Assembly (NCBI GenBank): GCA_021234155.1
Contig: JAJEKV010000053.1
Location: 901,834-965,833, forward strand
Direction of reading: 5' to 3'
Length of the DNA stretch: 64,000 nucleotides
From: Isoetes taiwanensis
Lineage: Eukaryota; Streptophyta; Lycopodiopsida; Isoetales; Isoetaceae
The position numbers and the translations under genes are program-made. This document shows, piece by piece, positions 1 through 64,000 of this stretch; the first letter of the stretch is position 1; each line of letters opens with the position of its first letter. Below the pieces are notes generated by a model that was given only the letters and a program-made list of their open reading frames with translations, searched no databases and had not been told where the DNA came from.

Positions 1-1420
1 AAAGCAATGAACCGCAAAGGTGACAAGAAAAAGCAGGATCATTCCATTACACAAAAATAATGTTCGGACAAAATTGAGCCCGGTCGCGACAAAATATGCG
101 AAAAGAACCGTTCTAACATGAAGGAAGAGGAGGCGAGGATGCGTCGGGGGGCCTTACGTACAAAGGGGCAGTGACAAAATTAACCAGCGGGGCTTTGGAA
201 TAGCACATGGTCGCCGGTGATTATGATTTACAGTGGATCGGTGGAGGTCTGAACGAGCCAGCTCAACTTGAGAGACTATTCGAGGCGATACCGGACGACG
301 AAAAGAACCGGCACCGTTGTGATCTCTAGGGGTCGCAAAACAGTTCAATCTTGAAAGAGTTAGGAGTGGTAGAGGTCGAGGAGGAGCTAACGAGGGGAGG
401 ATGGCTTTTCGGGTGGAAGCTCTCTTGGACCCGGATCATACCCGCCACCCCTCACTATGTCCCACCTCCCGCGGACCGGGATAACCGGTTCGTCGTGCAT
501 CCATGGCGCTAAACCCCGCCAACACAACGACAAAGCACAAGATCAATGGAAGATAAGAAACAAAAACATATCGAACACGAGAACATACCCCGAGGCGGCA
601 GAAACCCGGATGCTTGAAAGGAAATGGCATTATCTTCCCCACCTTTCGATCGCTCAATTTAAAGGGCTTAACTGCAATGATGGGCGGGATTTGAAGAATC
701 GGCCTTTACTGCCGAATTAATTGGCATCCGGACATGGCCGAGAATGTTCGGGCCAAATTGGGTGAAGAATTGAGTTAGAGTGGAGAAATTACTCAATTCG
801 GGCGGAAGTGGGCAAAAGACCAAGGTTACCGTTGGGCGGTACCTCGGCAAATACCATACGTATTGGTAGCCTGGCGACCCTAGACCTCATTATCACGGCA
901 CCTAGGCCCGCCACTAATAATGAGATGTGGCCTCACGAAGTGGGGGCGCTGGCGTGGCGTGATCCAAAGAAATGCGCCGATAGGTGTGGCAACATGTCGC
1001 GCAGATGCGTGGCACCTCCAGCTTTGACGCCATAAAAAGGCCGCTAAAGAGGGCCTCGGGTACCGCGAAGTGTGGTTAAGGGGACGGCGAGGGTGGGCGT
1101 TTTGGACCCCTTCTTTTAGGCCACCATAACTTTCGATGGAGATTGAATTTCGGAAAATTGTCTTCGGGGAAATTGTTGAGGACAACATTAGGTATCCCAA
1201 TAAATTGACAGATCGAAATTTGGGTGAAAACCGGGTGTTTAAGGACAATTTGCCCCTTAAGTGCGCGGAACATGGCGACCATACCCTATTATGTTCCAGT
1301 TTGTAAATTTTCCTAATGATTGCTTTAAGGATTAAAATTTCAAGTTGCAACAAATCAAGGTCAACGAGGTAAAATGATTTGGAAAACATTTAAGGATAAT
1401 AAGTTCAGGGTATTGTGACG
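1..1420. other. unassigned sequence
   Basis: No open frame here resembles a family I recognise. The longest frame, on the minus strand at 880-1389, has no motif. The base composition is less AT-rich than the next 1.6 kb. It could be the eroded end of a transposable element, but no terminal repeat, primer site or domain supports that. Confidence 0.3.
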
Positions 1421-3045
1421 TTGGTATCTTTGTGTGCACTTTGTTTGAATTATGTGCTAGGAGACCGCATGAAATAATAATGCAAAAACAAACTTTTTTT
1501 TTTGAGGAACGACAAACTTAGATAGCTTGCGCTAACATCATTTAGGCTCTACGCAATCATAAGTGTACCATGTCATTGACTCTATTATGAAGCGACATTT
1601 TAATTCATTGTGCAAGTCATGAGGAAGCCTAGAGAATATTATGTAAACATGAGATATAGCTTAAGATATGTGTAGGCAATAGTTTTGAGAAAATTGTTAC
1701 GAAGAATGTCTCTACATAGTAAAGGACGTTACTTATATTATCATTCTCCACATTTAGGAAGCAAAAGAGAAAGTCAATTACAAATCTATGAACAGCATTC
1801 ATGATTCCAACTTTACACCAACCCCGCTGCTGCTAGAAACTTGACAAAAACAATGCAACGATGCCCATCTTTGACACAACAGAAATTGGATACCACCTGC
1901 AATGTTATCCCCAGCCCAGGCCAAAAAAAAAAAAATTGTGATTAATGCATCTTTTTAAATTAGCAACATTTAGCCTAAAGTCGAGGTTGCCACCGCAACC
2001 GAACACCATTTTCCAATGGTGTTTTTATAATGTTCGGAGTTGAATAAGAGTGGTGAACCAATCAACTCTTAGCATCTCTTGCCTCTAGCCATGTGTCCAT
2101 CCTAATCCTAGCATATTAAACCTTACCACTCAGCTGCCCCGTTTGTGCAAGCTCATCAACACATTACTGTTAAAAAAAAAGGATTAAAAATAGCAACTCA
2201 AGGAATTCTAACATTAGAAGGCTTGAAAACTTTGCTGCTCTCTCGTCCTCCCTTGCGCTTGCTCCAATGATACTAAGGGTACATTAGGGTATCTAAGGGG
2301 CGGTCAACTCCAAATGTTCTTTGCCTTATCCATGCATCATGCATGAGCCCAAAGTTATACTCTATGGGAATAGTGTAATCCAAAAAATGAAAATTGTTGC
2401 TACTCACCTCAAGCCCCCGCCGCCCCTTGATTGCGTGACTTGGGAATCTACGGAATATCGTGAAGAATCTATGGGAATCTATATAATAGCCTACAGAACC
2501 TAAGGGGGGTCTCATAAAATCTAAGGGAATCTATGGCAATCTTCCTAAAATCTTGGAAATACAAGGATATCTCATAAAATGTAAGTGAATGCAAGGGAAT
2601 CTTCATAAAGTTCTTGGGAATGTAGGGGAATCTTGGAGAATCTAAGGTAATCCTCACAGGATCTAAGGGAATTTCATAAAATCTAAGGGAACCTTGCTAC
2701 TCGCTTACCCAACTTTGCACCATAAAAACATGCTAAAATTGGAACATGCACCATAGCAATGATGACAGCACCTCCGAATTTAGGGAAATCTCCATAGAAT
2801 CTAAGGGAATCTCACAAAAAGTAAGAGAATCTAAGAGAATCTAATGGAATCTCGTAAAATTTAAGAGAACTTAAATCCTAGAATACGAAAATCTCATAAA
2901 AAGGGAGAATCTTCGTAAATTCGTAGAAAACTGGAATATGGACAAACTGGAACATGCACACACTAGAATATGCAACGTAGGATCGATTAAAAAACTTGTA
3001 TATATATATATAATATCTTAGTACAATGCCTCCGGGATCAAGAGT
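1421..3045. other. AT-rich non-coding stretch with a T run
   Basis: No gene is visible. A run of ten T at 1494-1503 followed by GAGGAACGACAAAC on the plus strand looks like the poly(A) end of a minus-strand retroposon. I could not find a matching target duplication. The rest holds the minisatellite listed separately, a short TA repeat near 3,000, and nothing else I can name. Confidence 0.35.
2449..2910. repeat. degenerate minisatellite (AAGGGAATCT type)
   Basis: The word CTAAGGGAATCT, alternating with CATAAAATCTAAG-like spacers, recurs many times in about 460 bp. Units are roughly 18-24 bp and heavily mutated. A 62-codon minus-strand frame across it is only the periodic translation of the repeat, not a gene. 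Confidence 0.65.
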
Positions 3046-4561
3046 CTAACTATTCTTGAAATCGCCGGTAGGATGGATTATCCTCAAGAAACTTCTTAAC
3101 TTGGGGTCGTTCCTACCGAAGCGTCCTAAGTTCCTCGAGGATGTTGGTTGGCGTCCATACCGCAAGGCTTGCACCAAGTCTTCTACTCTGCGGTGGGAGG
3201 TGTAGGACGGTCCTTTGCCGGTCTTCCTGCCCGTCGGTGGGGGCCTGCGAAAGTCGAAGATGTCGAGTGCCATCGCTCTCTTGACTAAGACGGCATAGTC
3301 GGTGTTTGAAGCCAGCCGAGCATGCATGCCAAAGCCTGAGAGTGCGATGAGCATGAACACTCCTTCTTCACCCCAGGGGCTGAATTTGCGGTGTATTACG
3401 CTATTCTCTGTCGGCGGCAGGGGAGATAGTATCTCGGCGACTTGTCGTTGTCGCGGCGTTGTTGATTCGTCGCCCCCCTCGGCGCCCGGCTCTATGTCTT
3501 CCGGCATATTCGCCGACCTCCACCTCGGTGAACTCTACGTAATCCCCGATTGTCGATGAAACTCACGATCCGCCTCTTCTCTCTGAGGGGCTGGTGTCAA
3601 GAGCTTCGGCATCAAAATGTTCGTGTGGTCTTACGCGGATCCCCATCCATTCTTGGATGGCATAGAACTCCTTCGAACGGCCGGGGTCCCGAAGCTTCCA
3701 TTGTTTGCACGATGTTGCGTTGTAGGCTTGGATATGCCAAGTCGACTCCCGGTGTAGGTGTCGGCTTCTCTTACCTCGGGCGGGAAGTCGGAAGCTCCTG
3801 ACGATGAAATCATCCGGACGGGTTGTTGCCGCGGTTGGTGCAAAGAACTCTTGAAGCCTGTACTCCCTTTCGGTGATTGGGAGGTTCTCGATGTCGCCGA
3901 GGAGCACTCTCCTCCGTCGATGATGATGGGGGCTAGGCTTGTGATACCTAGCCCAAGTGGTGGGGCGATCCCGGGGTTTGCCGGCTCTCGTTCAAATTCC
4001 TCAACTCCCTCCGCTAGGCTGGCGCACTTCTCATTGGTCGAGCCTCGTGTAGTCCTCGTCTTCCGATTCCTCGTCTTCTGCTCTTCCTTCTTGCTCCTGT
4101 TGGTACTGTAAAAGGAGCGGATCTGTTGTTGAGGAGGCTATGGGGTCCACATCCATGGGAGGGATAGAGGTTTCTCCCATGGGGTTTTCGGCACGATGGG
4201 AAAGGAAGATTGCTAAGGCGGCGGTGTAGGAGAAGTACTTGGTCCTGTCGACTGTCAGGACCATGTAGTCTGGCAACCTCTGGGCCTTGTTGGTCAGGTA
4301 CTTAGCAATGTTTGAAACATCACCCAAGGCTGCTTGAAGGGATTGCCTGGGAACAAAATAGCCTGTACAAGGGGGGAGCTGCACTAGGGACGGTCCTACC
4401 CTAGCTTGGAAGTCAGACAAGACTTGTCTATATGCGGGGGTTGCGTGCAGAGTGGCTTGGACATCTATCTCTTTTCGGAAAACTTGAAAAATGGCGTTGA
4501 CATCGGTCTCAGCTGCATGTGCACTGGCGCTGTACCATCACCTAAAGTCAGCAGTTGCCAT
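3046..4561 (-). pseudogene. gene B, unknown protein conserved between the two cargo loci
   Basis: I do not recognise the family. Three long frames follow each other on the minus strand: 4420-4031, 3907-3563 and 3507-3046. The first has the block LPDYMVLT followed by KYFSYTAALAIFL and then an acidic stretch rich in E and D. The last has LSGFGMHARLASN, LVKRAMALDIFDF, RRVEDLVQALRYGR and LRSFLRIIHPTGDF. The same blocks occur in the same order in the gene at 41,726-43,298, so this was a single protein of roughly 450-500 residues. The start is placed at the ATG 114 bp after a TATA box; a stop lies in frame after seven codons, so the first reading frame is uncertain. It is the downstream partner of the H3-like gene, on the same strand. 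There is no sign of a zinc knuckle, protease or polymerase motif, so it is unlikely to be pol. A gag or coat role is possible but not shown. Confidence 0.6.
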
Positions 4562-4674
4562 GGATCTAGGGAAGATGGGACTAACAAACGGATGCAGAAG
4601 TGCCTCAGGGAGCTGGGAAATCGCCTAGAAGGTCTGGAGCAAACTTGTAGGATGGTAAGTGAGAAATGGGAGCC

Positions 4675-4682
4675 TATTTATA
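4675..4682 (-). promoter_or_regulatory. TATA box of gene B (G4)
   Basis: The minus strand reads GTCTATAAATAGGC, a strong plant-type TATA box, 114 bp upstream of the proposed ATG of gene B. The spacing matches the boxes of the H3-like gene (103 bp) and of the homologous gene B in G3 (about 109 bp). Confidence 0.7.
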
Positions 4683-4873
4683 GACTAGGGGAAAACCCTA
4701 ATTTTTGGGTGACTTGAAAAACTATTGGGGTTGGGCAATTCTAGCCTATGTTGAGGTTCAAATGGGAATTGGAAGGCTAATTTGAGGGTTTGAGCATGAC
4801 TGGGATTATCTAATGAACCTATTGCAACAACTAGAGGTCAATTGGACATGCATGGTGGAGAAAATGCTAGGAG

Positions 4874-4940
4874 GTCTCGCACGTTGCGCCCAGGTCAAGA
4901 CCTAGAGTCTTGGTTTTGCTCCTGGCGCGATGTGTGAGAC
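4874..4940 (-). promoter_or_regulatory. nested dyad, copy 1
   Basis: A 67-bp inverted repeat. On the minus strand the outer arms are GTCTCACACATCGCGCCAGG and the complement of GTCTCGCACGTTGCGCCCAGG's core. Inside sits a second hairpin, CAAGAC..GTCTTG. It lies 192 bp upstream of the gene B TATA box and 200 bp from copy 2. Confidence 0.75.
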
Positions 4941-5073
4941 ATCTGCCCTATCTTGGTCAAAACTTGTCCAATTTGGGTGATCTAAGGGTCAAATCATGCT
5001 AGACTCATCGAGTTAGGCAAGATTGGCCCCTTACTTAGTCGATTTGGAGGTGTTTTGGTCTAGTTTGGATATG

Positions 5074-5140
5074 GTCTCACACGTTGCGCCCAGGTCAAGA
5101 CCTAAAGTCTTGGTTTTGCTCCTGGCGCGACGTGTGAGAC
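5074..5140 (-). promoter_or_regulatory. nested dyad, copy 2
   Basis: Nearly identical to copy 1: outer arms based on GTCTCACACGTYGCGCC and inner stem CAAGAC..GTCTTG. It lies just beyond the stop codon of the H3-like gene, so it could act on gene B as an upstream element or on the H3-like transcript as a 3' hairpin. Position relative to gene B favours the first. Confidence 0.75.
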
Positions 5141-5275
5141 ATCCTCACTATTTGCTCTAAAATGTTCAATTTAACTAAAAAGCCGTTACTTGCTAACTCA
5201 GCTTAGTTAATTACATTTATACACATAGTCTACTCAAAAACACTTGTATTAAACAAAATTTTTGATTTACAAAAA

Positions 5276-6562
5276 TTAATAGGGCTCTCCCTTAATTACA
5301 CTGGCCAAGTGCATATCCTTCCTCATTAAGGTTACTCGCTTGGCATGCACGGTGCAGGCTGTGGAATCTTCAAAGTTCTGCACCAGCTTCTGCTCAGTTG
5401 CTTCCTGTAATGCCAGCAACATTTCATCTGTCACCCTCATGCCGGTGTTGTATTCCTGTATTACTTCTCTGACTAATCGGGCGAACGGTGCACGGGGGAT
5501 TAGGAAGCCGAAGCTTACTGGAAGTGCGATCTCTCGTAGTGCTTTCGTCTCGCTCTCCTTTCTGGCGGCCCTCCTTTTTTTGGCTTATTTGGAGGCTTGG
5601 GCTTCTCTGGCGGTGGCCTTAGAGTTTGCTTCTTCGTTGGACGTCCGCCTTCGATAATTCTGACCCTGTTCTCCTAGTAGTAGGAGTTGTAAGCCTCCCA
5701 CTTCCTCATGAATGCGTTGTGCTCCCTCAGCTTCCTTTCGTAGACCTTGACAGGGTCTATTATGTGCGATTCCGGGCGGTCAGGGGGGGCTTTCTTCCTA
5801 TCCCGTCGCAGTGCGGCGGGGGTGCCTGGCCCTTCGCGGCTGCTCGATCATGTGCTCCTGTTGCGTCACTGGGGGCTTAAGAAGAACTCCCACCTTGACA
5901 TTGGGGTTGAAGTCTTCATCTTTAGAGTCGATGCTCGTCGGGGTGGCTTTGTGGGAGGCGGCTCTTGATGACAACCTTTGACCGTGGAACCTTCTTGATT
6001 TTCCTTTGGCCCGCCTCCCACAATTTCCCTTTCTTACGCCTGAGTTCCTCGGCCTCCTTGGCTTCCTGGCTCCTCCCTCTTCCTCTTCTTCTCGGCCAGC
6101 TTTCTCTCCGTGGCGTTCTTTTGCTTCGTGTTTCTTGATCCCGCAGGTAGGTTCTTCTTCTAACCCGGTTGGCTCGGCGTCGGCTCCCTGTTCTTCTTGC
6201 TCCTTTGCCTCCTCTGTCAAATCGGACCTCGAGTTCTTCCTCCATGAAGTCATTTCGAGTCGGTACCCTCTGCTCTTAGCGAACCTTGGTTCTCGCTCGC
6301 TCTGCTTCCTCATCCTCGAGCACTTACGTACACGCGCATCGAGTGCACCTCCTCTTGATCGACCTGCAGTGGTCTGTCTCATACAATGCTCCCTCTGCTT
6401 CAGGATTCTTCCCTTTGGTGCTCATCGAAGTTGTTCCCTCATTTCGATGGCCCGGTCTCTTACGCACAAGAAGCTCTGGCATCATCCGTATTATGTTCGA
6501 ATCTTGGGGGTGGCCAATTCGCGGTCGGAGAGGGCTTCGGCGGTTTGTTTGGTTCTAGCCAT
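5276..6562 (-). pseudogene. histone H3-like protein with a very long N-terminal region
   Basis: The C-terminal 90 or so codons (about 5548-5276) match the histone H3 fold throughout. ALREI leads into the alpha-N region, then APFARLVREV, LLALQEAT, FEDSTACTVHAKRVTL, RKDMHLA and IKGEPY. Canonical H3 has LPFQRLVREI, ALQEAAE, FEDTNLCAIHAKRVTI, PKDIQLA and IRGERA at the same spacing. The chosen ATG at 6562 begins MARTKQTA, the exact H3 tail start including the lysine-4 context. Between the two lie over 200 codons of Lys/Arg/Glu-rich and then Pro-rich sequence, not found in H3 or in centromeric H3. The frame changes several times and stops occur (for example near 5,590 and 6,490), so this copy is dead or the assembly has indels. 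A TATA box lies 103 bp upstream. Canonical H3 has 135 residues after Met removal; this one would have about 400. It is inferred to be chromatin-targeted. Clear homology to 39,853-41,062 argues against chance. Confidence 0.8.
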
Positions 6563-6664
6563 GTCTTACGATCCGTCGATCAGAAATCGGGCTAAAAAAT
6601 CGCCTTTACAGGCGGGAGCATATTTCTAAGAGGAAACGCACAAATGAGAGAGGGGGTCTAGGTC

Positions 6665-6672
6665 TATTTATA
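6665..6672 (-). promoter_or_regulatory. TATA box of the H3-like gene (G4)
   Basis: The minus strand reads CATCTATAAATAGACC, 103 bp upstream of the ATG at 6562. It lies inside the element and not in the LTR, which implies a private internal promoter. Confidence 0.7.
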
Positions 6673-6773
6673 GATGGCCAATTTTAGGTCAAATTTCAAA
6701 CTACTCTTTTGGATGCGCCAAGACACTTATTAACCTATTACATGGGCTTAATTTAGACTTTTCTAATCCATTG

Positions 6774-6841
6774 GTCTCAAGACGTTATGCCTGTGGCAAG
6801 ACCTAGAGTCTTGGTTTTTGCGCTGGCGCGACGTGTGAGAC
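6774..6841 (-). promoter_or_regulatory. nested dyad, copy 3
   Basis: Minus-strand left arm GTCTCACACGTCGCGCCAG, inner stem CAAGAC..GTCTTG, right arm ending ACGTCTTGAGAC. It is about 102 bp upstream of the TATA box of the H3-like gene. Confidence 0.7.
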
Positions 6842-6987
6842 ATTGTGGATTTTCATGCTAAATTATATGAATTCTAGGCATGTTTCTAGGGGTGTAATAT
6901 ACCAATCTAGCTAATGCTTATATTAAAACTCGATCTAGCATGTTACTTTTCTGAAATTCATCAAGTATTAAGGTGTTTATGGCCTAA

Positions 6988-7056
6988 TATCTAGACGTTA
7001 AGCCCGTGGCAAAACCACGGAGTCTTGGTTTTGCTCTGGCGCCGACGCGGTGAGAC
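6988..7056 (-). promoter_or_regulatory. nested dyad, copy 4 with a changed inner stem
   Basis: It shares GGCGCCAGAGCAAAACCAAG with the other copies, but the inner hairpin is CCGTGG TTTTG CCACGG instead of CAAGAC..GTCTTG. Both sides of the stem have changed together. It is about 214 bp from copy 3. Confidence 0.65.
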
Positions 7057-8271
7057 CTTCTTACCTTAGAAGGATTTGGCTCACTATTTTTAGGCTTTTT
7101 TATGTTCTAATTTGCTTAACTGTTACTCGCTTAGCATATACTACAAAAATGAGAAAACAATTTCCCACTTTTCGAGGTTTGAGGATCCTATCAAGTTAGT
7201 ACTCATGGGGTATGGCCGCTTGCTTTGCTCTTGGTCTCCAAGAATATTGCTTTCGATATAACTGCGGACGCCCCTACTGTGATACGGTGCACTCACCGAT
7301 ATACAAACAGAGTTCATCCCTCATACCGGCTTTCATCGATACATGGACCCTCCATGTATCATCGCAACCTTGATGAGTTCCAATTTGGGAAGAATGAAGG
7401 GGTCATTTTACCCCTGTCTCCCTCGTGGCCTACCTAGTCGCGGAAGCGTAAACATACATGTCAAGATACATTATCATCAAACGCCCACCTCAAGGGTGGC
7501 TCATCCATATCTGCATAGACAAAGATCAAGACATCACATATGGGGTTCCTACCCAAGGCTCGCAGACTGTGGAATGACAGTCGGGCTTGGGTCTCCGTGA
7601 GTTCATTGCAGGCATGTAATTCATGGCAATGGATTTGGCTGACATGAGAACATGGCTTAGGGTAGTCCACTCCATCCGCCCCTCCTGTGCACACTTTGCA
7701 AAGTAGGTTGAAAAGTGTTGGGACTGATCAGAGTCTCGCCACCGGATGCATAGCCAAAGGGGCTATTCCTCGGGTTGCATCTCCCCGCCCGATCCAGAGA
7801 TCTACATGCCGACTCAAAGGTGACTAGAGGGCCACCGCCCCTTGTCGGGACTTGAACCCAATGGAGAGTGGCGCATCACCCCACGGGTGTCGGAGCCCAT
7901 GCCCCGCCCACACTCGAGTGGCAAGCCATTAGACCTAGTCCACGGTGATCCCGTGGAGACTTTACACACTGTGGGGATCGTTCAAGAGTCAACACCTAAC
8001 CTCCTTATAAGCCGGCCCGCCCCTTCACCCACAACCAGGTATGGTTCTTGTACACAGGCCGAATCTACAGTGTGCTAAAGAGGCTATCTAGGAGCATCAA
8101 CTACTAGGCCTTAGGGTCTCTACCCCCCCTTCCCAATACAATGAGTTCACAGAGATACATCATCCATATACATCACAGAAGAACTAAAGAACTAGATCTA
8201 ATCTATATCATAGAGTTAGGGTTCTTTAGTTAGAGCTGGTATCCGGGGATCTAAATGGGTTACTTTTCGGG

Positions 8272-8332
8272 CAATTTAATAGGCTAAACCTACTGATTCA
8301 ATGACCGGAAGACGGTTTAGGCTATTAAATTG
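8272..8332. repeat. 19-bp-arm stem-loop inside the G4 LTR
   Basis: Arm CAATTTAATAGGCTAAACC at 8272-8290 pairs with 8314-8332 with one mismatch, leaving a 23-nt loop. It would form in RNA or in single-stranded DNA. Confidence 0.7.
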
Positions 8333-8640
8333 ACTGGCACGATCCTTGGCTCGCCTCCTCCCGCCTCAACTCGCCATCCTGCTAAACTGCTAGAAGATGA
8401 AGCTAGAAAGGAAAACTAACGAGCTAGATCGCTCAGACAGAGTCTGGGAGGCGGTTTTGACTCCTGGAGCAAGCAAAACAGCACCCTAAAATGGCATGAA
8501 CGAAAATAGCAAGTTAGGGTTTCACTTACCTAAATAGACAAGGGTTTAGGGCTAGGGTTTCCAATTACCCCTTTTAGCATGTGGGATAATTGGTGTGGCC
8601 CACTTGCCTTTATTAGGTGGCATAAAGTGTCCCCATGGGA

Positions 8641-8702
8641 AAATGTGCACCTAGATAAATGTGCACATTGGTAAATGTGCACATTAATAAATGCACACAC
8701 CT
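8641..8702. repeat. four tandem AAATGTGCAC units in LTR U3
   Basis: AAATGTGCAC or a close variant (AAATGCACAC in the last unit) recurs four times at about 17-bp spacing near the 5' end of the G4 LTR. Short direct repeats in U3 are often enhancer-like binding sites; that role is inferred. Confidence 0.6.
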
Positions 8703-8820
8703 TGCAAGTTGCCCCCCTAGGGGCTACCCGCTTGGCTACACGCGTCGGGCGCACATGTCGGTCGGGTGGCGTGCGGTACGCTGATGAGGCAAGACAAAGA
8801 TATCGCCCCGGGACCGTGAT

Positions 8821-9800
8821 AATCGTGGATGGAACGTCCAGCCTTCCATATGCTTGCTTTTACATTTTTAGATGTTTAGAATGCTTGATGCACCTAGTTC
8901 AAAACAAACGATGACAATTTGGCCATTGATTCTCAGAAAGGTAGCTTATATAATTACAAAGATTTGTTCTTTGAGAATGAAATATTTACATGTATAATTC
9001 TAAAGGAAGTTGTGGGTGAAGCTATAGGAGAAACCATGTCAAAATCAAGAAAAGAATGGGAGGAATATTTTTCCAGAAAGGAATACAATAATGTTGGTAA
9101 ATTTTCTTTTTCTTAGATGTAATATGTAGTATCTAATGTGGGAAGCATATAAATTTGTATGTCGTATCAAAATCTCTACTTGACACGAATTAAATAGTAC
9201 AGATGTAATTTAGCGGCTCTTTAGGGCCATCAAACTAACCTGATAGCCAAAGACAAGTAAGCAAGATGTGGATGTTTCCTGCATAGCAAGCCTCGTCAAA
9301 CTTAAGGATATGAACTTATTCTGTTTTTGTTAATGTTTAATGAAGGTGATATTTCATCTATATGCTTGCATTAGATTCCTTGCATGGTCATTCATACACT
9401 TTATTCATTATTGTTGAAAACTGAATTCATACATTGTACATGATTCTCATGTTTTTAAACGGCTGCACCAATACAACGATTTGCAGTGGTCCTTTAAAAA
9501 TGGCTCTTGCATGTCAAAACTTACAAGATGGCAGTGAAGACCCAAGCAACAGACTTATTGACTATTGCCACAACAATTAAAAATGATATATAAGGTAGAT
9601 ATTATCATGTTCAATAAACTTTCATAGACTTTGAGGATGTTGCAAGAGTTGGTTTTGTAAGGAAAGGTGCTAGCAGAGGCTGGAAGGCATTACACTAGTC
9701 ATTAGAGCGAATTTAGAAAAGCAAGTAAGAGGATGTACACAATTTGTTTCTTTTTCAGTCATGACTTTATTTACAAAGGTAATGATGTTGGCAGGGATGT
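8821..9800. other. unassigned flank of G1, with a segment repeated at 35.7 kb
   Basis: No gene is recognised. About 100 bp at 8,855-8,960 (core TTTAGAATGCTTGATGCACC) recurs at 35,675-35,770 in the same orientation, on the other side of the 25-kb G1 insertion. It may be a dispersed repeat or a terminal repeat of the element G1 landed in. Confidence 0.4.
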
Positions 9801-9926
9801 TGTAAAATCTAGAAATGCCTTAGAAAATTTGGCTTCACCTCCTTCAAAGATCTTTGAAGATGGACCCTTTGCATTCGGCATCAAATGTAGATATCCGCAT
9901 AGTGACAAACGTCAAGTAAAGGAATT
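9801..9926 (-). pseudogene. copia relic split by G1 (left part)
   Basis: The segment with TTCAAAGATCTTTGAAGATGGACCC is repeated at 50,320-50,410 inside the decayed minus-strand copia element C2. It continues after G1 at 35,355. The copy at 50.4 kb is therefore an uninterrupted version of this insertion site. The minus orientation is taken from C2. Confidence 0.5.
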
Positions 9927-10534
9927 TGTTAGTCCTGTACGTCCTGGTACAGGACTATTCATGGCACACGACGGACCAGGTCAAAGCCAAGGATCCACGG
10001 TCAGGTGTAGGTCAGTCGTCAAAGGCCCAGCAGAAGGCCCAGCAGAAGACCAAGCCGCAAACCACGCAGAAGGCCACGGGTACGAAGAGGTCGAGAGCAG
10101 ACAAGTGACGGGACCGTCACCTTGGCCGGCAATGTGGACTTCAGGCACCTCAAGAGGCATCGCCAAAGATTCCTCGAAGAAATCAGGCCTCCTTCTAGAG
10201 TCGACAATCAAAATTGACAGAGTGTCTATATTGGGCCAAAGGCCATTGTACTATATATATGAGTAGAGCTAGCCTTCCACGGGCTAGATGAATTTTTGGT
10301 CTTATCTCACTTCGTTTCTCTCGACAAGTAGAGCTCATGTATCATCATTGATATCAAAGAGTTTTGTTCTCATCATTGTGTTCTTATTGTGTTCTTTTGT
10401 TTCTCTCTTCTCCTTTTCTCTTGTTTCTTTTGCAAATCGCTGCGGACCACGGCTCACCGGATTCTCCCTGCTTGATCCACGGGTCCTCATAGCAGGGCTG
10501 TCTTGCAGGAGTTCCCGAACCCAGACCCCAAACA
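9927..10534 (+). repeat. 5' LTR of G1
   Basis: 608 bp, TG..CA. It matches the 3' LTR at 34,750-35,354 along its whole length, including GACGGACCAGGTCAAAG and the TATATATATGAGTAGAGCT block. Confidence 0.9.
10252..10260 (+). promoter_or_regulatory. TATA box in the G1 5' LTR
   Basis: TATATATAT within ..GCCATTGTACTATATATATGAG; the same block occurs at 35,073 in the 3' LTR and, inverted, at 21,232 in G2. It is the likely U3 promoter. Confidence 0.6.
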
Positions 10535-10581
10535 CCGCCGGGCTGGCTGGCCGGGATTTTCTTTTCCTTCTTTCTTTTATC

Positions 10582-12600
10582 ATGTCTGCCCGAGCTTTCA
10601 CCCCAGAGGAGAGTTTAGTCGACGGCGCCTCGTTTGGAGCGCCATCAACGTCGCAAAGTTGCTCGAGATATGTATAACATTGGTTATGATATTGAGGGAG
10701 GCCATATTCGCTCACGAGCTCAATCGGCGCCACCTACTCCTCGTGTTCACTCTCGTCCTGGCTCTCCTCCAGCGTGTAAACATTGTTCACAACCTCAGTC
10801 ACCACATCCTACACCTGTTCAGCCCCCTCCAGCTTATTTCCACACTCCGAGTGCCTATATTCATATCTCCTCCGCCATACTCCTCCGCCTTCACAACCAT
10901 CATCTTCCCCCGAGGAATGGGTTATCCCCATGTATCTTTCGCCCTCCCTGTGTGTTCGACATATCCCAATCCCCTTCTTTTCACCCGACTCTTCCAGTTT
11001 ACACTCTCGCTGATCTCAAACCCCATGAACACAGCACTCCAAGACCATCCCAGGATGATGCCTCTTTTCAAGACTCAAGGTTTTTCGCCCTTTGCAACAC
11101 CATCCCGAGACTATGGTTGTACCACCTCATTATGTGCCTCCTCCTACTCACCGCCGGCTATGCAAGGTCCGCCACAATCTTTTTTCAGACTCTCAAACTG
11201 ACCTATCCCACTTTTTGGCAAAGCATTTAAAGGCAAACCATTGGATCAAAGTGCTCAAGCCCACATGGAAGAATTTGAGGCTCGCTGTCCTAAATGGTCA
11301 CGCTCAACCTCAACTGAAGTTCCATATCTTTTCCACCACGCCGCGTGGATCCCCTCATCAATGGCTCATGGCAAACAAAAGCCATTGGAAACAAAACCGA
11401 TGCAGACATGAAGACCGCTTCCTTTCTCATTATGGAACCACGATGATGATCAACTTCTTCTCAACCAACTCAATGATCTTCAAGACAAGCCCACTGAGTC
11501 AGCCCGAGTTTGCGGATCGCCTTCACATCCTCCTCAAAGAAACTTCAAGAGTACCCCACGCAAAGCCGGATCCTCGCTCGGTTTCTCCGTGGACTTCTTC
11601 CGGCTATTCGCCTCATGATCAATACCATGCCCCAAGACTTTGCGAACTTGTCTTTCATTGTTTCCTCCCGAGGCATGGCCCTCTAGGGTTACCCTTCATT
11701 CCTCCTGTCATGGTACCTCGGTAGTAGCTCAGCCTCCACACTCCAATCCTCAATGCGGTCAAATTTGGTGCCACCTCAGAAATATCGGGCCATTTGGCCA
11801 ATGAGTGCAACTCCTCCAATGGCCCCTCCTCATTGCAAACGCTGCAACATGTGCAATCATGCCACGGAAGAATGAACTCAGATCATCCTAACGCTCTTCC
11901 CAAGAAAAGATGGTTTATCAAGTCCAAACCACGCCAAGAATGACGCCATACCAACCTCATCAATTTCAAACTCAACCACTTCAACAAGATCCACAGCCTC
12001 AAAGAATCTCCGCCAAGAGGACAAGGCAACCGACCTCCTTTTGATCCTTCTAAAGCCCTATCATTGTCCGGAATGGGGTCATACCACCACCGCATGCCCT
12101 CAACATCCTCAAGTTCAAGTCCAACTTCCGTGCACGAATCAAACCACATCAAGACGCCCACGCCTATCAACTTTGATATCGCTAATGGCAAACAAGGCCC
12201 TCATCCGTTCGTTTCTCGAAGCCACCACGCTGCCTCAACAATCACGGTATCAACCAGCCCCTTTGTCAACTCCTCCTCCTCGATCAACAAGCCGGTGAAG
12301 AAATTTATCGGGCTCTCAATCCTCCAGCTCAACCGGCCCAATTGGGTTGGTTTGGTTTCACGCTGCACTGTATGCCACGCCCTTTGACCATCCTTCCTCA
12401 TGATACGCAACCTCCGCTTTTGTAGTTGACATGATCCTCATGCCGAGGGACAAAAAGGTTTACTTTGCCCCGTGATGACCGATAAACTCATGCCTCATGT
12501 CATGCCCAAAGTCGACAAAATATCCTCAACCTCATGCAGTGCCGCCAAGGATCTAACCCTCGACTAATGTACACGCCACCACCGTGGCTCAACAAATAGC
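10582..12600 (+). pseudogene. gag: G1 gag polyprotein
   Basis: The start is taken at the first ATG (MSARAFTPEES) after the LTR. A Pro/His/Ser-rich N-terminal part is followed by a capsid-like region around 11,230-11,700 with the block FADRLHILLKETSRVPHA, typical of retrotransposon gag. Then come CCHC knuckles: HCKRCNMCNHATEE around 11,840, whose final Cys is lost in this copy, and YHCPEWGHTTTACP near 12,060. The sister element G2 shows three knuckles, and the first of these is eroded here. The reading frame shifts many times. Confidence 0.75.
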
Positions 12601-12663
12601 CATGACGACTCTTCGACATCTCACACTCCACGCTCTCAGACATATCCGCATATTGCTGCAGAG

Positions 12664-14137
12664 GTGGAGCTTCTCAAAGACGTTTCTGCTTCTTTACCTC
12701 AGACTTCAGCTCCCTTGGATCCTGCTGATTCGTTTTCTCATGTCCCTTTGGAACTCCAAGAAGAACTTGCCAAAATCAAAATTCCTTTAAGTTTAGCCAC
12801 CATTTTGAAACTTTGTCCTGCTCTCAAGGACCAGTTGCCCCTTCCCACGGTTTTGGTTGGGGCTGTGGCTACCTCTACACCCACGGTGCATGCCACGGTG
12901 GACAATCAACAAGTCAATCATGTCCAGATTGATGGTGGAAGTGCTGTCAATCTCATTACTGATAAGCTCAGAAAGCAATTGGGCATCAAACAACTTTACC
13001 GTGCCCCTTACGACATCAAATTGGCTAATGGCCATATCACGTGCCCTCAAGGCATCACGCCTCTTCTTCACATCAATATAGGCGACCTCAGATTCCCCTT
13101 GGAATTTGGTGTTTGGAAAGCTGGGGAAGATCCAAGTGATTATGAAATGTTGATAGGCAGGCCCTTTCTCTGTCAGGCCAAAAGTATCCATTACTGGGCC
13201 ACGGACCAGCTCGTCATTACCGATGGTCATCTCAATGCCACCATGGATTTGGAAACTGGCAAGATCATCTCGGTCGAACATGCTGAACCCTCTCTCTCAG
13301 GCACCAATTCTGACGAAGCACAAAACATCTATCATGTACAGGCTCCCCCTACGAGTCTGCCTCTGTCATCCTACCCTGAATATGTTGATCCGTGGGGAGA
13401 GATGACTCTCGATCAGGACCAGGCTGTGACTGCTTTACTCGACCCCTACCTAGCTCCTTGCAATCGCATCCAACGCATTGACCATTTTTCCGACACTGTA
13501 CTTTCTCCAGAAACGGTGGACGTCCAGGCCGTCATGAAGCAATCACTGCTCGATGATGCTCAGCAACCGCTTTTCTTCACCACACAAAATGCAGCTCATC
13601 CCGTCATGTTTCAACCTCCTGCTCACGTCGTTCAAGACACGGAAGTTGTTCCATACATTCAGACTCCGGAGGTGGAGATTGTGGACGTTGGCAACAATCA
13701 GCCCGTCCGCCTTGCTGCAAATCTCCCGACCACCTATCGCGCATGCGCCCTCACGCTGTTCAAAAAATTCAAACACATTTTTGCCTGGAGCTATAAAGAT
13801 CTTCGGGGTATCAACAAAGACTTGGGGGAACTCACCATTCCTACCAAACCAGATGCACGTCCTGTCTAGCAACGACAGCACCGGCTCAACCCCAATTACC
13901 GTGACCGTGTCAAGGCCGAAATTGATAAACTCCTTGCTGCCGGCTTGATTTATGAGGTCAAACATTATGAATGGGTGAGCCCCATCGTCATTGTTCTCAA
14001 ATACAACGGTAAGATCCGCGTCTGTGTGGACTATCGCAAACTCAATCATGCAAACGTGATCACTTTCAACTTCCCTTCACAAACCAGGTTCTGGAAGAGG
14101 CTGCTGGTCATGAAATGTACTCCTTCATGGATGGTTT
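12664..14137 (+). pseudogene. pol: G1 protease and start of reverse transcriptase
   Basis: The longest clean frame of G1 (12,664-13,869, about 400 codons). Retropepsin active-site box is QIDGGSAVNLI, with DGG in place of the usual DTG or DSG, followed by the flap-like KLANGHIT and the LIGRPFL box. The frame then runs into the RT N-terminus: DLGELTIPTKPDARPV, then in another frame YRDRVKAEIDKLLAAGLI, WVSPIVIVLK and IRVCVDYRKLNHA. It stops at FMDGF, where C1 is inserted. RT resumes at 19,695 with SGYNQI. Confidence 0.85.
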
Positions 14138-14734
14138 TGTTGCATAATGTTCAGAAAATATTCTCTGAGTTTATGATGATTCAGATGAGTTCTTGCAGTT
14201 GGTTACAGTGCTAGGTTGTTATCTGGCAAGTTACACTGAACGCTGTACCTTGGTCTTGTTGGTCACATAAGGTGAAATATTGGCATTAAAAGACCAATGG
14301 TTAAAGGGTTAAAAGATAAGTTAGAAGCCATCGAATATTGAGGTAAATTATATTGCTTATTTAAGATGGCAAATGAAATTATAGCAGATCGAGTTCAATG
14401 GTCGATGAAGGCAAAACCGTTTGAGTGAACACCTCGGTTGCTTAACCGCCGGATCTGCTAGGCTATATACACCTGTGAACATTGGATCCAACTCTGAGTG
14501 AGCCGGATCCAGCAGAAAACGTCTAAGGTGTATGGTTGTCGGTGCTACAGTGTTTGAATCGTTACCAAATCTACAGTAACAATTGAGATTTGAATTCAAT
14601 GGTTATTTGGCTTATTATTAATAAGGAAGTTGTGACTTAAGCTTGTTGCATTGAGTTAAGTCTTATTGTACTAGATCAAGTAGTGATAAGTAGAAAGGTG
14701 ATTTTATCTTAAGGAATTTCTTGATCTAACAACA
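14138..14734 (+). repeat. 5' LTR of C1
   Basis: 597 bp, TGTTGC..AACAACA; near-identical to 19,096-19,689. Differences cluster at 14,395-14,480 instead of being scattered. Confidence 0.92.
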
Positions 14735-14736
14735 AG

Positions 14737-14748
14737 TGGTATCAGAGC
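14737..14748 (+). promoter_or_regulatory. C1 primer binding site (initiator tRNA-Met)
   Basis: TGGTATCAGAGC, the standard plant copia minus-strand primer site, two bases after the LTR end. Confidence 0.9.
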
Positions 14749-14756
14749 ACCAGGTT

Positions 14757-15700
14757 CAAGATCATGGCCAAGAGGATTTGGAGCAAACTTACTCAATGCG
14801 CTTGAAGTCTATAAAGGAGGGGCAGATTTCAAACTGAAAACCAGATTATGCATATTCTAGAAGTAGAGGATCCTGGTGGGAACTTGTAGATCCCAAATGT
14901 GTGAGGATGATGCAGATGACACATCTTCTACAAGTATGTGGTGTGCAAGCTCAACAAATTGGAGAAGTCGAGGAGGAGGATCAGCAAATCTTAGTGGAGA
15001 AGGAAGCAAGTTCAAAGAAATGCAATCAGAATTGCAAAAATAAAGGAGGCCAAAGGAATCATTTGCAAAGAAGGTTGGTCCAACCATCATGCTAAAAACT
15101 CGAGGTAAGACTCCTAGGTGATGTGGAATTATTTGCTTAAAAATTATGAAGCCAAGACATCTTCCCAAATTGATGTTTTAGAGACCGAACTAAGGAATTT
15201 AAGATTTCATGAGGATGATGATGTGTCAGAATTTTTAATAAATTTGACAACATCATAGCAGACCCTTGATGGAGCCGGAGTAGTCATTAATGAGAGGTAT
15301 CAAGTCTTATCTATTGCTAATGCAAGGGCACCAATGAACATCTATCACGAATGTAGCAAAAAACAAGACTTAAGGCTGAAAACATGTTAAGGACGTAAAT
15401 TGAACAAAGGAAAGTCGAAAAGAATATGAGGAAGCTAGTGAAATACTCTATGCCGGGGAAAAAGATTTAGTAGGTCCCCTCGCTTCTATTGTAATGTCAA
15501 GGTCACATTAAGGTCAACTGTCCTAAGTTGTCAAAACCAATAGATGCTTTAATTGTCAAGGGTTTGGACATGTTGTCGCTAATTGTTCCAGCCCAAAGGA
15601 GCAAGATAAAACCAGAGGTACGGCCAAGAGAGGTGGGGATACAATGCAAGAGGAACTAATTCTAGAGAAAGAGGGAATTTCAGTAAATAGAGGAAGAGGA
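14757..15700 (+). pseudogene. gag: C1 gag with zinc knuckle
   Basis: Frames are broken early, but the knuckle RCFNCQGFGHVVANC (CX2CX4HX4C) is intact at 15,545-15,586. It is followed by a basic tail with a KRGG stretch. This is the usual nucleocapsid end of a copia gag. The start after the primer site is inferred. Confidence 0.7.
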
Positions 15701-15758
15701 AGATCAACTAGTGTAAACATAACAAGAGAAGCAACCTAAGAAGAACCCCGAGGAAGAA

Positions 15759-16034
15759 TTGGACGAGAATGCAGAGGTAATTTCAAAAACACTTTCAGTT
15801 TCTGAAAATGATTCTAAGAATGATGATAATCTATTTGTCATAGATAGTGGAGCTGAAAGAAGTGTGATTAAATCCAAATGCAGATTGAAGGAGAAGAATA
15901 GCAGAATTTCCAGTTTTGTTTCAATGGGAGATGGCAAATTAGAGAAGGTTGAAGAAGAAGGACTTTGGAGCTTTTATGATTTGGAAGGGAAAGTGTTTTG
16001 GAGCTTGACAAAGTGTTTTGTGTGCCTAATATAG
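15759..16034 (+). pseudogene. pol: C1 protease
   Basis: The frame holds FVIDSGAERSVI, the aspartic protease active site (DSG), then SFVSMGDGKLEKVEEEG. It ends before the integrase frame, so the polyprotein is interrupted here. Confidence 0.8.
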
Positions 16035-16059
16035 TGAAAAATCTCATTTGCTATAATGC

Positions 16060-17085
16060 TTGGTAGATCTTGGATATCATGTGACCTTTGAAAGGTTATT
16101 TTGTAAGATTATGATGGATAATAAAATCAAATTTCTTGGGAAAAGAATTGGCAAACTTTTTGGATTCTATAATGGTATGGCAGATTCAATTAATTTTGTA
16201 ATGTTGCCTACTTTACAAACATGGCATGAGAGACTTGGGCATACACATGCAAACAATATAAACTATATGATTAAAAGAGGAATGATTATAGGAGAAGAAA
16301 GCAAGGAAGTAAATTTTCAATGCAAGGGCTATCTGCTGGGAAAAAACAGCAGGTTACCATTTCCTAAGCATGCAAAAAGAGCAAAGGAAATTCTGGAAAT
16401 AGTGCACAGTGATCTTTGTGGACCCTTAAATGTAAGGAGCATACATGGGAAAAGGTATTTTATCACCTTCACGGATGATGTGACCAGAAAAACTAAATGC
16501 TACACTCTAAGGAGCAAGGATCAAGCTTTTGAAGCATTCAAGATATTCCAGTCTGAAGTAGAAAGACAAACTGGTAAGCAAATTAAATGCTTGAGAACTG
16601 ACAGAGGAGATGAATTCATTTCTTACAGGTTCAATAAATATTGTCAACAACTTGGAATCAAAAGACAACTTACTTGTGCTCATACGCCTCAACAAAATGG
16701 AGTAGCAGAGAGGAAGAATAGGACACTGCTCAAGGCAGTGAGATCCATGCTGAAACATTCTGGATTACCCAATTTCCTATGGGAGGAAACTCTTCAAGCC
16801 GCTGCTAACATTCAAAATAAGTTACCTACAAGAAGTACAAATGGGAAAGCACCAGACAAACTATGGTATGGGACTGAACCCTCTTTTGATCAATACAAAG
16901 TGTATGGTTGTGCAGCCTATGCTCATATACCAGAGGAGACTAGGAAGAAATTAGATGACAGGGCCTGTCTATGTTATCTTATAGGCTATGATGGGAATTC
17001 AAAAGGATACAAATTATATGATCCTATCAAAAAGAAGATCATACTAAGGTGGATGTTACCTTTGACGAAAGCATGCACTTTATAA
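16060..17085 (+). pseudogene. pol: C1 integrase
   Basis: A 341-codon open stretch. GAG-pre-integrase box TWHERLGH, a zinc region with H-H and a first Cys, but the second CXXC Cys is Tyr (CKGYLLGK). The catalytic residues of the DDE core are visible in HSDLCGP, TDRGDEF and QNGVAERKNRTL. The C-terminal region has WYGTEPSFDQYKVYGCAAYAH and GYDGNSKGYKLYDP. It cuts and joins cDNA ends during insertion. The Tyr replacing Cys would disturb zinc binding. Confidence 0.9.
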
Positions 17086-17395
17086 ATACACGTGGAATTG
17101 GAGAAACAAAAGGACACAGTGGGAACTCAAAGGACAATGGAAGTACAAAGGCAAAGAAGTTTTGATGAGGATAATAATGCCGGAAATGTTCCCCGATATG
17201 GAGCAGAATCGAAAACATGGCGGAAAAAGAAGTGTAAATGAGCGTAATAATATTGTGAGAAATGAAATGGATGAAGGAACTCAGGTGTAAACATGGATCA
17301 TGGCAATGGTATTGTGAAAACTAGGAAAAGACAAACTGAAGCAGAAAAACTCAGAAATGAATTTCAAATAGATGTAAGCAAATATGGCGTAAATA

Positions 17396-18160
17396 TTGAA
17401 GGGAAAAGCAAGAGACTTACCGAGGAACCTAGACCAGAGCTTAATTGGAACAAATATTAGCTATTTTAGAGCTAAACGTGTCTCTTCATATGAAGAGTCA
17501 ATGATTGCTGGAGACTCATTATATTGGAAGAAAGCAATGGAAGAAGAATTGGAGGCATTTCAGAGAACTCAAACATATGAGCTAGTTAAGAGGCCAAATG
17601 GGAAAAATATTGTTAAAAATAAATGGATATTTAGGCTTAAGCCTAACTCGATGGAAAGGGCAGAAATACAAAGCTAGATTGGTGGCAAAAGGATTTTCTC
17701 AAAAGAAAGGACTAGATTATGATGAGACCTTCTCTCCAATAGTTAAATTAACAAGCTTGAGGATGCTATTAGTAGTAGCAAATGCAAAGAATCTTGAAAT
17801 ACATCACATGGATGTAAGCACCGCGTTTCTAAAATGCTAAATTGATGAAGAAATTTTTATGGAGCAGCCACAAGGATATGAAGTTGGAACCAACTTGGTT
17901 TGAAGCTAAATAGGGCAGCCTATGGTCTTAAACAAGCACCTAGACAATGGTACATTTGTATAGATGAATATCTAAGAATTGGTGGATTTAACAAATTGGA
18001 AAGTGATGGAATTATCTATATTTTTAGACAAGGCAGCAAATATTGCATCATTGCACTATATGTGGATGATTGCATTATGGTCTCTAACTCTTTGGAATGT
18101 TTGAATTACAGAAAAATATGTTAAAGCACAAGTTTAAAATGACCGATTTAGGTGAGTTAA
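17396..18160 (+). pseudogene. pol: C1 reverse transcriptase
   Basis: Three consecutive frames: AMEEELEAFQRTQTYELV and NKWIFRLK; then ARLVAKGFSQKKGLDYDETF, FSPIVKLTSLRMLL and HHMDVSTAFL; then LNRAAYGLKQAPRQWY and the catalytic LYVDD (YVDD at 18,059-18,070). At least two frame changes and a stop after TAFLKC separate them. It is a typical copia RT of normal length. Confidence 0.88.
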
Positions 18161-18266
18161 AAAAAAAAGTTCTTGGGAATTGAAGTATACAGGAACAGGG
18201 AAAGCAGTAAAATCACACTCACATAGACATCAAACATTCAGAGTATTTTGGAAAGGTTTGGAATGA

Positions 18267-18960
18267 GTGTGTAAAACAGTCAATACTCCTTTGGTGCCTG
18301 GACATGCCATATCCGAGGACATGTGTCCCAAAAATATTTTAACTAAAGGAAATGGAGGGAATACCATACGTAGAATTATTGGGTTGCTTTATCAGATGTT
18401 AGTAATTGTACATACTCGATATTGCTTTTTGCAAAATGGGTTTGCTAAGTAGGTACTCAAGCAACCCAGGGCACCAACATTGGATAGCAGCAAAAAGAAT
18501 CTTGAGATTTCTTAAAGGCACTCAAGATCAAGGTATAAGTTATTCAAACAATGATCTAATTCTTAAAGGATATTGTGATGCTTTGGTTGGGGCTCTGATT
18601 GGTGCCAGAAGTCAACATCCGGTTTTTCATTAATGCTTGGTGGAGCAGCCATAACATGGAAGTCTAAGAAACAATCAAGCACTGCTATGTCTTCAGCTGA
18701 AGCTGAATATGTAGCTACCACTCTTGCTGCTAAAGAAATCGTTTGGGCCAGGAGATTGTTAAATGAGTTAGATATAAGACAAGAAAAGGCCACCATTTTA
18801 TTATGTGACAGCCAAAGTTGTATTGCCATCACTAGAAATCCTCGCTTTTACATCAAAGAACCAAGCACATTGAACCGCATATACATTTTATCGTGGAAAT
18901 GGTTGCAAAGGGCGTGTTCAAGTTGGAGTTCATAGGCACTCAAGATTAAGCCGCAGATAT
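18267..18960 (+). pseudogene. pol: C1 RNase H
   Basis: HWIAAKRILRFLKGTQDQGI is followed in another frame by AAITWKSKKQSSTAMSSAEA and EYVATT, then LLCDSQSCIAITRNP. These are the copia RNase H blocks in the right order. Frame changes occur at about 18,630 and 18,900. Confidence 0.88.
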
Positions 18961-19082
18961 TCTCACAAAAGCTCTCACATATATCAAGTTCTAAAAATTT
19001 GAAAACTTACTTGGTGTTACGGTGAATTGATCATTGCCGATGAGATAAATGTTATCCAAATTTAACAATTCGTGAGAACATT

Positions 19083-19095
19083 ATCCGATGGGGAA
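19083..19095 (+). promoter_or_regulatory. C1 polypurine tract
   Basis: CCGATGGGGAA directly before the TGTTGC start of the 3' LTR; short but at the expected place for plus-strand priming. Confidence 0.6.
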
Positions 19096-19689
19096 TGTTG
19101 CATAATGTTCGTAAAATATTCTCCGAAGTTTATGATGATTCGTGATGAGTTCTTGCAGTTGGTTACAAAGGCTAGGTTGTTATCCGGCAAGTTACACTAA
19201 AACCGCATCTTGGTCTTGTTGGTCACATAAGGTGAAATATTGGCATTAAAAGACCAATGGTTAAAGGGTTAAAAGATAAGTTAGAAGCCATCGAATATTG
19301 AGGTAAATTATATTGCTTATTTAAGATGGCAAAATGAAATTATAGCAGATCGAAGTTCAATGGTTTGAAGGCAAAACCGTTTGAGCTGAACACCCCCGCT
19401 GTTTAACCGCCGGACTGCTAGGCTATATACATGGTGAACATTGGATCCAACTCTGAGTGAGCCGGATCCAGCAGAAAACGTCTAAGGTGTATGGTTGTCG
19501 GTGCTACAGTGTTTGAATCGTTACCAAATCTACAGTAACAATTGAGATTTGAATTCAATGGTTATTTGGCTTATTATTAATAAGGAAGTTGTGACTTAAG
19601 CTTGTTGCATTGAGTTAAGTCTTATTGTACTAGATCAAGTAGTGATAAGTAGAAAGGTGATTTTATCTTAAGGAATTGATCTAACAACA
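19096..19689 (+). repeat. 3' LTR of C1
   Basis: 594 bp, the pair of 14,138-14,734. Confidence 0.92.
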
Positions 19690-19694
19690 AGTTT

Positions 19695-20979
19695 TTCCGG
19701 CTACAATCAAATTTCAATCAAAGAGGCAGATCAACTCAAGACTACCTTTACCACCCCGTGGGGCACTTTTGCCTACAAGGTGGTTCCTTTTGGTTTATCC
19801 AACTCTCCATCCATGTTTCAACACATCATGCTCTCGGTTTTTCAAGATTATATGAAGGAGAAACCCTTTCTCCAGATTTTTCAAGATGACTTTTCCGCCT
19901 ACAATTCCATGGATGACCACCTGGATAAATTAGAACTTGTCTTTCAGAAATGTGATGAGTCAGGCATTAGTCTCAATCCCGAGAAGTGCACCTTCTGCGT
20001 CACCTCTGGTGTTCTGTTAGGACATGTGGTCAGTAAAGCAGGTATCACCACGGATCCTGCTAAAATCAGTTGCGTGCTTAAAACTCAAGCACCATCTAAT
20101 ATCAAGGAGATACGTTCTTTCCTGGGCAAGGTAAATTATTATTCCACCTTCATTCCTGGACTTGCAGCCATTGCTGATCCCATTCATAAACTCACGGGTG
20201 ATGAATCCACTTGGGCTTGGAATTCCTAGGCGGATGCTGCTTTCCAACAGTTGAAGATCTTGCTTACTCAGGCCCCCGTGCTTGTTTCTCCTCAATGGGA
20301 CAAGCCTTTTCATGTTCATGTCGATGTCTCAGCATTTGCTGTTCTCTCACAAGCATTTGACGCGCACACAGATAAACCGAACCGTTATGCCAGCAGAAAA
20401 CTCAATCCTGCTGAGCGCAACTACTCTGCCACCGAGAGGGAGGCATTGGGCTTAATTTTTTGTGTCCAACGCCTGGCCATTATTTGTTGGGCGGTCCGAT
20501 CAAATTCTTTTGTTGATCATCGCACTTCTTTATCCGGATCAACAAGTCCACGCCCACGGGCAAGATTGCTCGTTAGGTCCTTCGGTTGCAAGAATTCGGC
20601 CCGCTTGAAATCGCTCATAAGGCTGGCAAATCTCATGTTGTACCGAGATTATCTCTCACGATCCCACGTGATGATCCCTCCACGGGTGTTTGGGATGCCT
20701 TTCCCCGACGCCACCGTTTTTGGTCACGGCCACGCCCCATTGGTTTCATAACTTTCAGCAATATCTCCTCACAGGTGCTCTTCCCTCTGAAGATCCCACG
20801 CTCTCTCCAGAAAAACTTCGATCACGCCACCGTCAATTTCTCCGTGAGGTCCGAGACTACACCATGGTTGCGGGCCATCTTTACAAACGCGGCAAGGATA
20901 TGGTCCTTCGACGCTATGTACTCCCTCATGAAGTGCCCGATATCGTTCGACAAGCCCATCAAGGGCTTGGTGGTGGTCA
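19695..20979 (+). pseudogene. pol: G1 RT (second part), RNase H and start of integrase
   Basis: It resumes the RT broken by C1: SGYNQI, LKTTFTTPWGTFAYKVVPFG and FQHIML. The catalytic box reads FLQIFQDDFSAY (FQDD in place of YxDD), followed by SGISLNPEKC, LLGHVVSKAGI and EIRSFLGKVNYY. RNase H follows: DKPFHVHVDVSAFAV, RYASRKLNPAERNYSATERE and ALGLIF. Then the pre-integrase region with LPHEVPDIVRQAHQGLGGGH, where G2 is inserted. G2 also has FQDD, so that is a family trait and not a point mutation of this copy. Confidence 0.87.
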
Positions 20980-21561
20980 TGTTTGGGGTCCGGTTCGAAC
21001 TCAAGCAAGACAGCCCTCTGTGAGGACCCTTGGATCTAACAGGAGAACGGGGAGCTATGTCACGCGGGATTTGCAAAAAGAACAAGGAAAAGAGAACAGA
21101 AAGCAAAAAGAGAACAATGAGATCACAATAATGAGAACAACTTCCTTGATGTCAATGAAGATACATGAGCTCTTTAATCGAGAAAACCGGGCGAGACAAG
21201 ACTCAAAACTCATCATATGCTAGCTCTACTCATATATATAGTACAATGGCCTTTGGGCCCAATATATAGACACTCCGATCGATTTTTGGTCGACTCGAAG
21301 GAGGCCCGATTTGGTAGTGAATGCCGGGCGGGCGTCTTTGAAATGCCCGAAATCACGCCGATGTGCCGACGCTAAAGCGTGACGGGCCGCCATTTTGTCC
21401 GAAGCCCCCTTTGACAAGAAGAAGCGGGCTTTGATCAAGGGTGGTCCGCTTTGGTCTTTATGGGCCTTTGACGATCGAATTGCTCGACCGCAGATCCTTA
21501 GCCTTGAGTTGGTCCGTCAGATGATGAATAGTCCCGGTATCAAAGACGCATGTGACTAACA
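20980..21561 (-). repeat. 3' LTR of G2
   Basis: 582 bp; minus strand TGTTAGTCACATGCG..GGACCCCAAACA. It carries the family TATA block at 21,232-21,240. Confidence 0.88.
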
Positions 21562-21573
21562 CTCCTCCCCACC
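21562..21573 (-). promoter_or_regulatory. G2 polypurine tract
   Basis: The minus strand reads GGTGGGGAGGAG right before the TGTTAG start of the 3' LTR. Confidence 0.8.
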
Positions 21574-24500
21574 AAACAACACCGAGAGTGAAGAAAAGGA
21601 GGAAGTGTTTCCCATGGCGGGGAACCCAAAGAAGCCTCAAAGTGATCCTCACGTGAATGAGGACTCCGCCATTGTGGTAAGTGCCTATGAGGTCCCGGGC
21701 GTGTTTGAAGAGCGCCATGAGTGTTGAGCCCAAGGGCGTGGATCTGCATCAATAAGGAATTTAGAGCGCACCATGTCTTCAAAGGGTGTATGCGCCGGCG
21801 AAACGAATTGGCACTCCATGAGAAGGCGTGTCCGAGACCAAGGCACCGAATCGGCATTTGGGTTGCAATAAAAGATGGGACGCTGCCGATTTAAGGAGCT
21901 TACCAGGATGCACTTGAGAGCAGCACAGAAGCCGGCTTGACGGTGTACGTATGGATCGGGTGAGGGTATGCATTCTATAAGAAGGCATCAAGGCCATGAA
22001 CAAGACGCTTGTGCTTTTGCCAACCACGCCATTTGCAATATAGATCCAATTTTAGTAGAGTCCAAAGTGGCACCTTCCTCCCAATTAGAGCTGCCTCGAC
22101 AAATCGTGGATCCCACCGAAGATCCGTCGAGATCTGAGGGGGAGTCCACCCAGCGTGGCCATCCAGGACCTTGGTCCAAAAGGGAAGATGCCAATCAGAG
22201 GTGAGGAACCGTGGGCGTGGAGGGACTCCTAATGAAGCATATGGAGAAGCATGCCCGTGGGCATGGGTTGCTGAGCCATGTCCCTGAATTCACGAACAAG
22301 ATCCTGATCAAGAGCACGGCACCAATGGTCCCACTCGGAAATAGAAAGCTGATTGTAGACAGGAGGATTAACCCAACCCGTTGGAATGGTCTTGTCGCCC
22401 GTAAAGGCCACGCAGTTGATTGTAGCCTCCCAAGTGTTGCATATAAATTTGGGCAAACTCAAGATCCTCGATGCGCTAAATTTCTCCGCACTGTTCCAAT
22501 GTTTCAGCCCGCCATTTAGGTAAGTGCGAGCAAGTTTCGCATGTATCTTGGAATTTATCGTAGATCAGCCGATAGAAGTTATGAAAAACATAGGCCATTA
22601 TTGAACAACGCTGAAGTTGATTCAACCGGATCTTCACAATCAATGGATCAAAACCAAAAGGGCACAAAGTAAACCTTTGTCTTCGATAGAAAGATCCGGC
22701 CAGATCTCGAGAAAATCCGCGATCCGCGAGTGGCTGTTGATTAATCCGGACCGACCGCCGCTGCACTCACTCGTAAGAAAAAGGTGGCGCTTGGTCAACC
22801 ACATAGTCCAGATAACCGGAAGGAGTGGAGAAATCCATAGGGATGCGAGTAGTAGCAATATCAATATAGCCCTCATGTTTATTTTGGGCCTCTTCTGCCA
22901 GCGATTGAACAGCCTTTGCCGGAGCCGATGTTCAAGATCACGTGATCCGGTTCTCCTTTTCAGCGTATAGGCATGACCGATCACGGGTCCGTTTATTAGA
23001 GAGAGTGTGCCATGTGAAGAGGATGGCCCAGAGTATGGAGGCTAAGCATGGCAATCTAGGCCATCAATGACCTTTTGTTTTGAGCCTCCGTAAGTTCGAT
23101 CCCGGAGAGTCGGAGCTGATTGGTCAGCGGAAAGTTGAAAGGTCTAAAGAGGTGATTCGCATCACGCCAAAGGAGGTCATGGGCTTGAGAGGTGTAATTG
23201 TGAGAAAGCTCAAAGATACGTGGTGTCAAGCTTAGCAATGTCTTTCTCCTTGTCACCCGTGAGGGTATCCTTTGTCTTGACCTCGCTCCAAAGAATTCCT
23301 CGAATGGTGGTTTGTAATCGAGCCTGTTGATCGCCAGCGTGCTGGTCTCGATCCTGTGCATTCTTGAGATCGCCACGCCCGTAAAAGAGTCTCATGCTTT
23401 GTTTGAAGTTTGTCTTCCAAGGTTTGAACTCGCGTGTTTGCGCCCTCGAAGGTCTCTGGAACCGAAGTCCCCGAGGCCTCCAGGACGCTTTGAACACCAT
23501 GCATGAGGACTTCCCTCGATTCTTGCAACTTGAGGACACCGCTTGAACATCCCCGCCGGTATTGATACGTAGTCGGGCGAGGATGTGGAGGTGCGGGGGC
23601 CCATTGTTGTCGCGTGTTTGGGACGCCCGAGAGACATGATGAGAAGTGGAGGGCATGGATTCCGTGGAGGTAGAAGAGAGACCGGTGACACGCGTGGCAT
23701 TGCATTGATCATGACCGTGAGAAGAAGGGCGAAGTTGCAAACCGTTGGTTTTGAGGAAGTGAATGAAAGGATCGGGCGAAAGTGGAGGCATGAGAAGCGT
23801 AAGGTGACCGGAGAGGAAGGTAATGTCGGATGATGGCTTGAAGATGGGCCCCACCGAGGAATCAAAGCCGAGGAAGGTGCAAAGCGAATAACGATCTACT
23901 TTTGAAGAAGCCCAAGAATAGCAGCTTGGGGCCAATCAATATGGTGAGTGGAGCGTGGTCGTGATGACAATATTGTAGAACGGTTTGTTGATATGGGTGT
24001 TTTTGATGGAGTACCCAAGCAATTTTGCGCCACGTAAACTTGACAAAAGTGTCATGGGGCTTTGCAATGTTGGTGAGGTGATGCATGTTAGCTTGATAAG
24101 GAACAAATACCAAACCGAAAGTGACATCCAAGTCCTAAAGAAGGTTTTTTAGAGGAATGTGGAATACCTTAGAAATCAAAGGTCGAAAGTAAGCAAAATG
24201 GTGGTGCCATCGACCATGGTAGCATATCCTTCCGGCCGTTGACGATATGAGCAACAAACCGCTTCAATTGCTTTCGTGATTTGGCGCAGTGGAGGTCCAT
24301 TTGTGAGAATTCAGAAGCTCCCCGGCGCCCGCCGACTTCACGGACTCTGGGCCAATTAGGGCTTCGCGAAAGGTGGGTGTCGAGAAGGTCACGCACAAAA
24401 AAGAGCCTTGATCCCTTGGAGCGTAAGCCCCGGAGTTGAGGAAATTTTAAAAGAGCCATGGCAAAGATCGCTTTGGAAGGAGGAAGAAGGGACTGCCTTG

Positions 24501-24750
24501 AGAAGTCGGAGGGCTGAGAGCGGAAGACGAAAAGTTTAAGATGGACTAAAAGTTGTTTAGGGCGCACAAGTTTTTTGAGGGGGCATGAAACGGATAATCG
24601 CTGATGATGCCAAAGTGCGAGAGATGCTAAGGAGACGATTGAGGAGCAAAAAAATTTGGCTAAGTCTCCAAACCGTTAAGGGAGAAGGAATGAACGGTGG
24701 AGATGAGACGAATTGAACGATCGGATGTGACAGATGGCAAAGGTACACAT
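21574..24750 (-). pseudogene. G2 extra ORF downstream of integrase (ORF3)
   Basis: This is homologous to the G1 ORF at 31,834-34,140, in the same place between integrase and 3' LTR. Shared blocks include KFPQL, VTFSTPTFREALIGP, NIAKPHDTFVKFTWRK, HINK/HINKPFYNIV and, near the end, IWPDLSIEDKGLLCALLV and WRAETLEQ. The order is: N-terminal globular part, Ser/Thr/Pro-rich linker, coiled-coil-like Gln/Leu-rich segment, C-terminal part reaching close to the LTR. It sits where envelope-like genes sit in some plant elements, but I see no clear signal peptide or transmembrane anchor. Many frame changes. Confidence 0.65.
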
Positions 24751-25339
24751 ATTAATGTTCGACGGGCGTGAAAAGAAGGAATGTCATTTAATGCGGGCAA
24801 CTCGAAGTGGGATATCATTAAAACGAAGATGTCAAGGTACCATGGCTAGATATGCGGCGGAGAAAAGATTCCAATATAGAAACGACCTTGCATTGCAACC
24901 ACGCCTACGAAGTGGTCAGAGTGGTCCACGCCGGCGTGAACCCGTCTGCTGGGCTATATAAGTCGAAAGGGCAACGGTGACACCCTTGGCGCACCATGAG
25001 TATGAGTATGGCAATTTTGGATTGAACGAGGATTGCACCATGCCTACCAACCGCCGTGAATGGATAACCCGCAAAATGAACCGCCCGGACTCGTGGAAAT
25101 GTCACAACCGCGGGCATCGCGATGGACGGGCCGGGTGCAAGGGGATGGTGAACATCCCGACCCCCGACCAACGCCATGGAGGTGGTGGTGCATCCTGGCC
25201 GGGATCCAGAGTAGAACTACTACCACATCTCAAGGGTGATAACCTCCGCCTCCCAACCCCGAGTAGAGGGGTTTTAATCTTAGGATTTTGTAAATATGGC
25301 ACGCCCATAGAGCTGCTCATATGGAAGTAAGTGAGCACG

Positions 25340-26700
25340 GCTCACATTTTGTAATTTGCATCTATTAATATAAATATGCCTCGCTTAGTCACTATCCGTG
25401 GTGTCGAACTTTGTGGTGCATCTTGTGTAGAGCTTTCAGTAGCTTCGTGATGAAATTGCTTAAAAGTAAAAGCCATTAACCGCAGTAGGTAATGGAGTGC
25501 CATCTAACTCACCAAATTTTAAAAACACCGGGTTGAACAACTTGAATGATTTGATAAGGACCAAGCCACCGAATCAGAATCTTGTCTCTAAAATTTTTTA
25601 TAATCATAAAGAAGAACCAAATCACCTTCTTTGAATGTTTTTGTCTTAAGACGCGTTTGTCATGCAATGATTTCTCGAAATCGTTGTCCATGAAGAACAC
25701 GAATGTAAGCATCTCGCCAAAGTTCATCCAACTGCTCCAATTGATAAACCCTTTCCTTGAGTGCAAAGCAGTGGATTATATGTTGTAGCAAGTTGGAAAC
25801 CCGAGAGTCGGAAGAATATATTCAAAGGGCATCAAAGTTTCTTGACCATAAACCCGCTTTGAAAGGAGTGTGGCCAAGAGCAATTTTGAAACCGGTGTTG
25901 TAAGCCCAAAGAACAAGAGGGCAACTTGTCTTGCCAACTGTATGGAGAAGCGCCACAAATTTTCTTGAGAATAGTGATGAGAGTTTTGTTGGTACTTTCA
26001 CCAATCCATTTCCTTGAGGATAATAAGGTGTACTCTTCCGGTGTTGGATTTGAAGATAGTCCGCCGCTCCTTAATGGTATGATTGACCAAATGCACGCCA
26101 CGATCACTAACAAGTTCCGTGGGACAACCAAAACGCATGCCGATGTAGAGAACCTTGGTCAGGCCGGGCAGCGGTGTTGTCCGGAAGTGCACAAGCTTCC
26201 GCCCATTTGGCAGCATAACTGCGGATGACCAGAATATAGCGGGCACGGGTGCCGCTAGCCGGTGGGTCCATGGGCCCCACAAAATCCATTCCCCATTTCC
26301 GGAAGGGAAGGCGGGCGACCGGGTAATGGAAGAGCCGCCACGGCCGTGGGGTTTTCCCACACGCCGACAGACGCCACACGCGGCGAAAGCATAAGCATGG
26401 GCATCTCTAAAGAGCGTGGGCGGCATACCGCCAAAAGAATTTTGGCGCGTCGTGGCATCACCGCTAAAATGACCACCACCAAGCCCGCCATGAGCTTGTC
26501 GAACAATATCGCACTTCATGGGGAGGACACAAACGCAATGAGGACCATGTCTTTACCGCTTGTAGAGATGACCCGCAACCATGGTGTAGTCACCTGACCT
26601 CTCGAGAAATTGACGACGACGACGAGTTTAAGCTTGTCCGGAGAGAGCGCCGATCCCGGGAGGAAGAGCACCGGAGAAGATATTGCCGAAAGTTATGAAA
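25340..26700 (-). pseudogene. pol: G2 integrase
   Basis: Minus-strand frames give IVRQAHGGLGGGHFSGD, PTLFRDAHAYAFA with the zinc-type CGVCRRVG, then ELVSDRGVHLVNHTI and the NKTLITILKKI helix. The C-terminal domain has FRDKILIRWLGPYQIIQVVQ and PGVFKIW. The C-terminal domain is present here but missing in G1. I see no chromodomain after it. It was inserted in G1's own integrase gene. Confidence 0.82.
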
Positions 26701-28498
26701 CCAATGGGGCGTGGGCCGTGACCGTGAATGGGGCTTGAGCGCCCGGAAAGGCGCTGAAAACACCTGTGGATCGGATCATCCGTGTGGATGCGGAAAGATA
26801 ATCAGGCACCACATGAGACTTTCCCCGCTTTATGAACAATTTGAAGGAGCGAATTCTGCGTAAGAAGGACCCAACGAGCAATTCGATTCGTGGGCGTGGT
26901 TTTGTTGATCAAATAAAGAAGAGCTTGATGATCAACAAAAAACTTGATCCGCTACCCAACAAATAATGCCCGGAAACGTTGGACACAAAAACTAAGCCCA
27001 AAGCTTCCCGCCCGCGGCAGAATAGTTGCGCCAGCAGATTGAGTTTCCTACCGGCATAGCGGATTGGTTTATCCGCGGGCTTCATCATAGGCCCGAGAGA
27101 ACAACACCAATGGCAAAAGCAGTAGATGTCAACATGAACGTGGAAGGGCTTGTCCCATTGAGGAGGAACAAGCACCGGCCCGAGGTAAATAACAACTTCA
27201 ACTTCGAAAAGCGCTTCCGCTTGGGGATTCCAAGCTCAAGTGGATTCATCACCCGTGAGTTTATGAATGGGGTCAGCTATAGCTGCAAGTCCAGGAATGA
27301 AGGTGGAATAATAATTAACCTTACCCAGGAAAGAACGTGTCTTTTGATATTAGATGGTGCTTGAGCCTTCAAGATAATAAATCGATTTTTTAGCGGGATC
27401 CGTGGTGATGCCTTCTTTACTGACCACATGACCCAACAGAACTTCTCAAGATTGAGACTAATGCCAGATTCATCACATTTTTGAAAGACAAGCTCCAATT
27501 TTTCCAAATGATCATCCATGGAGCTGTAGGCTGAAAAATCATCTTGAAAGATCTGAAGAAAAGGTTTATCCTTCATAAAGTCGTGAAAGACGGAAAAGCA
27601 TGATGCTACCGAAAGGTGGAAGGAGAGTTTGACAAACCAAAAGGGACCACCTTGTAAGCAAAAGTGCTTACCCGGTGGTGAAGGTAGTTTTGAGTTGATC
27701 TTCTTGCTTGATAGAAATCTGATTGTACCTTAAAAATCATCCATGAAAGAGTACATCTCATGACCAAAGAACTTCTTCAAGAACCGGGTCGGTGAAGGGA
27801 AGCGGAAAGTAATCACGCCCGTGGCTTGATTGAGTTTTTTGTAGTCCACGCAAACGCGGATCTTACCATTGTGTTTGAGAGCAATGACGATGGGGCTCAC
27901 CCATTCAGAATGTTTGACCTCATAAATCAGGCCAGCAGCTAAGAGTTTGTCAATTTCACTCGGTCACGGTAATTTGGGTTGAGCCTGTACTGTCGTTGCT
28001 AGATAGGGAGTGCATCAGGTTTGGTAGGAATGGTGAGTTCCCCCAACTCTTTTTTGATACCTCGACGGTCTTTGTAGCTCCAAGCAAATATATGTTTGAA
28101 CTTTTGAACAAATCCACAACGCCAGGCTTTTTATAGGTGGATGGAAGATGAGCAGCCAATCGGACCGGTTGATTGTTGCCAATGTCCACGATTTTCACTT
28201 CTGGAGTTTGAATATGAGGAACAACCTCCATGTCCTGAACCTGATGAGAAGGAGGTTGAAACATGACAGGAGGAGCAGCATTTTGAGTGGTGAAAAAAAG
28301 AGGTCGTTGAGTGTCATCAAGCAAGGGTTGCTTCATGACCGGCATGAACATCGAATCGCCTCCAAAGAAGGAGTGGGGTCAGAAAAATGATCAAGATGTT
28401 GAATGCGATTACGGCAGAAGCCGGTATGGGTCCAAAAAGAGCAGCCACAACCCGGTCCCCGATCCAAAGGTCATCTCTCCCAAGGATGGATACCGTGG
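26701..28498 (-). pseudogene. pol: G2 reverse transcriptase and RNase H
   Basis: Blocks recognisable from G1: MKQPLLDDTQRPLFFTTQNA upstream of RT, EVKHSEWVSPIVIALKHNG, IRVCVDYKKLNQAT, MYSFMDDF, then KPFLQIFQDDFSAYSSMDDH with the same FQDD box, SGISLN, and the RNase H start QWDKPFHVHVD. Frame breaks are frequent. This is the same family as G1. Confidence 0.82.
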
Positions 28499-29165
28499 TC
28501 GGGGATAGGTTCCGTGCACGCATGAAACTATTTTTCAGACGATAAAGTAGTAAAAATACATTATTTTTAGGGAAAAATACGACTTTTTGTATTTAATACT
28601 CGCCGGGGGAAAAAAAGTTTCGCGTAAGTTTAAACCTTTTTACACGCCGAACTTTTCTTTCGTGTTTAAGTCTAAGTTTCGCCACGCCTCTCACTTTGTG
28701 GCGAAGCCTTTTAATGTTAAACTATCGAAACTCTTTCAAGTAGTGGCGAGAGTATAAAGGTTAAACTAAACTTTTTTGTTCGGTGCAGCATTCTTTGCGC
28801 CGCTTTAAACTACGCGGGGATTCACAGTTAAGCGAAGTTTTTTCGCGAAGTTTTCTATATATATCGAGGGTGAACCCAAAATAGTTTCGCTGCAGCGAAC
28901 TTGATTTGTGGCTACGCCGAAGATGTTTTCGCGTAAAGTTTAAACAGTTCATTAAACTTTACGCCAAACTATTTCTGTTCGCGAACGAAAAAATCTTGTT
29001 TAAACCAACCTGACCGGACTTTATATATTTGTTTTAAACGCCGAAAGTTTTCGACGCCGAATTTTACCGCATTTTTTTGACGAGATAAGCGTCAAATTTG
29101 TGTCAGATCAAACTAAAAATACGTATTGCGATAAAAACATTATCGATATTGAACCTTATCCCCGA
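28499..29165. mobile_element. 0.67-kb element with terminal inverted repeats inside G2 pol
   Basis: It starts TCGGGGATAGGTTC and ends GAACCTTATCCCCGA, so the ends are inverted copies (consensus TCGGGGATAAGGTTC). Flanking G2 protein sequence continues on both sides, so this is an insertion. The inside is AT-rich yet studded with CG-bearing words (TTCGCG, ACGCCGAA, GTTTAAAC). It contains a strong hairpin, GCGTAAAGTTTAAAC / ATTAAACTTTACGCC, near 28,935-28,970. No ORF. Best read as a MITE-like non-autonomous DNA element of unknown superfamily; the target duplication is unclear. Confidence 0.65.
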
Positions 29166-29977
29166 GGGTAGGATGAGAGATCATTGGAGGAGCTTGAACA
29201 TGATAAATATTTTGGGCTTCTTCGAGTCGGTGTCGGAGATGGAAGGTTCAAAGATTCTATTGAGATCAATTTGGGGTTCTGTGATCCATTGTGGCATTGA
29301 GATGGCCATCGCTGATAACAAGTTGGTCCGTGGGCCCAAGAATGAATACTTTTAGCCCGGGCGGAGAAAAGGTCGTCGTAACCAAAGATTTCATAATCAC
29401 TAGGATCTTCTCCAGTTTTCCAAACCCCGAATTCCAAGGGGAATTTGAGATCACCAATGCTGATATGGAGAAGAGGAGTAACACCTTGAGGGTGTGTGAT
29501 ATGGCCATTGGCCAACTTGATGTCATAAGGAGCACCTAAGATAATTTGTTTGATGCCCAATTGCTTCCAGAGCTTATCAAGAATAAGATTGACGGCACTA
29601 CCACCATCAATTTGGACATGAGTGACTTATCGATTGCCCACCGCGGGCGTGCACCGTGGGTGTTGAGGTCGCAACAGCTCTCCAACCAGAACCGTGGGAA
29701 GAGGTAACTGATCTTTGAGAGCCGGACAGAGTTTCAAAATGGTGGCCAAGCTCAAAGGAATCTTGATTTTGACAAGTCCTTCCTGAAGTTCCAAAGGGAC
29801 ATGAGAAAAGGGGTCCGCAGGATCCAGTGGAGCTGGAGTTTGTGGTAAAGAAGCGGAGACTTCTTTGAGAAGCTCTACCTCAACAGCAATATTTGGATAC
29901 GGCTGAGAGCGGGCGCTAGTGGATGATGACGCTGGCCCGCCGACGCCGTTCGAAAGCTCTAGTGGTGGCGTGAACAT
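29166..29977 (-). pseudogene. pol: G2 protease region
   Basis: The minus strand has EVELLKEVSASLPQTPAPLD, then HVQIDGGSAVNLILDKL (DGG active site as in G1), IKLANGHITHPQGVTPLLHI and LEFGVWKTGEDPSDYE. It ends at the TIR element. Confidence 0.85.
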
Positions 29978-31063
29978 TTGCCAAGATGCGACCTTCCGCA
30001 GCCTGCATGAGTTTCAGAATACTTTGTCTCACTTTAGGCATGACGTGAGGCATGAGTTTATCAAGATCAGGTGCGAAGTGAACCTTTTTATCATCTTCAT
30101 GAGGGACGGTGTCCACAGCAAAAGCAGGTTGCGTGTCATGAGGAATGATGGTCAAAGGGCGTGAAGCCCTTGTGTGACGTGAGACGAGACCAACCCAATT
30201 GGACGACTGGACTGGAGGGTTGAGAGCCTGATAAATCTCCTCTTGAGTTTGTTGATCCATAGGATTGGAGGTAGATGCAACTTGGCCGAGGTCGCCGGCC
30301 GTTGAGGGCGGTCGTGGTGGCTTTCTCAAAACAGGACGGGGGCCTTGTTTACCGTTGGCCACCCACAGTTGATAAGCCGTGAGGCGTACTGAAGCTGGTT
30401 GAGTTGAACCTGGAAGTTGGACTTGAACTTGAGGAAGTTGAGGACACGCCGTGGTGATGTGACCCCATTCATGACAATGATAACATTGAGCCTTGGAAGG
30501 ATCAAAGGGAGGACGGTTGCCTTGTCCCCGTGGCTGCTGAGATTGCTGCATTTGTTGATACTGCTGAGGTTGTTGAGGTTGATATTGCTGAGGCTAATAT
30601 GACTGTGGTTGTTGAGGCGTGGTCTGAACTTGAAAGACCATTTTATTCCGGAAAGGCGTAGGATGAGAGCGAGTGCATTCCTCGGTGGCATGATTGCACA
30701 TATTGCACCTTTTACAATGAGGAGGTCCATTGGAGGAGTTGCATTCATTTGCCAGATGACCTTGATATTTACAAATAGTACACCAGATCTGTGAGCGTTG
30801 GGGATTTGTTTGCTGAGGCTGAACAGAGTTCTGTGGAACCATGACGGGGGGCATGAAAGGGAGTTCCGTGAGAGCAACACCTCGAGAAGAAACATTGACC
30901 GAAAGTGATTGACCAATTCAATGGCCCGCCCGCAGACTTTGAACGCAGTATTCTCGTCATGAGTTGAATGGCGGAGGAAGGCCTTGCGTAAAACCGCACG
31001 AGGATCCGCTTTTACGGGGTACTCCGGAGTTTACCGACGAATGAATGTGAAGACAGTCCCGCA
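29916..31063 (-). pseudogene. gag: G2 gag with three CCHC knuckles
   Basis: Three intact CX2CX4HX4C boxes in order: CTICKYQGHLANEC and CKRCNMCNHATEEC (about 30,782-30,670), then CYHCHEWGHITTAC (about 30,485-30,444). Gln/Pro-rich linkers separate them. A capsid remnant precedes them around 31,060-30,860. Three knuckles are unusual; plant Ty3/gypsy gag proteins commonly have one or two. The N-terminal part is lost in the deletion that shortened the 5' LTR. Confidence 0.8.
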
Positions 31064-31291
31064 AAAATCCCCGGTTGACTCAGGTGGGCTCTCGCCGACA
31101 TCGACATTGACAAAGGAGGGCCGTCACTTGTCCGAGTGCCTCCTTTTGACGGCAGGCGTGGGCTTTGACCGCGTGGTCCGCTTGGTCTTTTTGGGCCTTT
31201 GACGATCGACCCCTGCCGACCGGGCAGATCCTTAGCCTTTGAGTTGGTCCGTCATGAATAGTCCCGCATTGCAGCATGCATGTGACTAACA
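31064..31291 (-). repeat. truncated 5' LTR of G2
   Basis: The minus strand TGTTAGTCACATGC..CGGGACTATTCATGACGG matches the first part of the family LTR. It stops after about 230 bp, where gag-like sequence begins. The junction position is approximate. Confidence 0.75.
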
Positions 31292-31296
31292 GGTCA

Positions 31297-31833
31297 TTTC
31301 CATGGTGACACTACTCAAGACGCGAAAATACTTGTGCTATTTCGCCCACACTTTTCAAGGATGCCCACGCCACGCCTCAAGACATCGATGATGTCTGGTT
31401 GGGTCGGGCCACGCACCGGACGCCTCCCGTTGACTCCTGGCCGCCACGCCCCACTTCCCCTTTCAGCAAATGGGAATGGACTTTAGCCCATCGCCCATCG
31501 ATTCGCTGCACACCCGGCGTGTTCGCTTACATTCGGGTCATCACCGACACGCTACCATAAATGGGTTTGAAGTTTGTGCTCCTTCCAGATAACACAGCCG
31601 GGCCAAAGACATTTCCAAGGTCCTCTATACTATTATCATCACGCTTTATCTGTCCCACGGAATCGAATAAAACACCGCGGTGTTCATTTTGTCAATCACA
31701 CCATCAAAGAGCTGACGGATTATCTGCTGATCCATCATCGCAAAAGCACACCTTACTATCCTCAAGGGAATGGTTTGGCTGAAAGCACAAACAAGACTCT
31801 CATCACTATTCTCAAGAAAATCCTCTTTGTTTT
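31297..31833 (+). pseudogene. pol: G1 integrase (second part), C-terminus deleted
   Basis: It resumes after G2 with FHGDTT, the integrase core remnants HFVNHTIKELTDYL and STPYYPQGNGLAESTNKTLI with the catalytic Glu, and TILKKIL. The next residues already belong to the downstream ORF, so the integrase C-terminal domain seen in G2 has been deleted from G1. Confidence 0.8.
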
Positions 31834-34140
31834 CGTCTTCTGCTCTCCGCCCCAGGCTTCTCACATCCGCTCTTCCGGTTCCTTCCGAGGCTCTTTCGCC
31901 ATGGCCGCTCCACCAAAATTCCCTCAACTTCAAGCCTCTCGCTCCCGCGGGATCCGGCTCTTTTGAGTCGGTGACTTTCTCAACACCCACCTTTCGAGAT
32001 GCCCTAGCAGGGCCAAGTCGTGCCGTGGCGGAATGCCATGGGCTTTATGCATTCTCCACCCAAGACCTCCCGCACGAAAACCGAGTAACCGGGGCGGTTT
32101 TGTCGTCATATGGTCAACAGGGAAGGATACACCACTGGCCGATCGTCGGACCACCATTTTGCTTACTCCGGTCGCTCCATTTCGTATTCCAAATTCCTCT
32201 TACCGGACACCTTCTTTATCTTGGGCTGCCTTTTACAGACCGGGATGTCTCTCAAGATATGCGCAGACTCCTTATCAAGCAAACATCCATCGACTCACCA
32301 ACATTGCAAAGACCCACGATACTTTTTATAAAGTTTACGTGGCGAAAATTCTATGGGTATTCCATCAAGAATACCCATATCAATAAACAATTTTATAACA
32401 TTGTCATTATGGCCATCCATTTCCCTCATCCTATTGATTGGCCACAAATTATGTTCCTCCGACTTCTCCATGAAGTTGATCGCATCCGTGCAGCACCTTC
32501 TTCTGGCTTTGACACTGCTGTAGGTGCTCACCTCCAGGCCATCATCCGTCATTATATCCCTATCGTCAGTCCAGGGTCCCCCTCTACTTCTCATGCCTCC
32601 ACTCATCAAACCTTCCATTCCCTTCCCAAAATCCAACAGGCTGAGACTTCACGCCCTCCTCTTTCTCCTGGTCATGCTCAAAATCAAGACAAACCTATTT
32701 CTGTTTCCTCTTCATCCACGGAAACCACGCCCTCCACTTCTCATCATGTTTCTCAGACGTCACAGACCAATCACCAACAGGGCCCCGCACCTCCACCTTC
32801 TCGACAGGTCCTGTATCAATACCAGCAAGATGTCCAAGCCGTTGTCCTCAAACTCCAGGACTCGCAAGAAGTCTTCATGAATGGTGTTCAAGCCTACATG
32901 GAGGCCACGGAAGCAGTTCACAGGGATCTCCAAGCTGCCACCATGCAAGTTCAAACCCTGGAAGAAAAACTTCAACAGAAGCACGAGGCTCTTTTACAGG
33001 CCCGTGAAGCTCTCAAGATTGCCCAAGACCAGACAAGCCTGCTTGCTGATCAACAGGCTCAATTACAATCCACCATTCAAGAATCACACTGCAAAATCAG
33101 GTCACATCTCTTCGACTCACCACGAATAACGTAAACAAAAAATAATTGATGATATAGATTGCCACGCCGCTGCAGATACTCACGGGCAATCGGTTTCACA
33201 GGCACGCTCTCTCCACAGACGATTCGTGGATCAATCATGTCTCCCGCTCGAAAAGGATAATCAGATCCGCGACCTGGAAAATCAACTCCAGCAAGCTGTT
33301 CAATCCGCAGAAGCCGCCCAAAATCAACAAGAGGCATATATTGATATTGCTCTCCGCATTCCTACAGACTTCTGTACCCCTTCCAGTTATCTCGATTATG
33401 TGGTTGCCCGACGCCACCTTTTTTCTTCTCAAGTGGTACGTGGCAAGTCGGGGTTAATGGCGACCCACAGGCGGCGGATTTTCTCAGGATCTGGCCGGAC
33501 CTTTCCATTGAAGACAAAGGCTTGCTCTGTGCTCTACTAGTCTTTGATCAAATCCACTGTGAGGATTCCGATTTGATCACCTTCCGAGTTGTTCAGCCAA
33601 TGGCGTATATTTTTCATGATTTTTATCCGGCCGACACACAAGATAAATTCAGAGATGAGGCCCCATCGCATTTTTCAAGGCAACCCCATGCTCACCGGGT
33701 TGTTGTTGGACACCAACCCGTATTTACAGGATCATGATCGGGTCTCACACTCTTGGCACGGAAAGTACATGCCTGAGCTTGCTCATCACTTACCTCTGTG
33801 GCAAGCAGAAACGCTGGAACAGGTGCGGAAGAATCTAGCCCATCCTGAGGATCTTCTGTTTGCACAAATTTATATGCAAAGACTTGGGAGGCTGCGCCTC
33901 TTCTCGGACAGCAAGACTATACCCACGGGTTGGGTTAATCCTCCCGTTTATACCATGCTCTCAGCTCGATTGGGATCGGTGGTGTCGCGGCACTGATCGT
34001 GACCTTGTTCGTGAATTCCGGAGCCGCCCAAAGAACCCACACCAACCGGTCTTGCTATCTCTCCATATGCTTCCTTGGGTGCACCCCGCGCATCCGGATA
34101 TCTCACCGCAGATTACGTCTTTCTTTTTGGAATAAATTTA
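31834..34140 (+). pseudogene. G1 extra ORF downstream of integrase (ORF3)
   Basis: The frame 31,770-33,134 is open for over 450 codons, unusual in this decayed element. Blocks: KFPQLQASRSRG, SVTFSTPTFRDALAGPSRAV, a middle segment with FTWRKF, NTHINKQFYNIVIM and HFPHPIDWPQIMFLRLLHEV, then a Ser/Thr/Pro-rich linker. A coiled-coil-like part follows (QAATMQVQTLEEKLQQKHEA, LLQAREALKIAQDQ). In shifted frames it continues through LENQLQQAVQSAEAAQNQQ, IWPDLSIEDK, GLLCALLVFDQIH and a C-terminal part with LPLWQAETLEQVRKNLAHPE and TGWVNPPVY. The full protein was about 700 residues. I do not recognise it firmly. The middle part recalls plant-transposon-associated domains of unknown function. It is kept in the sister copy G2, which argues for a function in the element. 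Confidence 0.7.
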
Positions 34141-34749
34141 TGGAAGGCCACTGATTGGTCCCCCGCTCAGATCTCTCTATGGATCTTCTTGGGATACAAG
34201 TTTTGTTCGGACGCTCTAATTGGGAGGATGGTGCAACCTTAGAGCACACGAACAATTGATCTTCCTCCCCAATGAGCGAACGCGGTTGGCGACGCCCACT
34301 CATGCCGTCCCACGGACTTGATCTCTGCTGACACATGCCGCCACCTCCAGGATCCTCAGTTCATCGTAAAGCAGGTTTTGTGCTTTTAAAGTGCCTCCCC
34401 GTTAAGTTCTCTAAATCGTATTTAATCTATCTTTTATTGCAACCCTAATACCCTGTCGATTGTTTTCGGTCTTCGAACTTGCCTTCTCATAGAATGCCAA
34501 GATGTCCCTCGGAAGGCACACCATGCCTTGGAAGAAATGGTGCATTCAGTTTTCTCATGGACGCTCTTCCCGCCATCGTCCTCAACACTCCGGGATCCGA
34601 AGCTCTCCAGCACGCCAAGATCTCATTGGGAACTATCATAATGGCCCCGGGCCCTCATTCTCGCGAGGATGAATTTTTTCTTGGGTTCCAGCCCTCCCGA
34701 AACAAGTTCCCCTTTTTCTTCACAACCGAAAGTGTCGTTTGGCTGGGAG
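34141..34749 (+). other. G1 3' region before the LTR
   Basis: Degenerate coding-like sequence similar to 21,562-22,200 of G2, probably the end of ORF3 and the 3' untranslated part. The last purine-rich stretch is GGCTGGGAG, a weaker polypurine tract than that of G2. Confidence 0.45.
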
Positions 34750-35354
34750 TGTTAGTCCCTGTGACATCCCGATGGCGGACTATTCATGCACAATGACGGA
34801 CCAGGTCAAAGACAAGGATCCACAATCAGGTGTAGGTCGGTCGCCAAAGGCCCATAGAAGGCCAATGAAGACCACCAAGCCAGACCACACACGAAAGGCC
34901 ACCGGACACGAAAGAGGTCGAGAGCGAAAAGTGACGGGCCGCCACCGCCGGCCGGCGTCGGTGACCGGGCACCTCAAGAGGCACGCCAAATTCCCCGCAA
35001 ATCGGGCGCCTGTGAGTCTAAGTGAACCGAGAATTGATGAGAGTCTATATAGTGGGCCAAAGGCCATTGTACTATATATATGAGTAGAGCTAGCCTTACG
35101 GGCTAGATGAGTTTTTGGTCTTATCTCACTTCTGTTTCCTCTCGATTGCGGGAGCTCATGTATCATCATTGATATCAAAGAGTTTTGTTCTCATCATTGT
35201 GTTCTTATTGTGTTCTTTTGTTCTCTCTCTTCTCCTTTTCTCTTGTTTCTTTTTGCAATCCCCGCGGATACGCCTGGCATCGGATTCTCTGTTTGATCCA
35301 CGGTCCTCATAGTGGTCTGTCTTGCGGGAGTTCCCAGAACCCAGACCCCAAACA
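34750..35354 (+). repeat. 3' LTR of G1
   Basis: 605 bp, TGTTAGTCCC..CCCCAAACA, followed by the duplicated GAATT. Confidence 0.9.
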
Positions 35355-35430
35355 GAATTTGAATATGGTTTCTCTGCAGAACACTAGTGCCCAAGTCCAT
35401 AGTTGACATATTTGGGTACAAAATGAAGAA
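35355..35430 (-). pseudogene. copia relic split by G1 (right part)
   Basis: AACACTAGTGCCCAAGTCCA matches AAAACTAGTGTCCAAGTTTT at about 50,445 in C2. With 9,801-9,926 it forms one interrupted copy. Confidence 0.5.
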
Positions 35431-35794
35431 GTCTTTCAAGCAGAGTCACTAGGGCTTGTGGTTGTGAGGTGCATTTGGTTAGGTATTTGAACTTGTATAT
35501 TATTCAAGAGGAAGCATTGTTGAATCTTATTTGATGGTGCAATCCGTAAAACCTTGTCCATGAGGTTCAAGATGACATTTGAGACAGAAGGCTCCCTGCA
35601 GATTAGAAGGTACATCTCCTATCTACCATTAAACCTTATGTTATATATAGGCAATGCTTTCATATGCTTCAAGTCACTTGTAGATGTTTAGAATGCTTGA
35701 TGCACCTAGTTCAGAACAAACGATGACAATTTGAGCATTGGTTCTCATAAAGCTAACTTATATACTTAACAGTCCCCGATGCATTTTAAAGCAT

Positions 35795-35848
35795 TCCTCT
35801 TCCTCTTCCTCTTCCTCTTCCTCTTCCTCTTCCTCTTCCTCTTCCTCT
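35795..35848. repeat. (CCTCTT)n microsatellite
   Basis: About nine near-perfect units. Confidence 0.95.
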
Positions 35849-35920
35849 CAACCACTATAGTGGCCTACAATAATAGACTACTATATGATAATGTCTTGCC
35901 ATGTGTATGACATCAATGTG

Positions 35921-36338
35921 ATGTGATCTAGTGTATATATAGTATCATTAATGTGATAGGTCCAATCCAACATATCATCTATGTTACAAATAGAAGACCT
36001 ACTATAGCTACTGCTATTGTTTGGTTACATTCACAACTAGTGGACGCACTCATAGGTAACTAGATAGATGGAGAAAAACTAAGAGTGTGTTTGAGGGTGA
36101 TATTCCTCTCATGGAGGCAATGTGGATAGATGTGATCTAGTGTATATATAGTATCATTAATGTGATAGGTCCAATCCAACATATCATCTATGTTACAAAT
36201 AGAAGACCTACTATAGCTATTGCTATTGTTTGGTTACATTCACAACTAGTGGATGCACTCATAGGTAAATAGATAGATGGAGAAAAACTAAGAGTGTGTT
36301 TGAGGGTGATATTCTCCTCATGGAGGCAATGTGGAGGA
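35921..36338. repeat. 209-bp tandem duplication
   Basis: The unit beginning ATGTGATCTAGTGTATATAT at 35,921 repeats at 36,130 with few changes. Confidence 0.9.
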
Positions 36339-37006
36339 CGTATATTAAATAGAGTCAATCTACAAATTCACAATTGTGGTGATGGATTTGCATACTTCAA
36401 CTAGGTTTGGGACAGTGTAGTGTCATACTTACATACGGTTTTTACGACAAGACATCATATAACGTGCTTCGAGAGATTTAAAGTACCTAAAGAAAATTGG
36501 TACATTAAAGTTCAAAGGTAACGATATGTACCATACCCGTGATAAAAATGTAACAAGACCTTTGAAAATGTAAAGCACCTTACACAAACGCAGTGCCTTC
36601 TAAAAACTTAACGATCCCCCCATAGGCGAAAGATGCATAAAAACGCTCGTACGTATTGTCCCGGTATAGTGAGTACTCAAAGGTTACATATGCATACGTA
36701 ACCTACATTGGTCATGCCTTTTCTTGGTTCAGGACGGGGTCTTTTTCAATTATTTTAGAAGCATTGTGGAATGGTGTTATTGTTGCTCTGTACATGGAGG
36801 TGGTACTAAACAAAATCTTTAAGCAATTTGCTATGGTGTATTCACATTTTGGATGTGCAAGAGGAAGAACTAATCAAACATACAAGAGTTTCCTATAAGA
36901 GATGCCTAAATATTCATCTTCATCTAACTATATAATGTTGTTTCACTTTTTGTTTTTATTTCTCGAAATATTTTTCTGTCTTGATAAAGATTTAGGAGGC
37001 GACGCA

Positions 37007-38892
37007 TGTGACGTTCCAGGATAATATACGGCATGAATACGTATATTATACCGACACGTCACTAGTACATGTCGACTTAGACGACATGTACGCATCGACC
37101 ATAAAAGGGTAGTACCCTAGGGTACAACCTTGTGACCGATTATATTGCATATGCTAAGACCACATGTGAATATAATATCCTTTTGCCATGTGGCAATAGC
37201 CCATTAACCAATCGGGCCCCACTCTAAAGTCGACAGATAAGGCATAAACCCAAAAGGAAACCCTTTCAGCTCCCAAACCCCATAGGTCGGATTGGAGCAA
37301 GAAGGACGATTTCTCGCAAGGAACAAGAAAGGTAGGAACCGACATTCCTTAGTAAAGAGCACCATCCAAGCCAAAGAATCTTAGATTCAGCAAAGATGGA
37401 CGCCTTCGAGAGGAGGGAGCCAAAGCCAAGAAGCCTGCTTAGTGATTGATCCGATAGTTAGATCCCCAGCCCTCATTCCATAGGGATTAGTGTTCATTCT
37501 TGGCTATAGAAAGACCCCTACAGCCCTTAAGAATGATAGATACTAACAAAGGAACCTAACCATGCATGATTAGGTAGATTAGAATAGATGTGCATTCTAT
37601 TGTTTCAGCCTGATGTGATGTTATTGTGACATTCTATGCCCCACCTTTGTAGTGGAAGGGGGTAGAGACCCGTGAGCCCAAGTAGTGTGGCGACTCATAG
37701 TTTTAGCCCATTAATTCCCACTATCATGGGTTCGCGGCATAGGAGCTGGCCTCGGTCTGAAGCAATGGGCGTGACCGGCCGGACAAGGGGAGGGCTTGTC
37801 TATTCACTTGACGGCTACCGGGCGCGGTAAAGACGGCCGGGAACGCTAGAGCTAGGCCCACACCCCGCACCGCTGGAGAGGGCAGTGTGGTGTATGGGTC
37901 ACACTTGTAGGGTGATGCGCCGCATTCCAAAGGAGTTTAAGTCAGACACGCAGCAAGGCTCTCTACCGCCTGCGGGTAGATGAACCTTCGAGGAGAGAGA
38001 TTCCTCCCGCCTCATTGGGACCGGGGAGATGCAACCCAGGGTAGTAGCCCCTCGGCTATTCAATCTCGACAAGCTACGGTCAGTCTACACTTTTCACCTT
38101 ATTCAGACATAGTAAGTATGCAATGTGGAGGGGCTGATGGAGGGACTACCCAACGGCCACAGCCTTTGCCACCAAACTACTGCCATGAATTAAATGCAGA
38201 TTGTTCTCACGGAGACCCCAAGTCGTCGGTCACTCCATGAGTCGAGCCCGGTAGGATCTTCCCCATGTTAGCGTTGTTGTAATCGGTGTGTGATGCGCCT
38301 ACGGTGGATATGGTGGACCACCCTTCGAGGTGGGTATATTATTATTGTGTGATGCTATGTGCTCATGTTCGTTTACACCCGTTGCTGTTGTGGTCGGGAG
38401 AGAGACGGGATGAATGACCGCCCATTCTTCCCTTCGGGTTCTTGCCACCATCGAGGGGCCCGATGCTAGGTGGACGGCCTCACATCACCGGCAGATGCTG
38501 GTTTGAGGGATGATCTCCAGTTTTGGCACGATCGGGGGCATCGTGATATGAGCCGAACGCACAATGGTATCGAGCACAGGTAGGATCTTCCCATGTTATG
38601 TTGTTGTACCGATGTGTGATGCAGCTACGGTGATATGGTGGACCACCCTTCAGGTGGGTATATATTATTATTGTGATGCTATGTGCTCAAAGCGTGTTTG
38701 CTTTTAATGCGCCCGCTACTAGGTCGATCCCAGGGAGACGGGATGAATGACACGCCCATTCTTCCCCGCCGGTTCTTGGCCACCATCGAGGGCCCGATGC
38801 TAGGTGGACCTCACATCGCCGCGATCTTTGGTTTGAGGGATGATCTCCGCTTGTATAATGATCGGGCATCGTGATATGAGCCGGGCTTCACA
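37007..38892 (+). repeat. 5' LTR of G3, with an internal 329-bp duplication
   Basis: It starts TGTGACGTTCCAGGATAATA. It is 1.89 kb against 1.54 kb for the 3' LTR. The difference is a tandem duplication (38,251-38,579 and 38,580-38,908) that spans the LTR end and the primer site, so the LTR end appears twice (38,563 and 38,892). Confidence 0.85.
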
Positions 38893-38908
38893 ATGGTATC
38901 GAGCTTTG
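38251..38908. repeat. 329-bp tandem duplication across the LTR end and primer site
   Basis: GTAGGATCTTCCC..CAATGGTATCGAGC occurs twice, with period 329 bp (CAATGGTATCGAGC at 38,562 and 38,891). Small differences between the units show it is not a simple assembly stutter. Confidence 0.85.
38894..38904 (+). promoter_or_regulatory. G3 primer binding site
   Basis: TGGTATCGAGC; the consensus for initiator tRNA-Met is TGGTATCAGAGC, so one A of the AGAGC part is missing. The same shortened form stands at 38,565. Confidence 0.7.
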
Positions 38909-39144
38909 ATCTGGCGCACCAGGGATCGAGCACCGACCGGAACCCTATAGGGACTAACTCATCTAGACATTCCGCCTTGAGATAAAAGCCAAGCACAAAC
39001 CTCGAGAAGCGGAAAATTTTTCTCCCGGTAGAGAGAGATAGTAATTACCTAAGATTAAGATAAGAGAAACATAGGTAAGATAGAACAAACAATCAAATAG
39101 CAATCCTAAAGACCCTACTAAATTTTAAGCACTTTTGGCCAACC

Positions 39145-39212
39145 GACTCCAAGAGGCGCCCGGAGCATGTTAGGGTTCAGACCCTAATGGCCCTCACAAG
39201 ACTCTTAGAGTA
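39145..39212 (+). promoter_or_regulatory. nested dyad, G3 copy 1
   Basis: Outer arms GACTCCAAGAG and GACTCTTAGAGT; inner stem TTAGGGT TCAG ACCCTAA. Confidence 0.75.
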
Positions 39213-39363
39213 TCGCCACCCCATATGAACCCTAGAACTTGACCTTGGGACTCCAAATGGTAAGATAAAAGATGAAATCAAAAAAAAAAAAAGCTCCAAA
39301 TAGCTAGAATTGTATGTTAAAACATCTAAAAAACATTAATACAAGTCACTTTTGAATACAGCC

Positions 39364-39428
39364 GACAAGAGTAGCGCCAGAGCATAGTTAGGTCCCACCT
39401 AACACCCCTCCCCAAGACTCTTAGAGTC
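39364..39428 (+). promoter_or_regulatory. nested dyad, G3 copy 2
   Basis: Left arm shortened (GACAAGAG), then GCGCCAGAGCA, inner stem GTTAGGT CCC ACCTAAC, right arm GACTCTTAGAGTC. Confidence 0.75.
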
Positions 39429-39567
39429 ATCCCAAAAGTGACCCTTAAAATTGATTATAAATTAATAAAGGGTCAAAGTAATGATAGGATCTTGCTTAAA
39501 ATGCTTAAATTAGTGAGTAACAAAGATAAATAGTGTAAATTGGGGTGTTGGGCAGCAGAAGGTCGAC

Positions 39568-39635
39568 GACTCCAAGAGCGGCTAAGAGAGCATAGTTAGG
39601 TCCCAACCTAACACCCTCCCAGCACTTTTAGAGCT
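39568..39635 (+). promoter_or_regulatory. nested dyad, G3 copy 3
   Basis: GACTCCAAGAG, inner stem GTTAGGT CCCA ACCTAAC, right arm CTTTTAGAG. It ends about 105 bp before a TATA-like TAAATTA at 39,741, the same distance as in G4. Confidence 0.75.
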
Positions 39636-39852
39636 ATTCAAGAAGCAGCACCAAACAAGACCCCATTTCCCCAACATGTGGAGACTTTGCCAAAAAACCA
39701 GGAGAAGACTAAAATGATTCAAACCCTAAAAATCCAACCCTAAATTACGGGACATAGGGCTCATTTTTTAGGTTTTCTCCGGCTCTGCTTCCCGCGAGCT
39801 CCTTCAGATTAGCCCGATCTTTTACCGCCCAAATCGGACGCCGCCGCATTAA

Positions 39853-41062
39853 ATGGTTAGAGGACAAACAAACGCCCCAAACCAAAAAGAAGGACGATAG
39901 GCCCAACAAGTGCTCATGACTGAACGGCTCAAAGATGCCGATTACAACCGAATCGACATGGAGCCCAGGTAGGCAGGAATTTGGGAGAAGAAAGGAAAGA
40001 AAAGGCAAAAGAGGAAAGAAGAAAAGGCAAAGAAGAAAGAGGAAAAGGCAAAAGAAGAGAAGAAAGAGCCAAAGAGGAAGGAGGAGAAAGCGAGAAGTGG
40101 GGCGATGAGGAGGTTGGTGAACGAAGAAGGCGACCAATGGGGGGAACAAAGAACCAAGAACAGAGGACCTCGACCCCAAAGGAAAAAGGGTAATGACTCA
40201 AGAACCCCGAATAAGAAGAGAAGAACCCCGGTCGTCGGCGAACTATAAAACAGAGCCAACCGGAAGCAGAACAACCCCCAACCTCGTTTGGGAGACTGAT
40301 GATATAGCGGACCTTTGGAGGAGGCTTTTAATGTGAGAAACTTCACGTTAAAACCTAACCCACCCCCGATGCGACATGAAATGAGGAGAAGAGCCAATCC
40401 TAACTCCAAACGCGAATGAGACGCAGTTAAACCCCGCCAAGTTCCCCCACCATTTTGGAATGGCAAGAAGCAAGGAACCGATGCAGAAAGCAAACTGAAA
40501 GAAAGCAACCAAAATCTTGGGACTCGCATAACCTTAGGGGCCAGAGAGGAGGTACAAGAAAGAATTGGCAGATTACAAAGTATACAAGAAGATGCACGAA
40601 GACCACGTAGAGCCTATTACCGAAGGCAAACAGTGGTCAAACTGCCGCATGAGGGAGGCCAACCCGAAGCATTCCAGCTCAAACCCCGCCAGAACTGCAA
40701 CCCCCCAAGAAGCCTATGGTGAGATCCCAAGACTCCCCTTTTGCGAGCCGCGGGAAATCAAAACACTTCCAAAGGAGCTACGGATTCCTCATCCCGAAGA
40801 GCAGCATTCAGTAGGTTTGTCCCAGAAATCTGTGGGAGTTCGATCCCAACAAGCTTAGTAACAACTATTATGTTACTCATGCATTTAAGAAGCAGCAGAG
40901 ATGGAGGTTGTGCAAACTTCAAGATTCATTAGCATGCTCTCCATGCAAAAGAGTCACCCTTCGCCCAAAGGATATGAAACTCAAGCTAAGTACATCAAGG
41001 GAAGGACTAATAGAAGGGAAATTACTTTTTTTGTAACTCAATGGGATTATATCGATGTATAA
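39853..41062 (+). pseudogene. histone H3-like protein, G3 copy
   Basis: The C-terminal third, in alternating frames, gives ELRIPHPEE, AAFSRFVPEICGSSIPTSLV, TTIMLLMHL, DSLAC, KRVTLRPKDMKL and AKYIKGR. These align with H3 LREI, LPFQRLVREIAQDF, AVMALQ, DTNLCAIHA, KRVTIMPKDIQL and ARRIRGER. The N-terminus (MVRGQTNA in frame, MVR-TNKR with a small indel) is only loosely H3-like. The middle is Lys/Glu-rich (repeated KEEKAK-type words around 39,990-40,140), as in the G4 copy. The C-terminus runs about 14 residues past the usual H3 end before the stop at 41,060. The start ATG lies about 105 bp after a TATA-like TAAATTA. At least three frame changes. The minus-strand frames here (Leu/Phe-rich) are shadows of the Lys/Glu repeats. 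Confidence 0.72.
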
Positions 41063-41151
41063 AATTTTGAATAATAAAACATATAGTTGTTTAAGAATGT
41101 ACATTCATTAGGCACGATAGTTTTTGGAGCAATTGGAGTAATTTCATTAAT

Positions 41152-41216
41152 GACTCCAAGAGTGCTTTGAGCATAGTTAGGTCCCCAACCTAACCCCCTC
41201 CTCGACTCTTAGAGTC
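41152..41216 (+). promoter_or_regulatory. nested dyad, G3 copy 4
   Basis: GACTCCAAGAGTGC..GTTAGGT CCCC AACCTAAC..GACTCTTAGAGTC; just past the H3-like gene and upstream of gene B. Confidence 0.75.
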
Positions 41217-41359
41217 ATCCAGCCAACTAACTCCCTTGATTGACTTTATTTGTTCAAAACGTGGTAAATAAAAAGAAGAATCTGCATTTAAGAAGACAAA
41301 GTAATAGGAATTACCCCTTCCAAAGACAATTTTGCAGCCATTTGACACAAATATGAAGC

Positions 41360-41427
41360 GACTCCAAGAGTGCTGCCAGAGCACACTCTAGGTCCCAACC
41401 TAACACCCCCCACAGACTCTTAGAGTC
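41360..41427 (+). promoter_or_regulatory. nested dyad, G3 copy 5
   Basis: GACTCCAAGAGTGCTGCCAG, loop region AGGTCCCAACCT, right arm GACTCTTAGAGTC. It is 208 bp after copy 4 and 183 bp before the TATA box of gene B (192 bp in G4). Confidence 0.75.
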
Positions 41428-41609
41428 AGCCCAAACTTCCAAGTTCATAACTTGAGCTAGACATACCCAAATCGACCAAAATTTGTTGCATTAGAACCCT
41501 AAGACTATAGGCAAGCCACTTTGAGCCTCAAGTTAACCAAGAAACATTAGCCTTCATCCCAAATGGCAGGAGTTTTAGAAACCCTAAAATTTTTTGGGGC
41601 ATAAATTCC

Positions 41610-41617
41610 TATATATA
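41610..41617 (+). promoter_or_regulatory. TATA box of gene B (G3)
   Basis: TATATATA in ATTCCTATATATACGCG, 109 bp before the proposed ATG at 41,726. Confidence 0.65.
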
Positions 41618-41725
41618 CGCGATAACCCCTAAACCTCAACCACGTAACTGCTCCGCAATTGAAGCTGATCTTCCAGCTTACTCGGCGCCCCATTTCGGTT
41701 TGACATCGGGAAGACGCTCTTCGCC

Positions 41726-43298
41726 ATGCTACGCAAGCCTTCATCCGGTTGGTATAGCCTCCCCACATCCATCAAGTAGATGTCAATATAGTATTCCAAG
41801 TATTTCCAAAAGAATTTGACCTTTCAAGCAACCCCGAACTCCAATCCTTTTGCCAGCAAGTCCTGCCAAGAATTCCAAGAGAAAGTTGTCCCAGCTTACC
41901 GGTAAGATACCGCCATGCATAGGGTAATTTTGTACCAAGAACCCGGTACAAGTAAAACCCTCTCAGCCATATGTAACACCCAATATTGCCAAGGCATTGA
42001 GGAATGGAACCAACCTCTTTACCAACCTACATGACCCTAACAAGCAATGGCAAAGTCTTCTTCTCCTACAACCGACTTTTAGCGCTATATCTAGTATAGG
42101 GTAAAAACCGTAATAGGTGAACCATCAATTCAGCCACTAGAGGTCACACCCTTGGGAGCGGCCCTACTTGAGCCGCATGTATGAAGAGACCATAGCGAAG
42201 CATCCCAAGGTAGGAGACCAGAAAGCGAGGATGACGGGCGAGGTGGACCCAGAGGAGGAGCAGGAAGCCAAACAAGACATCACCACTTCGAGCCGATACA
42301 GAATGACCACGAGGAAAGTTAACAACCAATCCTATCGGGAATAACAAAGTCTAGCACCGGTCATAGTGTAGGACAAGAATACTTGCTGCTAAATGACATC
42401 AAAACCTCCTAATGCGGGGCCGGAGGCTACCGATGGGTAGAACTCCTTCCTCCCCGGCACAGCGGATCTTAGAAGACTTCTTCGACCAAGAGCGGAAGAT
42501 TTTCTCCGGTACAAAAATCAGAGCCTGACTACTTGGCCAGGACACACCATCACCGGACGGGAAGCTTACGGCCTTTATCGAGGTATGATGACAGAACTTC
42601 CCTACGAGGAGGAGTTGAGAAGCACTTAGGAGCAGATGGAATAAGGGGGAAGACAACAAGAGGTACTTCAAGGGGAGTCTTACGCCTCACAAGGAAACGT
42701 GATAGCAAAATTCCCAAGGGAGAGCCACAAACGACAAAGTGTACGTAACGCTCTTCCACCATTACAAGGGAATTAGTTCTGGCAATTCGTAGACCGAGTG
42801 CATCAGGCGCGGGGCACCTCGGGGGCATGTGGAGATGCACCGGAGCAAAGACTCTCAACATTATCTTCCACTCCTAACAAGGCTAGAGTAATAATATTTC
42901 TCACAAGCGCTTCAGCCCACGCTGGAGGAGAAGGCGTGGCGTGATGCCTTCGAGACTTTCAGGATTTGCATGCACAATTTCATCGAAAAAGGTGGACCAT
43001 GTCATTTTAGTGAAGCGGAAAACAGCCTTGGGCATTTTTTCGACTGCGTTACCACCTTCGATAGCAAGGTAGGTGAGTAAGAACAGCAACTTTTCATACC
43101 TCCCATAGACGGGTGGAAGAGCTAGCATCCGCCATCCGAGGGGGGACCAAGGCGGATATACTTTCGGGAACTTGGAAGTACAAAAGAGGCGATGCCCAAG
43201 TAAAGAAGTTCCTGAGGATCACCCCCGACTATCAAGAAATTAATGGAAATCATCACTCATCAGATAAGATATATCGGCATTTATATATATTAATATAA
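41726..43298 (+). pseudogene. gene B, G3 copy
   Basis: Homologous to 4,561-3,046, which I also cannot assign. Matching blocks in order: FQVF-like KEFDL start, GNFVPR (G4: GYFVPR), TPNIAKAL (VSNIAKYL), SLPTYMTLTSNGKVFFSYNR (RLPDYMVLTVDRTKYFSYTA), ILEDFFDQERKIFSG (RLQEFFAPT), RLSGFACTI, HVILVKRKTALGIF (YAVLVKRAMALDIF), RVEELASAIRGGTK (RVEDLVQALRYGRQ) and VKKFLRITPDYQEI (LRSFLRIIHPTGDF). Conserved spacing across both loci, despite frame changes, shows it was a real protein of about 500 residues. It precedes gag-pol. Confidence 0.65.
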
Positions 43299-44660
43299 GA
43301 TCCTTTTTTTTTGAATTGCGACTTCCAAAATGTTTTTGGTATCCTTTGTCTTAACAATCATATCATTTAAAACACCTAATGCAACCGGCTAAAAAAGGAA
43401 CTCAAGGGATAAATAGTGCCGATATTAATACGGCCAAATGTACCGTGAATGCCGACCTTGAGTTCCAAGTTTTTCCAGGCATCGCACCTTCCTCGTGCAA
43501 TTCCCAACCCGGGAACTATTCAAGAGTATTACGACCGACACCGGAAGAAGAAATCTCAGATGAGGTCAGACCGCGAAGAGATCAAAGCCGGCGTCAAGCA
43601 AAGAGAAAGAAATGATATAAGACAGAATGTGCTGGTGTCCTGTGAGGCCCGCTTCAAAGACAAAAAGAAAAGGAGAAAAGAGAACCACCTCGTGTCCACT
43701 AGTTCCAACCTTCAAAACTTCTGGATTCGCTAATCGGTCAAGGGGAAACAAGTAAGAACGCCTCAAGGAAGAAAGAATACCTGAGACAAAGCAAGGCCAA
43801 TCCGACTACCGTATAAGAAGGTCGATTCGGCCTTAAGTAATGTCCGAAAGCACGAGCGTAAATGCTTCCTGGGCCAAAACAGATCGTGGATGGACGCCTA
43901 AGCATGGCTAGACGCAGATGAGTGAGTACTTAAATGCTTACCGATGAAAGATAAAGATAAGGTAAGGGGTAGCCACCGCGAAACTTAAAAGGGCAGCCCG
44001 ATTTGGTGGAGGGTTATGCCAAGCCCATGGGATGAGCAGACAAGTGCGTTCACAAAGTTTGTAAGGGCCTTCAAAAGCACTATGTTCCAAGAGAACACAA
44101 GTGTCACCGTGATGCAAGCCGCCCACGATTGCAAATAGGGAACAAATCCGCATTGTAAATATAACAATTAAGAGTTCATGAGGTTGAGGCTATAAAACCA
44201 AAACTCAGCGAGAAGAGTTGGAAGGCTATGTGGAGGGTTGAATGAGGACCCACTTAAGATAGTCCGAGCCCTCAACCCACGCACGCATCGGAGTAGCGGA
44301 AGCCGGCGCACCGAGCCTACTGTGGGACGTGGCCTAAAAAGCTTAACCCAAACACAGTGGTATGACAAGGGAAAAGCATATGGAGGTAAAACAGGTCGAG
44401 CAAACAAAGCCCATCACCGCAAAGACTCCATACAACGGAAATCAATGGAAACAAATGCAGAAAAGCAAGTCAGCCAAAGATAAAGGACAAGGGGAGGCTC
44501 GAACTACCAAAACAGCCAAGGCTCTCAACCCATCCCGGAAGAAAAGCCAAGCAGGGAATGTATATAGAAAACACTTGTGCTTCCTGTTTCCCCAGCCGGG
44601 CATAGAACATTGACAATCGCCTGCTCGTGATCAATGTGCACTCGGAGATGGGAGGTTGGG
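43299..44660 (+). pseudogene. gag: G3 gag-like region
   Basis: A T run of ten at 43,301 opens a stretch of Lys/Arg/Gln-rich short frames (for example 43,449-43,733 and 44,238-44,613). It sits immediately before protease-like sequence, where gag belongs. I see no certain capsid motif or zinc knuckle, so the assignment rests on position and composition. Confidence 0.4.
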
Positions 44661-44699
44661 AGATCCCCATTTAAGAAGAAGAGGAATCTATGGACTTAA

Positions 44700-45560
44700 T
44701 TATATCCATGGTGAGTGTCACATCTTGCCATATTACAATGGTAAAAGCCAGAGAGCCGCATCAAGTGATATCCACGATTGGTAAAATAGCCGCCAAATCT
44801 TTATAGTCCCTCATAGACTGGGCGCCCTACAATTAAGGCCACCAAGGATGGCAATAAATGTTAAAGTTGAAAACACTAAAAGTCTAAGCCTGCATCAAGA
44901 GTGTTAGCTAGCTGGAGCCATAAGGCACACGGCCGCAAGAGGGTGAATTTCCAATATAGACTTTACCGGCATCAATATTGAAATGGGGAGCAGGATCATG
45001 AGCATTAGGAAAATATGACCCTCATCATGGTGGTATGGAATACCTCAACCCTAAAAAAAGCACAAATAGATTGTGGAGAGCGGAAGGTGAAGCTCACGCT
45101 TCAACTAACGGAAAAAATCATAGAAATCTCAGTAAGCAAGTAACACCTATAATGCAATGCATGTCGAGTAAGAAATTACTTAGATGACCTCAAAAAGGAG
45201 CAAGTTGCATACATCTTCAAATTAGAAACCGCCGAGGAAGAGGCACCGTAAGATAGGAAGATAAACCAATAAGCAAACTACCAAGCAGGTAGCCAAGCTT
45301 AATAGAGGAATTCCATGACTTGTTCCCCCGACGAAACTGGGAGCCCGCCATATAGGGAGTATAGTGTTAAATTGCACTTGAACTGCACTAAGCCCACAAG
45401 TAAGTGCAATTATATAGAATGACAAACTAACTATCGAGTTGAAGAAGCAATTGCAAGAGCTCTTAGACCTAGGTTCATAAGACTTAGTGCCCTCCTCGCT
45501 CGGAGCCCCATCTTATTCGGCCAAAAAGAAGGCACTTTCTTTTATGCGAAATTGTCGAAT
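44700..45560 (+). pseudogene. pol: G3 protease/RT linker, with the RT core deleted
   Basis: Degenerate GMEYLNPK and TNGKNHR-like blocks are followed by the typical pre-RT box LIEEFHDLFP (near 45,305) and an RT start ending SPILFG around 45,510. The next recognisable block, FYAKLS and YLGHIIS, belongs to the end of RT. About 140-150 codons including the YxDD catalytic centre are missing at about 45,530. Confidence 0.7.
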
Positions 45561-46480
45561 GTCATTTCGGGCCACCCAAAGAGCGGGAATACTTGGGGCA
45601 TATTATATCGTAACGATGGCATCTCCACCGATCCCGCGAAAGATCCGTTGATTGAATGGCCAGCACCAAAGAACATAACGAGGTGGTGAGAAGCTTTTTA
45701 GGCTTGGCAGATATTATAGAAAAGTTCGCTAAGAATCCTTTGCTAAAGATAGAAGTGCTCTTTAACCTTGAATTCCTCACCAAGCGCGTAAAGATAAAAG
45801 ACCTGGTGGCACATCGGGCAAAAAGTAGCGGCCTAAGCAGATTTGAGAAGTTAAAGGAGGCCTTAACAACCGCTCGCCTTAAACATCAGCCCGGGATCCG
45901 TGAGAAGGGACAAGCCAGTCGCGAATCCGACGCGAAAGCAAGATTGCGACGCGCCTTAATGCAAGAGGAAAGAGGATAGCATAATGCATTCACGAAGATG
46001 AATGACGCAGAGGACTGCCATCCTCGGACACATGATCGTGAGCTATTGGCGAGGCTTTAAAGATCCGGAGACACCATTCCATTGGGAAGGAAGTTCCAAT
46101 TAGATACCGACCACCGAGGTCCGCAATACATCTCTTCACGCAAACCATTGTTGGAATCTAAGACAAAGAAGATGGATGGAGTTCCCTTCGGCGACTGCCC
46201 GATTGTATACAAGGCGGAAAACTCAATGTGGGTCGCAGTATTCTGTCAAGGCACCCCTTAACAACAAGGGTGCATTGCAATGCCATATCAACACTCACCG
46301 ATTGAGTTTGGCAAGAAAATAGAAGAAACGGTGCCAGGACAAGGACTTCTGTGAAGTATGGGCTAGCCTCTAAAGAGGCAAGAAACGGGGACAAAGAGAG
46401 AAGCCTCAAACATTTTAAAAAGGAAGGAAAGCTCTTGTACCATAAAAAAAGTTGTGTGTGCCTAATCATCCTGAGTCAGA
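45561..46480 (+). pseudogene. pol: G3 RT end and RNase H
   Basis: NDGISTDPAKDPLIEWPAPK is followed by RSFLGLADI, SRFEKLKEALTTA, then RNase H blocks RELLA, GRKFQLDTDHRG and QYISSRKPL, and KLNVG-SILSRHPL. All are in the order expected for Ty3/gypsy, over several frames. Confidence 0.85.
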
Positions 46481-47640
46481 AGGTTGATCCTCCACGTTAA
46501 CACCCACAACAGCCCCATAGCCGGCCACGCGCATTTTGGTTTACGAAAAACTTACTTCAAGATAAGAAGTAGTTACCATTGGCCAGGCATGAAGAAGGTG
46601 ATAGCAAGGTACATACGCTGAGTGCTCGGTATGCCGGCCAGACCAAAGCGGAACAACTTTTAATTCCAGTGAGCATTAGAGCCATTGCTGCATCTTCAAA
46701 CTCCAAGTGGAAGGTAATAAGCATGGACTTCATTACAGGGCTCCCTAGAACCATAAAGGGGCAAAGATGCCTTAATGGTGGTAATTCGACAAATTGTCGA
46801 GAAGATGGCGATTTTGTGCCTTGTAGAGCAATGGAAACCGCGATTAGACACAATGGCATATTCACAAGCGAGATTTTTAGACTCCATGGGATGCCAAAGA
46901 GAAATAATCTACATTGAGATCTCGGGTTCATGAGTGCATTCCGGCGGGATCTCTTCAAAGACCATCGGAGCGAAATTATTAGATGAACCGGCTTATCACC
47001 CCGAATTTATTGATAGACACGGGCCACTAACGGATAATTAAGATATGTTATGAATTATGTCGGAACAAGCAATCAAAGTGGGGCCGACTTCATTTACTTG
47101 GTTGAGTTCGCATACAATAGCACCAAGCAAGAGTCATCCCAAATGTCGCCGCCGCTTTTATGATCAACTACGGCTATCGATTAGCGTTTCGACACTGACA
47201 CGCACAACCCCGTATCCAAGGTAGAAGTATCCCGGCGAGATGCCGCCAGAGATGCAAACAATTGGTTGAAGAGGTGCGAGGATACCTCTTAGCAAAGAAG
47301 CGAAGCAAAAAAAGAGCATAGCTGATGTAAGACCTAAGGAAAGTAAGGGAGTTCCAAGTAGGGGGGACAATGTTTGGCTAAAAGATAAAAGTCAAACAAA
47401 AACTTCACGATCGCAAGAATTGCAAGAAGCTTGCTCCAAGGTGGGCTGGTCCATTTAAAATTGTCAAAAGAGTAGGTAACCAAGCCTACAAATTGGACTT
47501 ACCAAAGACACCTCAAGATCCATATAGAGTCTTTCACGTGAAGTCTCCTAAAAAAAACACTCTAATCTAGAGGAAGTATTGGAGACACCGAGTTTATCGG
47601 AATTAACAGACGATCAACTTGAGATTGTCCACGAGGTTCT
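46481..47640 (+). pseudogene. pol: G3 integrase
   Basis: A degenerate HHCC region (GFTK-like, ECSVCR in a shifted frame) precedes WKVISMDFITGLPRTIKGQ with the first catalytic Asp, then TSEIFRLHGMPK and the SAFRRDLF block. The C-terminal part has KLHDRKNCKKLAPRWAGPFK, IVKRVGNQAYKLDLPKTPQD and PYRVFHVK. This is the standard chromovirus integrase tail. Confidence 0.85.
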
Positions 47641-47830
47641 TCTCGAACCGATCTTATAAGAAGGCGAAGATCTCAATTTCTCCGGCACCTTGTGAAATGG
47701 GCCTTACCGGTGGAGGACGCTTCGTGGGTACTACAATCAGATCTTGAGAAGCAGTACCCACAATTCATGGAGCAATGTAGGGGTCAGCTCGTCACCGAAG
47801 TGATCGATTCCGAACCGATGGGTGAGTGAG
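47641..47830 (+). pseudogene. pol: G3 chromodomain
   Basis: KWALPVEDASWVLQSDLEKQ and YPQFMEQC match the chromodomain at the end of chromovirus integrases (K/RW-x-x-L-P-x-E-D-A-TW-E). Such domains bind histone H3 tails and steer insertion; whether this one binds the element's own H3-like tail is unknown. Confidence 0.8.
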
Positions 47831-48530
47831 GTAAAGTAGGAGTCTACTTCCTCGGCGCCACGGAAGCAGTCAGCCTTTGAGAAAAGAAGAGAGGTCATTC
47901 AGAAATGCATTACAGGGAAAAGCACCTCTAGCCCTTATATATATATATGTTTTGATAGGAGGAATCTGTCCTTCCGCCCCATATACGGGAAGGACCCCAT
48001 CCTCCGATGGGCAACTAAAAGGTGTAGGCATGGCGGCATATAGGCATGTTAGGGGCTGTCTCACCGATACGATGGAAGAAAGCATCCTCTTCCTATCGGG
48101 AGATTAGTCGCGACATTCATGTAGATAGGTGGGGTGGTCACCATATAACCAAAAATTTTATTAATAACTAAATGATACTAATGTAGTGTTGAACCGCAGG
48201 CCAATAGAGCGACAGGAACAAAGGTGAGGTTACATTAACACCTTGTAGCATATGTACTTAATAAATGCAAGGGGATCTAGAACTTTAAGAACACTTTTGT
48301 GATGTTCAATCTTGATAATTTAACTTAATATTTTAATGTTGATAATTTTACCTAATGTTGAATTAAGGCATAAATTAAATGCCTTACCATGTGGGTGATT
48401 GTAAACATTACAATTGGAATTTTAAGTATTATCTTATAAAAATTCTGTTAATTACATGTACCATCCAAGCTTCCTTTTGCGTATCTTTCCAAGGTGGGAG
48501 ACTCGCGGATGTCGCGGACAAAGATCAATC
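47831..48530. other. G3 3' untranslated region
   Basis: No gene. It is increasingly AT-rich toward the polypurine tract. Confidence 0.5.
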
Positions 48531-48544
48531 CAAGGGGAGGAGAA
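48531..48544 (+). promoter_or_regulatory. G3 polypurine tract
   Basis: AAGGGGAGGAGAA directly before TGTGACATTCGGGATAAT of the 3' LTR. Confidence 0.85.
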
Positions 48545-50086
48545 TGTGACATTCGGGATAATATACGGAGCATGAATAATACGATTATTATAATCGTCAC
48601 CAGTACATGTCGACTTTAAACGCACATGTCGACTATAAAAAGGGTAGTACCCTAGGGTACAACCTTGTGGACCGATTATATTGCACATGCTAAGACCACA
48701 TGTGAATATAATACCCTTTTGCCATGTGGCAATAGCCCATTAACCAATCAGGGCCCAGCCCTAAAGTCATGGGGATAAGGGGCATAAACCCTAAAAGGGA
48801 AACCCTTCCGGTTCCCAGCCCTATAGGTCAGTTGGAGCAAAGCGATTGGACGATTTTCTACAGTGAGCGAGAGCGGGGAGGAACCGACATTCCTTAGCGG
48901 CGGCACCATCAAGCCGGCAATCTCGAGATTCCCGAGCATGGACGCTTCGGAGGAGTGGGGAGCCAGCCAAGAAGCGGTTATGATTGATCAGATAGTTAGA
49001 TCCGAAGTTTTCAGCCCTCATTCCATAGGATTAGTGTTCATTCTTGGCTATAGGCGACCCCTACAGCCCAAGAATGATAGATACTAACAAAGGAACCTAA
49101 CCATGTATGATTAGGTAGATTAGAATAGATGTATTCTATTGTTTGGGATTCTGATGTGATGTTATTGTGACATTCTATGCCGCCACTCTTGTGTAGTGGG
49201 AAGGGGGTAGAGACCCAGCCCAAGTAGTGTGATCATAGTTTTAGCCCATTAATTCCCAATTATTGCGGCGTGCATAGGAACCCGCTTTGGGGCATTGGGT
49301 GTATGAGCTAGACTGGTGACAAGGGAGGGGCTTGTCTATTCACACGGTCTACCGGGCGTAAAAGACGGCCGGAGCGTTGTGAACTAGGCCCACACCCGGC
49401 ACCGGCGCGTGGCGGTATGGGCTCGGCACCGTGGGGTGATGCGTGCAGCCTTCGCTGGAGTTCAAGTCGTGATAATGCAGCGGTGGCTCTCTAGCTGCTA
49501 CCTTGGGTAGCATGAACCTTCCGAGGAGAGAGAGATCCTCCACTCGTGGGACTGGGGAGATGCAACCCGGTGAAGTAGTAGCCCCCGGCTATTCACCCGG
49601 CCAGGGCTACGGTCAGGCTCTCCAATACTTTTCAGCCTATCCGCATAGTATGCCCATGCAGGAGGCGGATGGAGTGGACTACCCAATGGCCATGTTCCTT
49701 TGCGGCCAAATCCATTGCCATGGGGAGCCCCTACGTATTGTTGTTCCCGAGACCCTAAGTCATTCGGGCCCCCATGAGTCGAGCCCCGGTAGGATCTTCC
49801 CTATGTTATGTTGTACCGGGATGTGAGATGCATTTTGTTGATATATGGTGGACCACCCCGAGTGGGTATATTATTATTGTTAGATGCTATGTGCTCATGT
49901 TCGTTTACGCCTGGATTTACTGGGTCGATCCCAGGGAGGCGGGATGAATGACACGCCCACTCTTCCCGTCGGGTTCTTGGCCACCATCGAGGGACCCGAT
50001 GCTAGGTGGGTGGATTCATCACATCAGGCGGAATGCTGGTTTGGGATGATCTCCGGTTGTAATGACGGGGCATCGTGATATGGCGA
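48545..50086 (+). repeat. 3' LTR of G3
   Basis: About 1.54 kb. It matches the 5' LTR from TGTGAC through GGGCATCGTGATATG. The last bases are eroded, so the end is set by the GACGC duplication. Confidence 0.85.
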
Positions 50087-50091
50087 GACGC

Positions 50092-50310
50092 CGATCTAGC
50101 GCATGGGTCTTATCGCTTGCAGGTCCCTTGAACGGAGCATTGAACAAATCTTTAACTGCTTGGCTTTTTTTTTTTAACAGGGGCTTGCCTTTACTAAATT
50201 ACAAGGAGTCCCAAGTTCTTAGCCCACCATGTAATCTCGCTCGCCATTTAGAACATGACATGGACTAGTTTCACACTTGGGATCTTCAAACTCCTAATCT
50301 AAGCGATTGT
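50092..50310 (-). other. flank with the poly(A) end of a minus-strand retroposon
   Basis: A run of eleven T (50,165-50,175) is followed by AACAGGGGCTTGCCTTTAC, like the 3' end of a minus-strand poly(A) retroelement. No target duplication was found and no coding part is recognisable. Confidence 0.4.
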
Positions 50311-50439
50311 AACCTCTAGAAATGCCCTAGAAATTTGTCTTCACCTCCTTCAAATATCTTTGAAGATGGACCCTTTGCATTTTCTCGTAGATATCGCATA
50401 ATGACAAAATGTCAAGTAGCGAATTTAAATATTGTTGCT

Positions 50440-51560
50440 CAGAGAAAAACTAGTGTCCAAGTTTTATAGTTGACACTAGCCTTTTTATTATAGATTTGTG
50501 ATTCTATAAATGTAACATTTTTTACGTTTTGTGGATTATAAAACGTACCTTTTTGAAACATCATCATAACCAACTAAATATGTAATCCAAGCTTCGATCA
50601 TCTAATTTTTTTCTTTGTTCCTCCGGAATGTGAGTATATGTTAGGCATCTAAATGTTCTCAACCTGCCATAATTTGGATCTTTATTGAACCATAGCTTAT
50701 CTAGGCCTCTCCTTCTATACTTGATGATGATGGTAGCATGTTTTTAAACAAACACAATCGGCCTTAACAAACCTCTTCCCAAAGAAAATTTAGAAGTCCG
50801 AATGCTTTAACATGGATCACAAAGATTCGGGTATGGATCTGTTTTTCCTTTCAAAGAACAACCATTCTCACGGGGTGTATGGCTGGGCAGTTACTTGTCT
50901 TTTATAGCCTTTTCAATGCAAAACACGTTTAAATTCTTTTGACATGTATTCTCCTCCTCCGTCATCGATCTAACACATTTGACTTTCTTTCTAGTGTTGC
51001 ATTCCATTTCAGCTACATACATTTTAAAGCTTCAAATGCTAAATCTTTGGTATCTGGAACAATAAATTTTTGTTCATCTATTAAAATCATCTATAAAAGT
51101 GATAAAGTACCTTATTTTTATTATGCCAATAATGTTGAGAGGTCCACAAAGATCCATGTGTACAAGCTCTAGTAATTTGCCGGTGCACGTTTTGTAGATT
51201 TCTTGAATGGTAACTGTAACTTTTTTACCCAAAGATACATCTGTTGCAAAATTTGCTTCCGGTACGTTTTGTCATTTCAATTAATCCCTTGTTTTTCAAC
51301 TGTTCAATATTCTTAAAATTAGTATGACAGGCCAAGTATCGATATTTGCAACTGTTGCAATGTTTATGCTTTCTAAAGATTCAGAACATATGCCAAATAT
51401 ATTGCCAATTCTCTTGCCAAGAAATTTTAATTGATTCCCAAGAAAGATCTTACAATCACGGTTTTCAAAAACCACATTGAAACCCTAAGTCAACCAATCG
51501 ACTTATAGAGATCAAATTCTCACTAGACTAGGTACACAAAGTACATTCTTAAGATTGACT
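50440..51560 (-). pseudogene. pol: C2 integrase remnant
   Basis: Minus-strand blocks KRIGNIFGICSESLESINIA, LLELVHMDLCGPLNI with the first catalytic Asp, IRYFITFIDDF, and the C-terminal DKLWFNKDPNYGRLRTFRCL, YTHIPEEQRKKLDDRS. The Asp/Glu of the later catalytic blocks are no longer recognisable. Confidence 0.75.
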
Positions 51561-51689
51561 ACATTTCCTTCAAGATCAGCTTGCTCGGTATTCCAACATC
51601 TTCTTCATCTTCGGGAGCAATTTTTCTCGGATATATTAGCTTCATGTATTTTTCTCTTTACCTCTTCCTCCTTAAAAGGAAACTCCTCC

Positions 51690-52612
51690 TTTTGTGCTTC
51701 TTCCTCTTCCTTTTACTCATTGCCTTGGATGTAGGACATTTGGATGCAAAATGACCTCGACCTCCACATGAATAGCAATTATTTTCCTTACTTTCTACAG
51801 TTTGATAATAATACGACCATAAGAATCACATGCATAACATGGTCCTATTTTACCTCTTCCTCGTGTGCTTGATCCTCCCTTTCTTTTTGCAAAGGAAATT
51901 CCTGCATTTTCATCATCATTAATAAGTATTTTTTTCTTTGTTCTATCTCTATCCCTCAACATTTTCTGGCCTCAAATTCTAGTCTTGCCACACATTTCTT
52001 ATAAATCTTGGCGGTTGCCCAATATCTCCAACTGCTCTAGCTACTTGCAAACTTGCTGTTCTTGAGACAGATAAACTCCTGCTCCTTCAAGGTCCTCAAC
52101 TACATTGACAAACTTCTAAAAGAAAATGTTAACATTATACTTTTCTCTAAATTTGAGTTTTCTGAATTCTTGTTCCAATACATCTACTTGAGATGAAGTT
52201 TTCTTTTCATAAGTCTCAAGCATATATTGCCACATTTGTTTGGACTCTTACCTCTTATTCTTATCACAATCTTTGTCTCCAACTTTGTTCATAATTATGC
52301 CTTGGGCTTCTTTAATCTTTGCCTCTTCGGACTTGCAATCACCACCAGCAACTACACTTCTTATAATTACTTGTTCTACTGTTCTATCTCCTGCAGATTC
52401 ATTATTAGCAGAAGAACTACTAGCAGTCACTTGTCTAAGTTGGACACTAGTGACACAATTAGTATCATCATTCTCAATGAGATACCACAAATCCTCTACT
52501 TCAAGAACATGTTTTACCTTTTCTTTCCAAACTTCTGAGCCAAATGGATCCTTTAAACACTTCAATTGCCCCAACAATCCTGCTCCAAACACCTTGCCAT
52601 TATGTTTGTGCG
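51690..52612 (-). pseudogene. gag: C2 gag with zinc knuckle
   Basis: The frame 52,625-52,248 has SEVWKEKVKHVLEVEDLWYL and AKIKEAQGIIMNKVGDKD, typical of copia gag. The knuckle NCYSCGGRGHFASKC (CX2CX4HX4C) lies at about 51,774-51,733. Confidence 0.8.
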
Positions 52613-52624
52613 GACTCGATACCA
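52613..52624 (-). promoter_or_regulatory. C2 primer binding site
   Basis: The minus strand reads TTGGTATCGAG right after the LTR end; it lacks the same A as the G3 site. Confidence 0.65.
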
Positions 52625-52625
52625 A

Positions 52626-53083
52626 TGTTAGAGAAAATGTGAGTTTAACTTCCTTAACAATGGTATTGGGATCACAATACTACTTAGTTAATTGAATAGT
52701 ATAGGTTGAAAAGTCTTAACCCTTAAACAATGGCATTCTACTATTCAATAGACATATTGTTCTCAAGCATTACTATTCAAATAAATAAGCCAAACCAATT
52801 TGAAAGCGGCCAATATCCTTCGAGAGCACAAGCACGCGTGATCAAATCCGATCACTCATCACCGATTATCCCAAACTCGCGGAATGCAATCGATCAAACC
52901 GATAATTCAATCTTCAAATCGAGATCTATATTCACGGCGGTTTTGCGAAGACCGAAGTTCCCATTTCGATTGTTTTTGTCAAATTCTAATTCGACCCATG
53001 TTTTACATTTCTAATAATAATAACTCCATAACCACCACTTTCGACAATAATGCCAACCTTATGGTTATTATATCCTCCTAACA
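52626..53083 (-). repeat. 5' LTR of C2
   Basis: 458 bp; minus strand TGTTAGGAGGATATAATAAC..TTTTCTCTAACA, directly before the primer site. No second copy in the window. Confidence 0.7.
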
Positions 53084-53377
53084 TTCTAGCCCATTGCTCT
53101 TTTCTTAACCATTGTATCTTCCCACATATCTCCATGCACACTTATGTCCACATTGACTATGTGGTACACAGTTTTCTAAGCATATGCATATCTTCAGATC
53201 ACCTGTAACGGTTCTCATATTTAATATTCTGACTTAAGAAAATTTATCATGACCTATACTTCTATCATGTATTTTACTAAAACAAGTACTTTTTGTCTAA
53301 GTTTTCTTTTATTCTGAAATAGAAAGCGTTAAATCTTTTTACTTCTTATACTAACTAGACTTGTTTTCATCCTTAGG

Positions 53378-53960
53378 TACAAAACCAACATCAACTACCA
53401 TGCTGGAGGCCCCAGATTGTTGAGCAAGGTGGAATATCTTCACGTTGCTTACTGGAGCTTTGACGGTAAGAGAGTTATGGAGCACATTAACACTGCTGGT
53501 TGCTCGGACTTCTCCAATGTTTTGGTGTTTTCCATTGAAGACCCAAAATGCATAAGGCGAGGGATTGTAAATTATTATTAGAAGATCCAAAAGCTTATCA
53601 ACCATCTAATTGACATGTTTTCCGTCAAGGAGATTGGGTACTTGATGCTTTTCGGACTAGCCCCGCGGCACTGTTAAGAAAACCACAATTGTATTCTTTG
53701 TAGATATAGATAAGGAGGTTGTTAACTTCATAAAGATGAGGTTTGCTTGTACCTACTCTACCAGATGAGAACACCGAGTTCAAGCGTCAATTCTTCATCC
53801 GAGTTTGCAAAAATGACATCTTCAGAGGTACGACCTCGTTCACAAGCTCTATAGATGACGAGGTCCGAGCGAAGCTGAAAGAGGTAGCTCTAGTTGTCCT
53901 TCCCTGAAGAAACAATGCCTATTGGTCACCCCCAATGGTGCATACCGAGAAAAGGATGAT
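53378..53960 (+). pseudogene. unrecognised coding fragment
   Basis: Plus-strand frames give NYHAGGPRLLSKVEYLHVAY, WSFDGKRVMEHINTAGCSDF and SNVLVFSIEDPKCIRRG, and further on LPDENTEFKRQFFIRVCKND and SIDDEVRAKLKEVALVVLP. Composition and length look like genuine protein sequence, with stops near 53,580 and 53,905. I cannot name the family. The fragment ends at the poly(A) retroposon inserted at 53,987. Confidence 0.4.
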
Positions 53961-53972
53961 CACCAACTTCAA

Positions 53973-56004
53973 GCAAGAATATTGAGATTTTTTTTTTTGA
54001 AGGGCGACAATTTATTATCAAGGAAAATCAAAAGATATATACAAGGGATCTATGACATGGGACTCAAAACCTAGAAGGACGAGAAATAGTCCACTAAGCA
54101 CAACCACCCATACACGAGAATATAATCATACTACCTTGTGCCACCTTGAGTTTTTAATAGCCTCATCACAATCATCATGTTCCCCGTCATCGTGATGATC
54201 ATCAATGGACATCAAATTATCATGCCATCAATAGTACGGGGCATGATAGCCTCCTGAGATGACATAACAGACTTCTTCCTAGTGCCTTCTTTCAATTGAC
54301 CTGCCGCCATGACTCTTTTAGCTGGCGAATATTAGGACCATCAGCTATAACAAGCTCAAGCATGAGGGGCACAAGCAACATCGTGGAGAGTAGTAGGAAC
54401 TATAGCTACAAATCGATGGTGCTAAGGATGACACCACCCGAATTTGTAGAGCATCTTCCATAGCCCGAATGCAAAGCAACGGCAAAGGTTGATCATGAAC
54501 CGCATGAAGAAATAACAATGGGAGCTTGAACACGGGAAGAATGTTAAACAGATGCCCGGGGACCACAAGTACCTCGGCTAAAAGCTAATAAAAGCCTCCT
54601 TATCGAGGAAAACGCGAGGCGAGCTAATTTTCCTGACCATTCAAGTTTAAGATCCAATTTTTATACCAAGGCCCGCTCTTCACAACTATACAACCGGTAA
54701 AGCCGAGTCACAGGGCATAGAAACACAAATTCTTTTTACCATTCATGATGGAATGTGAGATATGAACCCCAAGTCCCGCTGCAATTGCTACTAGAAATTG
54801 ATGAGCCATTAGATCAGGAGGAAGATTAGGTAACGAGAACCCAAGGCATCTTTAATGCACGAACCATATCCGTGTAAAGCCGAGAATAATGGCCGTACAT
54901 TATATATTCCCCACCAAGTGGATCAATCCCTCTTGATACCAAAGAGTCCATTTGATCACTACTTTCAAACATAATAAGAACAAAGTTTTTTGCCAAAGAA
55001 CTTGATGGACGAAAAAGAGGAAGTTGAAGGCGTCAAAAGCCCCCGTAGATAACCAAACACCGAACCGAAAATCTAAATAGCCACCGAAAAAATACCCAAG
55101 AACCGCATGACAGAAGATAAGTTCTCAAAGCCATTTAATATAAGCTCGATGGTCCACCTCAATTACAGGAATACCGTGACGAACGGAACCACACCGGTCG
55201 AAGCGACCGGTAAAATATATCATCCGGAGACAATTCTTGTTGAAGTTGAGCACGCTCGCTTTCAAGGTGTCCAAGATTGCCGACAACTCCTCCTTACTCC
55301 GGCCACCACAATACACGAAGAAGTCGCTACCTTTGCCTTTCTAGATTCATTAGATATATCCTTACAAAGCCAATCACTAAATCTTTGATATGAAACTTTG
55401 CGAACCGAATCGATGACTCATTTGTTCGAGGTCGAGAACTACATTAGGAGTGGAATCGTACTTGTTTGATGCAAATTCCCATTAACCTGCGCCCTTTGAA
55501 GCGCCTTGCAAAGGAGGAAAATCCCTTTCTTCAAGCAAAGACTGGAGAAGCCACCACCGAAGGCAAAGAGCTTTTCGGTGAATTATTTACCTCTTTTTGC
55601 TGTGACAGCTGGGGGATCAATTATCACCAAACCGGTGGTAGGCTCACGCCGTTTTGCTGCGCCTTGATCTTTGGAGCCATATGCGCCTTCCCCATCCCTA
55701 CTATACCCGGCCGAAATCAAACAAACCCAAACCGCCCCCTAACCTGATAGCAAAATCCTAACAAAATTGATATTGATGGAGACCCTCGAGACAAGCTTTT
55801 AATGAACTAAAGATCATCAAAAGCGAAGTCCGGATGCTCAAGTTACAAAGAAAACCGCGGCAGCCCTAAGCGTAGCCGGCACAATACAAAGTTATATAAT
55901 CCTATCATAACTTTTGCCCTAAGCCATGTGGCCTCAAAAGATTCAAAATTGAGCTGCAAATGCTCAACATGCTCTTCGAAAGTGTTTTCAGCAAGAATAT
56001 TGAG
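53973..56004 (-). mobile_element. 2.0-kb poly(A) retroposon without reverse transcriptase
   Basis: A perfect 14-bp duplication, GCAAGAATATTGAG, flanks it (53,973-53,986 and 55,991-56,004). The plus strand starts with a T run (53,988-53,998), so the poly(A) tail lies on the minus strand. Long direct repeats of variable length plus poly(A) are the signature of LINE-type target-primed insertion. Minus-strand frames include HYSRLYTDMVRALKMPWV, LPPDLMAHQFLVAIAAGLG and PLLFLHAVHDQP. The second block resembles the LINE ORF1-associated region of plants (tentative). No RT motif is visible in the 2 kb, so it is non-autonomous. Confidence 0.7.
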
Positions 56005-56619
56005 GATGACAATGAATTAGATCTTTGACTTCTTCTTCAAACATTTTTGACAATATTATTCTTCACGCCAAATTTGATGTATTGAAAATATCTAATAGAA
56101 TGGTTTTATTTTTTCTCAAATTTGATGGTTTTGCTATCTCGATTTCCTAGCCTTCATAATCATTTCTAATTTTAGCTCTTTTTTAAGTATGTTGTTTTAC
56201 AAAAACAAACCATGCACTTAATGTGGTGCCAAAAATGCATGAAAAAATAATCAACCCTTGGAAATTTTCAAGTTCACCCTAAAAATCTCAGATTTTAAGA
56301 GCATGTTTTTTTAAAGGAATATTTGAAATGGAAAGTCTTTGCATCACATCTTTTAATTTTGCCACCTTGTTAGATGCAAGAAATCGAGAATAGCAAAGCA
56401 GGATAATGCAAGAAAGCAAAAGGTTGAGAACCATGAACGACTACCTATCCTCAGAAAAACCCACAATAAAAACAAAAAGAAAAGGAATTTGAAAGCCAAA
56501 TGTGCGATTGAGTAAGCTTGTAATAAGCATACAAGAAATATAGAACAACAAGCAAAAAGCATCTTCGATTATGATCCTTTTCTCCTTATACAAATTAGGG
56601 CTTATGCCTAGAATAGCAA
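56005..56619. other. AT-rich unassigned stretch
   Basis: No gene or repeat recognised. Confidence 0.3.
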
Positions 56620-57402
56620 GTTGTGGCAAGCGGTGTCTTTGCTAGTGAAGTTCTCATTCCTAAAGGGCAGCCAAAACAACCACCTCCCTTCAAGGCCGCC
56701 AAAGACTTTTAGCCAACTAGTGAAGGGCATCAAGGATTTATATAACGACCGGGATGATGTTGAAATGGAAAGCACACCTCCACTCTTAAGAAAAATCAAA
56801 TGGACTCCCTAGTGGCATCTTTGGGAGAAAGTTGTGACATGTTTAGAACCGAACAACCATGTGGGAGGGGAGGGAGTGAGAGACCCGGGTTCTTGCAGAG
56901 TCAAGATGGGAGGGTTCCCCAACGAAAGCACGCCTAAGAATGTTCACTTGGGTCCTAACAAGGGTTCCAAGTGGTTTGTGGGAAGTAAGGCCTCAAAGCA
57001 GAAGTGGTTTGATCTTCCCGAGTGGGATCCCTTTGAGGACATCAAGGAAGGATACTTTGTGCTAGTAAGGCCCGATGATGAGGATTGTCTATGGTTAGGG
57101 GTGGCACTCTCTCGGCTGTAACCACCACTATGCCCCGATGGAGGGAGTTGCGCCCCGGATTCCAAATTCAATATTGGGAGCCCATTGGGAGGCACAAGAA
57201 GGGCAACTTGAAGGAGCAAATAATCATCGGCCGGGAGAAGAAGTGGAGGGCAAATCATGCGATCCAAGGAGGGAATTGGTGGAGTGTGTGGTATGGTCAT
57301 ATCCAAGTTCTCACATTGCAAAGGACAACACACACAAGATCCCAAAGGGAGATGGACAAAGCCATGAGCAACTCCATTATATCATTGTATGAGGGTAGAT
57401 AA
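56620..57402 (+). pseudogene. fragment of an unrecognised W-rich protein
   Basis: A fairly clean coding stretch: FLKGSQNNHLPSRPPKTFSQ, then after a stop GSKWFVGSKASKQKWFDLPE, WDPFEDIKEGYFVLVRPDDE, DCLWLGVALSRL. One frame change near 57,115 leads to PGFQIQYWEPIGRHKKGNLK, EKKWRANHAIQGGNWWSVWY and GHIQVLTLQ. The pattern (FVLVRP-x-D, LWLGVA, QYW-x-P, WW-x-VWY) suggests a small beta-barrel domain of the Tudor or SH3 kind, by inference from tryptophan spacing only. It could be a host gene fragment or transposon-associated. Confidence 0.5.
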
Positions 57403-60333
57403 TATTGAGAAGCTTGAAACTTTCTCAACTAGTGGTTTGTAAAATTTATGAGGAAAACAAGTAACCCAATTCTTTGTCGAAATTTTTTTTATGAGGTATG
57501 AGTCCCATTTTCAGTCCGAGTCCCAAAATGCAAGATTTGTCACTTTAATTAAATACGACTTTTTGCAAGCTATACATATAGAGCCGGCGGATAGGGAAAA
57601 GGGGTGAATTAGATTGCTAGCATGATAAAGCTATATGATTGTATTTAGAAGGTATTGTGAATTTGAATAGTATGTGATGTGGGCTATACGATGACATTAT
57701 TAATCTGGGATTGGGATTACTCAAAGATTTTCACAATTGACGAGAACATTACAATTGCAATGTAGATTTGTTGGATGGTTTTTGTAGTTGTTGGGTGACT
57801 TTGACACGAGTGTTGATGTACAATTGTGGCCTTTCCAACTTAGTTTTGTAATCAACTAAATATGTAAACTCTTCAAAAATGAGCATTGAATTAAGTAGGC
57901 TCAATTTATAAATAACGAAAGTCTATGCCTTGTAAACATATTGTATAAAGAATTGTATATAGTACAAAACTCATATAAACTTCTCCTTTTATGAAATTGT
58001 CGACAAATATGGATCAATAAAAGCTTTAGATAGCCCTCTAGAATAGAAGCTATTGAAAATTTTATTCAAGATTATGCATGTCCGCTATCAGGTGAGATTG
58101 TTTTCTAATTTAGCAAGGCATTTTTCTAGTATATTTATTTTTAAAAAGTGAAAAAATGAGAAGTATGTTGATATGTGTAGTAATAGGAATGTTAGATAAT
58201 GTTTTGGATTGCCTCTAGGGGAGCAAGCCCCTTGTCCATGTGGGTTTATGGCATATTCCAAGTATATGCTAGTATATGCAAGAATATAACAATGACTACT
58301 CCAAACTTGCTATAGGGTGTAAACTAGCCGGGCCGCTGCCCCAGGCATCCACTTGGAAACTGGCTAACCGGTGCTTAAGAGACTGAGTTGCTACTTTCTT
58401 GAAGATCCATTGAAGGCCCGTTGTGAACAAGTCTCAAACCGAATGCTTCTTAGAGTGATCCGTTTTTTCGTGGGTCATGTCTTTTGTATTGTATGCGATC
58501 GAACGTTCTAGGAAACGGCCTAACCAGCCTATTGTCCCGGACTCTCTAATTGGACGAGGAAATTTAGATGCGGGGATGCAGATGAGCTCCCTTTATGCCG
58601 CACTCGGCCTTCAAGAAAGGATATGCTTTCATCTTGAACAGCCACTCAGATGTTCTTAATCCGATTTTGCATATTTTGAGCTTTGTGGATCGAAACACCG
58701 CATATAGCCAATGAGGAAGCTTTTGGATTTGCCATAGCCTAAAGTGATGATATTTGTTTCTTTATATTTTAGATTAGAAACGCTTTTAGTATTATCACGG
58801 AATAGCATATAAGACATATTTTTTCCGGATCATGTATATTATTCATCACCTCTCATTAATTTATTTTTGCTAATCATTGAATATTTCTTACTTCTTTACT
58901 ACAAGTTCTCGTCCCTTTCCTAAAAATTTGAAATTCTACCCATGCCCGATTAAGTTATTTGATTGTTTCAAGTCTAATTAATACGTTGTTGCTCTCATTC
59001 TGTTGTCATAATGCATCATCTCACTTAAAGAATTATGGGTAGAGCCGCCATGCAACCTAATATGGTAATTTCGCCTAATGTCCCCGCTTGATGGCATTCT
59101 TGGTTGTTATATATTTCAAGTTAAGTAATGTCTTTTTTCTTAGCTTTATTATTGGTGACAAACATGGACTTATTATAGAGAGATATCATATATGCAAATC
59201 CTTACTATATTTTAACACTGCTATGAGCTAACGCTTTTTGACTTGGCTTTTGGAGAGCTCAAGCCAAGGACAACAAGGGGCTGATCGAAAATGTTGTAGC
59301 AGGGCTATGAAATCAAGAAAAGTGGTTGTTGAAATCATGGAGCTCATTGATCGAGGTTTGCTTGTTCCATTGCGGTGAAATGGCCTTGTTGATAGCCCAA
59401 TGCCAATTGGATATAATGCAACAATATCCGACCCACATATAATGCGTGGTGCCCGCCTTGAGTCTGCTAAAGAATCATCTTCATTTGGAATGAATGCTCC
59501 TATGTTGGTTCCAGCAAGTTGATATTTTAGAGTCCCAATTATGCTTTAGCTAAAAAAATATAAGAGCCCATCTTTATTATCGAGAAAATGGGAAATGTTA
59601 TTTTCATGTAGCAGTAAAAGACTACTATAAATGTTGTCCGTTGGATTCATGGAAAGCATAGATGCAAATAAGTCGAATCGTAATAAGAGTCACGCTTTAG
59701 AATTTTTGTAGGGAATGGAAAGGATAAATGCAAATAAATGAGTAGATAAAAAGTTTTAGGTGAAATGGGGAGGAAGTGAATCAATGAATGTCATGAAAGA
59801 CATCCGATGTTCCTTTGTCACAAGAACAAGCTACCTAAAAAGCAAAGATTTGCCTCATGGTTGGTGAGCAAGGTCCGTTGTTGTTGGTATAGAGCACATT
59901 CATTCGAGCTGTACGCTTAGTGGAGAACGAAATGTAGCAAGGCATCACATCTTTTTGGAAGTCGGGTTGTTTGTCCTCGCATGTAGGAGGTAACAAATTT
60001 ATAGCATATACGTAATATGGATGAAGAATATATCTATAGAAATTTGTATATGACATTTTTATATTGTGAATATTGTAAAGATGGGCAAAGGGGTGGGCCG
60101 TAACATGCCCCATATGAAGCTATTCATGTGCATGCAAGAGCATAAAAATTCCACATGCCCTAATGGAGCGCTTAAAATCTGGTGGAGGAAATGGTGAGCC
60201 TTGGTAGGTGTTTTTCGGGGATCCGTGGTGGTTGACAAAGGACCTGATGGGAAACTTAACCAATCCATCTAATAAGTTCTCAGAAGATATGTTCCACTCA
60301 CAAGTCGACTCCCCAAAGCCCGCGGGCTATTAA
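57403..60333. other. AT-rich unassigned stretch
   Basis: Nothing named. Two short plus-strand frames look slightly protein-like: 58,477-58,659 (VLYAIERSRKRPNQPIVPDS) and 59,335-59,522 (IMELIDRGLLVPLR, MPIGYNATISDPHIMRGA). Neither has a recognisable motif, and both are too short to call. Confidence 0.3.
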
Positions 60334-60440
60334 TAATAGAATAGAATAGAATAGAATAGAATAGGTTTTTTAGCGTCCACGGAGACCAATTGGCCTATGG
60401 GACCCAAACAAAAAGAGAGCAGCAAGCGTATTACTAACAG
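60334..60440 (-). mobile_element. 3' end of a 5'-truncated LINE, minus strand
   Basis: The minus strand ends ..GGTCTCCGTGGACGCTAA..ACC(TATTC)n, the inverted counterpart of 63,505-63,621. The tail (60,334-60,364) has about six units. Confidence 0.65.
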
Positions 60441-61200
60441 GAAGTTGTGCCATGTATACATAGGCATTTCCACAGCTATTAACGACATGCTAAATTGTGG
60501 TATCATCATGTATATATATAGGCATTTTTGGTGTTGTCATTCTTTAGAGTTCTAGGTTGCTGTATATACCTTCGTAAATGTGGAAGTCCAATTTTTGTTT
60601 ACTGCTGCTTCTGGAATGATAATATGGAATGAGACACCTTCTAGGCATTTTGGTTGTGGTGTAATCGTGACATATTTTACAATTGCATGTAATTTACGAG
60701 ATATTTTATTCCTTTTTTTGATTTATAAGTCCAATATTAGTTTGAAGAGCCAAGATAAGGATAGTTGATCGCTTTTACCAAGCTTAAGTAGCGGTTTTTT
60801 GCAAAACTTGGTTAAGGTTTATGTGCTCACGAGAATTATGTAACCGTGATATATTGCCAAAATTTGCAATGTGCGCTTGAAATATGTGTGTTCTCAGAGA
60901 GTAGATTTGACTAGGCGCCTCTTTATCTCCAATTATTCTAATACAACATCCCAAAGACGTGTTGTAGTCCTATGCTTGCTTAAAAAGACACCAAGGATCA
61001 TCGTGGGTGTCCGAGAGATCATGTTCTTATTAGTCAATGCCCGCTCTTCTTATGCATAACTATCTAGCCTGGATCATGAAGGTCATAATAACGAACATGC
61101 CCAAGATGAGAGAACATAGAAATCTGATGTCGAGAAAAATAGATGCTGATAAACTACTGTGCATGGCAATTCCTTCTGAGGTTCTTTTTTTTTTTTTTTA
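60441..61200. other. unassigned stretch ending in a T run
   Basis: Two short plus frames (60,580-60,768 and 60,871-61,059) have no recognisable motif. A T run of about 16 at 61,184-61,199 may be the poly(A) end of a minus-strand retroposon. Confidence 0.3.
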
Positions 61201-61210
61201 AAGGCCATGG

Positions 61211-63500
61211 ATGAAATGGAGTGTCGTTGTTCGAGCTCAAACGACACCCCGAAGTCATCGATCCCACCCTCCCCGCCTACAGGCCGGGCCCAATAATACC
61301 TTCTTTCTCAAGAACAAGAAGGCCGTGATACCTCACAGAGCATCGCGAACGATGTTTGGTCTCCCCGATGCGGACTCCAAAGACATCTCGAGAAGGGTCT
61401 TGAACAAGCACCGCGACCCGCCAGGGGAACATCACCTTGGAGCAATGGGTACAAAGATTTGCAAATGCCTTTTACGATTCGCCGGACCTGATCCCTCCAT
61501 GAGATAGGCATGGTTCTCGTTATCGAGGGGATGTCATCATGGGCCTACAACGCCTAGCTAATGGGAAGCAGATTTAGATGGCATGCAAAAGCGTAACTTC
61601 AAATGGGCCGGGCCTCCATCGGGTGCCTATCCTCACCAAGATTGTTCAATAAAGCATTGCGAAGGCTTCCCTCCGAATGGACCACTAGTAGAGTTGTGCC
61701 CATATACAAAGTGGGGACCCTCAATGCCCGCCAACTACCGCATTTATTATGGTCGGCTCTCTTTGCAAAATCATATCGGCATCCTTGAATAGCGTGACAA
61801 TATGGGCAGAGGAAACGGATGTGCGAAGCCTTACAGGCGTGTTTCCGGGTCCAAATACTCCACCATTGATTATATTTTCACTCTACGCACATTGATTGAA
61901 GATAAAGAGTGAATCGGCCCGGTAACCTCGCATCGTTGTTTCGTGGATTTTGCAAAAGCTTTCGACCACGCATCGCCACGCGACAAGCTATGGGACAGAT
62001 TATTGCGGCACGGGGACCCCCTTGACTTGCACGCAGTATATAGGCTATACGCAGGCATGCTCAGTCCAGATCACATCGTCGGCCACGCAAGTGAATCGGG
62101 TGAGCATCGGGAGTGCGCCGGGGGTTGCCCCCCTCCCCCACACTCTTTGGCCTATACATTGATCAATTGGAAGATTGGCTCTCTCCGAGCATAGAGGTGC
62201 GGGCACACATCTCATGCATCACACAATCCAAAGAACTCATATATGCCGACGATGTCAACCTCTCGCCTATACCCCAGGACATGCAACGCCACCGGATGCT
62301 TTGACACTTTTGCCAATTCAATCGGGTGCGAAGTTAACTTGGCCAAAACTAGGGTGTCGCTAGTTGCATCATCCCGTCGGCCAAGGCTTCCCTCATTCAC
62401 TTACCAGGGGCAAGAGGTAGAGGTGGTAGAGGACTTACAAGTACTTGGGGATCGAAGTTCTCAACTACCACCCATTGGGATGGCTATCATCGCTGCGTGT
62501 CACGCTGGGTTGAAAACACTATATGCCATGCGCAACAACAGCCACAAGGGAAGAGTTGTATGCCCGGGCCACCACCACACTTGTTTGGGCCTTGGTCGAG
62601 CCGGGTCCTTTTGTATGGGGCGTATGTAGGGTCCCGTATCCCTCAACACCTGAATGACCTCGAAAGCAAAGTGCGTAAAGCCTTCTTGGCACGTGGCCCC
62701 GGGGTGAAGTCCACAGCCTGCACTGATCCTACCCGTGAGACAAGCTTTCTACCCTTCAATGGGCTGCATTGAACGCCATGTCGATTACTTCCAAAAGGTG
62801 GTCGCTATGTATGATACATGCTTGCCCCCACCTTTGCTTTGGCTTACACGACGATGGGTCCCCATTGCCCGAACTCACTGAAAAAACAAGCAAGCTCGCT
62901 GGTTCTCACGCCGGGTGTGCGTGCAAATGATGCCCCGTGTCGACAAAGAAAGATCGCGAGGCACTTAAACCGTAACCTAGATGCTACTTTCCTCTCAAGC
63001 TCCTCGATGTGATGCTCCGACGCATTTTTGCAGCTAGCACACCACGCTGAACAAGTCAACTCCTAGGCTCACAAGAGGCTCACATTAAGTATTTGTACAC
63101 CCAAATGCCCATGAAGAAGCAATTGCATTTATAGCTTCCATTCACATGGGTGCACACACCACCTCCGTGACGGAAACATGTATGCTTGGGCTGGAAGCAC
63201 GAGAGCAAAGGCTTTTCGGGGTGTTGCCACCCGGTAATGCCATTGAGGATGAATGTCATGCCCTCCAGATTCCTTCAAAGATTTTTGCCCATATCCGAGC
63301 CATATGTTCGACACCTAGTGCCCGGCCAGCCGCTGCACCGCTTATTGACTACTTGCCATGTGGGTTTGTTGGGGTCATACCTCTAGGAGGTTATGGATGC
63401 ACCGGGGATGGTATTGAACTGCCTTATACATTTGTACACAGGCCAAAGATGCTTATTATGCTAAGGTTTTTCCTCAAAAACTTCTTCGGGCGGGGTTTTT
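61211..63500 (+). pseudogene. non-LTR (LINE) reverse transcriptase
   Basis: Blocks in order: ALRRLPSEWTTSRVVPIYK, LFAKSYRHP, TIDYIFTLRTLIEDK, CFVDFAKAFDHASPRDKLWD (first catalytic Asp), GCPPPPHTLFGLYIDQLEDW in shifted frames, KELIYADDVNLSP with the catalytic YADD, then SIGCEVNLAKTRVSLVASSR. Downstream are RVLLYGAYVGSRIPQHLNDL, ESKVRKAFLARGPGVKST, and near the end AIEDECHALQ..PSKIFAHIR, an eroded zinc-knuckle block found at the C-terminus of many LINE polyproteins. Frequent frame changes; no endonuclease domain is recognised upstream, so it is probably 5'-truncated. Confidence 0.85.
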
Positions 63501-63504
63501 AATC

Positions 63505-63621
63505 CCGCCAAGAATACGCTTTGTCGCGCTTCTTTTTGTTTGGGTCCCATAGGCCAATTGGTCTCCCCGTGGACGCTAAAAACCTATTCTATTCTATTCT
63601 ATTCTATTCTATTCTATTCTT
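63505..63621 (+). repeat. LINE 3' end with (TATTC)n tail
   Basis: GTTTGGGTCCCATAGGCCAA..CGTGGACGCTAAAAACC followed by about six TATTC units (63,593-63,621). The inverted copy at 60,334 shows the tail belongs to the element. Confidence 0.75.
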
Positions 63622-64000
63622 TATCCATTGAAACTAATGTCTCCTTCGGATCTAAATAGATTCAAAGTTCTTTGTAAAACAACATGCAAATTCTCTCATG
63701 CGTATGCCATTAGCTCTAAATCTTTCAAGCATGTCACTGTGTTTCGATGTTGAAGCAATTGCCAAAGGTCGGATCAATAAGAAAAATTATTGTGGATCTA
63801 TCTATAGAAGGGAGCACCTCGTGATGTCCCCAAAATTATTGTCCGACTTAATTCAAAGTTGCCTGGGAAATTGGTACCTCTTATATTGACTTACTTTATT
63901 CAATGTTTCTGGTTTGCCGAGATCCTTTATGCCGTGTTTTATTATGTTGCACTTGGCTATGATTACCTGGTTAGCAAAATCTTCGGGATAGACCTCGCTT
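63622..64000. other. unassigned end of window
   Basis: AT-rich, no gene recognised. Confidence 0.3.

Follow-up and report, generated by a model that had tools for sequence, protein, structure and literature searches.

The minus strand between positions 6562 and 5276 of the window (the whole 64,000-nucleotide stretch of Isoetes taiwanensis DNA that was analyzed) begins like the tail of histone H3 and ends like the H3 fold, with a long insert in between. The question it raises is whether a retroelement here carries an H3 of its own and, if so, what such a protein would do for the element.

Two decayed H3-like reading frames in the window

The frame, H3-like ORF1 of element A (5276-6562, minus strand), runs from an ATG at 6562 to a TAA at 5278-5276, and its layout is that described in the first-pass annotation: a MARTKQTA tail start (6539-6562, minus), a Lys/Glu-rich and then Pro-rich segment, and an H3 fold (5288-5575, minus) that lies in the same frame as the tail, 987 nt downstream of it, and carries the motifs ALREI...FARLVREV...LALQEAT...FEDSTAC...HAKRVTL...KDMHLA...KGEPY. 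The fold is recognized by the Pfam Histone profile (E 3.5e-20; 72.9 bits against a cut-off of 26.4) and by H3 chains of the PDB (E about 1e-19); the PDB matches to the H3 folds are H3 by name, apart from a few called 'Histone domain-containing protein' (best 60 of 176 and best 60 of 174 matches). The annotation had described an H3 with tail start, insert and fold, and as the structure of the ORF this stands; the window copy itself, however, cannot make the protein. Six internal stops lie in the 425-codon stretch 6562-5288 (minus) shared by the tail and fold frame, and there are apparent frame shifts in the middle; copy A is therefore a pseudogene. That an LTR element carries it is borne out by an LTR of approximate limits (7302-8786, minus) that adjoins the copy, and remains of a second reading frame, ORF2, lie at 3046-4420 (minus), in patches common to a second element in the window, element B, which has the same order of parts.

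Element B lies on the plus strand and has paired LTRs, at 37006-38550 (5') and 48544-50082 (3'), which are 77.4% identical to each other, and the LTR of element A is 62% identical to both over about 1 kb. A primer-binding-site-like sequence, TGGTATCGAGC, stands at 38565-38575 (plus) and is repeated at 38894, as the end of the 5' LTR together with this site is duplicated, reaching about 38904; we take it to resemble the initiator-Met tRNA site. The ORF1 of element B (39853-41010, plus) is heavily decayed and has a MVRGQTNA-like start; read by eye from the ATG at 39853 it has the layout of copy A, and a translated search of the window with the copy A protein gives a weak match at 40776-40982 (plus; E 0.002). 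Further on lie ORF2 remains (41764-43220, plus; tblastx patches at 41764-42093 and 43068-43220) and remains of gag, RT/RNase H, integrase, SH3_Tf2-1 and a chromodomain-like part (43890-47850, plus), recognized by eye and with Pfam. SH3_Tf2-1 is over the Pfam cut-off (E 2.4e-16), Integrase_H2C2 (1.5e-5, 0.1 bit under), Chromo (0.034) and gag (0.085) are under it, and no RT family came up for the RT pieces in the Pfam scan.

Copies A and B were compared at the protein level by a method that tolerates frame shifts, with 300 shuffles as reference. The fold scores 121 (shuffles 31 ± 5) and the helix and Pro-rich segment directly before it (5570-5800, minus, in copy A) scores 74 (shuffles 36 ± 5), and none of the 300 shuffles reaches either score. 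For the DNA of that same segment, by contrast, the observed score is reached by 148 of 300 shuffles, which is the level of chance. The N-terminal part is borderline (4/300), and the two insert blocks have no significant protein similarity between the copies (228/300 and 74/300 shuffles reach the score).

Other repeats accompany these elements. Double-stem hairpins of about 70 nt, paired about 200 nt apart, stand on both sides of the H3 ORF in each element. Around copy A they lie downstream of ORF1 at 5073-5142 (minus; z -6.5) and 4873-4942 (minus; z -4.3), and upstream of it as a decayed repeat at 6774-6845 (minus; z -2.2, with 7 of 200 shuffles folding as well); a similar one at about 6990-7050, also upstream, was seen by eye only. 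Those of element B are at 39366-39436, 41152-41220 and 41360-41431 (plus), and those of the related locus L065 at 3913-3982, 4112-4181, 5772-5841 and 5988-6053 (minus). The ten hairpins that were folded have z values of -2.2 to -7.3, and the A-type and B-type hairpins are similar in fold and different in sequence. Elsewhere in the window, direct repeats at 14138-14737 and 19096-19692 are 94% identical, with a primer-binding site TGGTATCAGAGC at 14737; they are read as a fairly young copia-type LTR pair around an integrase frame (16057-17085) that has at best 49-54% identity to copia proteins among the matches listed. A 207-bp tandem duplication, 97.6% identical, occupies 35920-36335.

The carrier element and its relatives in the genome

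A fuller element is found on contig C968 (loci L064 and L065), and its parts follow one another in the order LTR, primer-binding site, H3 ORF, ORF2, PR, RT, RNase H, INT and chromodomain. The primer-binding site is TGGTATCAGAGC, 695 bases before the ATG of the H3 ORF; the LTR, on the 5' side of L065, is 79% like that of copy A, and positions 2943-5252 of L065 align with window positions 3909-6202 at 78%. Pfam families over the cut-off are RVP_2 (9.4e-12), RVT_1 (2.1e-40), RNase H (RT_RNaseH), rve (2.7e-9), SH3_Tf2-1 (1.3e-21) and Chromo (1.4e-9), and a zinc knuckle under the cut-off lies in the frame with RVP_2, RVT_1 and RNase H. The pol region is interrupted, its enzymes (L064) being split over four stop-to-stop frames, and neither a 3' LTR nor a capsid part was found there; gag is present, slightly under the Pfam cut-off, in L032, a copy of a second H3 family (the C family, below). 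Between the H3 ORF and the gag-pol region lies ORF2, with no Pfam family over the cut-off (L065:2913-3664, minus; L032:358-1362, plus; window 3046-4420, minus). No hAT family appeared in the eight frames scanned with Pfam, which hold LTR-element enzymes, and the order PR, RT, RNase H, INT with a chromodomain, as found in L064, is a feature of Ty3/gypsy chromodomain elements. By gene order and domain content, then, the carrier is a Ty3/gypsy chromodomain element in which the H3 ORF comes first, between the primer-binding site and the gag-pol region.

How common such frames are was evaluated over the whole genome sequence (1,658,258,908 bases, 1110 contigs). A degenerate DNA pattern for MARTKQTA, which also admits Ser codons at position 2, has 2,079 exact matches in these 1.66 Gb, a count that includes ordinary H3 genes (at least 15 full-length H3 stand at the top of the genome profile search), and the reversed pattern has none; among about 100 places listed, more than 40 spellings of the motif were read. 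Eight sites were taken at intervals from the listed places, on contigs C1 to C223, and in seven of them an H3 fold follows within 1.55 kb (E ≤ 3e-21 for six, 3.5e-4 for one). One site, L085 (C20:183935-185515), starts with MARTKQTARV and has no H3 fold in the next 1.55 kb. Another, L090 (C175:77382-78962), has a fold 61% identical to host H3 as against 50-52% to the family of copy A (the A family), and is perhaps a third subfamily.

A further search started from the fold of copy A. The 150 scored fold relatives, out of 8,133 candidates and with the window query among them, all have E ≤ 1.6e-39 and 77-100% identity. Of the thirty loci fetched, the window copy among them, 22 have a near-ARTKQ tail upstream of the fold, at a distance of about 1 kb; the other eight comprise two with mutated tails (MARMKQTAR and MAKMKQTAR) and six in which the tail cannot be scored (four without an upstream stretch, one without an alignable start, one degraded). 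A chance motif is ruled out by these 22 loci and by the 2,079 matches against none for the reversed pattern. All 24 scorable tails retain K4, Q5 and T6, and 22 retain R8; in 10 of the 22 tail-bearing loci the tail and fold are out of frame with each other.

Intact copies were sought among the 22 of the 150 scored places that lie in open frames of at least 404 aa, of which 18 were fetched, L051 and three with stops being set aside. In 13 of the 18 an uninterrupted ORF of 407-467 aa leads from MARTK to the fold, and L051 is intact besides; the remaining five have a stop inside the tail (one), a start that resembles the tail but is altered, broken or in another frame (two), or no tail start (two). 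Tail start, charged insert and fold thus belong to one protein in these relatives, as had been proposed from the window copy, and the continuity of the 13 frames rules out both that the tail and fold are two unrelated insertions and that the locus is a normal 136-residue H3 with an intron. For comparison, an ordinary H3 has about 136 residues with a short tail joined directly to the fold. Two intact relatives that were scanned give 85.5 and 85.6 bits with Pfam Histone (cut-off 26.4). The lysine-4 context stressed by the first-pass annotation is retained throughout, K4 being present in all 13 intact ORFs as well; the description needs correcting in that K9 is kept too in several intact copies (position 9 is K in seven, V in five and R in one of the 13), and the idea that K9 is always lost was dropped. 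Compared by eye with an ARTKQTARK tail, residues 1-8 are mostly kept and past about residue 9 there is no likeness. The predicted protein opens with the first 8-9 residues of H3 (ARTKQTAR, and in some copies also K9), continues with a spacer of about 300 residues that is rich in proline and charged helices, and ends in an H3 fold. In the protein database no long H3 of this kind is among the 138 candidates at E ≤ 1e-5, and the best of the short H3s reach 53-55% identity with at least 89% of the query covered; the IMG/VR scans returned no relatives.

Purifying selection and a second H3 family

The fold is under purifying selection, with median dN/dS of 0.049 (351 pairs from 27 loci), 0.055 (91 pairs) and 0.074 (the 13 intact ORFs) at dS of about 0.6-1, values in which dN is lowered by the choice of relatives by fold similarity or open frame. 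The 351-pair set comprises 27 of the 30 fold stretches, all of one length, and 21 tails, the window's being left out; in the 91-pair set, pairs with less than 80% overlap or less than 40% identity in a region were left out, leaving 21 to 91 of 91; and for the 13 ORFs all 78 pairs were computed, the median ratio being taken over those with both values finite (56 for the fold). In the spacer dN/dS is 0.18-0.22, and 0.17-0.19 in the helix and Pro-rich part. For tail codons 1-9 of 21 loci pN is 0.020 and pS 0.581, and in the 13 intact ORFs pN is 0.033 and pS 0.704, against a pN of 0.313 in the next 51 codons and 0.074 in the fold; the ORF1 protein is thus best conserved at its tail tip. Since the tails were found with near-ARTKQ patterns (21 loci) or near-MARTK/M.RT.Q patterns (13 ORFs), pN of the first residues is lowered, positions 7-8 being free in both patterns and K4 in one alternative of the second. 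We conclude, with a probability of about 0.87, that Ty3/gypsy chromodomain elements of this genome encode an element-specific H3, present in very many copies, many of them intact, with purifying selection acting most strongly on its tail tip and fold.

A second H3 family was met among further Pfam loci. Fifteen (L016-L030), drawn from 135 scored places other than full-length H3, were fetched, and 14 share one type of H3, the C family. Three are intact fusions (L022:484-1860, plus; L026:502-1860, plus; L018:1489-2790, minus) with a 210-residue N-domain without known type, a Gln/Asp-rich linker, an inner tail (for example RTKHPSTGGKS) and a fold that closely resembles host H3; a model of the N-domain is poor (pLDDT 41). 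Next to L022 are ORF2, gag (slightly under the cut-off) and PR (RVP_2, 8.6e-14), with no RT seen behind PR, and upstream there are short stretches of similarity to the LTR of copy A. The ORF2 of the A family resembles that of the C family only weakly over its first 102 residues (E 0.038). In the C family dN/dS is 0.054 for the fold and 0.169 for the N-domain (pairs with less than 60% overlap or less than 40% identity left out; 14 to 66 of 66 used).

In the tree the A family is a single clade with a long stem (100/99); beside host H3 stands another clade (99/87), made up of the C family and L019. AU tests give p 0.046 for A and C as one clade and p 0.054 for A, C and host H3 together, and the capture of H3 by such elements may have taken place once or twice. 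The H3 fold of locus L019 (C907:39770035-39770364, plus) is deviant and takes a basal position in the C family; it is possibly a host H3 variant.

What the protein may do, and alternative explanations

Whether the fold could act as an H3 can be judged from the intact L051, in which 46 of 87 fold residues are identical to host H3. It keeps H3 residues R49, R69, R72, R83, C110, H113, K115, R116, T118, D123 and L126, and is changed at R63, P121, K122, R128 and R129; many of the kept residues contact DNA or the partner H3 in the nucleosome. Given this identity and an alignment to canonical H3 that is ungapped over query residues 14-102, pairing of the fold with H4 is plausible. AlphaFold2 models an intact ORF weakly (mean pLDDT 55, pTM 0.18, parts of the fold below 50), with a spacer of long helices and, at the C-terminus, four helices ordered as in H3, all at low confidence.

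The mechanism that we prefer for these features would start from the fold pairing with host H4, by which the ORF1 protein would become part of nucleosomes assembled on the cDNA or provirus of the element itself. Held out on its long spacer, the tail tip would then be offered to the host readers and writers of H3 residues 1-9, such as COMPASS-type K4 methyltransferases and PHD readers, with the rest of the usual tail replaced or unrecognizable (the loss of inner tail sites being judged by eye only); the likeliest gain would be chromatin in which the element stays transcribable and is more difficult to silence. As a whole this mechanism, an element-specific nucleosome that shows an ARTKQTAR tip to the host K4 machinery with the inner tail replaced, is tentative, at clearly less than even odds. 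The broader suggestion of the first-pass annotation, that such a protein could mark its own chromatin or mimic the host tail, is plausible in view of the purifying selection on the tail. Taken further, the protein may be a counter-silencing device, in which the element's own nucleosomal H3 would show the ARTKQTAR(K) tip, have the K27/K36 inner tail replaced, keep the element active and resist polycomb-type and heterochromatin marks, H3 having entered such elements in at least two forms (tail-first in A, C-terminal fusion in C), possibly twice. In L081 the Pfam profile, from its position 6 onward, also covers the basic segment that precedes the fold (317-432), which may be an inner-tail equivalent; on account of this one ORF our estimate for the counter-silencing reading was lowered slightly, and it is less likely than not.

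The alternative that survives best is a particle or cDNA-packaging protein, whose fold and charged spacer would dimerize or bind nucleic acid in the virus-like particle and not in chromatin. The position of ORF1 upstream of the gag-pol region would suit such a role, as would a spacer that is highly charged and, at low confidence, predicted to be helical; it leaves unexplained, however, why conservation is highest at the H3 tail tip and why so many H3 fold residues are kept, and we consider it unlikely. A protein derived from CENH3 that steers the element to centromeres is improbable. The motifs RHFQ, LIPRAPF and RVTLMRKD of the fold presumably resemble those of plant CENH3; yet CENH3 has a longer loop 1, which the ungapped alignment to canonical H3 shows to be absent here, no match named CENP-A is among the best 60 of 174 PDB matches, and the tail reads ARTKQTAR. 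Still less probable is a passive passenger, that is, a host H3 gene that an element picked up and has since multiplied as functionless cargo. LTR elements of plants are documented to capture genes (PMC7264820), and many copies of the present ORF are broken, the ten out-of-frame loci among them; but a passenger would not account for fold dN/dS of 0.05-0.07 at such dS, for the low pN against high pS of the tail, or for the likeness of protein but not of DNA next to the fold between copies A and B. An assembly or read-error artefact, which the many frame breaks of the window copy might suggest, is excluded by about two thousand tail sites, which are spelled with many synonymous codons, and by the intact ORFs, which lie on different contigs.

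The preferred reading, an element-specific H3 in a Ty3/gypsy chromodomain element, may be set beside known systems. Closest is a hAT DNA transposon of the fungus Pyrenophora tritici-repentis, which, according to the text consulted, carries and multiplies H3-like genes (H3L) with N-terminal tail insertions and for which ESTs were reported (PMC3538342). Those H3L genes are 26 nearly identical recent copies for which the authors suggest drift (PMC3538342), whereas the Isoetes family belongs to a chromodomain LTR element, with about 2,000 tail sites, a spacer of ~300 residues after an ARTKQTAR tip, and long-term purifying selection. The bracovirus H4 with an extended tail is likewise a parasite-encoded core histone with altered tail and conserved fold; the virus-encoded histones reviewed with it are, unlike an LTR-element H3, genes of DNA viruses or polydnaviruses, and the main text of that review contains neither 'retrotransposon' nor 'retrovir' (PMC9145170). 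An orchid Ty3/gypsy element with an AlkB m6A demethylase domain also has an extra ORF of host origin fixed in it, but that ORF is an enzyme domain and not a histone, and the screen covered 121 angiosperm genomes, as opposed to the lycophyte studied here (PMC9289625). Plant chromoviruses share the PR-RT-RNase H-INT order, the primer-binding site and the C-terminal chromodomain; the texts on them describe no histone ORF, the word 'histone' occurring once in each, for chromodomain binding (PMC6317226, PMC2864245). The same word is absent from the main text of the Isoetes taiwanensis genome paper (PMC8566536). In the open PMC literature, by titles and opening lines of abstracts among the matches listed (subscription papers and preprints lying outside), no retroelement-encoded core histone appeared. 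An H3 borne by a transposable element is accordingly known already from the fungal hAT, and a retroelement-borne H3 appears to be without precedent among those matches.

Transposon silencing acts on histones as its substrate. If the reading of this family is true, it would suggest that selfish elements interfere at this level, with a histone of their own making, and the Isoetes elements would offer a natural experiment on an H3 whose tail tip and fold stand about 300 residues apart.
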